DNA of 60,740 nt from NCBI GenBank assembly GCA_026419515.1, contig JANZZG010000018.1, forward strand, positions 1 to 60,740. The letters run 5' to 3'. A program made the position numbers and the translations under genes. Source of the stretch: Methylophilaceae bacterium (GTDB taxonomy: Bacteria; Pseudomonadota; Gammaproteobacteria; Burkholderiales; Methylophilaceae). Positions 1 through 60,740 of the stretch are shown here, one piece after another (position 1 is the stretch's first letter; each line of letters opens with the position of its first letter). The notes beneath the pieces were generated by a model. The model did no database searches, was not told where the DNA came from, and saw only the letters and a list, made by a program, of their open reading frames with translations.

Positions 1-1809
1 GCTGGTCGCCCCGGAGCTGGTCGCGTTCTGATAGGGAATTTCCTCACCGAAATCGAAACTCGCCTGGGTACCATTGGCGGTGATCACCCGAGGACTCGAG
101 ATGATCTTGGTTTTACCATCGGCTTCTGCGGCGGACAATTCGAGGTTGAGCAGGAAACCCGCAGGCAGCTTGAATAGCGTCATCGCGATCGCAGAAATCG
201 CTGCCCCGGTCGTGCTTTTGGCTGGCAGATTGACATTCAGTGTATCGTCGGAGTTCGCAGCCTTACCACTGAAGCCCAAATCGCCACCTGACATCACTCC
301 GGTGCCTGACGAAGAGCCTAACTTGTACTTGCCGCTAACCGCCTGTGCATTCGAGGTTGTGCTACCTATGCCCGCAATGCCAGTTTTCTTTTGAACGCCA
401 AACTTCGCGCCCAAACTTTTACTGAAGCTCTCATCAGCATTGACGATGCGGGCTTCGATCAGCACCTGTCGCGCTGGGATGTCGATCTGGTTGAGGATGT
501 CCTGGATTTTCGCCAGCGAAGTATCGATGTCTTTCACGAACAAGGTGTTGGTTGCGGGATCGACCACCGACGTGCCACGCTTGGACAACAGCGGCTGTTT
601 AGGGTCGCTGATCAGGGCGCGGATGTCCGCTGCTTTCTGATACTTGATCTGGAAGGCCTGGGTCAGTAAAGGCTTGACTTCGTCGAGTTGATTCTCTTGA
701 TCCTGATTCTCCTTCTGACGCGCGGCAATTTCCGCTTTGGGGGCAAATACCAAGGTGTTACCCAAATTTTCCATGCCCAAGCCTTTCTGTTTGAGAATGA
801 TGTCGAGCGCTTGGTCCCATGGAACGTCTTTCAGGCGCAACGTGATGGTACCCTGCACGGCGTCCGAAACGACGATGTTCTTGCCGGTGAAATCCCCGAT
901 GATACGCAGCAGGCTCTTTACATCGATGCCATTGAAATCGAGTGACAATTTCTCACCTCCAAAGCCACTGCGAGTCCCCTGCACAGCCTTGGTGGGATCG
1001 AACACGATGGGCTTGACTTCCACGATGAAGCGCTTGTCCGTCTGATAGGCCACATGTTCCCATTCGCCCTTGGGTTCGATCACCATACGTGCATTGGCGC
1101 CTTGTTTGAAAGTATCGACGGTGATCACGGGGGTGGCGAAATTGGTGACGTTGAGCCGTCGCTCCATGGCATCCGCCACCGAACTATTGAGAAAATCCAC
1201 CACGAGATTCTTGCCTTGTCGGCGGATGTCGATGGCACTGCCGGCTTCCTCCAGATCCACGATCACCCGTCCTTCACCGTTCTTGCCACGCTGGAAATCA
1301 ACGTTTTTGATGACGTTCTTGGAGGTACTGGCACCGGACTGGCTGAAATGCGTAACGACAGTATCGGCAGTACCGACAGAGGCGGCGCTTTGCAATGTGA
1401 TGACCAGGCTGTTGCCTTCCATATGACTGCTATAGGTCGAAGGCGCGTTCAAGTTCAACACCAAGCGTGTCCGGTTGTCAGCCTGGGCCGCACTGATGCT
1501 GCGTAGTAGGCCACCACTACCGACATTGATGGAGCGCTTGGCCAGGTTATTGCCTACGTTCATGAAATCGAACGCGATCCGAGGCGGAACATTGGAAGCA
1601 AATGTCGCTGGTGGCTGGGCCAAAGCTTCCTTGAGCGTGACCCTCACGGCTACTTTGCCTCCGGCCAACAAGGAATAATCCACGCTCTCGATCGCGTTCG
1701 GCGGATTCGGTGGTGCTGGACCATCGGCAGCACCTACCCACGCGGGGCTGCCCAGCGCCAGAACCCATGCGACTATAAGTCTTCCGAACATTCCGTAATA
1801 TCTACTCAT
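1..1809 (-). CDS. pilQ: Type IV pilus secretin PilQ (3' part outside window)
   Basis: Outer-membrane secretin through which type IV pili leave the cell. About 603 codons are visible and the C-terminal secretin core runs off the window edge. The ATG at 1809 is preceded by AGGTGG on the coding strand. A signal peptide is followed by an AMIN-type domain near residues 40-130 that would bind peptidoglycan. Later come the small secretin N-domains, with SDPKQPLLSKRGTSVVD and the segment DIPARQVLIEARIV, and then the start of the secretin core, with SPRVITANGTQASFDFGEEI close to the edge. It is the last gene of the pilMNOPQ operon, 9 bases after pilP. The family call is secure; the pore-forming end cannot be inspected here. 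Confidence 0.96.
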   Translation of the reverse strand, partial: MSRYYGMFGRLIVAWVLALGSPAWVGAADGPAPPNPPNAIESVDYSLLAGGKVAVRVTLKEALAQPPATFASNVPPRIAFDFMNVGNNLAKRSINVGSGGLLRSISAAQADNRTRLVLNLNAPSTYSSHMEGNSLVITLQSAASVGTADTVVTHFSQSGASTSKNVIKNVDFQRGKNGEGRVIVDLEEAGSAIDIRRQGKNLVVDFLNSSVADAMERRLNVTNFATPVITVDTFKQGANARMVIEPKGEWEHVAYQTDKRFIVEVKPIVFDPTKAVQGTRSGFGGEKLSLDFNGIDVKSLLRIIGDFTGKNIVVSDAVQGTITLRLKDVPWDQALDIILKQKGLGMENLGNTLVFAPKAEIAARQKENQDQENQLDEVKPLLTQAFQIKYQKAADIRALISDPKQPLLSKRGTSVVDPATNTLFVKDIDTSLAKIQDILNQIDIPARQVLIEARIVNADESFSKSLGAKFGVQKKTGIAGIGSTTSNAQAVSGKYKLGSSSGTGVMSGGDLGFSGKAANSDDTLNVNLPAKSTTGAAISAIAMTLFKLPAGFLLNLELSAAEADGKTKIISSPRVITANGTQASFDFGEEIPYQNATSSGATS

Positions 1810-1818
1810 GATAGCCAC

Positions 1819-2334
1819 CTACTCTTGCGGATTGAGTGTCACGCGACGTTCCACGTAATTCCCCGTCCCGTCCAATACCATTTCTTTGATGGCCACTTCA
1901 TCCTTGCTGATGGCGGTGACCACACCAAAATTTTGCCCCATGTAATTCCCCGGCCTGATTTGATAGACATTGTTGTCGGGTGCCGCGATCAAGGCGACAC
2001 TTTTCTTGCCTTGCTCCAAATAGCCCACGAATTTCAGGCTTTCCAGCGGAAACGACTCCAACGCTTCACGCGGGCGGTTGAGATCCGGCTTCAGCTCACC
2101 CCTCTCCTGCACACCCGCGACGATCGCCATGCGTCCTTTGAACGGGTCACTCAACGCACCGTCGGCGTTGTAGACGAACGGGGTATATTTCTTCAGTTCC
2201 GGGAGTGGCTCTATAGTACCCTTGGTTTGAGCCTTACGTTGTTTCATCCAGAGGTCGAGGTCATCTTCCTTGGCGCCGGAACACCCCGTCGTCAACAAGA
2301 TAGAAGCCAGCAGTGCGAAGCGTATCATTCTCAT
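1819..2334 (-). CDS. pilP: Type IV pilus assembly lipoprotein PilP
   Basis: Inner-membrane lipoprotein of 171 residues that links the PilN/PilO alignment complex to the PilQ secretin. The N-terminus has a hydrophobic stretch ending in the lipobox LLTTGC, giving a lipidated Cys near residue 18. A charged linker follows, then the beta-rich HR domain with NVYQIRPGNYMGQNFG near residues 125-140. The start at 2334 is used; an ATG two codons downstream at 2328 is equally possible. It lies 9 bases after pilO and 9 bases before pilQ in the pilMNOPQ operon. Confidence 0.95.
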   Translation of the reverse strand: MRMIRFALLASILLTTGCSGAKEDDLDLWMKQRKAQTKGTIEPLPELKKYTPFVYNADGALSDPFKGRMAIVAGVQERGELKPDLNRPREALESFPLESLKFVGYLEQGKKSVALIAAPDNNVYQIRPGNYMGQNFGVVTAISKDEVAIKEMVLDGTGNYVERRVTLNPQE

Positions 2335-2343
2335 TGACTTTCC

Positions 2344-3039
2344 TTACTTATGGGCTGCCCCCGCTGGCCCTTTTTCCCCGCCTGCCGGTTTGGGCGGGGC
2401 TTTCTTCTTGCCCACGGGCTGTATCTCGCTTTTATCCAATGCACGATAAGTCCTGGCAACCGCATCCATGGCCAATTTGCCGGGGACAGCCTTGGCATCC
2501 TTGGTTGCGGCGCCGATCGCGATGTTTTCCAGGGTGACGATGCGCGGCATTTTCGCGACATCGGCGGCAAAAGCCCCCAGCTCGTGATAATTGCCCAACA
2601 CGCGAATGGTGATCGGCAATTCTGCGTACAAGGCGGAGGGTTTTTCTTGGCCTGGCTTGAATAACTCGAATTCCAATCCGCGACCGATGCCCGCCTGATT
2701 GATGTCGGCCAGCAGCCCATCCATCTGTGACTTGTCCGGCAACTGCTGGAGCAGAATGTTCGATTTTTGTTCGGCTTCCTTGAGCTGCTGTTTATAGCCC
2801 TCCAAATTGGCAGCCAAGGCAAGCTTGGATTCGAAAGTGCCACGCAGGCCACTCTTTTTGTCGGGGCCCCATTCCTCGGTACGTACCTGCTCCAATTCAT
2901 CGAGCATGGGTTTCCAAACCAAGGCGGCGCCCAAGAAAACGACGCCGAGCAAAATAGCAAGCAGCAGCACGGCCTTGATCGCCAGTGGCAACTCGCCCAC
3001 GTTCTTGAAATCAATGTTACGGAGGTCATTCAAATCCAC
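2344..3039 (-). CDS. pilO: Type IV pilus inner-membrane protein PilO
   Basis: Bitopic inner-membrane protein of 231 residues that pairs with PilN to form the periplasmic alignment complex of the pilus machine. A single transmembrane helix (about residues 21-43, AIKAVLLLAILLGVVFLGAA) is followed by a coiled coil rich in Glu, Gln and Lys (about 55-105). A ferredoxin-like periplasmic domain comes next, with ITIRVLGNYHELGAFAADVA typical of PilO. The C-terminal tail is Lys/Pro/Gly/Ala-rich. It begins 2 bases after the pilN stop, so translational coupling is likely. Confidence 0.95.
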   Translation of the reverse strand: MDLNDLRNIDFKNVGELPLAIKAVLLLAILLGVVFLGAALVWKPMLDELEQVRTEEWGPDKKSGLRGTFESKLALAANLEGYKQQLKEAEQKSNILLQQLPDKSQMDGLLADINQAGIGRGLEFELFKPGQEKPSALYAELPITIRVLGNYHELGAFAADVAKMPRIVTLENIAIGAATKDAKAVPGKLAMDAVARTYRALDKSEIQPVGKKKAPPKPAGGEKGPAGAAHK

Positions 3040-3041
3040 TG

Positions 3042-3659
3042 TTAGCCCCCTTTTTTGCCGGAGGGTTTTTTCTCCGCTTCCGGCGCCGTCTTTTTCGTTT
3101 TGACCGTCATGATGAAAGCACTCACCTTGGTCGGGCTGGCCAAACCTTTTTGACCAGAAGGCGAAGGCAGGATGACCGATTTGACCTCGACCAACTGGGG
3201 CGACTCCAGCAGCGTGGAGTTATTGAAGTTGCTGATCAGCGTGGCAACCCGTGCGTTGGTATCTGCAACCCCCTCTAGCGTGACTACGTTGTCTTTTTGC
3301 CGGATGCTTTTGAGGGTCACCGCTTCCGGCACTCGGCGCGCAATTTCATCGAGCATCATGACAGCGACGGAACGGTTGTGCTGCAGGGATTCGACGGCCT
3401 GGATGCGTTCCTTGAGTTCGCCGATCTTGCTTTTCAAGCCTTCGATTTCCTTGATCTGGCGGTCGAGCTGGGCGATGGCGTTTTTGAGCCGCATGTTGCG
3501 AGAATTCTGCGCATCGATCTGGGCACTGATGTAGGTATAACCGGAAAACACGATGGCCGCGCCCAAGACTACCATGGCGATGGCCATCAGGCTGAACTGG
3601 CGCTGCCTTTCTTTGCGGCGTTCTTGACGATATGGAAGTAGATTGATGCGTATTCTCAT
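3042..3659 (-). CDS. pilN: Type IV pilus assembly protein PilN
   Basis: Inner-membrane partner of PilO and PilM, about 205 residues. The ATG at 3659 is chosen because it gives the conserved PilN start MRIRINLLPYR, which binds PilM in the cytoplasm, and because it overlaps the pilM stop as ATGA. A longer reading frame exists upstream but lies inside pilM. After the cytoplasmic motif come a basic stretch, one membrane helix (about 23-43), a coiled coil and a ferredoxin-like periplasmic domain with VTLEGVADTNARVATLI. Confidence 0.94.
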   Translation of the reverse strand: MRIRINLLPYRQERRKERQRQFSLMAIAMVVLGAAIVFSGYTYISAQIDAQNSRNMRLKNAIAQLDRQIKEIEGLKSKIGELKERIQAVESLQHNRSVAVMMLDEIARRVPEAVTLKSIRQKDNVVTLEGVADTNARVATLISNFNNSTLLESPQLVEVKSVILPSPSGQKGLASPTKVSAFIMTVKTKKTAPEAEKKPSGKKGG

Positions 3660-4723
3660 GCGTCGAACTTCCGCAAAGCCAAGCCACACGCGATCATCAA
3701 CGAGGGCGCGTCAACGGCCAGTTGATCTGGGTGAATGTGCTTGGCCAGTTTCATGTCGATGAAAGGGTTGGCCGCGACGGTATTGATCTGTGTGCGTGCC
3801 TTAACGGCCTCTACCACGCCCGGGATGGAAGCGCATCCTCCTGCCAGCATGATGTGGTCGACTCCGTATGGGGTGGAATTTTTGAATAGCTGCACGGCGC
3901 GGGCAATTTCCATGGCGAGGGACTGAATGAATGGCTGCAACACTTCGGAGGCATAGTTTTCGGGCAACCCCCCCTTGCGTTTGGCGATTTCCGCTTCTTC
4001 ATAAGACAGGCCGTAGCGATGCATGATCTCCTGGGTGAGCTGGTTGCCCCCAAAGGATTGCTCACGGGTATAGACGGACTGGTCGTCATGCAACACGTCG
4101 ATGTGTATCATTTGTGCACCTACGTCCACGATCATCACCGTCTGTCCCTGGCCGGCATTGGGTAGCTGGCTGGCGGCCAGGCTGTAGGCGGCTTCCGTGG
4201 CATACGTTTCCACATCCACGATGACCGCTTTGAGCCCCCCTTGCTCGGCCACTGCGGTACGATCTTCGATACGCTCTTTCTTGGAAGCGGCAATCAGGAC
4301 TTCGACCTCCTCCGTACTGTTGGCTACGGGGCCCAAAACCTGGAAATCGATATTGACCTCGTCCAGAGAAAACGGGATGTACTGGTTGGCCTCGGCTTCG
4401 ACCCGAAGCTCCATTTCCAGCTCGTTCAATCCAGCGGGCAAATTGACCTTTTTGCTGATGACCGCCGCCGCTGGCACGGCCAAGGCAGCATTTCTTTCCC
4501 GTGTCCCAAGAATTTTCCAAGCTCGGCGTATGGTTTCCCCCACCTGTTCCAGGTTGGCGATATTGCCATCCACCACCGCATCACGCGGCAAGGGAACGAT
4601 GGCATAACGCTCGAGGCGATAATGGCCTTTGTTTTCCTCGGCCAACTCCACCATCTTGACCGATGCCGTACTGATATCGACCCCAATGAGCGGTGGCGTG
4701 CGCGCCTTGAAGAAATCAAACAA
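3656..4723 (-). CDS. pilM: Type IV pilus actin-like ATPase PilM
   Basis: Cytoplasmic actin-fold ATPase (about 355 residues) that binds the N-terminus of PilN and connects the cytoplasmic motors to the envelope complex. PPLIGVDISTASVKMVEL is the phosphate-1 loop, VMIVDVGAQ the phosphate-2 loop, and HIMLAGGCASIPGVVEAV the adenosine motif. An ATG at 4768 is in frame, but the TTG at 4723 is preferred. It has AAGGGG seven bases upstream and gives the usual short N-terminus before the first beta strand. It is the first gene of the operon, transcribed away from the PBP1A gene. Confidence 0.92.
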   Translation of the reverse strand: MFDFFKARTPPLIGVDISTASVKMVELAEENKGHYRLERYAIVPLPRDAVVDGNIANLEQVGETIRRAWKILGTRERNAALAVPAAAVISKKVNLPAGLNELEMELRVEAEANQYIPFSLDEVNIDFQVLGPVANSTEEVEVLIAASKKERIEDRTAVAEQGGLKAVIVDVETYATEAAYSLAASQLPNAGQGQTVMIVDVGAQMIHIDVLHDDQSVYTREQSFGGNQLTQEIMHRYGLSYEEAEIAKRKGGLPENYASEVLQPFIQSLAMEIARAVQLFKNSTPYGVDHIMLAGGCASIPGVVEAVKARTQINTVAANPFIDMKLAKHIHPDQLAVDAPSLMIACGLALRKFDA

Positions 4724-4778
4724 GCTAAAACCCCTTCTGCGTCGACCCGTTACATGCAATGCAAACAATTTACGTTAA

Positions 4779-4807
4779 ATCCTAGCAGCAACTATCGGCA
4801 GAGTAAA
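4779..4807 (-). promoter_or_regulatory. Candidate sigma-70 promoter of pilMNOPQ
   Basis: On the minus strand TTTACT (4802-4807) and TAGGAT (4779-4784) are separated by exactly 17 bases. This is a reasonable sigma-70 -35/-10 pair, about 55 bases ahead of the pilM TTG start. The match is by eye and moderate. Confidence 0.4.
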
Positions 4808-4843
4808 GAATTTTTTTAGTTTTTAATTTGTATCGTGGCAGCT

Positions 4844-4849
4844 TATAAT
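4844..4849 (+). promoter_or_regulatory. Candidate -10 element of the PBP1A gene
   Basis: A perfect TATAAT lies 35 bases before the PBP1A start in an AT-rich stretch (4808-4850). No good -35 hexamer sits 16-18 bases upstream. Either upstream AT-rich contacts compensate or the match is chance. Confidence 0.35.
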
Positions 4850-4883
4850 TGACTTTGGAAAAATACAACGGGTTTTTCTTTCC

Positions 4884-7238
4884 ATGTTCCCCAGCAAGTG
4901 GTGGCAATACCTGCTCCTGACGGCCCTGGTGATGAGTCTGTCGGTGATGGCGCTCATAGGTCTTGCTGCCATGATGATCTATTCCGAATTGCCTTCCCTC
5001 GAAGCATTGACCGATTACCGACCCAAGATTCCGTTGCGGATATATTCCGAAGATGGGTATCTGATTGGTGAGTTCGGTGAGGAACGCCGTGCGTTGGTCA
5101 AGATCAAGGATGTCCCTACCCGCATGAAGCAGGCGATTTTGGCTGCGGAGGACGAGCGGTTCTACCAGCATGGCGGGGTGGATAGCCTGGGCGTATTGCG
5201 CGCCGCACTCGCCAATCTCAGTGCTGGCAGCGCCAAAGAAGGCGCGAGCACCATCACCATGCAAGTGGCGCGCAATTTCTTTCTTTCCAGCGAAAAAACC
5301 TTAAAGCGCAAGATCAGCGAAGCCCTCTTGGCGATCAAGATCGAACATAGCCTCACCAAAGACCAGATTCTCGAGCTCTACATCAACCAGATTTATCTGG
5401 GTCAGCGCGCTTACGGATTTGCCGCAGCCGCCCAAGTATATTTCGGCAAACCCCTCGATGCGCTGACCACCGCAGAATACGCCATGCTGGCAGGACTGCC
5501 CAAGGCGCCTTCGCGCTACAATCCGTTCACCAACCTCACCCGAGCCCAGGCACGCCAGCGTTATGTCCTGCATCGCATGCGGGAATTGAACTACTTGGAC
5601 GAACAGGAATACCAAAAAAGCCTTAAACAGGAACTACGCTTCAGGACCAGGCGTCAATCGCACGAACTGGCCGCCGACTACGTGGCGGAAATCGTTCGGC
5701 AAGAATTGTACGGGCGCTTTCAAGAGCGCATATACAGCAGCGGCCTCCGGGTGATCACCACGTTACTCAAAAAAAATCAGGAAGCCGCCAACGAAGCGGT
5801 TTGGCGTGGCATCATGGACTATGACCGTCGGCATGGCTATCGGGGGCCGGAGGGGTACGTGCCACTGGAAAAAGCCGGAGCAAAGGTCGAGCAGCTGATG
5901 GAGGAAACCCTCGACGGCATCGAAGCTTATGGAGACCTGCAACCCGCCGTGGTGCTGGAAGTTTCGCCCAAGCATCTAAAAGTGTTCCGGGCGAATGGCC
6001 ATATCGAGGAAATCACAGGAGAAGGCTTGAAGCTGGTGGCCAAAGCACTGAGTGAAAAAGCTCCAGAGAAACAGAAAATTCGTCCTGGCGCGATCATTCG
6101 CATCCATCAAGCCGACAATGGACAATGGAGTGTAATGCAGCTCCCCGAAGTCGAGGCTGCGTTGGTGGCGCTCGACCCCAACACCGGCGCGGTACGGGCT
6201 TTGGTCGGTGGATTTGATTTTGCCCGTAACAAATTCAACCACGTGACCCAAGCCTGGCGTCAGCCGGGATCCAGTTTCAAGCCTTTCATTTATTCAGCCG
6301 CGCTGGAAAAAGGCCTCACCCCCGCGACGGTCATCAACGATGCGCCCATCGTCATCAGTGCGGAAGAAACCGGCAGCGGCAGCGAATGGGCACCGCAAAA
6401 CTTCGATGGTAAATTCGAAGGACCGATGCGATTGCGCACCGCGCTGACCAAGTCGAAAAACATGGTCTCGATCCGCATCCTGCAGCATATTGGGATCAAT
6501 TATGCGCGCGATTACATTCAGCGCTTCGGTTTTTCCGCCAAGGATCATCCCCCCTATCTGGCAATGGCACTCGGGGCGGGGTCCGTGACGCCATGGCAGA
6601 TGGCTGGCGCCTATGCCGTGTTTGCCAATGGTGGATATCGCGTCAAACCTTATTTGATCTCCAAGGTCATAGACAGCAAAGGCAACATCATCGAGCAGAC
6701 CAGACCACTGCGTGCAGGCGGAGAGGCACCGCGTGTCATCGATCCCCGTAACGCTTTTCTGATGACGAACATGATGCAAGACGTCACCCGCATCGGTACG
6801 GCAGCCAAGGCGCGCGAATTGGGGCGCTATGACCTGGCGGGCAAGACCGGTACCACCAACAACATGGTGGATGCCTGGTTCGCCGGCTACAACCGATCTC
6901 AAGTCGCAGTCGTCTGGATTGGCCATGACCAACCCCGCTCACTAGGAAGCCAGGAAACCGGTGGGCATGCCGCGCTGCCCATGTGGATCAATTACATGGG
7001 ACGAGTACTGCGTGGCGTTCCGGACGAACCCTATCCGGTGCCACCAGGCGTGGTGCAGGCGAAAATCGATCCCCATTCCGGACTGCGCATGGGTGAAGGA
7101 GAGAGCGGCTTCTATGAATACTTTTACCAGGAATTCCTCCCACCCATGGCAGACACGGGTGAAAGCAACATTCTCGGCGATGAAGAACCAGCGGAACACG
7201 CAGAACCAACCTCTGCAGCCCAGGAGGCTTCATATTGA
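4884..7238 (+). CDS. mrcA: Class A penicillin-binding protein 1A (transglycosylase/transpeptidase)
   Basis: Bifunctional peptidoglycan synthase of 784 residues anchored in the inner membrane. A signal anchor at about residues 8-30 is followed by the GT51 glycosyltransferase domain, with EDERFYQHGGVD (about 88-99) and STITMQVARNFFL. An OB-like linker follows, then the transpeptidase domain with active-site SSFK (about 463-466), SKN (about 525) and KTGT (about 653). Length fits PBP1A. It is divergent from pilM, the usual betaproteobacterial arrangement, and the next gene starts one base after its TGA. Confidence 0.95.
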   Translation: MFPSKWWQYLLLTALVMSLSVMALIGLAAMMIYSELPSLEALTDYRPKIPLRIYSEDGYLIGEFGEERRALVKIKDVPTRMKQAILAAEDERFYQHGGVDSLGVLRAALANLSAGSAKEGASTITMQVARNFFLSSEKTLKRKISEALLAIKIEHSLTKDQILELYINQIYLGQRAYGFAAAAQVYFGKPLDALTTAEYAMLAGLPKAPSRYNPFTNLTRAQARQRYVLHRMRELNYLDEQEYQKSLKQELRFRTRRQSHELAADYVAEIVRQELYGRFQERIYSSGLRVITTLLKKNQEAANEAVWRGIMDYDRRHGYRGPEGYVPLEKAGAKVEQLMEETLDGIEAYGDLQPAVVLEVSPKHLKVFRANGHIEEITGEGLKLVAKALSEKAPEKQKIRPGAIIRIHQADNGQWSVMQLPEVEAALVALDPNTGAVRALVGGFDFARNKFNHVTQAWRQPGSSFKPFIYSAALEKGLTPATVINDAPIVISAEETGSGSEWAPQNFDGKFEGPMRLRTALTKSKNMVSIRILQHIGINYARDYIQRFGFSAKDHPPYLAMALGAGSVTPWQMAGAYAVFANGGYRVKPYLISKVIDSKGNIIEQTRPLRAGGEAPRVIDPRNAFLMTNMMQDVTRIGTAAKARELGRYDLAGKTGTTNNMVDAWFAGYNRSQVAVVWIGHDQPRSLGSQETGGHAALPMWINYMGRVLRGVPDEPYPVPPGVVQAKIDPHSGLRMGEGESGFYEYFYQEFLPPMADTGESNILGDEEPAEHAEPTSAAQEASY

Positions 7239-7239
7239 G

Positions 7240-7840
7240 ATGGCCAAGGAGCTCTCAGTACGTCAGCATCACTTGCGTCAGTTGGTGGCCCAGCAAGCTG
7301 CCCGCATAATGGCGGAAGAAGGTATTACCGATTTTGCTTTTGCCAAGCGCAAAGCCGCCCGTCAGCTGGGGATGGAGGATGCGCACTGCTTGCCTGGAAA
7401 TGCAGAAATCGAATCGGAGCTACGTCTGTATCACGAAATCTATCGAGGTGAACACCATGCCGCATTCTTGCGTCAGCTGCGCCAGAACGCATTGGCTACC
7501 ATGCGCTTGTTGGCGCGTTTCGATCCCCAGCTCACAGGGGCTGTGCTGGAAGGCACGGCAGGCCGATACGCTGAAACCGAAATTCATCTGTTCGCCGATA
7601 GTGACAAGGAAGTGGAACTCTTCCTACTCAACCATAAGATCCCTTACCAGGTAAAGGAACGCATTCATCAATCTGGGAATGGGCGGCGTCGCATTCCGGT
7701 GTATACCATCGAAAGTCCGGGAGGGCCGGTGCGATTGAGTATATTCACGCCCGAGGATGCGCGGATTTCACTTCGAAATGCGAGTGGTGGCCCCGCGCGG
7801 GCACGGGCGGCGTATGTCGAAGCTCTGCTTGCAGGAGAAC

Positions 7841-7854
<14 letters not shown>
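7240..7854 (+). CDS. Conserved protein of unknown function between PBP1A and PilZ genes
   Basis: About 204 residues with no signal peptide and no membrane segment. The N-terminal half is helical and basic. The second half has GTAGRYAETEIHLFADSDKE followed by VELFLLNHKIPY, and then VYTIESPGGPVRLSIFTPED. The alternating beta pattern and acidic pair in TEIHLFADSD recall the nucleotidyltransferase fold, but that is only a guess. The ATG at 7240 sits 12 bases after AGGAGG and one base after the PBP1A stop, so it is probably translated with PBP1A. An in-frame ATT at 7234 has better spacing but would be a rare start. The end overlaps the next gene by 14 bases. Confidence 0.8.
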
Positions 7855-9615
<1,761 letters not shown>

Positions 9616-10404
9616 TTATGCGAATACGCGGGCCAATTCTACGCCGGGATCCGGCTGGCGCATGAGGGCTTCGCCGACCAGAAAGGCATGCACCCCATGG
9701 CTGCGCATCAGCGCCACATCCTGCGGCGTGAAGATGCCGCTTTCCGTGACCACGATGCGATCCCGTGGAATCCGGTCAAGCAGCTCCAGCGTGGTTTCCA
9801 GCTTCACCTCGAATGTGCGCAGGTTACGGTTGTTGATGCCGATGAGCGGCGTTTCCAGCTGCAATGCCAGCGCCAGCTCCTCACCGTTGTGGACTTCGAC
9901 CAGCACCGCCATGCCGAGATCGTGCGCGATGCTCTCGAGTTCCAGCATGCGTGGCAGATGCAGTGCGGCGGCGATCAGCAGGATGCAGTCGGCACCCATG
10001 GCGCGCGCTTCATAGACCTGGTAGGGCGAGATCATGAAATCCTTGCGCAATACCGGCAGCCCGCACACCGCCCGCGCCTGCTTCAGGTACTCCGCGCAGC
10101 CCTGGAAATAGCGCGCATCGGTCAGCACCGACAGGCAGGCCGCACCATGCGCAGCGTAGCTGGCGGCGATCTCGGCCGGGCGGAAATCCTCACGGATGAC
10201 GCCTTTGGACGGGCTGGCCTTCTTGATTTCGGCGATCACGGCGGGCCTGCCGGCGGCGAGCTTCGCGCGTAGGGCACCGACGAAGTCGCGCGGCGGTTCG
10301 GCATCGAGCGCCTGGTTGCGCAGCAGGATCAGCGGCGTGCGCTCCATCGCCTCGATCACTTCGGCATGCTTGGTTTCGAGGATCTGGTCGAGGATGTCGG
10401 ACAT
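9616..10404 (-). CDS. trpC: Indole-3-glycerol phosphate synthase
   Basis: Closes the indole ring from carboxyphenylaminodeoxyribulose phosphate in tryptophan synthesis; about 262 residues, a single-function TIM barrel without a fused TrpF. The start at 10404 gives [16 protein letters not shown], typical of betaproteobacterial TrpC, rather than the longer frame. Visible motifs are [15 protein letters not shown] (catalytic Lys), [24 protein letters not shown] and FLVGEALMR (phosphate grip). It follows the cysteine-cluster gene by 4 bases. Confidence 0.96.
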
Positions 10405-10408
10405 GGTT

Positions 10409-11014
10409 TCAGTTTGCAGCCGGAAAGAAATCACGGATATCGGCCATCACGGGCGATTTCCCGCCCAGCAAGGCGTAAGCCTGCATCAGCGGGCCGATGT
10501 CGGGGCGCGGGATGGCCGCGTCCGGGTGGTTCCAGTTCTCGTGCAGACACCAATGGGCATCCACGTCGAAGTTGAGGTGCATGCGGCAGGTCAGCGGACG
10601 GAACGGATAAATCGAGCACTCACCGTCGCGCAAAAAAGTGCACGGCGTCTTGCTGGAATAGTCCATACGGTCGTGTGGAATGCTGTGGCGGATTAATCTG
10701 GCAGCACGTCCGGTGTGGTGCGCAATGTAATGTGCCTCGAAATCGGCGATCGGCACATGGACATGGCAGCAATGACCACAGCCGCGCGTGCACGCGGCAA
10801 ATTGTGCGGCGTGGGCGAAGATGCGGTCGGCGGTACGCAGCACCTCCTTCAGTTTGACCTGCGTCCCGGCGTTCATACGCGCAATGCGTTCGGGCAGGCC
10901 CATCACTTCTGCCCGCAGGGCCGCTGGCATCCCGGCAAAAAAAGCATCCAGCTTGGCCTCTGCCAAGGCGCGACGCTGTGCGGGGGTGTAGAGGGGAAGC
11001 GGCGTGGTACTCAT
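10409..11014 (-). CDS. YkgJ-family cysteine-cluster (metal-chelating) protein
   Basis: Protein of 201 residues with the CxxCxxCC signature CTRGCGHCC near the middle, a further [11 protein letters not shown] motif, and several nearby histidines. This matches the zinc/iron-chelating YkgJ family, whose function is not established. It sits inside the trp operon: its ATG overlaps the trpD stop as ATGA and trpC starts 4 bases after it. Co-expression with tryptophan genes is therefore likely, but no tryptophan-pathway role is known for the family. Confidence 0.85.
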
Positions 11015-12033
11015 ACCGCCGTGGTGAATGCCATGAGTTGTTGCAACTTGCGCGCTGCACTGCCATCGTCGATGGCTCGTGCGGCCCGCAGGATGGCATC
11101 CGGCAGGGTCGCCGCCAGATTTGCCGCATAAATCGCCGCACCAGCATTGAGCAGCACGATGTCGCGCGCCGGCCCGGGTTTGCCGGCCAGCACGTCGAGA
11201 ATGATGGTTTTGGATTCTTCGGCATCACGCACACGAATGTCCTCGGTGCGATGCAGCGGCAAACCGAACTGGGTCGGATTGAGCACGTATTCGCGGATCT
11301 CCCCATCATTCAGTTCCGCCACGTAAGTATCTCCAGAACAAGAGATTTCATCCATCCCATCGGCCCCATGCACCACCAGCACATGAGAGCTGCCCAGCCG
11401 TTCGAGCACCTGCGCTAGTTTGGCGGTGAGTGCACGATCGAACACTCCCAGTACCTGGTTGCGGGCCCCGGCCGGGTTGGTGAGCGGGCCCAACAGATTG
11501 AACAGGGTGCGCACCCCCAGTTCGCGCCGCACCGGCGCCGCATGCTTCATCGCACTATGGTGGTTGGGGGCGAACATGAAACCGATGCCAAGCGCATCCA
11601 CGCAACGGGCCACCTGTTGCGGCGTCAGGTTGACGTTGACCCCCAGCGCCTCCAGCACGTCCGCGCTGCCGCAGGTGGAAGACACCGAACGGCCGCCGTG
11701 CTTGGCCACTTTTGCACCGGCCGCGGCCGCCACGAAGGCGGACGCGGTGGAAACGTTGAAGGTCTGGATGCCGTCGCCTCCCGTTCCGCACGTGTCCACC
11801 AGATGGGTGTCGGCCTGCACCGCCACCTTGGTGGAGAAATCACGCATCACCTGGGCCGCGGCAGCGATTTCCTCCACGGTTTCCCCTTTCATGCGCAGGG
11901 CCACCAGCACGCCGGCCATCTGCGCCGGGGTATATTCGCCGCGCATGATCTGCGACATCACCTCCAGCATCTCATCCCGTGTCAGGTCGATGCGGGCGAT
12001 CAGCTTGTGCAGTGCGTCCTTGGCTGCCAGCAT
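11011..12033 (-). CDS. trpD: Anthranilate phosphoribosyltransferase
   Basis: Transfers phosphoribose from PRPP to anthranilate, the second committed step to tryptophan; 340 residues. The PRPP/Mg site GTGGDGIQTFNVSTA and the anthranilate-binding region KHGGRSVSSTCGSADVLEAL are intact. The ATG directly abuts the trpG stop (TGA then ATG), and the end overlaps the next gene by 4 bases, indicating coupled translation. Confidence 0.97.
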   Translation of the reverse strand: MLAAKDALHKLIARIDLTRDEMLEVMSQIMRGEYTPAQMAGVLVALRMKGETVEEIAAAAQVMRDFSTKVAVQADTHLVDTCGTGGDGIQTFNVSTASAFVAAAAGAKVAKHGGRSVSSTCGSADVLEALGVNVNLTPQQVARCVDALGIGFMFAPNHHSAMKHAAPVRRELGVRTLFNLLGPLTNPAGARNQVLGVFDRALTAKLAQVLERLGSSHVLVVHGADGMDEISCSGDTYVAELNDGEIREYVLNPTQFGLPLHRTEDIRVRDAEESKTIILDVLAGKPGPARDIVLLNAGAAIYAANLAATLPDAILRAARAIDDGSAARKLQQLMAFTTAV

Positions 12034-12600
<567 letters not shown>

Positions 12601-12609
12601 GTTCTGCTC

Positions 12610-14088
12610 CTAGCGGTGCAACTGTGTATCGAGGCCCGCGAGCGCCAATTCGGCGGCGCGCAACACGGCCTTGGCCTTGTTCTGGGTTTCCATCCACTCG
12701 CTGTCGGGTACCGAGTCGGCCACGATGCCAGCCCCGGCCTGTACATATAGCGTACCATCCTTGATCACCGCAGTACGTATGGCAATAGCCACGTCCATGT
12801 CACCATTGAAGCCGAGATAGCCGACGGCACCGGCATAGATGCCGCGCTTGCTGGGCTCCAGCTCATCGATGATCTCCATGGCCCTGACCTTGGGCGCACC
12901 GGAGACCGTGCCGGCCGGAAACGTGGCCTTGAGCACGTCGATGGCATCCATGCCAGGCTTGAGCCTGCCTTCGACGTTGGACACAATGTGCATGACATGA
13001 GAATACCGTTCGATCACCATGTTTTCGGTGACCTTGACCGACCCAACCTCGGCAATGCGTCCCACGTCATTGCGTCCAAGATCGATCAGCATGACATGTT
13101 CGGCACGTTCCTTGGGGTCGGCCAGCAGTTCGGTAGCCAGCGCCAGATCCTGCGCCCGCGTCCCGCCACGCGGACGAGTACCGGCGATGGGGCGCACGGT
13201 GACGGTGTCGCCTTCCAGTCGCGCCAGGATTTCCGGCGAGGAACCGACAATGTGGTGATCCCCCATGTCATAGTAAAACAGGTAAGGCGAAGGATTGAGA
13301 CTACGCAGTGCACGATAGAGGGACAGTGGCGAGGCGTGGAACGGTTGTGACATGCGCTGCGACAGCACCACCTGCATGATATCGCCGTCGAAGATGTAGC
13401 GTTTGGCCTGTTCCACCGCAGCCTTGAAGCGGGCCTCGCCGAATTCCGACCGCGCGGTTGCTGCCTGCATCGGCGGCGAGGACGGGATGGGGACGGGCTG
13501 GCGCAAGCCCTCTACCAGTGCATGCAGGCGGTAGCGCGCCTGTTCATAAGCGTCCGGCTGCGCCGGGTCGGCATACACGATGAGACTCAGCTTGCCCGTC
13601 AGATTGTCCACCACGGCAAGCTCCTCGGTCAGCAGCAGCAGGATGTCGGGGGTGCCCAGCACATCCGGCTTCTCGGTACGGGCCAGCTTGCGCTCGATGT
13701 AACGGACGGTGTCATAGCCGAAATAGCCGGCCAGCCCGCCGGTAAAACGCGGTAATCCGGAAACGGGTGCCACCTTGAACTGTGTCTGGTAGTGCTGGAT
13801 GAAATCCAGCGGGTCGACGTCGGCGGCGGCTTCGGTCACTTCATCCATCCACCTTACCTCGACATTGCGCCCACGAACGACGATACGGCGGCGCGCCGGC
13901 AGACCGATGAAGGAATAGCGGCCGAAGCGCTCACCGCCTTGTACCGACTCCAGCAGGTAAGAGTAGGGCCGGTTGGCCAACTTGAGATAGATCGACAGCG
14001 GGGTGTCGAGATCGGCAAAGGTCTCGGCGACCAGCGGAATGCGGTTGTATCCTTGACCGGCGAGCGTATCGAATTCCTGTTTGTCCAT
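12610..14088 (-). CDS. trpE: Anthranilate synthase component I
   Basis: Makes anthranilate from chorismate with ammonia supplied by TrpG; about 492 residues. The N-terminal feedback-inhibition segment [10 protein letters not shown] is present, so allosteric control by tryptophan is expected. The chorismate-binding C-domain has [39 protein letters not shown] and [18 protein letters not shown]. The ATG at 14088 is preferred over an in-frame TTG at 14094, with GGGAA as a weak ribosome site. A gap of 108 bases separates it from gph, so an internal promoter is possible. Confidence 0.97.
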
Positions 14089-14117
14089 GATCAAAATTCC
14101 CGAAAAGTTGGCGAATC

Positions 14118-14136
14118 GGCAGTTCAGCGCACTGCC
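14118..14136 (-). other. Hairpin in the trpE leader
   Basis: GGCAGT and ACTGCC are separated by 7 bases in the gph-trpE gap, about 30 bases ahead of trpE. There is no run of T after it on the minus strand and no clear leader peptide. It is not a classical terminator or Trp-codon attenuator; a role is unproven. Confidence 0.3.
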
Positions 14137-14196
14137 AGGCGCGACGGACGACTCAATGCCACCATCGCCAGCTTGTTCCGGGGAAGAAGAAGGACT

Positions 14197-14892
14197 TCAT
14201 GATGCCTTGCGGATGAGACGAGTGGCCACCAGCAGGTTGTCGACCACGGCGTCCAGGTCCAGTTCGTTGACATGCCGCCCGCGGTTGTAGCCGTAGGGCA
14301 CGCAGAATACATGGCAGCCCGCCGCACGTGCGGCCTGGGTGTCGTTGAGGGAGTCTCCGATCAGCAGCATCCTGTCGGGCGTGATGCCGAAGTGTTCGCA
14401 GGCGTGCAGCAAAGGCATGGGGTCGGGCTTGCGTTTGGGCAGCGAGTCGCCGGACAGAATCAGCTCGAAATAGTCATACAGGCCGGTATCCTTGAGCAGA
14501 GGCACGGTGAATTTCGCCGCCTTGTTGGTGATGCAGGCCAGGCGGTAGCCCGACCGTTTCAGCGCCTGCAGGCCTTCCACCACCTCGGGGAAAGGCCGGC
14601 TGTGCAGACTCACCACCTCGGCATAATGCTTTTCGTAGATAGGCTTGGCGCGGTCAAACAGTGCCGCATCCGGTTCACCCTCCAAGGTGCCGGTCAGGAT
14701 ACGCTTGATCAGACGCGAGACACCATTGCCGATAAAGGTCTTGATGGTTTGCTCGGGGGCCGGCGGCAATCCCAGTTCCAGCATCATGCGCCGGCCGGCT
14801 TCGGCCAGATCGGGTGCGGTGTCGAGTAAAGTGCCGTCGAGGTCGATCACCACGGCCTCGATCGCCAGCGGAAATCTCGCCATGTCCATCAA
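14197..14892 (-). CDS. gph: Phosphoglycolate phosphatase (HAD superfamily)
   Basis: Hydrolyses 2-phosphoglycolate; 231 residues in the HAD fold. Motif I is VIDLDGTLLDTAPDL with nucleophile Asp, motif II is the ITNKA region, motif III the Lys in PKRKPDPMPLL, and motif IV LLIGDSLNDTQAA. Its start overlaps the stop of the upstream lipoprotein gene as ATGA. Placement between rpe and trpE is the standard proteobacterial order and supports Gph over another HAD phosphatase. Confidence 0.93.
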   Translation of the reverse strand: MMDMARFPLAIEAVVIDLDGTLLDTAPDLAEAGRRMMLELGLPPAPEQTIKTFIGNGVSRLIKRILTGTLEGEPDAALFDRAKPIYEKHYAEVVSLHSRPFPEVVEGLQALKRSGYRLACITNKAAKFTVPLLKDTGLYDYFELILSGDSLPKRKPDPMPLLHACEHFGITPDRMLLIGDSLNDTQAARAAGCHVFCVPYGYNRGRHVNELDLDAVVDNLLVATRLIRKAS

Positions 14893-15332
14893 TGCGCCGC
14901 CTTGTCCTTGTCGTCGGCCGCCTTGGCGTCTTTGGGCGCCCCGACCTTGGCGGCTTTGTCATCCTTGCCTGCTTCAGGCTTTGTGGAATCCTTCGGGCTT
15001 TCTTCGGGCTTTTCTTCTTTTTTGTCGGTTTCACCCTCGGTCGGTTTTTGCGTTTCACCCGAGGCTGGGTCTTCTTTCTTGACTGCTATATTGCTCATGG
15101 CGGGATCCAGCTTGCCTTCCTTGATTTCTTCATCTGCCGTTTTCCAGCCATCCAAAATGGCAGAAGGTGGGTGCGCCTCGTTTTCCTTCATACAGTCTTC
15201 CGGCGACTTCTGTGAGACGCGACAAGCAAAACCGATGGCCTCAGCATCGGCGATCTTCTGGTCGGCCGCGCCGGTGAGTTTGTCGCAACCCGCAAGCAGC
15301 AAAGTGGCCAGCAACAAGAAAACCGCTTTCAC
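14889..15332 (-). CDS. Small lipoprotein with charged low-complexity tail
   Basis: About 147 residues starting at a GTG (15332) just after the rpe stop. A longer frame in the track lies inside rpe and is rejected. A short hydrophobic stretch ends in LLLAGC, a lipobox giving a lipidated Cys near residue 16. A small domain with two further cysteines (FACRVSQKSPEDCMKENE) follows. The last 65 residues are almost entirely Lys, Glu, Asp, Pro, Ala and Gly. I do not recognise the family. It sits tightly between rpe and gph, overlapping gph by 4 bases, so it is co-transcribed. Likely in the periplasmic face of a membrane; function unknown. Confidence 0.75.
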   Translation of the reverse strand: MKAVFLLLATLLLAGCDKLTGAADQKIADAEAIGFACRVSQKSPEDCMKENEAHPPSAILDGWKTADEEIKEGKLDPAMSNIAVKKEDPASGETQKPTEGETDKKEEKPEESPKDSTKPEAGKDDKAAKVGAPKDAKAADDKDKAAH

Positions 15333-15336
15333 GGCA

Positions 15337-16035
15337 TCAAACCTTGGCCAGTTCGGCACGCAATGCACCCATGATGGTGTCATAACGGTGCGGGTCGCTG
15401 TCCTTGCCGGCGCCATACACGGCCGACCCGGCGACGAAAGTATCCGCCCCGGCACGGGCGATCTCGGCGATGTTGGAAACATTCACCCCACCATCGATTT
15501 CCAGCCAGATTTCACGACCGGTCTTGGCCGTATAGGCATCGATCCTGGCGCGCGCCTCGCGCAGTTTGTCCAGTGTAGTCGGGATGAACTTCTGCCCGCC
15601 AAACCCCGGGTTCACCGACATCAACAGTATCATGTCGATCTTGTCCATCACGTAATCCAGGTGATGCAAGGCGGTGGCCGGATTGAACACCAAGCCTGCC
15701 TTACAGCCACCCTCCTTGATCAGGGCCAGCGAACGGTCGATGTGCTCGGAGGCTTCCGGGTGGAAAGTGATGATGTTGGCGCCGGCCTTGATGAAATCCG
15801 GAATGATGCGGTCCACCGGTTTGACCATCAGGTGCACGTCGATGATGGCGTCGGTCACCTTGCGCAGTGATTCGCACACTAGCGGGCCAAAGGTCAAGTT
15901 GGGCACATAATGGTTGTCCATCACGTCGAAATGGATCATGTCGGCACCGGAGGCAATGACGTCGGTCACTTCCTGTCCCAGCTTGGCAAAATCTGCCGAC
16001 AGTATGCTAGGGGCGATACGGTACTGCTTACTCAT
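15337..16035 (-). CDS. rpe: Ribulose-phosphate 3-epimerase
   Basis: Interconverts ribulose 5-phosphate and xylulose 5-phosphate in the pentose phosphate or Calvin pathway; about 232 residues, TIM barrel. The ATG at 16035 gives [20 protein letters not shown], the usual N-terminus, rather than the longer frame. Metal ligands are in [29 protein letters not shown] and [13 protein letters not shown], and the phosphate site is FVAGSAVYG. It is first in the run rpe-lipoprotein-gph-trp, divergent from hemA. Confidence 0.96.
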
Positions 16036-16140
16036 GATGGCTCCACGCAAAATCCCAAAGATGGCATTTTAACCGCAATCGGCAAGTGCTAACAGTCTGA
16101 AATTGTTGCTTAAGGCCCCGCTATCCTGGAAAATTGTGGC

Positions 16141-17388
16141 ATGCATCTGTTTGCCCTCGGCGTCAACCACGTCACCGCTCCGCTTGCCATCCGCGAAAAC
16201 GTCGCCTTCCAGAACGAAACCCTGGCAGAGGCGCTGCGCGATCTGACGCGTCACCATGAGGTAAAGGAAGCCGCCATTCTTTCCACCTGCAACCGCACCG
16301 AACTGTACTGCCACACCGACGCGCCGCAAATGGCCCTGCAATGGCTGGCACGGTATCACCATATCGAACCGCAGGTCATCCAGCCTTATACCTACAGCCT
16401 GCCACAACAGGAAGCGGTCAGACATGCTTTTCGTGTCGCTTGCGGTCTGGATTCCATGGTGCTGGGCGAGCCGCAGATTCTTGGCCAGATGAAGCAGGCG
16501 GTGAAGATCGCCGAACATGCCGGTACCTTGGGAACGTTGCTGCACAAACTGTTCGAAAAAACCTTTGCAGTCGCCAAGGAAGTGCGTACCACCACCCACA
16601 TCGGAGCGAGCTCGGTGTCCATGGCGGCCGCGGCGGTACGGCTGGCTCAACGCATCTTCGGTGAACTACACGACCAAAGAGTATTGTTCGTCGGTGCAGG
16701 GGAGATGATAGCGCTGTGTGCCGAGCACTTCGCCGCCCAGCATCCTGCCAGCCTTACCATAGCCAACCGTACTCTGGCCCGCGGCGCACAGCTGGCACAA
16801 CGCCTTGGGGGCAGGACCATGTTGCTGGGCGAGCTACCGGAGCGCCTGGCCGAATTCGACATCGTCGTCACTTCCACCGCCAGTCAGCTGCCCATCATCG
16901 GGCTAGGCATGGTGGAACGTGCCATCAAGGCTCGACGGCATCGCCCCATGTGCATGGTCGATCTCGCCGTACCACGCGACATTGAGGCCGAGGTCGCCGA
17001 TCTGGACGACGTTTTTCTCTACACCGTGGATGACCTCGCCGAAATCGTTCAAGAAGGGATAGGCAACCGCCGCCAAGCCGCCGAGCAAGCCGAGGCCATC
17101 ATCAATGTGCGGGTCGACCATTTCATGCGTTGGCTGGAGGCGCGCGAGGCGGTTCCCACTATACGCGCGCTGCGTGACCACGCCGAAAGGTTACGCCGCC
17201 ATGAGGTAGAAAAAGCGCAGAAAGCCTTGCGCCAAGGCGAAGATCCACATGCGGTGCTGGAGGCGATGAGCCAGGCACTCACCAACAAGCTGTTGCATGG
17301 TCCCAGCCACGCATTGAACCAGAGTAGGGCTGAGGAGCGTGAACGTCTCGAAGCATTGTTGCGACAGATGTTTCAGATACGTGGATAA
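16141..17388 (+). CDS. hemA: Glutamyl-tRNA reductase
   Basis: Reduces glutamyl-tRNA to glutamate-1-semialdehyde, the first step of the C5 heme route; 415 residues. The catalytic Cys lies in [13 protein letters not shown] (about residue 50). The NADPH-binding domain has [16 protein letters not shown], and the C-terminal helical dimerisation domain ends in [10 protein letters not shown]. The promoter region is shared with divergent rpe (105 bases). hemA is usually followed directly by prfA; here an exported protein gene lies between them. Confidence 0.97.
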
Positions 17389-17415
17389 CTTTTCCGACAG
17401 CCGTTATGATGTCGC

Positions 17416-17440
17416 GCGGCGCCTGCGGGCGTTTTATTTC
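17416..17440 (+). terminator. Weak intrinsic terminator after hemA
   Basis: CGCC, loop TGCG, and GGCG, followed by TTTTATTTC, 28 bases after the hemA stop. The stem is short (4-5 pairs), so it may terminate only partly. Confidence 0.35.
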
Positions 17441-17467
17441 TTCCACGATATCAACAAAGAGGTGAAA

Positions 17468-17989
17468 ATGAGCAAAAAATCGTTTGGGCTTCTCGCGTTA
17501 CTGTTAATGGCCTCCGCTGCCCAGGCCGCACTCGATGAAACCCTTCGCGTCAAGGAGAGCATCGAAATCAATGCCCCCGCGGATAAAGTGTGGGCCATCG
17601 TAGGGAATTTTGGTGACATGGGGGCATGGCATCCAGCCATCGCCAAAACGGAAATCACCAGTGGCAAGAGCACCGAAGCCGGCGCCACCCGCGTGTTGAC
17701 GCTGAAAGATGGTGGCACCGTACACGAAACCCTGACCGCATATGATGCGGCGGCGATGACCATGAAGTACGACATTACGGAAAGCGTGCTACCCGTGCGT
17801 GAATACAGTGCCACGCTCAAAGTCGATGCAGCGGGTGACAAATCCATCGTGACCTGGCGCAGCATGTTCAAACGCAAAGACCCCAACAATCCTGCCCAAA
17901 AAGGGCAAGACGATGAGGCCGCCAAAAATACGATTACCGAAATATTCAAATCGGGACTCGAACACCTGAAGAAAACGCTGGAAAAATAG
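17468..17989 (+). CDS. Exported SRPBCC-fold protein (MxaD-like)
   Basis: About 173 residues. The ATG at 17468 has AGAGGTG just upstream and starts a clear signal peptide ([13 protein letters not shown]), so the product is periplasmic. The mature part fits the SRPBCC/polyketide-cyclase fold seen in MxaD-like proteins: [20 protein letters not shown] and [16 protein letters not shown] at the start, and VTWRSMFKR and a long C-terminal helix at the end. The ligand is unknown. It separates hemA from prfA. The gap after hemA has a possible weak terminator, and a strong hairpin follows the gene. Confidence 0.82.
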
Positions 17990-18005
17990 TCTGCTCGTTC
18001 CTTGA

Positions 18006-18043
18006 GCCGGTACGCGGTCGCGTACCGGCATGCCGTGATTTTT
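18006..18043 (+). terminator. Strong GC hairpin between SRPBCC gene and prfA
   Basis: An 11-base perfect inverted repeat, GCCGGTACGCG then CGCGTACCGGC, spans 18006-18029 with two bases between the arms; TTTTT follows at 18039-18043. The ten bases between stem and T run are more than a classic intrinsic terminator has. The prfA ATG is at 18046, so the hairpin also occupies the place of the prfA ribosome site. Confidence 0.5.
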
Positions 18044-18045
18044 CG

Positions 18046-19128
18046 ATGAAACCCTCCCTGGAAAAAAAGCTTGCCACCCTAAGCGAACGGCTCGAAGAAC
18101 TCAATCGCCTGTTGTCCAGTGCAGATGCAACTGCGGACTTGGACACCTACCGTAAGTTGTCGCGCGAGCACGCCGACATCACGCCGGTGGTCGAGCAATT
18201 CCGCCGTTATCGTCAGATCGAGGCGGACATCGCCGCAGCTCGGGAAATGTTGTCCGATCCCGAGATGAAAGCATTTGCAGAAGAGGAAATCGCCGCAGGC
18301 AAAGCCCGGCTGGAAGCCGCCGAGACCGAACTGCAAAAACTGCTACTGCCCAAGGACCCCAACGATGAACGTAGCATTTTCCTGGAAATCCGTGCCGGGA
18401 CGGGGGGCGATGAATCTGCCCTGTTCGCGGGAGATTTGTTCCGTATGTATACGCGTTATGCCGAACGAAAAGGCTGGAGGGTCGAGGTGATTTCGGCCAA
18501 TGAATCCGATCTGGGGGGCTACCGTGAAATCATCGCCCGTATCGAGGGACAGGGTGCTTACTCAAAATTGAAATTCGAATCCGGCGGACATCGAGTCCAG
18601 CGCGTGCCGGAAACCGAATCCCAAGGCCGTATCCACACTTCGGCTTGTACCGTGGCGGTGATGCCGGAAGCGGACGAAATCGCCGAGATAGCGCTCAACC
18701 CCGCCGATCTGCGCATCGAGACTTTTCGTGCCAGCGGTGCAGGCGGGCAGCACGTCAACAAGACCGACTCCGCCGTACGCATCACCCATCTGCCGACGGG
18801 GATCGTCGCAGAATGCCAGGATGGACGCTCCCAGCATGCCAACAAGGCTTCGGCCATGCGGGTGCTGGCAGCGCGCATTCGGGATGCCCAGCTGCGCGAG
18901 CAACAGGCCAAGGAAGCCGCTATCCGCAAAAGCTTGATCGGCAGCGGTGACAGAAGCGAGCGTATCCGCACCTACAATTTCCCACAAGGGCGCGTCACTG
19001 ACCACCGCATCAACCTCACCTTGTACAAAATCGATGCCATCATGGATGGCGACTTGGATGAACTGGTCAGCGCTTTGGCCAGCGAGTATCAAGCAGAGCA
19101 GCTGGCTGCTCTGAGTGAAGAAACGTGA
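18046..19128 (+). CDS. prfA: Peptide chain release factor 1
   Basis: Terminates translation at UAA and UAG; 360 residues. The codon-recognition tripeptide is P-E-T near residues 188-190 within [20 protein letters not shown] (Escherichia coli has PAT). The catalytic GGQ is in [20 protein letters not shown] (about 233-235). No Shine-Dalgarno sequence is visible; a hairpin ends 16 bases before the ATG. prmC, the methyltransferase for the GGQ glutamine that often follows prfA, is not in the window. The convergent asmA-like gene ends 33 bases downstream. Confidence 0.97.
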
Positions 19129-19161
19129 CCTTCCCCAGGGGGCTGCCAGTTAGCCGTCGAC

Positions 19162-22100
19162 TTATAAGCCGAGTAGCTTGTTCAGTTTTTTCCTGATTTT
19201 TTCTTCTGGGGTAGGTTTGGGGGGGTGCTCCGGCTGAGCCGGTGGAGCAGCAGCAGGTGCCGCATCGGGAGTAGCGCCTCCGGTGGCTTGGGCCGGTGCA
19301 GCGTCTGGCGCAGAGGTGGGCGCTGGCGCAGCAGGCGTGGCTGCGCTCTCATGCTTGCCGCCCATCAAGCTTTCCAATGCTCCGGTTTTGTCCCCTGACA
19401 ACAGCTTTTGCACCGCATCGCCTTTGCTGCCCGCCATGTTGCCGAGCAGATTTTTTTGTGCCAACGCCGCGCCGATGGCAGCGAAATCGAGCGCATATTT
19501 CGGGTCGGAGAAACTGCCGGTCACTTTCACCGGGATGGTCATACCATTCAGCGCTTCCAGTTCTGGCCCGCCCTGGCCCTTGAGGGTGGCCACCACGGTG
19601 GGTTTGGCGAGATAGTCGAGCCTTTCGTTGCCAATGTCGATGTCACCACTTCCAGTGATGCGAAACAACGGCGCCTTGATGACAAGATCGTCGTTGTGTG
19701 CCACACCATTCTTGATGACGAAACTCGCCTTCATCTCGCTGAAATCGGTTTTTTTACGTCGATCCACGCCCACATTCCCCTGCGCTTTGAAAGCGTTGAG
19801 CTTGGTCTTGATTTCACGGATGGTACCGGCGAGATCGAATCCCTTGATGGCGCCATCGGCCAGCTGGACCACGGCACTGCCATTGAGCGCCCGCTTCAGT
19901 GCACCAGTGGTAGCACCCTGGGTTTTGACGTCCAACGACAGCGTACCTCGACCATCCAGCATATCGTTGTTGATCGCATCCACCAACAGCGGGCCGATGG
20001 TGATGTTCTTCATCTCCTGCTTGAAGGCGATCGTCGGGGTGGTACGGGCATCCACGTGGAGCGTGCCGGCCATGGCACCCTGATAGAGGTTGGCAGAAAA
20101 GGGCGCCAATGCGACCTGCCCATCGGCAGCCTTGAAGGCGAGCTTGACGTTGCTGGTCTTGACGTTGGCCAGCTTGAGCCAACCGATTCTGGCGTCACCA
20201 CTGGCATTGAGCGTTTTCAGCGGCGTCAGGTCGATGGGCGTGTCACCGGACGATTTGGCGGTGGGCTGGCTTGGGGTGAGGTAGCGGTCAGCGTCCAGCC
20301 GGTCGATGTCCATGTCGAAACTGAACACCGGTTGTTCGAAACGGCTCACACCCAAAGTCGCATTGACGGTACTGTCATCGACCTTGGCGACCAGCGGCGA
20401 CAGCGATAGCCTTTGGCCATCGGCACGGAGCCCGGTGCGCAGTCCAGTGATCTGGTAACGATCATATTTCAGCTCGGCTATGCGCAGGTTACCATGGGCT
20501 TTGATCTGCTTGAGGATGCCAAGATCAAGTGGCTTTTTTTCGGCAGCGGCCGGGCTGCCTCCCGCAGCCAGATAGCGGTTGGCGTCCAGCCGATCGATGT
20601 CGAGATCGAAACCGAACACCGGGCTGGCGAACTGGCTGACGCTGACATTGCCGCGGATTTGACTGTTGTCGATTTTGAGCGACAGAGGATCGATCTCGAG
20701 CTTGTCACCATTGGCCTTGACATCGATACGGATATTGGAGGCGGTGAATTGGCCCGTTTTCAGACTGCCGATGCGCAACACGCCGGCGGCATTCAGCGCC
20801 TTGAGTGCGGACAGGTCGAGCGGCTGGTCGGTTTTGGATTTGCCGTCGCCCTTGGGTAGATAACGGTCCGCATCCAGCCGGTCGATGTCGAGGTCGAAGG
20901 TGTAGAGCGGCTGGTCGAAATGGCGGACGCCGATCTGCCCCCTGATCTGGCTGTCGTCGAGCTTGAGGCTGAGCGGGCTCACCGTCAGCGCCTGCCCGTC
21001 GGCCTTGAGGGTGGCGGCGAAATGAGCGATACGGTATTGCGCGTAGACGATGCTACCAATGGCGATATTGCCTTGCGCCAGCACATTCTTCAATGCCGAC
21101 AGGTTGGCCGGCTTGTGCGTGGCAGGCGTGGCCGCCTGCGATTTGCCGAGCAATTTGTTGAAGTCCAACTGATCCGCCGTCAGATCGAACCTGACGTTGG
21201 GCCGGTCGAACCCGACCACGTCCAACCGGCCCTTGACCTGGCTGCCATCGATGTCGGCGGCGAGGGTAGCAGCAGCTCGTTGCTGTTTCAGATCGGCACG
21301 CGCGTTAAGGTCGAGGGCAATCTTGGCGACACCTCGTGGGAGCGCTGGATCCTTGACATCGATCCGGCCAACCAGCCGGGGCAACTCGAACACCCGGGTT
21401 TCCAAGTTACCGTTGATGGGCGAAGCAAACTGGCCCGCTAACGTTCTCGTCCCCTGCCGGCCCGAGATTTCCCCGGAGATGCCGGAGCTCTGGAACCCCC
21501 TGGGTGAGCCCTCGAGGTCGGCGACGGTGAGCCGGGCAGTCATTACGTCGTCGCCACGCCCGTGGGTGACAGCCAAACGCACGTCCTTGCCGCTCACCTC
21601 GTCTTTACGTACGGAGAGACCTGGCGTCGCCAAATTCACTGCCAATGTCTTGCCATCGAGGCTGGCCTTGGCGACGAGCTTGAGATCATCCAGTAGCAAT
21701 TCGCCCATTTGCGGCTTGATCTCGAGGTCGCCGGTAATCTTGACCTCCAGCCCATGGGCGCGGTCGATATCGCCTTGCAGAGTCGCATCGAGTCCTTGGG
21801 CGGTGAACAGCTTGTGCCCAGCATCAACCAACAAGCGGCCTTTGATTTCCGCCTGCGCATTCATTTTCGGGTTATCCGCCATCACATGGAATTGGGTCTC
21901 CAGATCGATCGGTTGATCTTTGGTGATATGGCCAGTTTTGAGCGACATGCCATCGATGCGGACATGGCGGTTGTCCATCTCGTCGGTCAGGTCGAGCGCC
22001 GCGTTGCGTACCACCACGCCATCGATGTCGAATTGGATCTCCTCCGACTCCTCCTTCGACAACAGGTCATCGAAATTGGTGGTGCCATCCCTGAAACGCA

Positions 22101-22449
22101 CGAGATGGGCTCTGACCCCGTCCAGGTGGACGGTATCGACCACCAACCGTCTCTCCAGCAATGGCATCACGGCGACGAATACCCTGGCGCTTTGCACGGC
22201 GGCGAATTCCCGACCACCATTGCGCTCCGACAGCGCCACCCTGCCCAGATCAGCGCCAATTTTGGGCCAGAACGCCAACTTGATGTCACCTTCGATGGTG
22301 AGTGTACGCTGCTTCTTTTCCTTGACCATCTTCACGATCAAGGGCTTGTAGTCGTTGGGATCGAACGTCAGCGCGAACACCACCAGCGCCGCAGCCACCA
22401 GACCGATCAAAACGCCGACGCCGATCAGGGTGTATTTCAAAATCTTCAT
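19162..22449 (-). CDS. AsmA-family envelope protein with four internal repeats
   Basis: Very large (1095 residues) inner-membrane-anchored protein of the AsmA/bridge-like lipid-transfer superfamily. One N-terminal membrane helix (about residues 5-30) is followed by a long beta-rich periplasmic region. The central part carries four tandem units of 96-97 residues ending in signatures such as FDLDIDRLDADRYL. The conserved AsmA C-terminal domain follows (GRGTLSLDVKTQGATTGALK, then DLAGTIREIKTKLNAFKAQG, then RLDYLAKPTVVATLKGQGG). The tail is Ala/Pro-rich and ends with a short basic helix. It follows exoD by 3 bases. A role in lipid traffic to the outer membrane is family-based inference. Confidence 0.9.
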   Translation of the reverse strand: MKILKYTLIGVGVLIGLVAAALVVFALTFDPNDYKPLIVKMVKEKKQRTLTIEGDIKLAFWPKIGADLGRVALSERNGGREFAAVQSARVFVAVMPLLERRLVVDTVHLDGVRAHLVRFRDGTTNFDDLLSKEESEEIQFDIDGVVVRNAALDLTDEMDNRHVRIDGMSLKTGHITKDQPIDLETQFHVMADNPKMNAQAEIKGRLLVDAGHKLFTAQGLDATLQGDIDRAHGLEVKITGDLEIKPQMGELLLDDLKLVAKASLDGKTLAVNLATPGLSVRKDEVSGKDVRLAVTHGRGDDVMTARLTVADLEGSPRGFQSSGISGEISGRQGTRTLAGQFASPINGNLETRVFELPRLVGRIDVKDPALPRGVAKIALDLNARADLKQQRAAATLAADIDGSQVKGRLDVVGFDRPNVRFDLTADQLDFNKLLGKSQAATPATHKPANLSALKNVLAQGNIAIGSIVYAQYRIAHFAATLKADGQALTVSPLSLKLDDSQIRGQIGVRHFDQPLYTFDLDIDRLDADRYLPKGDGKSKTDQPLDLSALKALNAAGVLRIGSLKTGQFTASNIRIDVKANGDKLEIDPLSLKIDNSQIRGNVSVSQFASPVFGFDLDIDRLDANRYLAAGGSPAAAEKKPLDLGILKQIKAHGNLRIAELKYDRYQITGLRTGLRADGQRLSLSPLVAKVDDSTVNATLGVSRFEQPVFSFDMDIDRLDADRYLTPSQPTAKSSGDTPIDLTPLKTLNASGDARIGWLKLANVKTSNVKLAFKAADGQVALAPFSANLYQGAMAGTLHVDARTTPTIAFKQEMKNITIGPLLVDAINNDMLDGRGTLSLDVKTQGATTGALKRALNGSAVVQLADGAIKGFDLAGTIREIKTKLNAFKAQGNVGVDRRKKTDFSEMKASFVIKNGVAHNDDLVIKAPLFRITGSGDIDIGNERLDYLAKPTVVATLKGQGGPELEALNGMTIPVKVTGSFSDPKYALDFAAIGAALAQKNLLGNMAGSKGDAVQKLLSGDKTGALESLMGGKHESAATPAAPAPTSAPDAAPAQATGGATPDAAPAAAPPAQPEHPPKPTPEEKIRKKLNKLLGL
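20277..21200 (-). repeat. Four coding repeats of 288-291 bp inside the AsmA gene
   Basis: The DNA for the RLDADRYL-type signature recurs at 20293, 20584, 20872 and 21163, a period of 291, 288 and 291 bases (96-97 residues). The three units nearest the 3' end of the gene are close copies; the fourth, RFDLTADQLDFNKLLG, has diverged. Confidence 0.8.
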
Positions 22450-22452
22450 GGT

Positions 22453-23079
22453 TTATCCGCCGAAATAGGTGAGCGCCTCTTTTCCGAACAGCCACAGCAT
22501 AATGAAAAACACGCTGAAATAGACGACCGTGACGACCAGCCAGAAAAACGCCACGAAAATCATGAGGCCGTCTTCCTCGAGCTCACCGATGCCATAAAAC
22601 AGGATGGCCAACCCCGGCAGCACATTGTTGAGTGGCAACACACCAAACGGAATGGCCATCAGGGCTCCGCCGGCCAGCAGCACGAAACCACCCACCTTCT
22701 GACCCTGGCGCCCACTGACCAGAAAAGTATAACGAGGTCGGGTGAACTTACGGCAAAAACCAACGATTTTCAGGCAAACATTGACGATGATGTGCCAGGT
22801 GTGTTCACTGAATTCCACTCGCCGGACTTTTTCCGGCAATACGGGCGATTCATGGCCGCGCATCAGTTGCCAGCCCAGGGTGGCGAACGTCAAACCCCCG
22901 ATCACGGTCAAGGGACCCAGCGGGAGTGGTTGCAGGAAAGGCAATACCAGAATGATGGCGATGAAGGCATAAGCCGCTTCATCCAGCGTATCCATGGCCT
23001 CCCCCAGGGTCAGATGCCCCCCCTTGGCGCGCTCGGCGAAGCCATGCAGCGTATTGATGAGCGTGTGATAGTCGCACAT
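22453..23079 (-). CDS. ExoD-family membrane protein
   Basis: Integral membrane protein of 208 residues matching the ExoD family (exopolysaccharide synthesis protein ExoD of rhizobia). The N-terminal cytoplasmic part has LTLGEAMDTLDEAAYAFIAI. Several hydrophobic helices follow, with LPFLQPLPLGPLTVIGGL and GALMAIPFGVLPLNNVLPGL, the Pro/Gly-rich loops typical of the family, and a C-terminal pair of helices. The molecular role is not known. It lies 2 bases after uppP and 3 bases before the AsmA gene, so the three form an envelope operon. Confidence 0.85.
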   Translation of the reverse strand: MCDYHTLINTLHGFAERAKGGHLTLGEAMDTLDEAAYAFIAIILVLPFLQPLPLGPLTVIGGLTFATLGWQLMRGHESPVLPEKVRRVEFSEHTWHIIVNVCLKIVGFCRKFTRPRYTFLVSGRQGQKVGGFVLLAGGALMAIPFGVLPLNNVLPGLAILFYGIGELEEDGLMIFVAFFWLVVTVVYFSVFFIMLWLFGKEALTYFGG

Positions 23080-23081
23080 GA

Positions 23082-23888
23082 TCAGGGCCTATTCCAAAAA
23101 TATGCCAGCACGATGGCACCGAATGAGATACGGTACCAGGCAAAGACGCGAAAATCGTGGTGTGCCACGTAGCGCAGCAGGCCACGAATCACCAAAAGCG
23201 CGCTAACGAAAGCCGTCACGAAGCCAGTAGCGAACATCGGTAGATCCGCGGCATAGAGGTTGCCATGATTTTTGTAAACATCCAATGTGGTCGCAGCAAA
23301 CATGGTGGGAATGGCAAGAAAAAATGAAAATTCCGTCGCAGCCTTGCGCGACAGCCGGAACATCACGCCGCCCAGGATGGTCGCGCCGGCACGCGACACT
23401 CCTGGAATCAGTGCCACACACTGCGCGAACCCCACTTTGAGTGCGTGCTTCCAGTCCATTTCGTCCACGACATGGGTATCCGGTGGCGGCGCATACTTTT
23501 CGATGGCCAAGATGGCGACTCCTCCCAGAATCAGGGCCCAGGCCACGGTGAGGGGAGAAAATAGATATTCCTTGATCGCATGGTGAAAAAAGAACCCCAA
23601 TACCGCTGCCGGCAGGAAGGCGACGAGCAGGTTGACGGCGAAGCGCTGCGAGGCTGCCTCCGTTTTCATGCTGGCCAGCACATGGCCGAGCTTGGCGCGG
23701 TATTCCCAGCACACTGCCAGAATCGCGCCCAGCTGGATCACAATCTCGAACACCTTACCACGCGTGTCGTTGAAGGCAAGCAAATCGCCGACGATGATCA
23801 GGTGGCCGGTGCTGGAGATGGGAAGGAATTCGGTCGCACCCTCGACGAGTCCGAGCAGGAAGGCTTTGGCAATGAGGTTGAGGTCCAT
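23082..23888 (-). CDS. uppP: Undecaprenyl-diphosphatase
   Basis: Inner-membrane enzyme of 268 residues that dephosphorylates undecaprenyl pyrophosphate to recycle the wall-lipid carrier. EGATEFLPISSTGHLIIVGD is the first catalytic motif. The second is PGVSRAGATILGG, where most homologues have PGxSRSG; the catalytic Ser-Arg is kept but the following Ser is Ala. About eight hydrophobic segments are visible. No Shine-Dalgarno sequence precedes the ATG, and a TATAAT lies only about ten bases upstream. Confidence 0.95.
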   Translation of the reverse strand: MDLNLIAKAFLLGLVEGATEFLPISSTGHLIIVGDLLAFNDTRGKVFEIVIQLGAILAVCWEYRAKLGHVLASMKTEAASQRFAVNLLVAFLPAAVLGFFFHHAIKEYLFSPLTVAWALILGGVAILAIEKYAPPPDTHVVDEMDWKHALKVGFAQCVALIPGVSRAGATILGGVMFRLSRKAATEFSFFLAIPTMFAATTLDVYKNHGNLYAADLPMFATGFVTAFVSALLVIRGLLRYVAHHDFRVFAWYRISFGAIVLAYFWNRP

Positions 23889-23897
23889 ACAGGACGG

Positions 23898-23903
23898 ATT
23901 ATA
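23898..23903 (-). promoter_or_regulatory. Candidate -10 element of the uppP operon
   Basis: A perfect TATAAT on the minus strand, centred about 12 bases before the uppP ATG. If used, the transcript would begin about 3 bases ahead of the start codon, almost leaderless. No good -35 is present. Confidence 0.3.
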
Positions 23904-23998
23904 TGCCAGAGTGAAATTCTCGGTTCGGATCGAGACAGTGCCCCACAGTCAAAAGTATGGAGATAAGCGCCCCATACAAAGGAATGGATCCTGGACAT

Positions 23999-24007
23999 TG
24001 ATATAAT
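23999..24007 (+). promoter_or_regulatory. Extended -10 promoter of trmB
   Basis: TGATATAAT is an exact extended -10 element, with transcription expected near 24014, about 23 bases before the trmB ATG. No convincing -35 is seen, as is common for extended -10 promoters. Confidence 0.5.
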
Positions 24008-24036
24008 CTTTGGGTTTTCCGTCGATCCCTTGATTC

Positions 24037-24705
24037 ATGCAACACCAACGCCCCATACGCAGTTTTGTCTTGCGTCAGGGAAGATTCACACCCGCCCAGC
24101 GGCGTGCCATCGAGACCCTCATGCCGCGATATGGGATTCCTTATCTGCCCACACCGCTAAACCTGGACAAAGTGTTTGGTCGAGTAGCCCCCAAAATCCT
24201 CGAAATCGGTTTCGGCATGGGGACGGCGACGGCACAAATCGCAAAGGCTCGCCCTGACCAAGACTATCTCGGCATTGAAGTACATGGACCCGGAGTGGGG
24301 AATTTACTCAAACTGATCGAGGCCCTTGGCTTGACCAACCTGCGTGTCATACAACATGACGCGGTGGAAGTGCTGCGCGACATGATTGCAGACGGCACAC
24401 TGGATGGCGTGCACATTTTTTTCCCTGATCCATGGCCCAAAAAACGCCATCACAAACGCAGGCTAATCCAGCCGGCCTTCGTTGCCTTGCTTGCGCAAAA
24501 GCTCAAACCTGGAGGGTACCTCCATTTGGCGACCGACTGGCGGGAATATGCGGAGTGGATGCTACAAGTGCTGCAGAAAGAACCTCGGCTGGAAAATACC
24601 GTACAGGACTATGCGACACCAGGCGATCGTCCCGAAACCAAATTCGAGCAACGTGGATTGCGTCTAGGGCATGGGGTCTGGGATATCGTGTTTCGCCGAA
24701 TATAG
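24037..24705 (+). CDS. trmB: tRNA (guanine-N7)-methyltransferase
   Basis: Methylates G46 in the variable loop of tRNAs using SAM; 222 residues. The SAM-binding motif [17 protein letters not shown] and the signature [20 protein letters not shown] are intact, followed by [18 protein letters not shown]. The last 42 bases overlap the end of engB on the opposite strand, so both C-termini are encoded by the same DNA. Confidence 0.96.
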
Positions 24706-25290
24706 CCAGGGCCCGACGATTTTTTCCACCTCCTCGACCCCTTGTTTCTTCAGGCTGGAGAAAAGCTGCACGGTATGGTTGCCCCAGCCTTCCTGCAATG
24801 CCTTCCTGACCCCAGCCAGCGTTCTCAGCGCTGCGCTTTTCGACAGTTTGTCGGACTTGGTGAGCAACACGTGTACCGGCTTGCCGGTAGGACAGAACCA
24901 GTCCAGCATCTGACGATCCAACGGCGTGAGTGGATGACGGACATCCATCACCAGCACCAAACCGCGCAAGCTAGGACGTGTCAATAGATATGTGGAAAGC
25001 AAACGCTGCCAATGTAGGCGCATGGCCTCAGGAACCTTGGCATAACCGTAGCCTGGCAAATCCACTAGATAGACACCTTCCCCGAGCGAAAAAAAATTGA
25101 TCTGTTGCGTGCGGCCAGGCTGTTTACTGACGAAAGCAAGCCGCGTGTGGTTGGCCAGTGTATTGATGACACTGGATTTACCTGCATTGGAACGTCCGGC
25201 GAAGGCAACCTCGACGCAATCATCGGCCGGCGGCAATTCGTTCAGCTGATGGGCGGAAATGTAGTAGGTGGCGTTCTGGAAGAGTGGCAT
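24664..25290 (-). CDS. engB: Ribosome-biogenesis GTPase EngB/YsxC
   Basis: Essential small GTPase of about 208 residues involved in large-subunit assembly and cell division. G1 is [14 protein letters not shown]2 [10 protein letters not shown]3 [10 protein letters not shown] and G4 [10 protein letters not shown]. The start at 25290 gives [16 protein letters not shown]; the longer upstream frame runs across the divergent cytochrome gene and is rejected. The 3' end overlaps trmB by 42 bases, convergently. Confidence 0.95.
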
Positions 25291-25315
25291 GTCGGAACGT
25301 ATTGCAATCACACCC

Positions 25316-25329
25316 GCATGGTACCATGC
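25316..25329. promoter_or_regulatory. Perfect 14-bp palindrome between engB and cytochrome c gene
   Basis: GCATGGTACCATGC lies in the 102-base divergent spacer. It could be an operator for either gene; there is no further evidence for a regulator. Confidence 0.25.
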
Positions 25330-25392
25330 AAGCCCATCGGGAATCGGATAAAATCGTGCCAGTTTTTGAATCCAAATATTGAGGAGCATATC

Positions 25393-26040
25393 ATGAAGTT
25401 TCCTGCGATTGCGCTCATGCTGGCCGGCCTGCTCAGTATGAATGCCGCAACCGCCGCCGAAGCCGCCAAGGCCCCTGCCGCGAAGCCCGAGCCCACCAAA
25501 TCGGAAGCCCCCAAAGATGCCGCCACCCTTGTCAACACGGTATGTGCCGCTTGCCACAATGCCGACGGTAACAGCGTCATCACGGCCAATCCCCGCCTGG
25601 CGGGTCAGCATGCCGCCTATCTCGCCAAACAACTGCGCGATTTCCAGTCTGGCAAACGTGCCAGCCCGGTGATGGCACCCCTGGCGGCCACGCTCACGCC
25701 ACAAGACATCACCCAGCTAGCGGCCTACTTCGCGGCGCAGAAGCCCAAGGGGGGGACTGCCAAAGAAAACGGTCCCGGCTCGCTCGGCGAAAGAATCTAT
25801 CGCGGCGGTTTAGCGGCTAAAGGCGTGCCGGCGTGCGCGGCTTGTCATGGCCCGAATGGCGCCGGTATTCCGATCCAGTTTCCGCGTCTGAGTGGCCAGC
25901 ATGCGGAATATACGGTCAACCAGCTCAAGGCGTTCCGCTCTGGCGAACGTGCCAATGCACCCATGATGAAAGTCATTGCCAGCAAAATGACCGACGAGGA
26001 AATCGTGGCCGTTTCCGACTACATCCAGGGGCTGCACTGA
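25393..26040 (+). CDS. Diheme cytochrome c (c4 type)
   Basis: Periplasmic electron carrier of 215 residues. A signal peptide ending near ATAAEA is followed by an Ala/Lys/Pro linker and two homologous cytochrome c domains. Heme sites are CAACH at about residues 50-54 and again at about 148-152. Axial methionines are probably in the SPVMAPLA and APMMKVIAS segments. GAGGAG precedes the ATG at 25393. The two-domain layout fits cytochrome c4, which hands electrons to terminal oxidases. The heme-attachment genes resB and ccsB follow at once. Confidence 0.92.
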
Positions 26041-26098
26041 TTTACGCCCCGATGCGCCTCGTCATGCGCCAAAGACCACCCGTGGGCGTTTCCGTGTT

Positions 26099-28069
26099 TT
26101 GAAGAGCCCGTCTCACAAGTTTGCGCGCGAACTCTATGAACTGTTGAGTTCCATGCGCTTTGCCGTCACGCTGCTGACGGCCTTGGGCATCGCCTCCATC
26201 ATCGGCACCGTGCTCAAGCAGAACGAGCCTTATCCGAACTACATGGTGCAGTTCGGGCAGTTCTGGTTCACCCTGTTCGAGCACATCGGTCTTTACGATG
26301 TCTACCACAGCGGCTGGTTCATCGCCATCTTGGCGTTTCTGGTGGCTTCGACCAGCTTGTGCCTCTACCGCCATACACCGCAGATGTTGCGCGAAATCCG
26401 TACCTGGCGCGAGTACGTCACGGAATCTTCCTTGCGCCTATTCAGCCACAAGGCGGAATACCGTAGTGTGCATCCGACAGAAGAGAGTTTACGCCGGATG
26501 TGCGCATTACTGACCGCCCGCGGCTTCCGCTTCCGCATCGTGGAGAATGCCGATGGCCGACTGATCACTGCCAAGGCCGGCAGCGCCCACCGCCTGGGCT
26601 ACATCCTGACCCATACAGCGATCGTCGTCATCTGTATCGGTGGCTTAATCGACGGAAACCTGTCGTTCAAGTTCCAGGAACTGATGGGCTGGAAAAAAAT
26701 AGAGACACGGGATCTTCCGGAAAGCAAAGTACCGCCGGAGAGCCGCATGCCCGCCTCCAACTTGTCGTTTCGAGGCAATTTGACCCTGCCCGAAGGAACG
26801 CGTGCCAATGTCGCTTTCCTGCGCGTACGTGATGGTTATCTGGTGCAGGAACTGCCGTTTTCGATCGCGCTCAAGCAGTTTCGCGTCGAACATTATGCCA
26901 ATGGCATGCCCAAATCGTTCGAAAGCGACGTGGTGATCATCGATCCTGAGCGCCAGACACCGTTGGAAGCGACCATTCGCGTCAACCATCCACTCATCCA
27001 TCGCGGGATCGCCATTTATCAATCCGATTTCCAGGATGGCGGCTCCAGTCTATCTTTCAAAGGCTGGCCTTTGACTGCGAATGCGGCCGTGCCATTCCAG
27101 CTGAACGGTAAAGTCGGCGAAAACGCCACCCTGACTACCCCGGACGGCCCCTTATCGGTCGAACTCGACGATTTCCGCTTGTTCAATGTACTGGACTTGA
27201 GCGAAGACGGTAAAGGCAAGCCACACAACGTGGGCCCCAGTGTGACTTTCAAGGTGCGCAATGCCGAAGGTCAGGCACGGGAATATCTCAACTACATGCA
27301 GCCCATGATGCTGAATGGTCGCGCCTATCTGGTGTCCGGTATGCGCACTGCGCAGAACGAGGATTTCCGCTATCTGCGCCTGCCGGTGGATGCCGATGGC
27401 ACCCTCGATAGTTTCATGCAGTGGCGTGCCCTGATGATGGATGCGGGCCAGGCACCGGTCATTGCCCAACGCCTTGCCGACAAGGCGCTGCAAGGAGAGT
27501 CGGTCAGCGAGACCCTGCGTGGCAAGTTCAAAGACAGCGTAGTGCGGCTATTAGGACTGTTCGCAAAAGGTGGGCTGACCGAGGTGGCAAACTTCATCGA
27601 AAAGTCGGTCCCCGAAGCCGAGCGCGAGAAAGCCGCCGAGACCTATCTCAAGATTCTGGAAAACGCGGCTTTCGAGGCTTACGCTTTGAGCCGCCAGGCC
27701 GCAGGCAAACCGCTACCGACCGCTGATGCGACAGTGACGGCGTTTCTGCGCGACAGTCTCAATGCTGCCAGTGACGTTTTTTTCTACGGCACCCCGTTTT
27801 ACCTGCAGTTGACGGATTTCCAGCAGCGCCAGGCCAGTGGCTTCCAGCTGACTCGGGCGCCCGGCAAGAACCTGGTGTATGGCGGCTCGCTGCTGCTGGT
27901 GCTGGGCATTTTCGCCATGTTCTACATCCGGGAACGTCGTGTCTGGCTGCTGGTCAAACCTGGCCAGAGCCAAGTGCTCTTTGCCATGTCCGGCACGCGC
28001 AGAAACCGTGATTTCGAAGCCGAGTTCGAGCATCTCAAAAGCCAGCTGCAGCAACTATTGGAGGAATAA
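26099..28069 (+). CDS. resB: Cytochrome c biogenesis protein ResB (Ccs1)
   Basis: System II cytochrome c maturation protein, 656 residues, forming the heme-handling and ligation complex with CcsB. ELYELLSSMRFAVTLLTALG and IASIIGTVLKQNEPYPNYMV mark the conserved N-terminal membrane part. More membrane helices follow near residues 75-95 and 165-185, then a large periplasmic domain and a last helix near 605-625. The start is a TTG at 26099; no in-frame ATG or GTG lies nearby. A 16-codon reading frame from 26052 ends over this start and might couple translation, but it is probably chance. Confidence 0.94.
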   Translation: MKSPSHKFARELYELLSSMRFAVTLLTALGIASIIGTVLKQNEPYPNYMVQFGQFWFTLFEHIGLYDVYHSGWFIAILAFLVASTSLCLYRHTPQMLREIRTWREYVTESSLRLFSHKAEYRSVHPTEESLRRMCALLTARGFRFRIVENADGRLITAKAGSAHRLGYILTHTAIVVICIGGLIDGNLSFKFQELMGWKKIETRDLPESKVPPESRMPASNLSFRGNLTLPEGTRANVAFLRVRDGYLVQELPFSIALKQFRVEHYANGMPKSFESDVVIIDPERQTPLEATIRVNHPLIHRGIAIYQSDFQDGGSSLSFKGWPLTANAAVPFQLNGKVGENATLTTPDGPLSVELDDFRLFNVLDLSEDGKGKPHNVGPSVTFKVRNAEGQAREYLNYMQPMMLNGRAYLVSGMRTAQNEDFRYLRLPVDADGTLDSFMQWRALMMDAGQAPVIAQRLADKALQGESVSETLRGKFKDSVVRLLGLFAKGGLTEVANFIEKSVPEAEREKAAETYLKILENAAFEAYALSRQAAGKPLPTADATVTAFLRDSLNAASDVFFYGTPFYLQLTDFQQRQASGFQLTRAPGKNLVYGGSLLLVLGIFAMFYIRERRVWLLVKPGQSQVLFAMSGTRRNRDFEAEFEHLKSQLQQLLEE

Positions 28070-29215
28070 ATGGAGTTGATTCGCGAATCTGTTGCCCCCT
28101 CGCCATTGCTCAAGAAGCTCAATTGGGTGGACTGGGCGTATGCTCTGCTGTTGTTGACAGGCGGTGTGTTTGCACTGCACCAGTATGGTGCCTATATGGA
28201 TGCCTACGAGAAATGGTTTCTGATGGGTGCGGTCGCTGGCTTCAGTTGGTTGGGCTGGTTCTGGAAACCCATCCGCATGCTGATCATTGGCATTGCTGCA
28301 CTCAGCCTGTTCGGAATTGACCAGTATCACGCCGACCTGGGGCGCGGCGAGCAGGCTTTCTTCCTCAAGTTTTTCCTCGCCAGCCAGACCGCCATCATGT
28401 GGATGAACGTGCTGTTCGTGCTGGCCATGGCGGCCTACTGGCTGGCCCTGTTCGCACGTTCGGAATTCCCCGGCAAGGTGGCCAGCGGGCTGACCTGGTC
28501 GGCCGTGCTGATGGGATTCACCGGCCTCATGGTGCGCTGGTATGAGTCCTATCTGATCGCGCCGGATGTCGGCCACATCCCCATCAGCAATCTGTATGAG
28601 GTGTTCGTGCTATTCTGTCTGATCACGGCGCTGATGTACCTGTATTACGAGGCCAGATACCAGACCCGCCAGCTGGGCGGTTTCGTGTTATTGATCATCA
28701 ATGCAGCGGTCGGGTTCATCCTGTGGTACACCTTCGATCGTCAGGCTCACGGCATCCAGCCACTGGTGCCCGCGCTGCAGAGCTACTGGATGAAAATCCA
28801 CGTGCCGGCCAACTTCATCGGTTACGGCGCGTTCTCGCTGGCAGCCATGGTGGCATCGGCCTACCTGCTGTCCATACGCGGGATTCTGGCCTCGCGGCTA
28901 CCCTCGCTGGAGGTGCTGGACGACCTCATGTACAAGGCCATCGCCGTGGGGTTCGCTTTCTTCACCATCGCCACCATCCTCGGTGCGATGTGGGCGGCGG
29001 AGGCCTGGGGCGGCTACTGGTCATGGGATCCCAAGGAAACCTGGGCGCTGATCGTCTGGCTCAACTATGCCGCCTGGCTGCACCTGCGGCTGGTCAAGGG
29101 GTTGCGCGGCCCGTTGCTGGCATGGTGGGCGCTGATCGGGTTGCTGGTGACGACGTTTGCTTTCCTCGGCGTCAATATGTTTCTGTCCGGCCTGCATTCC
29201 TACGGCCAGCTGTAA
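28070..29215 (+). CDS. ccsB: Cytochrome c biogenesis protein CcsB (CcsA/ResC type)
   Basis: Polytopic membrane heme transporter/synthetase of system II, 381 residues. The tryptophan-rich WWD heme-binding segment reads WGGYWSWDPKETWALIVWL near residue 310. Conserved histidines for heme are seen in the flanking loops (for example MKIHVPANFIGYGAFSL). The ATG follows the resB TAA with no gap, so the pair is co-translated. Together with the diheme cytochrome upstream it forms a small c-type cytochrome cluster. Confidence 0.95.
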   Translation: MELIRESVAPSPLLKKLNWVDWAYALLLLTGGVFALHQYGAYMDAYEKWFLMGAVAGFSWLGWFWKPIRMLIIGIAALSLFGIDQYHADLGRGEQAFFLKFFLASQTAIMWMNVLFVLAMAAYWLALFARSEFPGKVASGLTWSAVLMGFTGLMVRWYESYLIAPDVGHIPISNLYEVFVLFCLITALMYLYYEARYQTRQLGGFVLLIINAAVGFILWYTFDRQAHGIQPLVPALQSYWMKIHVPANFIGYGAFSLAAMVASAYLLSIRGILASRLPSLEVLDDLMYKAIAVGFAFFTIATILGAMWAAEAWGGYWSWDPKETWALIVWLNYAAWLHLRLVKGLRGPLLAWWALIGLLVTTFAFLGVNMFLSGLHSYGQL

Positions 29216-29230
29216 CCTTGTTTGCAAGGG

Positions 29231-29460
29231 TTACTCTTCGGAAAAATAATCCGAGTCGATTTTCTTGACTTCGTAGGTGGCGGCGACAGAGACGCCCACA
29301 TTGTTTTCGATCATCAGGCGCGCAAGGGCCATGCCATCGATGAGGACCACCTTGTAACTGATGTTCTTGACGTATTCTTGCGCCTCGTTGCTGAAACGTG
29401 GTGATGAACATACCCTTGTGCGCACGCTGGCCTTGCAGGGCGCCTACGAATTTCTGGACT
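29231..29460 (-). pseudogene. Remnant of an Mrr-type restriction endonuclease gene
   Basis: Only the C-terminal end of an Mrr-like protein is left. RPEVQKFVGALQGQRAHKGM followed by FITT is read in one frame. The continuation FSNEAQEYVKNISYKVVLID, then LARLMIENNVGV and YEVKKIDSDYFSEE up to a TAA at 29231, is in another, so there is a frameshift near 29398-29404. The upstream catalytic and DNA-binding parts are missing; the homology begins right where the ParA gene ends. The Mrr assignment is from remembered family sequence; the frame break is seen directly. Confidence 0.8.
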
Positions 29461-30234
29461 TCAGGCCGGATTGAAAAACCCGCTGGCCAGCAATTCCTCT
29501 GCCAATGCGTTGTAATCCCTGGCGCCTTGGCTGTGGGGCGCGAACGTGAATACATCGCGCCCATGGACGGGACTTTCCGCCAAACTCACGGTTTCGGCAA
29601 TGCGCGTTTCGCACAAGTCCTTCCCATAGTGCTCACGCAATTTATCGTAAATGTCATAGGACAGCCGTCTACGTGAATCGAAACGCGTCAACACCACGCG
29701 CCGCTCTATTCTTTTTCCCAGCGGTTTTTCCAGGACACGCAATGCGGCATCGAGTCGGTTGACTCCCTGCAACGACAAGTAATCAGCCGATACCGGGATC
29801 AGTAGGCGCTGCGCGGCGAATACCGCGTTGAGGGACAGCACGCCCAACATGGGGGAACAATCGATCAATACCGGGATCATCTCGTCCGGCAGCAGTTCCT
29901 GAGTCAATCCTTTCTTCAAATGGCTGGTGATATTGGGATTGCGCCCATACAACGCATCGATCTTGAACAGTTCCATGTGGGCTGGAATCAGATGCGCGCC
30001 ATTCGGCAGTTCGCGCATCAGTTGAGAAAGTGGCTTGTTTTCACTGTAGAAGGCGTAGATGGTCTCGCTGCTGGGCAGCCCTCTGATCCCACTAGCGAGC
30101 GTCAGATGGGCCTGTGGATCGAGGTCGATGCCCAAGGGAAAACGTCCACGTTGGGCCAAAGCCGCCAACAAATTGAGGCTAGTGGTGGTCTTGCCTACGC
30201 CCCCCTTCTGATTGAACACCGCGACCACAGACAT
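29461..30234 (-). CDS. Orphan ParA-family ATPase
   Basis: Deviant Walker ATPase of 257 residues: FNQKGGVGKTTTSLNLLAAL is the P-loop with signature lysine, GIDLDPQAHLTLA the switch I region, and PVLIDCSPMLGVLSLNA Walker B. It is distinct from the chromosomal ParA at 41384-42148 and has no ParB partner beside it. It lies 10 bases after glmS and its end abuts a decayed mrr fragment. It could position a plasmid-like or large protein cargo; the target is not visible. The last residues (ASGFFNPA) may have been altered by the event that left the mrr scar. Confidence 0.88.
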   Translation of the reverse strand: MSVVAVFNQKGGVGKTTTSLNLLAALAQRGRFPLGIDLDPQAHLTLASGIRGLPSSETIYAFYSENKPLSQLMRELPNGAHLIPAHMELFKIDALYGRNPNITSHLKKGLTQELLPDEMIPVLIDCSPMLGVLSLNAVFAAQRLLIPVSADYLSLQGVNRLDAALRVLEKPLGKRIERRVVLTRFDSRRRLSYDIYDKLREHYGKDLCETRIAETVSLAESPVHGRDVFTFAPHSQGARDYNALAEELLASGFFNPA

Positions 30235-30244
30235 GGCTGCGCCC

Positions 30245-32074
<1,830 letters not shown>

Positions 32075-32078
32075 GGCG

Positions 32079-33455
32079 CTAATGGTCCTTTTTTCGTGGC
32101 CGCTTCCAACCCAGGATGGTGAGCTGCTTGCAACGCGACAAAGTAAGCTCGCCAGCAGGAGCATCACGTGTGATGGTGGAACCTGCCCCTATGGTAGCCC
32201 CTTCGCCCACCGTCACGGGCGCCACCAGCTGCGTGTCGGATCCAATGAAAGCATAGTCTTCAATCACCGTACGATGTTTTTGGGCGCCATCGTAATTACA
32301 GGTGATGGTACCTGCTCCGATATTGACCTGACTGCCTACCGTGGCATCGCCGATATAGCTCAAATGATTGATCTTGCTCCCGACACCAACGGTACTGTTT
32401 TTTATTTCGACGAAATTCCCGATGTGTACCTGACTGTCGAGCACGGTGCCGGGACGTAATCGTGCGTATGGACCAATCACGGCCCCTTGCCCGATCTGCA
32501 CACCATCGAGGTGGCTATGGGGCTGGATTATGGTACCAGGTCCAATACGGGTATTGCGTATGACGCAATGTGCACCCACTTGCACACCATCTTCCAGTTC
32601 AACCTCGCCCTCGAACAGGCAATTGATGTCGATCATGACATCGCGTCCACACCTGAGTGTGCCGCGCACGTCCAGGCGGGCGGGATCGGCCAGCGTGACA
32701 CCTTGACGTAACAGGGATTCCGCCACGCGTTTTTGATAGAGACGTTCCACGCGAGCAAGATCAGCCTTGCTGTTGACCCCCAGCACTTCGGACGCATGTT
32801 GCGTTTGCACAGCCATCACGCGTACACCATCGGCTTTCGCCATCGCCACGACATCCGTGAGGTAATATTCACCTTGCGCATTGTTAGGCTGCAAGCGATC
32901 CAGCCAGCCAGCCAGCCGGGCTGTGGGCAATGCCATGATGCCCGTATTGACTTCGCGGATCGTGCGTTGCTCTGGCGTGGCATCACGTTCTTCCACGATA
33001 CCACACACTTCTCCTCCGAACGCACGGAGGATACGGCCATATCCCGTTGGGTCATCCAATTCCACGGTCAATATCGCCACATGACCATTCGAAGCATGGT
33101 GAATCACGTTGTGACATGTCCGCGCCGAGACCAATGGCACATCGCCCAACAACACCAGTGTCACCGGTGCTGTTGTGAGATGGGGCTGTGCTTGCATCAG
33201 GGCATGCCCAGTGCCTTTCTGCTCGCCTTGCCTGACCCAGATGACACGTCCATCCCCGATGGCCTGAGGCACTTTTTCACCACCAAAACCATACACCACG
33301 CAGCAGCATGATGGTTCGAGTGCCCAGGCCGTTTCGAGCACATGTAAAAGCAGAGGCCGGCCAGCCAGCGGATGCAATACTTTGGGAAGGTCGGAATGCA
33401 TGCGTGTACCCTTGCCGGCGGCAAGAATCACGACATTAGGAGCATGGACAGACAT
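32079..33455 (-). CDS. glmU: Bifunctional N-acetylglucosamine-1-phosphate uridyltransferase / glucosamine-1-phosphate acetyltransferase
   Basis: Makes UDP-GlcNAc for peptidoglycan and lipopolysaccharide; 458 residues. The uridyltransferase domain opens with [20 protein letters not shown], and the C-terminal half is a left-handed beta-helix of hexapeptide repeats with [20 protein letters not shown] (acetyltransferase). It starts only 17 bases after the T run of the ATP-synthase terminator and has no clear Shine-Dalgarno sequence. A TATACT at 33463-33468 would give a leaderless transcript if used. It is coupled to glmS. Confidence 0.97.
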
Positions 33456-33472
33456 ACTGATAAGTATAAAAC

Positions 33473-33500
33473 AAAAAAATAGGCAGCCAGCGGCTGCCTA
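33473..33500 (-). terminator. Intrinsic terminator of the ATP synthase operon
   Basis: On the minus strand TAGGCAGCC, loop GCT and GGCTGCCTA form a perfect 9-pair stem (33480-33500) followed by seven T residues (33473-33479). It lies 20 bases after the atpC stop and reads in the atp direction. Confidence 0.9.
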
Positions 33501-33520
33501 TACTTTATCGATGCTATGCA

Positions 33521-33946
33521 TCAATGATCTTTTTTGCGCAGCTTGCGTATCGTCTGCAACTGTGCCATGGCTTCTGCCAGCTCGACTTGGGCTCGTGCAT
33601 AATCAAGCTTGGAAGATTTGTCTTTCATGGCCTCTTCGGCCGCCTGCTTGGCTTCCAACGCTTTGGCTTCGTCGATATCGTGGCCGCGTATGGCCGTATC
33701 CGCCAATACAGTCACCACACTGGGCTGCACCTCGAGAATACCGCCCGAGACGAAGATGACCTCTTCCTCTTCCTGGTTCGGCACCTTGACACGTACTGCA
33801 CCCGGTCTAAGTAGACTGATGAATGGTGCGTGACGGGGATAGATCCCCACCTCACCCCTAACGGCTGGTGCTGCCACGAATTCCGCCAATCCAGAATAAA
33901 TGGACTGCTCAGCGCTCACGATGTCCACATGGATGGTCATTGCCAT
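33521..33946 (-). CDS. atpC: ATP synthase F1 epsilon subunit
   Basis: Central-stalk and regulatory subunit of the F1Fo ATP synthase, 141 residues. The N-terminal beta sandwich has [20 protein letters not shown] and [20 protein letters not shown], and the C-terminal helical hairpin (about 90-135) ends in [12 protein letters not shown]. It is the last gene of the atpIBEFHAGDC operon and is followed by a strong intrinsic terminator. Confidence 0.96.
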
Positions 33947-33974
33947 GGTCTTGGGTTCTCGCGTGTGAAGTTAA

Positions 33975-35420
<1,446 letters not shown>

Positions 35421-35434
35421 TCATTGCGCCATCA

Positions 35435-36298
35435 TCAAACCGCAGCGGCACCGCTGACGATTTCGGATATTTCTTTGGTAATCGCGGCTTGACGCTCTTT
35501 GTTGTACATCAGCTTGAGTTCGCTGATCACGTTCTTGGCATTGTCAGAGGCGGCCTTCATCGCCACCATGCGTGCACTTTGTTCTGAGGCCATGTTCTCC
35601 GCTACGGCATGGAACACCAGTGATTCCACATAACGGATCAGCAGATCGTCGATCACTTCTTTGGCATTCGGCTCATAAATGTAGTCCCAATGCCCTTCCG
35701 CACTCCCTAGTTTCTCTCCGGACAGCGGCAACAGCTGCTCCAGGACCGGTTCCTGTTTCATGGTATTGATGAATCGGGTGTAGCACATATAAAGGGCATC
35801 GATCTCACCGGACACAAAAGCATCCAACATCACCTTGACTGGCCCGATCAGCTTTTCCATGTGTGGCGCATCGCCCAATCCATGCACCTGCGACTTCACA
35901 TTACCGCCGATGCGACTCATGAAACCGAGGCCTTTGTTGCCGATGGCACAGATGGAAATGGCTTTGCCTTCGCCTTCCCACTCTTTCATTCGGCTCAACG
36001 CCATGCGTAGTACATTGGTGTTGAGACCGCCACACAATCCTTTGTCGGAAGTGATGATGATCAGACCGACGTTTTTCACGCTGTCACGCTTGATCAGAAA
36101 CGGATGCTTGTATTCCGGATGCGCATGGGACAAGTGAGCAGCGACGTTACGGATTTTTTCGGCATAGGGACGAGCGGCACGCATCCGGTCCTGAGCCTTG
36201 CGCATTTTGGATGCCGCCACCATTTCCATGGCTTTGGTGATCTTGCGCGTATTCTCGATACTTTTGATCTTGTTGCGTATTTCCTTGCTGCCGGGCAT
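35435..36298 (-). CDS. atpG: ATP synthase F1 gamma subunit
   Basis: Rotor shaft of F1, 287 residues. The N-terminal helix [20 protein letters not shown] and the C-terminal helix with [15 protein letters not shown] form the coiled coil that turns within the alpha3beta3 ring. [17 protein letters not shown] in the middle domain is characteristic. It lies 12 bases after atpA. Confidence 0.97.
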
Positions 36299-36310
36299 GT
36301 CGCGCTCCGT

Positions 36311-37852
36311 TTAGTAGGCGTTGGTTGCCTTGAAATCCTGAATCGCTGCGGCCAGCGCTTGTTCGTCCTCCTTACTCAGGTCCTTGGTGGTCTCGATGTT
36401 GTCCATTAGTGCCTTGTATTTTGACTTCATAAAGGAATGCAGTGCAGACTCGAACGCCAGCACCTTGTTCACCGGGACATCGTCCAGATAACCCCCATTG
36501 ACGGCAAAGAGCGACACCGCCATTTCCGAAACGCTCATCGGAGCATACTGTACCTGCTTCATCAACTCGGTCACGCGGCGTCCGCGCTCCAGTTGTTTGC
36601 GGGTAGCTTCATCGAGGTCGGAGGCGAACTGGGCGAATGCCGCCAGCTCACGATACTGCGCGAGCGCGAGACGCACACCCCCGCCCAGTTTCTTGATGAC
36701 TTTGGTCTGCGCAGCACCACCCACGCGGGATACCGAAATACCCGCATTCATGGCAGGACGTATCCCAGCGTTGAACAGGTCGGTTTCCAGAAAGATCTGG
36801 CCGTCGGTAATGGAAATCACATTGGTGGGAACGAAAGCCGAAACGTCACCTGCCTGGGTTTCGATCACCGGGAGCGCAGTCAATGAACCCGTTTTACCCT
36901 TGACTTCACCGTTGGTGAATTTCTCAACGTATTCAGCGTTGACGCGCGCGGCCCGCTCCAGCAAGCGGGAATGCAAATAAAACACATCCCCTGGATAGGC
37001 TTCCCGACCTGGTGGACGACGCAGCAGCAGCGATACTTGACGGTAGGCCCAGGCTTGCTTGGTCAAGTCGTCATAAATGATGAGCGCATCCATGCCTCGG
37101 TCACGGAAATACTCACCCATGGTGCAACCCGCATAGGGTGCAATGAACTGCATCGCAGCAGATTCAGAAGCCGTGGCGGCGACCACGATGGTATATTCCA
37201 TCGCACCATGTTCTTCCAGCTTGCGCACTACGTTGGCCACGGTGGAAGCCTTTTGACCCACCGCCACGTAGATGCAGAACATGTTCTGACCCTTTTGGTT
37301 GATGATAGTGTCTACGGCGACGGCCGTCTTGCCGGTCTGGCGGTCACCAATGATCAACTCACGCTGACCTCGCCCGATCGGCACCATGGAGTCGATCGCC
37401 TTGAGCCCGGTTTGTACCGGCTGTGATACCGATTGGCGAGCGATGACGCCGGGCGCGACCTTTTCGATCTTGTCGGTCAGCTTGGCGTTGATCGGCCCTT
37501 TGCCATCGATGGGCTGACCAAGCGCGTTCACCACCCGCCCCAATAATTCCGGACCAACGGGCACTTCCAAGATACGTCCCGTGCACTTGACGGTCGCGCC
37601 TTCGGAAATATGCTCGTATTCACCCAAAATCACCGCGCCCACGGAATCACGCTCCAAGTTGAGCGCCATGCCATAAGTATTGCCCGGGAATTCCAGCATT
37701 TCGCCCTGCATGACATCGGACAATCCGTGAATGCGCACGATACCGTCGGTCACGGAAACCACCGTCCCTTGAGTGCGCGCTTCAGCGCTGGCATCGAAAT
37801 TTTCCAAGCGACTTTTGATCAGTTCACTGATTTCAGATGTGCTCAATTGCAT
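36311..37852 (-). CDS. atpA: ATP synthase F1 alpha subunit
   Basis: Non-catalytic nucleotide-binding subunit, 513 residues. The P-loop is [18 protein letters not shown] (about 169-186). The N-terminus [20 protein letters not shown] binds delta, and the signature [20 protein letters not shown] is complete. It starts 9 bases after the atpH stop. Confidence 0.98.
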
Positions 37853-37861
37853 TTGTCTCTC

Positions 37862-38398
37862 CTAACCTTTCAGCGTATACGCCATTTCCTGGAGGCGGCC
37901 ACGCACTGAAGCATCGATCACGGTGTCGCCCACGATGACTTTCACGCCACCAATGATCTCGGGATCCACATCGACCTTTGCTACGATTTTTTGCTTGAAG
38001 CGGGACTCCAGCCGGGCAACGATCATTTTGATTTGATCATCGGTCAACGCGGTAGCGGCTATGATCTGCGCCTCTGCTACGCCTTCGTCCTGCGCTCTCA
38101 TTTCCTCGAAAAGCCGCGCGATCTCTGGCACCAGACACAATCGCCTGTTTTCCAGCAACAACCTGACCAAGTTGACGCCCGCTGCATCCAACCGATCGCC
38201 AGCGACATCCAGAAATACCTTTTCTACCTGGGCGCGAGTTACCCTAGGATCATCGTCGAGTGCGCACATCTGGGCATCCTCGGCAATCGCTTTGATCAAG
38301 GCCAGCATCTCAGACCAGTGTGCCAACGCCCCTTTTACCTTCGCCAGCCGGTAGATTGCAGCTGCGTAGGGCCTTGCTATGGTGACCGGTTCAGCCAT
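37862..38398 (-). CDS. atpH: ATP synthase F1 delta subunit
   Basis: Peripheral-stalk cap of 178 residues linking F1 alpha to the Fo b dimer. The N-terminal six-helix domain starts TIARPYAAAIYRLAKVKGAL, and the C-terminal part has VDPEIIGGVKVIVGDTVIDA followed by SVRGRLQEM, the family signature. It lies 6 bases after atpF. Confidence 0.96.
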   Translation of the reverse strand: MAEPVTIARPYAAAIYRLAKVKGALAHWSEMLALIKAIAEDAQMCALDDDPRVTRAQVEKVFLDVAGDRLDAAGVNLVRLLLENRRLCLVPEIARLFEEMRAQDEGVAEAQIIAATALTDDQIKMIVARLESRFKQKIVAKVDVDPEIIGGVKVIVGDTVIDASVRGRLQEMAYTLKG

Positions 38399-38404
38399 GA
38401 TGGG

Positions 38405-38875
38405 TTACAGCTCCTTGGCGATGGCCGTCAGCATTTCAGCATGCGCCTTGGCATCGATTTCCCTACGTAGGATCTTTTCGGCCCCCGCGATAGAGAGCTC
38501 GACGACCTGTTGGCGCAAACTTTCCTTGGCACGGTTCACTTCCTGCTCGATTTCGGCCTTGGCACCCGCAATGATACGTTCACCTTCAGCCCTCGCATTC
38601 GCTTTGGCCTCATCGATGATCTCAGCGGCGCGTTTTTCGGCTTGCGCAATGATCTCGGATGCCTTTTCCTTGGCCGCATGCAGCTCTTGAGTGGCACGCT
38701 TGGCCGCCAACTCCAGCTCGTGTTTGCCGCGCTCCGCTGCAGCCAGCCCATCGGCGATCTGTTTTTGGCGAGTCGTCAACGCCCCCATGATGGGTGGCCA
38801 AACGAACTTCATGCAGAACCAGACGAACAGAACGAACATGATGGTCTGCGCGAGAAGGGTTGCATTGATGTTCAT
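38405..38875 (-). CDS. atpF: ATP synthase Fo b subunit
   Basis: Peripheral stalk of 156 residues. A single N-terminal membrane helix (about residues 5-27, with [18 protein letters not shown]) is followed by a long charged coiled coil rich in Ala, Lys and Glu and a C-terminal delta-binding helix. Dimerises. It is 47 bases after atpE. Confidence 0.96.
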
Positions 38876-38922
38876 GCAAAAACCTTTCCTAAGAATTCGC
38901 AGGATACGAAATCATTCAGGGG

Positions 38923-39162
<240 letters not shown>

Positions 39163-39206
39163 TTAATATCTCCTTTTTAAGTCAAAAAGTGAAAGATTGA
39201 TAAAAC

Positions 39207-40461
<1,255 letters not shown>

Positions 40462-40485
40462 CGCGCACGTCCAGCAAGATTTCTA

Positions 40486-40514
40486 ATCCTATCAATACCT
40501 ATCGAGAGTGTCAA
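40486..40514 (-). promoter_or_regulatory. Sigma-70 promoter of the ATP synthase operon
   Basis: On the minus strand a perfect TTGACA (40509-40514) and TAGGAT (40486-40491) are separated by exactly 17 bases. Transcription is expected near 40479, about 18 bases ahead of atpI. This separates atp from the upstream parA-parB run. Confidence 0.7.
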
Positions 40515-40523
40515 ATCCACACC

Positions 40524-41387
40524 TCAGCCGGAGACTTCGGCCAAGCCCATACGAGCCAAAATCCCTTCTAGTTCATCGAGCGAATTGAATTCCACGACCA
40601 ATTTACCAGCACCTTTATGTGTATGGCGTATTGTCACTTTGGCAGCCAAGTGGTCGGCGATTTCTTCCTGTAATCTGAGTATATCGCGATCAGGTTCGAT
40701 CACGGCTTTTTTGCGAGGACGTAGCATGGCGTGCACCAGGCGCTCTGCCTCCCGTACCGATAGCTTTTTTTGTGCGATTTGCTGGGCTATCGCAATCTGC
40801 TTGGCACCCTCCAGGGACAACAGGGCACGCGCATGCCCCATGTCGATATGTCCCTGCATCAGCAACTCTTGCACCGGCATGGCCAGATTGAGAAGCCGCA
40901 ACAAATTGGTTACCGCGGTCCTAGAGCGCCCTATCGAATCCGCCGCCATTTGATGGGTCATGTTGAATTCGTCGATCAAACGCTTAATACCCGCAGCCTC
41001 TTCCAATGGGTTGAGATTCTCCCGCTGGATGTTTTCGATCAACGACATTGCCAAAGCGGCTTCATCTGCTATCTCACGTACCAAGGCGGGTATCGTGTCC
41101 ATGCCGGCCAGCTGTGCGGCACGCCAACGGCGCTCGCCAGCGACGATTTCATATTGGTCTTGGTCTATTGGGCGCACCAGAATGGGGGACATGACACCCC
41201 GCGCCTTGATGGACTCAGCCAGCTGCTGTAAGGATTCTTGATCCATTTGGGTGCGAGGCTGGTATTTGCCTGGTTGGAGCTGACCCACTTTCAAAGTACG
41301 CAGCACGTCATTGCGCGCAACCGCATCCAGGTCACCACCCAGCAAAGCATCCAAGCCGCGTCCAAGCCCTTTTTGCGTCGCCATCAT
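40524..41387 (-). CDS. parB: Chromosome-partitioning protein ParB (Spo0J)
   Basis: CTP-dependent DNA clamp of about 287 residues that loads at parS and organises the origin region. GLGRGLDALLGG is the N-terminal ParA-stimulating motif. IVAGERRWRAAQLAGMDTIP is the CTP-binding/arginine-rich box, and a helix-turn-helix follows (QMAADSIGRSRTAVTNLLRL). Start at 41387 or the next Met at 41384; the former overlaps the parA stop. Two parS sites are in the window. Confidence 0.97.
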   Translation of the reverse strand: MMATQKGLGRGLDALLGGDLDAVARNDVLRTLKVGQLQPGKYQPRTQMDQESLQQLAESIKARGVMSPILVRPIDQDQYEIVAGERRWRAAQLAGMDTIPALVREIADEAALAMSLIENIQRENLNPLEEAAGIKRLIDEFNMTHQMAADSIGRSRTAVTNLLRLLNLAMPVQELLMQGHIDMGHARALLSLEGAKQIAIAQQIAQKKLSVREAERLVHAMLRPRKKAVIEPDRDILRLQEEIADHLAAKVTIRHTHKGAGKLVVEFNSLDELEGILARMGLAEVSG

Positions 41388-42148
41388 TTCGTCCCTCGAT
41401 TAATCATTTCTCCCGCCAACGCCAAATAGGCCTGCGCACCTTTGGAAGATTTGTCGTGATACAGGACGGGGACCCCATAACTGGGTGCCTCCGCCAGACG
41501 AATGTTGCGCGGGATCACGGTACGGTACACCTTATCACCAAAATGCCGTTCCAACTGGGCTGACACTTGTTGGGCCAGCATGTTGCGCGGATCGAACATG
41601 GTGCGCAACAGCCCCTCGATTTCCAGCACCGGGTTGAGATAAGCACGTACTTTCTTGATCGTTTTGACTAGGTCAGAAAGTCCTTCCAAAGCATAGTACT
41701 CGCACTGCATCGGGATCAGTACGGCCTGTGATGCAGTCAATGCATTGACTGTGATGAGATTGAGTGCGGGCGGACAATCAATAAGGACATAATCATATGG
41801 CTCTTTGAGCTCGCCAAAGGCATTTTTGAGACGGGCTTCACGCGCGAGCTCATTGACCAGCTCGACTTCCGCTCCAGCCAACTCCCGATTGGCCGGGATG
41901 ACGTCGTATCCTCCTTTCGCTGCTTGCATTTTCACAGCGGACAACGGCTTTTCCCCCAGCAATACGTGGTAGACAGTCGCGCCCAGTGCATCCTTGTCGA
42001 TGCCACTTCCCATGGTCGCATTGCCTTGTGGGTCGAGGTCCACCATGAGCACACGCCGTTTGGTCGCGGCCAGACTGGCGGCCAAATTGACGCAGGTGGT
42101 CGTTTTGCCCACACCGCCCTTTTGATTGGTAATGGCAAGTATCTTCAT
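41384..42148 (-). CDS. parA: Chromosome-partitioning ATPase ParA (Soj)
   Basis: Walker-type ATPase of 254 residues driving origin segregation. TNQKGGVGKTTTCVNLAASL is the P-loop, VDLDPQGNATMGSGI follows, and YVLIDCPPALNLITVNA is Walker B. It overlaps rsmG and parB by 4 bases each. A second, unlinked ParA paralogue lies at 29461-30234. Confidence 0.97.
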   Translation of the reverse strand: MKILAITNQKGGVGKTTTCVNLAASLAATKRRVLMVDLDPQGNATMGSGIDKDALGATVYHVLLGEKPLSAVKMQAAKGGYDVIPANRELAGAEVELVNELAREARLKNAFGELKEPYDYVLIDCPPALNLITVNALTASQAVLIPMQCEYYALEGLSDLVKTIKKVRAYLNPVLEIEGLLRTMFDPRNMLAQQVSAQLERHFGDKVYRTVIPRNIRLAEAPSYGVPVLYHDKSSKGAQAYLALAGEMINRGTK

Positions 42149-42765
42149 CTGGATTGCCTGACCAAAACCAAATGTCGCTGGGCTTCGAGTCCGGGAATGC
42201 GTAGCGGGATGACCTCGACTTCACAGGCTTTGAGCTGGGCGATTTCATCATAGGGATACACGCCCTTCATCGCCATCCATACCCCATTCTTGGCAAGCAC
42301 GTGATGCGTAAGTCGGGTGAACTCCTCCAAATCGGAAAATGCTCGTGAAATCACTACTTCGAACGTTTGGTCCGGCCGATATCGCTCCACCCGCGTGCAC
42401 ACCACTTCGAAATTGGTAAGCCCCAACTCGGCTTTGACCTGACGCTGAAAAACGATTTTTTTGTGGCTGGAATCCAAGGAGACGACCTGCATGCACGGTC
42501 GAACGATGGCCAATGGGATACCAGGCAATCCTCCACCACTGCCTACGTCCAGCAACCTTGCTGTAGACAAATGGGGCAGTACCGACAGACTGTCCATGAC
42601 GTGCATGGTCACCATCGCATCGATATCTCGGACCGCCGTCAGATTATGCACTTTGTTCCATTTGGCAAGCAATTCCAGATACTCAAGTAGCTGCTGCTGC
42701 TGCTCAGACGATACCTCCAATCCCATCGCGCGCAGTCCTTCCGCGAGTTTCTGCTGGGGTGTCAT
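42145..42765 (-). CDS. rsmG: 16S rRNA (guanine-527-N7)-methyltransferase
   Basis: Methylates G527 of 16S rRNA; 206 residues. [20 protein letters not shown] is the SAM-binding motif, and [20 protein letters not shown] follows. It overlaps mnmG and parA by 4 bases (ATGA), a standard order near the origin. Loss in other bacteria gives low-level streptomycin resistance. Confidence 0.97.
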
Positions 42766-44645
42766 GCCACCGCCTTGTGCTTTTTCTTCAGATAAACCAA
42801 CAACAAGGAGATGGCCGCGGGAGTAACACCGGAGATACGACTGGCCTGACCCAATGTCTGTGGCCGGTGAGCATTGAGCTTTTGCTGTACCTCGATCGAG
42901 AGCCCGCGCACCTCGCTGTAGTCGAGATCGGCGGGCAGTGGCATTTCTTCATAAAAACGCGTCCGCGCGATTTCCTGCCGTTGGCGGTCGATGTAGCCTT
43001 GATATTTCGCAGCGATCTCCACCTGCTGGCTTACCTGTGCATCCGACTCACCAGGACCGACGCCAGGCAAGGTCATCAACATCGAGTAACTCACTTCGGG
43101 ACGTCGCAACAATTCGAACAACGTATATTCTTTCTCGATACTTTTCCCCAATATCCGCTCGGCCTCGGTCGCGGACGGCTGTTCCGGTCGCACGAAAGTC
43201 CGTCTGAGTCGTTCCAGCTCGCGTGCCACGGCCTCCTGTTTGCGGCAAAACGCTTCCCAGCGCACGTCATCGACCAAGCCCAGCTTACGGCCGATTTCCG
43301 TCAGACGCGCATCCGCGTTATCCTCACGCAACTGCAAACGATACTCCGCACGACTGGTGAACATGCGATAAGGCTCACTCACCCCGCGTGTAATGAGGTC
43401 ATCCACCAATACCCCCAGATAGGCTTGATCCCGTCTGGGACACCATGGCTCCCGTTCAGTCGCTTGCAGCGCGGCATTGATCCCAGCCAGTAGCCCCTGG
43501 GCTGCTGCCTCCTCATAACCCGTCGTGCCATTGATCTGTCCGGCGAAAAACAGGCCGGATATTGTTTTTGTTTCCAGCGAACTTTTCAGATTGCGCGGGT
43601 CGTAATAGTCGTATTCGATGGCATAGCCTGGACGCACGAGATGCGCTTTTTCCAACCCACGTATGCTATGCACGAGTTCGAGCTGAACATCGAAAGGTAG
43701 ACTCGTCGATATGCCATTCGGGTAAACCTCATGTGTATCGAGTCCCTCCGGCTCCAAAAATATCTGGTGTGAGTCTTTCTCGGAGAAGCGTACCACCTTG
43801 TCTTCTATGGAGGGACAATAACGTGGTCCCACGCCCTCGATCACACCGGTGTACATCGGTGAGCGGTCCAGCCCGTTTCTAATGATCTCATGAGTACGTT
43901 GGTTGGTATGGGTAATCCAGCAAGGCAACTGTCTTGGATGCTGGTCGGCACTCCCCAGAAAAGAAAACACCGGCACCGGCTCATCTCCGGGCTGAGGCTC
44001 CAACACGGTATAGTCGATGGTACGACCATCGATGCGTGGCGGCGTACCCGTTTTGAGCCGCCCTGCAGGCAAACCGATTTCACGTAGCCGAGCTGCCAAG
44101 GAAATAGCGGGGGGATCCCCTGCACGACCGGCACGATAGTTTTTCAGGCCGACATGAACCAACCCGTTCAAGAAAGTTCCCGTAGTCAACACCACTGTTT
44201 TCGATGCAAAGCGTATCCCGAGCTGTGTCACCACGCCGACGGCGCGGTTGCCTTGCAGTATGATGTCATCCACCGCTTGCTGAAACAGCCAAAGATTGGG
44301 CTGGTTTTCCAGTCGCTTCCGAATCGCCGCTTTATACAGGACACGGTCCGCCTGCGCACGCGTGGCGCGCACCGCTGGGCCCTTGGAGGAATTCAGGATG
44401 CGAAACTGAATGCCACTCTCGTCGGTGGCCGCGGCCATCGCACCTCCCAATGCATCGATTTCCTTGACCAGATGCCCTTTGCCTATGCCTCCGATGGAGG
44501 GGTTGCATGACATCTGGCCAAGCGTTTCGATGTTGTGAGTAAGCAACAAGGTCTTGCATCCCATGCGGGCAGCCGCCAGCGCGGCTTCGGTACCAGCATG
44601 ACCGCCGCCTACGACGATGACATCGAAAACATCAGGAAATTGCAT
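42762..44645 (-). CDS. mnmG: tRNA uridine-5-carboxymethylaminomethyl modification enzyme MnmG
   Basis: FAD-dependent partner of MnmE (encoded just upstream in transcription order) that installs the cmnm5 group at U34; 627 residues. FAD-binding [19 protein letters not shown], and [20 protein letters not shown] and [16 protein letters not shown] are family signatures. A helical C-terminal domain ends with [20 protein letters not shown], the MnmE/tRNA-binding part. Separated from mnmE by 100 bases that hold a parS site. Confidence 0.97.
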
Positions 44646-44728
44646 GTGTTGGCGCCACCATCACATATTTCAAAAGCTGAAGAGACCGCTCATGATACTG
44701 TAATGGACCCAGCTTGTCAGGCCAGGCA

Positions 44729-44744
44729 TGTTTCACGTGAAACA
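44729..44744. promoter_or_regulatory. parS centromere site (perfect 16-mer)
   Basis: TGTTTCACGTGAAACA matches the consensus ParB-loading site at all 16 positions, in the mnmG-mnmE spacer, about 3.4 kb from parB and 4 kb from dnaA. Confidence 0.93.
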
Positions 44745-44745
44745 C

Positions 44746-46095
44746 CTATTTCCCGATACAGAATCGGCCAAAGATTTCTCCTAATAGATCGTCCGTCGTA
44801 AATTCCCCGGTGATCGTATTGAGCGCCTCCTGAGCCAAACGCAACTCTTCTGCCAACAATTCGAGCTGACCAAGATTCTCGGCAGCGCGCTGCAAACACG
44901 TCCTGACCTGATTCAATGCGTTCACATGACGTTCGCGTGCCATGTAAACGCCCTCACCAGCAGCCTGCCAACCAGCGAGTCGCAGCAGATGTGAACGCAA
45001 CAAATTCACGCCTGCGCCAGTCTTGGCAGAAAGATAGATATGAGTACCGTCCTCTTCATTACGGAGTTCGGGCTTAAGTCCGATGAGATCGATCTTGTTG
45101 TGGATCCATATCCGGTGGGGAACCGTGTGCAAACGCTCTATTATCCGGCTTTCCGTATCAGTAATGCCATGCGCCACATCGACCAAGATCAATGCGATTT
45201 GTGCGCTTTCCGCAGCTTTCCACGTGCGCGCAATCCCAGCGCGCTCGACCTCATCTCCAGTCTCACGTAAACCAGCCGTATCTATGATATGTACCGGCAC
45301 GCCTTCGATCTGGATTTCATTTTTGAGCGTGTCGCGTGTCGTTCCAGCAATTGCGGTGACGATGGCGATTTCTTCGCCGGACAATTGGTTCATCAGACTG
45401 GATTTGCCAACATTCGGCTGCCCGACCAACACGACATGGATGCCCTCACGCAACAGGCTGCCTTGACGGGCACTGGCCAATAGCCGATTTAGCCGATCCG
45501 ACACCAGGGAGAGTCTTTGCACCACATGGCCGGCGTGAATCTGGTCGATATCCTCCTCCGGAAAATCCAGGCATGCTTCGACATAAAGGCGCAAATCGAC
45601 CAACTCGTCGCGTAACGCATGGATATGGGCGGAAAACTCGCCCGACAACGAACGCATGGCACTCTGCGCCGCTTGTAATGTGGAAGCTTCGATCAAATCG
45701 GCCACGGCTTCGGCTTGGGCCAAATCCAGCTTGTCATTGAGATAAGCCCGTCGTGTGAACTCGCCTGGTTCCGCGAGCCGTGCACCGAGTGCTAGACAGC
45801 GCTTCAACACACACTGCATTACCACCGTACCACCGTGGCCTTGCAATTCCAAAACGTCTTCACCTGTGTAGGAATGCGGCCCAGGGAAAAACAGGGCGAT
45901 CCCTCGGTCGATCGTGTGGCCTTGTTCATCGTAAAAATCGAGGTAGGCAGCGTAGCGCGGCGCAGGCACTCGACCCAAGACCCCATACGCGATCTTCTTT
46001 GCCAGAGGGCCAGAAACCCGCACCACGCCAATACTGCCACGCCCCGGTGGCGTAGCGATGGCCACTATCGTAGTGTCATCGGGATTTGTGGCCAC
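44746..46095 (-). CDS. mnmE: tRNA modification GTPase MnmE
   Basis: Dimeric GTPase of 449 residues acting with MnmG on wobble U34. The N-terminal formyl-tetrahydrofolate-binding domain has [20 protein letters not shown]. The G domain has [27 protein letters not shown] and [14 protein letters not shown]. The C-terminal FGRFCIGK carries the required Cys. Its start overlaps the end of yidC by 20 bases. The stop is one base from a perfect parS site. Confidence 0.97.
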
Positions 46096-47704
46096 CTTCG
46101 ATGGTACGGTTGATAAACCACTGCTGAACGATGGAGAGAATGTTGTTGACCAGCCAATACAGCACCAAGCCCGACGGGAAAAAGAAGAAGAAGATACTGA
46201 ACACCACTGGCATGATCTTCATGACCTTGGCCTGCACGGGGTCGGGCGGCAGTGGGTTGAGATAAGTCTGGATGATCATGGTAGCCCCCATCAACAGGGG
46301 AAGTACATAGTAAGGGTCGGGTGCCGAAAGATCGGTGATCCACAACACGAACGGAGCATGGCGCATTTCCACGCTCCCCAGCAACACCCAATAGAGCGCG
46401 ATGAATACGGGGATCTGAACCAGGATCGGCAAACAGCCTCCCATGGGATTGATTTTTTCGGTCTTGTACAACTCCATCACGGCCTGATGCAGTTTTTCGC
46501 GGTCATTGCCATACCGCTCCTTGATTTGCTGCAGTCTTGGCGCCAATTTTCGCATTTGTGCCATGGATCTGTAGCTGGCGGCCGAAAGCGGATAAAACGC
46601 GGCCTTGATCAGCACCGTCAGCAAGATGATGGCCACCCCCCAGTTATGCACGAGCTTCTGGATAAAAGACAACATCCAAAACAAAGGAGCGGCCAGCACC
46701 GTAAGCCAGCCATAATCCACGGTATATTCGAGGCCGGGCGCGACTTGCTTGAGATGTTTCTGCTCCTGAGGTCCCGCGAAAAGTCGAGCACTCATGCTGC
46801 CCGTAGCACCTGGAGCAACGCTGCCGACGGGCATAACCACGCCTGCGGAAAAAAGACGGTTGCCTAAATCTTGGGTGTAATATTCTCGCGCAATGCCCTC
46901 TTTGGGAATCCAAGCGCCCGCGAAGTAATGCTGCACCATGCCTATCCAGCCATCGGTGGCACTTTTCGACAGATTGGATTTCTTCATGTCATCGAAGCTC
47001 ACCTTTTTATATTTATCGGCGTCGGTGTAATAGGCGGCTCCCGTATAAGTCGGCATCATGACGGAGCCTCGATCCGACTCACTGTCATGAACCAGCTGAA
47101 AATAGGCCGACGGCTCTATGGTCGTTTCACTGCCGTTTCTGATCTCGTAATGTAGCTCGACCACATAGCTGCCTCTGCGGAAAACAAAGACTTTGTCAAC
47201 TTGAACACCCTTGCCGTCATTCCAGGTCAGACGGACTTCCAGACTATCGGTTCCCTGGGCTAGAACGTATTCATTCGCCTGAGCCTTGAAAACCTCTTTA
47301 TGACTCGGCAGGCCAGCACCGATCAGACCAGATTGGGCGACATACACACGGTTGGGATTATCGTCTTGAAATAGGACGTAGTTTTTGCTTTTGTCTTCAT
47401 CCGCCTTGTGCTGGAGCAATTCGAGACGGCGTATGTCTCCACCCAAGGTGTCGATCTCGGCCATGACCAAGTCGGTCTTGATGCGAATTCTGTCCTTTCT
47501 TGGCAAGAGGGCCGCCTCTGTTTTCGTCGGTGCAAGACCGCTTCTTGCCACTTGAGCAGGAGCTTCCGGGATGTCTTGCCGTCGTGTCTCGGAATGCTTG
47601 GTCTCGGGTTGTCGTAAAGCATGATCGCGCTCCCACGCATCCCATAACATCAGGATGGAAAAAGAAAAAATCAAAAACAATATAAGACGTCGGTTTTCCA
47701 TCAT
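46076..47704 (-). CDS. yidC: Membrane protein insertase YidC
   Basis: Inserts and folds inner-membrane proteins alone or with SecYEG; 542 residues. N-terminal membrane anchor ([20 protein letters not shown]), large periplasmic beta domain (about 60-340), then five core helices. The conserved [20 protein letters not shown] holds the substrate-contacting Arg/Lys region, and [20 protein letters not shown] follows. It belongs to the rpmH-rnpA-yidD-yidC-mnmE run. Confidence 0.97.
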
Positions 47705-47724
47705 ATATCTTTAATCGAAGCGTT

Positions 47725-47934
47725 TTATGGCACGGGATCGTGACCCCCTTTGCACCATGGGTGGCAGCGCAATATTCGCTTTATGATCAGCCAACTTGCC
47801 TGGGCTATACCATATTTTTCCAGCGCATCCAAAGCATAACGTGAGCATGACGGAATGAAGCGACAATGATGACCCATCAGCGGGCTTATCATATAGCGGT
47901 AGGCTTCAATCAGTCGGATCAATAGCCGCGTCAT
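47725..47934 (-). CDS. yidD: Membrane protein insertion efficiency factor YidD
   Basis: Small amphipathic protein of 69 residues thought to help YidC. The family motif ISPLMGHHCRFIPSCSRYAL has the conserved cysteines, followed by RCHPWCKGGHDPVP. It lies between rnpA (3-base gap) and yidC (20-base gap), its universal place. Confidence 0.95.
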   Translation of the reverse strand: MTRLLIRLIEAYRYMISPLMGHHCRFIPSCSRYALDALEKYGIAQASWLIIKRILRCHPWCKGGHDPVP

Positions 47935-47937
47935 GCC

Positions 47938-48297
47938 TCAACCCTGATCCATGACGTGTTGCAAACGGATCCTGATGGCCTCCAGTTCGCGCAGCAAGTC
48001 GTAAAAATCGCCTCTACCGAATGGCTTGCTCAAGCGTACCACCAAGTCTATGCTGCCCAATTGGTCACGGTAAGTACGAAACCACTCGCGCACAACGCGC
48101 TTGACGTAATTCCGGTCTACTGCGCGGCGAGCGAGTTTCTTTCCAACGACTATACCAAGACGTGGGTGGCCCAGACCATTCGGCTTGTAGTGCACGATCA
48201 AGCCATTCCCTTGAATGCGCCGCTGGAAATTAAAAACGGATGAAAACTCATCCGTTCTTAATAGCTTGTAACGGCTAGAAAAGCCGTATGTAGCCAA
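47938..48297 (-). CDS. rnpA: Ribonuclease P protein component
   Basis: Basic protein of 119 residues that helps the RNase P RNA bind pre-tRNA. LGIVVGKKLARRAVDRNYVK and RVVREWFR form the RNR-type signature region; the third position is Tyr, as in some other betaproteobacteria. It is 8 bases after rpmH. Confidence 0.95.
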   Translation of the reverse strand: MATYGFSSRYKLLRTDEFSSVFNFQRRIQGNGLIVHYKPNGLGHPRLGIVVGKKLARRAVDRNYVKRVVREWFRTYRDQLGSIDLVVRLSKPFGRGDFYDLLRELEAIRIRLQHVMDQG

Positions 48298-48305
48298 TCC
48301 TGCGC

Positions 48306-48440
48306 TTACACGGCGAGGCGAGCACGACCTTTGGCGCGGCGCGCGTTGATCACAGCGCGACCCCCTTTGGTCTTCATGCGCGCCCGAAAGCCATGCGTGC
48401 GAGCACGACGAATTTTGGAAGGCTGGTAAGTACGTTTCAT
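48306..48440 (-). CDS. rpmH: 50S ribosomal protein L34
   Basis: 44-residue, strongly basic ribosomal protein with the typical start [20 protein letters not shown]. The ATG at 48440 is fixed by the conserved start; the longer frame is spurious. First gene of the rpmH-rnpA-yidD-yidC-mnmE run, divergent from dnaA. Confidence 0.97.
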
Positions 48441-48476
48441 TACTGACCTCGTTTTTGAATTACTCAAAAGTCTGTA

Positions 48477-48506
48477 ATTACATCCCGTAACCCTATCTTT
48501 TGTCAA
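48477..48506 (-). promoter_or_regulatory. Promoter of rpmH-rnpA
   Basis: On the minus strand a perfect TTGACA (48501-48506) and TGTAAT (48477-48482) are separated by 18 bases, 36 bases ahead of the rpmH ATG. Confidence 0.6.
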
Positions 48507-48520
48507 CCAGAATTTCTTGC

Positions 48521-48529
48521 TGTGGATAA
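48521..48529 (-). promoter_or_regulatory. DnaA box in the rpmH-dnaA spacer
   Basis: TGTGGATAA on the plus strand is the complement of the perfect box TTATCCACA, 56 bases before the dnaA ATG. It lies where it could serve autoregulation of dnaA or origin function. Confidence 0.75.
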
Positions 48530-48584
48530 CCTCGACCAAAAAGACTAAAATCAACCCCAAAATACGCCCGCCTTGTGCTCTGAC

Positions 48585-49922
48585 ATGGAAAATTTCTGGT
48601 TTGCCTGCTTGGGTTACTTCGAGCGTGAGCTCTCCGCCATGCAATTCAACACCCTGATCAAGCCGCTGCGTTTCGACGGTAAAGACGATCTCTTGCGTAT
48701 CGTGGCACCCAATCGCTATGTTCAGCAGTCCATCAAGGAAAAATTCTTGGAACGCATTCGGCAAATGGGTTCAGACTTCTTTGCCCGTCCCATCCGGGTC
48801 GAAGTCGTTTTGGAAGAGCAAGCAAAAGCCCAAGAACCATCAGACCAGCCAAAGCCTTCCAAACCTTCGCCCGTCAAAACCAATGCGAAACCCGTGAGTG
48901 GTTCGAATGGATTGAACCCCTCACTGAGCTTCGAGAATTTCGTGGCCGGCAAAGCGAATCAAATGGCGCGCGCGGCTGCGCTTCAAGTAGCAGAAAACCC
49001 GGGAAAAGCCTACAACCCCCTTTTCATCTATGGTGGAGTCGGATTGGGCAAAACCCATCTGATTCATGCGATCGGAAATTATCTAAGCGAGCAGGCGACC
49101 AACTCCAAGATTAGTTATTTGCATGCCGAAAAATATATTACCGACGTCGTGAAGGCGTATCGTCATAAATCATTCGACGAGTTCAAACGTTATTACCATT
49201 CGCTCGATTTACTGCTTCTCGACGACATACAGTTTTTCAAGGACAAGGATCGTACGCAGGAAGAGTTTTTTTACGCTTTCGAGTCCTTGATGGCAGCGAA
49301 CAAGCAAATCGTCATCACGTGCGATACGCTACCCCGCGAAATATCAGGGATAGAAGAAAGATTAAAGACGCGTTTGGGTTGGGGCTTGACTGTGGTCATT
49401 GAACCTCCCGAGCTGGAAATGCGTGTTGCCATTCTGCTCAAGAAGGCACAAAGTGCAGGAGTGTGTCTTGACGAACATGTAGCATTCTTGATTGCCAAGC
49501 ATATCCGATCCAGCGTGCGCGATCTGGAAGGCGCGCTCAATCGCGTGATTGCCATGGCCAAATTCACCAGCAAGCCCATCGACGCGGGTCTGGTCAAGGA
49601 AGCGCTCAAGGACATCATCGGCCGCACACATTCCATAACCATAGAAAGCATTCAGAAAACCGTTGCCGATTACTACAAAATCAAAGTGGCCGACATGTAC
49701 TCACAGAAGCGCTCACGCAATGTCGCACGACCGCGTCAAATCGCGATGGCGCTCGCCCGCGATTTGACGAACAACAGTTTTCCGGAAATCGGTGAGGCCT
49801 TCGGTGGCCGTGACCACACTACCGTATTGCACGCATGCCGAAAAATCGACAACTTGAGAAACACGGATCCTATCTTGGCCAAAGATTTCAACTTCTTGAT
49901 CCAAGTGATCCGAGGCGATTGA
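48585..49922 (+). CDS. dnaA: Chromosomal replication initiator protein DnaA
   Basis: ATP-dependent initiator, about 445 residues. Domain I ([20 protein letters not shown]) recruits helicase partners, domain II is a Lys/Pro/Ser linker, and domain III is AAA+ with [19 protein letters not shown] and [20 protein letters not shown]. Domain IV binds DnaA boxes through [15 protein letters not shown]. The ATG at 48585 is preferred over an in-frame TTG at 48573; neither has a clear ribosome site. Confidence 0.97.
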
Positions 49923-50128
49923 GCAAGCAGTGAATCATCATGTGGACGCATTGTGGATAAGCTTTGTTTCAACGACGAGACGAACAAATGACTCAGAATC
50001 CATACACAGCTTATCAAACCCTTCTCAAGGATATCGTTTAAACATAACATGCTGATTAAGCTTATAAATCTATGATGGTTCAGTAACCCACTGTTGCTCT
50101 ATTACTCTTTAACCAAGGTATAAAGCAT
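49923..50128. other. Candidate replication origin (oriC) between dnaA and dnaN
   Basis: This 206-base spacer has one perfect DnaA box (TGTGGATAA, 49952-49960) and a weaker one (CCATACACA, 50000-50008, seven of nine). A near-box is TGTGGACGC at 49941-49949. An AT-rich stretch follows at about 50030-50080 that could unwind. With the perfect box on the other side of dnaA and parS sites nearby this supports the origin; GC skew was not computed. Confidence 0.5.
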
Positions 50129-51223
50129 ATGAACATCAATCGAGACACATTGCTCAAACCGCTTTCCGCGATCAACAGCATCGTTGAACGCAGACATACA
50201 CTGCCCATCCTCTCTAACCTACTTTTAGAAGCGGAAGCTGGTTTCGTGACCATGACGGCGACGGACCTGGAAATGCAGATTTCCTTGTCGATAGAAGGGC
50301 AAGTCGAGGACGTGATCAAAACAACCGTATCTGCTCGCAAATTGCTCGATATTTGCCGTTCTCTGCCTGAAGGCTGCACACTCAAGATCACTCATCAAGA
50401 CCCGCGATTGCTGGTGAGTGCCAAGCGCAGCCGGTTCAGCCTACAGACGCTACCCGCTGCCGATTATCCGATCATGTCTCGTTCGTCGGGCAGCGAGCTT
50501 ACTTTGCGCTTGACCCAAAGAGAGTTCCGTCGGCTACTGCGGGAAACCGAGTTTGCCATGGCACAGCAAGACATTCGTTACTATCTCAATGGACTGCTGT
50601 TGGATGTGCATGGAAACCGCTTACACGTGGTAGGCACGGACGGACACCGCTTGAGTCATACCTATCTGGAACTCGGCCAGAATTTCGATAAACAGGAAAT
50701 AATCCTTCCACGTAAGACAGTACTGGAACTCACCAAATTATTGGAGGATGTCGAAAACGAGATCGTCATCGAGTTGGGCGCCAGCCAAGCCCATTTCACA
50801 TTCTCCAATGTCAAGCTCATTTCCAAAGTGATCGACGGCAAGTTTCCCGACTATAACCGAGTAATCCCAACGGGGCATCAGAACCGTCTCGTCATCGATC
50901 GGACAGAGGTCCTACAGGCGATGCAACGTGCTTCCATCCTATCCAATGAAAAATATCACGGGATTCGTCTGGTCTTGGGTCCTAATATCTTGCGCTTGAT
51001 CAGTAGCAACAGTGAGCAAGAAGAAGCCGAGGAAGAACTCGAAATAGACTACAGCGGAGAAGCTTTGGACATCGGCTTCAATGTGACTTATTTGATCGAT
51101 GTACTTACCAACATCCAAAGTCAGACAGTGGAATTTTCCTTTGCAGACGCGAACAGCAGCTGCCTGGTAACCGTTCCCGACTATCCCAACTACAAGTATG
51201 TCGTGATGCCGATGCGCATCTGA
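50129..51223 (+). CDS. dnaN: DNA polymerase III beta sliding clamp
   Basis: Ring-shaped processivity clamp, 364 residues, three similar domains. MNINRDTLLKPLSAINSIVE opens the protein, VVGTDGHRLSHTYLEL is in the middle domain, and the C-terminal YKYVVMPMRI carries the conserved end that forms part of the partner-binding pocket. It follows dnaA by 206 bases and precedes gyrB by 39. Confidence 0.98.
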   Translation: MNINRDTLLKPLSAINSIVERRHTLPILSNLLLEAEAGFVTMTATDLEMQISLSIEGQVEDVIKTTVSARKLLDICRSLPEGCTLKITHQDPRLLVSAKRSRFSLQTLPAADYPIMSRSSGSELTLRLTQREFRRLLRETEFAMAQQDIRYYLNGLLLDVHGNRLHVVGTDGHRLSHTYLELGQNFDKQEIILPRKTVLELTKLLEDVENEIVIELGASQAHFTFSNVKLISKVIDGKFPDYNRVIPTGHQNRLVIDRTEVLQAMQRASILSNEKYHGIRLVLGPNILRLISSNSEQEEAEEELEIDYSGEALDIGFNVTYLIDVLTNIQSQTVEFSFADANSSCLVTVPDYPNYKYVVMPMRI

Positions 51224-51241
51224 GATACTTTACACATCTAA

Positions 51242-53662
<2,421 letters not shown>

Positions 53663-54814
53663 TTGGACGTGTCGGTTACCACGGAAGCGCAAAATCATCT
53701 GAAAGTTCTGGTGGTCGATGACGATCGCAGCACCCGTATGCTGCTCAAAGCCTTTTTGATGAGGGCGGGCCATCACATCCTAGAAGCACACAACGGCCGT
53801 GAAGCCATAGAAGCCTTCGTCCAATACTCGCCAGACCTCGTCCTGATGGATGTCAACATGCCCGTCATGACAGGATACGAGGCAGCGCATGCCATCAAGC
53901 AGCAAAGCGCTGACCGGTTCGTCCCCATCATTTTCTTGACTGGCTTGCATGACGATGAATCCTTGGCGCGTTGTGTGGAGAGTGGGGGAGACGACTTTCT
54001 GGTTAAACCATTCAACAGCATACTGCTGGGTGCCAAGATCACCGCCATGCAGCGCATACGTAAGCTTTACCAAGAACTGGCGCATTATCGCCAGCAGACC
54101 GAGCAGGAAATCGCGCTCACCCACCATGTGTTCGATTCGTTAACCAAACGGGCCGGGCACCAGAAGATAGACGGGTTGAGTCATTGGATGCGGTCAGCGG
54201 GTCACTTCAGCGGCGATTTGCTGATTCACACCGTCTCGCCCAGTGGCAAACTGTATCTCGTACTTGCCGATTTCACGGGTCATGGGTTTTCCGCTGCCAT
54301 CGGTGCCGTACCAGTGACAGACGTTTGTTTTGCCATGGCGCGCCAAGATTTCGATATGCGCCAGATATTGAAAGAATTGAACCGTAAACTTCATGAATTG
54401 ATGCCGACAGGGCATTTTTGTGCCATGGCGTTCGTGTGTGCAGACCCGCATCGCCGTTGTGCACAAGTTTTCAACGGGGGCCTCCCTCCCTTGCTGCTTC
54501 TCGGGCCAGATAGCAAGATCAAGCAAAGGATAGCCTCGGACAACCTTGCCTTGGGCATCCTTGACGAGCGCGACTTCGAGCCCAACATTCAGACCATCCA
54601 AGACATCCAGGAGCATACTTTGGTGCTCCATAGTGATGGCTTGACGGAAGCGCGTAACGCGTCGGGCGAGATTTTTGGCGGTCAGCGTCTAGAGCAGGCG
54701 CTCGAAACCTCCCATGCTTCCAAGCCACTGGATGGCATCAGAGCCGCCGTAGAGGAATTCATGGGTGCGTGTGATCCAGAGGATGATATTTCGTTGGTGA
54801 CGCTCAAGTTCTAG
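53663..54814 (+). CDS. Response regulator with SpoIIE-type protein phosphatase output
   Basis: 383 residues if the TTG directly after the gyrB stop is used; a GTG at 53669 is equally likely. The receiver domain has VLVVDDDRSTRMLLKAF, phospho-acceptor Asp in LVLMDVNMPVMTGYEA (about residue 62) and Lys in FLVKPFN. A short helical linker (about 125-155) leads to a PPM/SpoIIE serine phosphatase domain with HFSGDLLI, VLADFTGHGFSAAIGAVPVT and LVLHSDGLTEARNASGEIFG, whose metal-binding aspartates are present. Related RsbU/RssB-like proteins dephosphorylate anti-sigma antagonists. No histidine kinase, anti-sigma factor or STAS protein is beside it. Confidence 0.9.
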   Translation: MDVSVTTEAQNHLKVLVVDDDRSTRMLLKAFLMRAGHHILEAHNGREAIEAFVQYSPDLVLMDVNMPVMTGYEAAHAIKQQSADRFVPIIFLTGLHDDESLARCVESGGDDFLVKPFNSILLGAKITAMQRIRKLYQELAHYRQQTEQEIALTHHVFDSLTKRAGHQKIDGLSHWMRSAGHFSGDLLIHTVSPSGKLYLVLADFTGHGFSAAIGAVPVTDVCFAMARQDFDMRQILKELNRKLHELMPTGHFCAMAFVCADPHRRCAQVFNGGLPPLLLLGPDSKIKQRIASDNLALGILDERDFEPNIQTIQDIQEHTLVLHSDGLTEARNASGEIFGGQRLEQALETSHASKPLDGIRAAVEEFMGACDPEDDISLVTLKF

Positions 54815-54837
54815 GCCGGAATGGAGTCCAACCGCGT

Positions 54838-55719
54838 TTATCCCGTTTTTTTCTTGGCCCGCGGATGGGCTTTATCATAGACTTGAGCCAAGTGCTGAAA
54901 ATCGAGATGGGTATAAATCTGCGTGGTAGAGATGTTGGCATGGCCCAGCATTTCCTGTACTGCCCGTAAGTCCCCGCTCGATTGGAGTATATGTGAGGCA
55001 AAGCTGTGGCGTAAGGTATGGGGGTGGATGTCGAACGGGATTCCCTGCCTCGCCGCCCATAATTTCAGCCGGTACTCTACGGCACGCGGTGTGATGCGGC
55101 TTCCACGCCGGCTGATGAACAGGGCGTTTTCGGCAGGTTTGGCACATGTGTCTCGCACTTCTAGCCAAGCTTTGATGGCTGTGATGGCATGTCGGCCGAC
55201 CGGCACGATGCGTGTCTTGTCGCCTTTGCCAGTCACCGTGACGGTGGCATCCGTCAGGTCTACACCACCTAGATCGAGTCCTACCAGTTCCGCAAGACGT
55301 AGGCCGGAAGAATAGAACAATTCCCACATGGCGCGGTCGCGTATCGCCAACACGTCATCTTGCTCGATTTCGACCAGGCGTGCCGCCTGTTCTGGTGTGA
55401 GGGTTTGTGGCAGTAATTTGGGCGTTTTGGGGGTTCGGACACCTACACAGGGGTTGGCTTCCAAACCATGTCGCTGCCCCAAAAATTTGTAAAAGCCACG
55501 CCAGGCAGAAAGCATGCGGGCCAGGCTTTTACCGGACAAGCCTTGTGCATGTAGTTGCGCAATGTAACGCCGGATATGGGTAGGCTGGAGGTGTTCCACC
55601 GGCAGGCCTTGGCTCAGCTCGAACAAAACGGAAATGTCACGCTGGTAATTGAGGCGCGTCAATGGTCTCAGGAGACGCTCATGAGTGAGATAAGCCAAAT
55701 ATTGGTCGAGTAAATGCAA
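54838..55719 (-). CDS. xerC: Tyrosine recombinase XerC
   Basis: Site-specific recombinase (about 293 residues) that resolves chromosome dimers at dif together with XerD. The catalytic set is complete: Arg in SSGLRLAELVGLDLG, Lys in TGKGDKTRIVPVG, HxLR in HPHTLRHSFASHIL, His in EMLGHANISTTQIY, and the Tyr nucleophile in TQIYTHLDF. The N-terminal SAM-like core-binding domain begins LDQYLAYLTHERLL. A TTG at 55719, inside 8 bases after the DUF484 stop, is preferred to the long upstream frame, which would overlap that gene by about 100 bases. Confidence 0.93.
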   Translation of the reverse strand: MHLLDQYLAYLTHERLLRPLTRLNYQRDISVLFELSQGLPVEHLQPTHIRRYIAQLHAQGLSGKSLARMLSAWRGFYKFLGQRHGLEANPCVGVRTPKTPKLLPQTLTPEQAARLVEIEQDDVLAIRDRAMWELFYSSGLRLAELVGLDLGGVDLTDATVTVTGKGDKTRIVPVGRHAITAIKAWLEVRDTCAKPAENALFISRRGSRITPRAVEYRLKLWAARQGIPFDIHPHTLRHSFASHILQSSGDLRAVQEMLGHANISTTQIYTHLDFQHLAQVYDKAHPRAKKKTG

Positions 55720-55726
55720 GGCGGCT

Positions 55727-56395
55727 TCAATCCAAATGCCGCAACAATGCGACGCTGACGAGTTCGCCGATGCGCTTGAGATAAAGTGTGCCCATTTCCG
55801 GATAGAAGCGTCGTTCATCCTCACTGCCCATCACCAGCAGGCCGAACGTTTTCTCGCCACGTAGGGCTACCAGGGCGAATGATTTGAGGGGGACCACGGT
55901 GTCGCCAAACCAGGCTGTGACATCCAGGCCGGGGCGATGGCCACAGTAAGGGGTCAACAATCCTTCCGCCCAGTGCCGTAATTCCTCGCTTACGGGTTGG
56001 AATTCTTCGGCATGGTTGGCGTCTTCTTCCTGCGGTTTCGGTTTCGCCCATAAGCGCAAGGCCACATGGGGCACTTGGAAATCTTCACTCAGGTTGTACT
56101 TTACGGTTGCGATCAAGGCATCGAAATTGCGGGCCGCTAACAAGCCCAGACTCAGGCGATGCACGCGTTCGCTAATGGCATCGTTTTCCTCGCCGAATGC
56201 AATCAGCTCGGACATTTTGGATTCCAGCACACGAATTTTGTCGCGTTGAGCGAGCTGCTGACGTTCCACCAAGGAAATCGCGACGCCACCATGTTGGCTG
56301 GGTAGCATGATTTCGGTGAGCAAGGCGGGGTTGCGCTCGAAAAATTGCGGGTCATTGCGTAGAAACTGCACCACTTGCTGGTCGTTCAATTCCAT
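55727..56395 (-). CDS. DUF484 (GAF-like) family protein
   Basis: Protein of 222 residues with the DUF484 layout. An N-terminal helical part (VVQFLRNDPQFFERNPALLT, then LPSQHGGVAISLVERQQLAQ) and a coiled coil lead to a GAF-like C-terminal domain containing SFALVALRGEKTFGLLVMGS. Function unknown. It lies between dapF and xerC, the conserved gamma/betaproteobacterial order, 8 bases after dapF. Confidence 0.92.
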   Translation of the reverse strand: MELNDQQVVQFLRNDPQFFERNPALLTEIMLPSQHGGVAISLVERQQLAQRDKIRVLESKMSELIAFGEENDAISERVHRLSLGLLAARNFDALIATVKYNLSEDFQVPHVALRLWAKPKPQEEDANHAEEFQPVSEELRHWAEGLLTPYCGHRPGLDVTAWFGDTVVPLKSFALVALRGEKTFGLLVMGSEDERRFYPEMGTLYLKRIGELVSVALLRHLD

Positions 56396-56403
56396 GTTGG
56401 CTC

Positions 56404-57234
56404 CTAGAGTTCGATCTCACCCGTGAATACTACCACTGCTGGACCTGTCATCAATACAGGCTCAGTCTCGCCATTCCATTCGATGCGAAGTGCGCCACCC
56501 TGCATGGCCACGCAGACACGATGATCGAGCAATCCCCGACTGATGCCAGCCACCACGGCCGCGCATGCACCGCTACCACAGGCGAGCGTTTCTCCTACTC
56601 CACGTTCATGAACCCGCAGCCGGATATGCTGACGGTCGACGATTTGCATGAAGCCCGCGTTGACGCGTCGTGGAAAGCGGGCATGATGCTCGATCAAGGG
56701 GCCTAACTGCGCCACAGGAGCCTGCTCGACGTCGGGCACGACTTGAACGGCATGCGGGTTGCCCATGGAAAGCGCGCTGATTTCGATCCGTGTTTCCCCC
56801 ACATCGAGCCAGTAAGTTGGTGCGCGACGTTCAGCCAAGAAGGGAATGGCTTCGGGCTCGAAGCACGGGATTCCCATATTGACAGTCACCAAGCCATCGT
56901 CTTCCAGGCGCGGCACGATGAGGCCGCCCGCTGTCTGCACACGGATCTCACGTTTATCGGTGAGTCCCTGGTCGTGCACGAATCGAACGAAACAGCGTGC
57001 CCCATTGCCACACTGTTCGACCTCGCTGCCGTCCGCGTTGAAGATGCGATAACGAAAGTCGGCTTCGGCGCTGTCGGGAGGCTCGACCAGCAACACTTGA
57101 TCGCAGCCGATACCAAAGTGACGGTCGGCCATTTTGCGTATCGATGCGGCATCCAGCTTTACATGTTGGCGAACGCCATCGATGACGACGAAATCGTTGC
57201 CCAGCCCCTGCATTTTGGTAAAAGCGATCTTCAT
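56404..57234 (-). CDS. dapF: Diaminopimelate epimerase
   Basis: Converts LL- to meso-diaminopimelate for peptidoglycan and lysine; 276 residues. The two catalytic cysteines are in [12 protein letters not shown] and [13 protein letters not shown]. The conserved start [13 protein letters not shown] is present. It begins 9 bases after the acyltransferase gene. Confidence 0.97.
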
Positions 57235-57243
57235 TTCAAAATT

Positions 57244-58101
57244 TCATTCATTTGGCCTAGGAGGTGCCCCACGCGGTTTCTTGTATCGAGCGTAACACCA
57301 GAAATACTGTGCTGGAAAGCGTCGTACCCACCGCTCGATGGCCCGATTGAGCTCAATGGGGCTTGCGACATCGGGCATTGGTTCGATGTGGATGACATAA
57401 CCCTTGCCACCGGCCAGGCGCTCGCCAGCTGCCATCAGTACGGTCGCTCCCGTCGATTGGGCCAATCGGCCGACCAGGGTCATGGTGTAGGCCGGTTGGC
57501 CAAAAAACTGTACCCATTCTCCCTCACCAGCACTGGGGACCTGATCGGGCAGGATGCCAATGGCCTCACCGCGCCTTAAGCTTTCCAACAGCCGACGCAC
57601 CCCTTGCAGGCTGGTGGGTGCTAGCTCGATTCGGCTACGCGTGCGCCCGGCATCGAGTAGGGGGGCCAGCCAACTCTTACGCGGAGGACGGTACAATACA
57701 CTGATGGGGTGATGGGCCGCATAATAAAGTGCGGTGATTTCGAAACAGCCTAAATGTGGTGTCAGAAAAATGATGCCGCGGCCATCATGGAGCGCGCGCT
57801 CGACCCATTCCCAGCCATGACAAGCGCGGACCCAGCGTAGAACTTCGTCTGGTGGGCGAAACCAGATGGCAAGGGCTTCCAGCATGGCCTTACCCGTTTC
57901 GTGGATGTTGCGGATCAGCATGCTGCGTAATGTCTGCGGGGTGGGACATAAACCACTTTTACGCAGGTTATCGATCATCCTGCGGGCCGTGCGCCGTGAT
58001 CCCACAAACATCAACCATCCCGCAATACAGCCGAAGAAATGGAGCAGAGGTAGCGGCAGCCGTGCCAGCAGCCGCAACCACCAAATCAAGCACGGTTTCA
58101 T
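57244..58101 (-). CDS. Lipid A biosynthesis acyltransferase (LpxL/HtrB type)
   Basis: Inner-membrane acyltransferase of 285 residues that adds a secondary acyl chain to the lipid A precursor. The H-x4-E catalytic pair is HLGCFE in GIIFLTPHLGCFEITALYY; LPDQVPSAGEGEWVQFFGQP follows, and one N-terminal hydrophobic helix is seen. Whether it is the LpxL or LpxM type cannot be fixed by eye. First gene of a run with dapF, DUF484 and xerC; divergent from metK by 74 bases. Confidence 0.9.
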   Translation of the reverse strand: MKPCLIWWLRLLARLPLPLLHFFGCIAGWLMFVGSRRTARRMIDNLRKSGLCPTPQTLRSMLIRNIHETGKAMLEALAIWFRPPDEVLRWVRACHGWEWVERALHDGRGIIFLTPHLGCFEITALYYAAHHPISVLYRPPRKSWLAPLLDAGRTRSRIELAPTSLQGVRRLLESLRRGEAIGILPDQVPSAGEGEWVQFFGQPAYTMTLVGRLAQSTGATVLMAAGERLAGGKGYVIHIEPMPDVASPIELNRAIERWVRRFPAQYFWCYARYKKPRGAPPRPNE

Positions 58102-58102
58102 T

Positions 58103-58131
58103 TTGTATGAAAAGAGGGATTTTGCTATTCT
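58103..58131 (+). promoter_or_regulatory. Candidate sigma-70 promoter of metK
   Basis: TTGTAT (58103-58108) and TATTCT (58126-58131) are 17 bases apart. A leader of about 38 bases would follow, with no strong Shine-Dalgarno sequence before the ATG. Confidence 0.5.
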
Positions 58132-58175
58132 AACAGGCTTTTGAGGTCTCCAATTATTGTATTGATGCCCACCCC

Positions 58176-59354
58176 ATGAGCGAATATCTTTTTACATCCG
58201 AATCCGTATCCGAAGGACATCCCGACAAGGTTGCCGACCAAATTTCCGATGCCGTGCTGGATGCCATACTGGCACAAGACCCGACGGCGCGCGTGGCTGC
58301 CGAGACCTTGGTGAGCACGGGGTTGGTGGTCATGGCTGGCGAGATCACCACTCAGGCCCAGGTCAATTATGCTCAAGTTGCGCGTGATACCATACGCCGC
58401 ATCGGTTACAACGATCCCTCACTGCGGTTCGATGCCGATGGCTGCTCGGTTCATGTGTGTTACGGCCAACAAAGCCCGAACATTGCTCAGGGGGTCGACC
58501 ATGCCTCGGATGATTACCTGAACCAGGGTGCTGGTGACCAAGGCTTGATGTTCGGCTATGCCTGCAATGAGACGCCCTGTTTCATGCCGATGCCGATTTA
58601 TTTGGCACACCGGCTGGTGGAGCGTCAAGCCATGTTACGCAAGGATGGTCGCCTGCCTTGGCTGAGACCAGATGCCAAATCGCAAGTCACCCTGCGTTAT
58701 GCACATGGTAAACCGGTGGCTATCGACACGGTCGTGTTGTCCACTCAACACAGTGCCGAGTTCAGTCCGCCGGAAAAACAAAAAATCTTGCATGAGGCGG
58801 TCATTGAGGACATCATTAAGCCGGTGTTGCCCCCAGAACTGATCAAAGGCCAGATTCGCTATTTCGTCAATCCGACTGGCTGTTTCGAAATCGGAGGGCC
58901 GCATGGCGATGCCGGGTTGACTGGTCGCAAAATCATTGTCGATACTTACGGTGGGGCTGCGCCACATGGAGGAGGGGCTTTTTCTGGTAAGGATCCCTCC
59001 AAGGTCGACCGTTCCGCTGCCTACGCCGCGCGTTATGTGGCCAAGAACATCGTGGCCGCTGGTCTTGCCAGCAAATGTTTGGTCCAGTTAAGTTATGCGA
59101 TCGGCGTTGCTCAACCCACTTCCATCATGGTCGAAACCTATGGGACGGGCAAAATAAGCAATGAACGTCTGACCGAGCTGGTGCGGACGCATTTCGACTT
59201 ACGTCCTAAGGGTATCGTGCAAATGTTGGATCTGCTGCGGCCAATTTATCTCAAGACGGCGGCCTATGGTCATTTCGGTCGCGACGAGCCAGAATTCACG
59301 TGGGAAAACACGGATAAAGCAGAAATCTTGAAGGCGGCGGCAGGGATAGGATGA
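58176..59354 (+). CDS. metK: S-adenosylmethionine synthetase
   Basis: Makes SAM from methionine and ATP; 392 residues. [20 protein letters not shown] is the ATP motif, [16 protein letters not shown] and [20 protein letters not shown] are the two family signatures. The next gene, ahcY, breaks down the SAH produced after methyl transfer, so the pair serves the methyl cycle. A SAH riboswitch separates the two. Confidence 0.98.
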
Positions 59355-59367
59355 TTCGACCCCCACA

Positions 59368-59442
59368 TGCCGAGGGGCGTTGCGACCGGCATAGGACCGG
59401 CCAGGCTCGGCGTGTAGGCATTGCAACAACGGCGCCCGTGAG
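59368..59442 (+). ncRNA. S-adenosylhomocysteine (SAH) riboswitch
   Basis: The leader matches the SAH riboswitch: core CCGAGGGGCGTTGC, then CCAGGCTCGG pairing back to CCGAG, and AACGGCGCCC pairing with GGGGCG-type bases to form the pseudoknot. It starts 14 bases after the metK stop and ends 21 bases before the ahcY ATG. In known cases SAH binding raises ahcY expression. The AGGAG at 59450-59454 is the ribosome site. Confidence 0.9.
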
Positions 59443-59463
59443 TTTCAAAAGGAGCATGACAAT

Positions 59464-60740
<1,277 letters not shown>

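Follow-up and report, generated by a model that had tools for sequence, protein, structure and literature searches.

Mrr-type solitary endonucleases are type IV-like, modification-dependent enzymes that are composed of the Pfam domains Mrr_N and Mrr_cat and correspond to the PADLOC model mREase_IV. The truncation of a gene at a chromosomal inversion breakpoint is a known kind of event in bacteria. Here, we describe the tail of an mrr gene that lies against the end of a ParA gene in a Methylophilaceae bacterium (GenBank assembly GCA_026419515.1). The window, i.e., the whole stretch of DNA that was analyzed, is 60,740 nucleotides long. The mrr tail very probably (roughly 0.83) came to lie here through a chromosomal inversion that snapped mrr, and not through a deletion on the spot.

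The features at the border, by window position, are as follows.

28070..29215, plus strand: ccsB (cytochrome c assembly; Pfam Cytochrom_C_asm, E 5.4e-46), convergent, at the end of the putative inverted segment
29216..29230: 15-bp spacer from the mrr stop codon to the ccsB stop codon
29231..29404, minus strand: mrr remnant, second frame (FSNEAQEYVKNISYKVVLIDG ... DSDYFSEE-stop), residues 248-304 of a 304-aa homologue, with the original stop codon
29397..29398, minus strand: frame break in the mrr remnant, where 5 bases are absent relative to seven aligned mrr sequences (DNA alignment)
29397..29468, minus strand: mrr remnant, first frame (RPEVQKFVGALQGQRAHKGMFITT), residues 225-248 of the homologue
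29461..30234, minus strand: second (non-parAB) ParA-type ATPase gene, full length (Pfam AAA_31, E 2.9e-33)
29468..29469: putative inversion junction between ParA and mrr, exact to within a few bases that the two sides share, placed by the homology limits and the reciprocal junction

The reference for the remnant is the intact Mrr protein of a relative in the same family (G016, locus L006), which is 304 aa long, contains Mrr_N and Mrr_cat, and matches PADLOC mREase_IV at E 9.8e-93. The full-length protein was searched against the bacterium's own genome, a draft of 1.86 Mb in 73 contigs that is 92.9% complete, with an E limit of 10. Two matches are observed, one at 29480-29394 on the minus strand (residues 221-249, E 4.6e-8) and one at 29404-29234 on the minus strand (residues 248-304, E 1.8e-18), and no third mrr piece was found in the whole genome at E up to 10. 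Clean homology begins at R225, at position 29468, and the remnant (minus strand, 29468-29231) thus covers the last 80 of the 304 residues. The first-pass annotation had described the last quarter of an Mrr-like endonuclease in two frames with a break near 29400, and had proposed a translated search as the check; the alignment of both pieces to the Mrr C-terminus bears this out. Over 24 and 54 residues, respectively, the pieces reach 88% and 74% identity to the intact protein. They differ from it in that the frame is broken by a single 5-base gap between 29397 and 29398, and in that three quarters of the protein are missing. The DNA alignment comprised seven mrr sequences, one of which (L005) is itself broken, and contained no further gap specific to the remnant within the homologous part.

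The remnant retains the C-terminal part of the catalytic domain. Pfam Mrr_cat matches it in two adjoining sub-threshold halves, profile positions 63-86 (E 9.4e-4) and 84-115 (E 1.3e-3), and the two pieces jointly cover positions 63-115. The QxK motif at residues 215-217 of the homologue, which we take to be the catalytic motif of Mrr, lies ahead of residue 225. Neither this motif nor the Mrr_N domain is present in the remnant, and the whole-genome query returned residues 221-304 only. Because QxK precedes the start of the remnant, no nuclease of this kind can come from it. Judged by its sequence, the mrr remnant is a pseudogene and not an enzyme.

The remnant nevertheless carries the mark of a former gene. 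Its stop codon (29231-29233) is retained 15 bp from that of ccsB. Differences at the first, second, and third codon positions number 17/8/37 against L006 (57 codons) and 12/5/40 against L005, a bias indicating that most of the divergence arose while the gene still worked and was under selection. The 17 records that a plasmid search with the remnant gave are all below 60% identity and thus do not point to a recent plasmid origin. Among solved structures, nothing matched the 58-aa mrr tail at E up to 1.

The border with ParA lies slightly inside the ParA reading frame. Homology to mrr had been said to begin exactly at the ParA stop codon; a decayed mrr tail does abut ParA, but it begins 8 bases within the ParA ORF, and these last 8 bases, stop codon included, fall in mrr-derived DNA. 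The final A codon and stop (GCCTGA) lie within the mrr stretch CGG CCT GAA. The six closest ParA orthologues are 78-90% identical and end, before the stop codon, in FFNPN, FFNP, FFNPEPG, FFEPPK, FFDPECSW, and FFDPECSW; the window ParA ends in FFNPA. ParA is thus complete, though it now ends on a stop codon in mrr DNA. With one of four references (L009), BLAST carried the match on as far upstream as 29513 (39 residues, 59% identity). Relatives conserve this stretch as part of the ParA coding region, and the extension is therefore taken as chance.

The window has two ParA-type ATPases (29461-30234 and 41384-42148), which are about 11 kb apart and 35% identical. The ParA that adjoins glmS keeps glmS as its neighbor in several betaproteobacterial loci. 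ParA, glmS, and ccsB in the window are all full length.

In relatives, ParA is followed by other genes. The survey of its neighborhood included 37 loci from named records with flanks of up to 6 kb. ParA is followed tail-to-tail by a short-chain dehydrogenase (SDR) gene in four of the six close orthologues: G018, G005, and G011, all three with dsbA as well, and G040 (to the contig end), which by coordinates are loci L097, L099, L100, and L101. Five more distant loci (L105 and L111-L114) have ParA followed by SDR-dsbA with 1.2-1.3 kb between. The other 28 of the 37 loci have no ParA-then-SDR order within the flanks compared; these include the remaining two close relatives, G025 and G008 (L098 and L102), where no SDR follows ParA, as well as Gallionella and Sideroxydans (57-61% identity) and many distant or short loci. 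Given the ParA-SDR order in relatives, the arrangement at ParA in this genome looks derived. No mrr was found beside ParA in 29 loci compared with flanks of 1.5 kb or in the 37 loci with flanks of up to 6 kb; the first-pass annotation had suggested looking for an intact mrr at this site in related genomes.

The mrr genes of the family sit behind aspS. With the G016 Mrr as query and an E limit of 1e-15, 18 of 187 family genomes gave a match, the bacterium's own included (loci L079-L096). Of the other 17, 16 have aspS on the strand of mrr and no more than about 0.6 kb ahead of it; in the 17th (G151), the contig ends about 185 bp upstream of mrr and the neighbor is unreadable. Identity of these copies to the G016 Mrr, G016 itself aside, ranges from about 26% to 82%. 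The gene 3' of mrr at this site varies; apt, a presumptive glyoxalase-like gene, and a presumptive nudB all occur there. Outside the family, of two genomes that gave a match, G084 also has aspS-mrr; in the 3.2 kb available for G096, aspS is absent.

Two small genes lie between aspS and mrr in G016 (L006:185-716), and a small-gene pair follows mrr in G007 (L005:1662-2157). Both pairs are presumably DUF4160/DUF2442-like and possibly form a small defense or toxin-antitoxin islet. The mrr copy of G007, at aspS, is itself broken by stops, and a 61-aa frame there is the end of this broken copy. Both mrr and the neighboring apt of G007 have stops or frame breaks (L005:767-2915), for which separate decay of the two genes or low quality at the end of the contig may account.

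The genes expected behind ParA are found elsewhere in the same genome. The SDR-dsbA pair is located on contig C50, tail-to-tail with the 3' end of aspS and 178 bp from it (L040/L073). The genome has two derived junctions, ParA/mrr in the window (C7) and aspS/SDR on C50, and both ancestral adjacencies, aspS-mrr and ParA-SDR, are found in relatives. The change of ParA-SDR and aspS-mrr into ParA-mrr and aspS-SDR is the signature of a two-break rearrangement.

The uninverted order is represented by Novimethylophilus kurashikiensis La2-4 (G018; Methylophilaceae), the closest relative compared by ParA and ccsB; by aspS, G005 is marginally closer (85% vs 84%). The relevant features are on its contig NZ_BDOQ01000003.1 (C3, 745 kb).

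388886-390664, plus strand: aspS
390820-391344, plus strand: apt
391347-392147, plus strand: DUF155
392225-393367, minus strand: ccsB
612538-613305, minus strand: ParA, adjoining SDR

The SDR-ParA pair is about 222 kb beyond the end of aspS on this contig. Flipping the segment from the aspS end to the ParA end yields both observed junctions with the strands right and with ccsB behind the mrr position, where it stands in the window. The window is colinear with N. kurashikiensis from ccsB outwards (24034-29215, with ccsB 85% identical) and from ParA outwards (29461-38404). On contig C50, colinearity is observed on the SDR side (C50:31000-39143) and upstream of aspS (C50:39321-42300), where it covers only about 3 kb. 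Window 15000-24000, C50:42300-50000, and C50:12000-31000 matched nothing in the compared stretches of G018 and G016, which end nearby.

In the proposed mechanism, a solitary Mrr (type IV-like) endonuclease gene would have stood downstream of aspS, on the aspS-ccsB side. Of the two breaks, one would have been immediately after the end of ParA, the other within mrr or adjacent to it. The inversion would have joined the 3' end of ParA to the mrr tail, and the 3' end of aspS to the SDR-dsbA pair formerly behind ParA. The flipped segment would be about 222 kb in the N. kurashikiensis gene order. Both junctions presumably stem from one event, with the break probably inside mrr itself. The front of mrr and the genes between mrr and ccsB may have been lost with the inversion or later, and the 5-base loss would have come after mrr was inactivated. 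Deletions are then needed only as further events, to remove the front three quarters of mrr and, probably, genes between mrr and ccsB; other genes follow mrr in relatives, and genes are thus probably missing at this point here.

Several gaps leave the inversion short of certain. The 178-bp aspS-SDR spacer matched none of four Mrr proteins at an E limit of 10, so a clean cut within mrr is only putative. The loci in which no SDR follows ParA, two of the six close relatives among them, also count against the inversion, as does the short colinearity on the aspS side. N. kurashikiensis gave no mrr match. The closeness of aspS and ccsB in this species is seen in none of ten other relatives with both genes located; they are 64 kb apart in G011 and on different contigs in the other nine, where the distance is unreadable. 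The apt query has no match in the bacterium's own genome and matches five of seven others (G008 and G030 are without). DUF155 was not found in the genome either, and among six genomes it is present only in N. kurashikiensis; it may therefore be a gain there rather than a loss here. Either a little sequence was lost at each end of the flip, or no genome compared has exactly the order that existed before the inversion. The 73-contig draft has one junction on C7 and the other on C50 and does not connect them, so a continuous inverted segment between the two is presumed. These gaps do not favor a local deletion.

A local deletion was the first-pass reading: a restriction locus would have stood between ParA and ccsB, with most of mrr removed in place to leave a scar. 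The remnant does sit between these two genes, with a complete 3' end and a 5' end cut at ParA. Yet mrr is beside ParA in none of the six closest ParA orthologues and follows aspS wherever its family neighbor is readable. About 219 kb separate ParA from ccsB in G018, and 176 kb in G011. The aspS/SDR junction, moreover, is left unexplained by a local deletion. We reject this reading as improbable on the reciprocal junction and the gene order in relatives; the ParA/mrr join has a partner in the same genome, and inversion explains it best. An assembly chimera, in which unrelated sequences were joined at ParA/mrr, is less probable still. The genome is indeed a draft of 73 contigs, 92.9% complete, but a chimera would require two mis-joins, made independently on two contigs yet reciprocal, that by accident mimic a simple inversion; moreover, the remnant already has its 5-base loss, and the window's ParA, glmS, and ccsB are intact in length. 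Least probable of all is a retained small gene with its own function in the short mrr-tail ORF (29231-29425, 64 aa), which is open to the original stop and shows the codon-position pattern of past selection, but which has no catalytic motif and a GTG start that falls in out-of-frame mrr sequence, while a search of 100 relatives with the 58-aa tail turned up no other short remnant and the sole other copy with stops among matches in the 187 family genomes (G007) is in a different state and at aspS.

The inversion reading resembles the known kind of breakpoint truncation in its two reciprocal novel junctions, its single cut gene, and its flanks colinear with an uninverted relative. It differs in that no repeats or mobile element were recognized at either junction within the sequence covered (the window and C50:12000-50000), where the spacer and the remnant gave nothing beyond short matches and no inverted repeats stood out. 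It also differs in that the neighboring ParA uses a stop codon inside the DNA of the truncated gene. The portions of the literature on mrr decay, Methylophilaceae inversions, and gene-disrupting inversions that were available to us contain no description of this case.

As a genome scar, the broken mrr is of an ordinary sort, if unusually easy to read, and no new system is indicated. A plausible but probably wrong local-deletion reading is corrected, and a 240-base pseudogene can place a chromosomal flip, telling which two loci joined and in which direction. The comparison also brings out an aspS-mrr site that genomes across Methylophilaceae share. Tentatively, and at somewhat less than even odds, the 3' flank of aspS may be a fixed site for solitary Mrr endonucleases in this family, where divergent alleles replace one another; the allele of this lineage would have been lost when an inversion broke there, making the defense site also a rearrangement-prone one.
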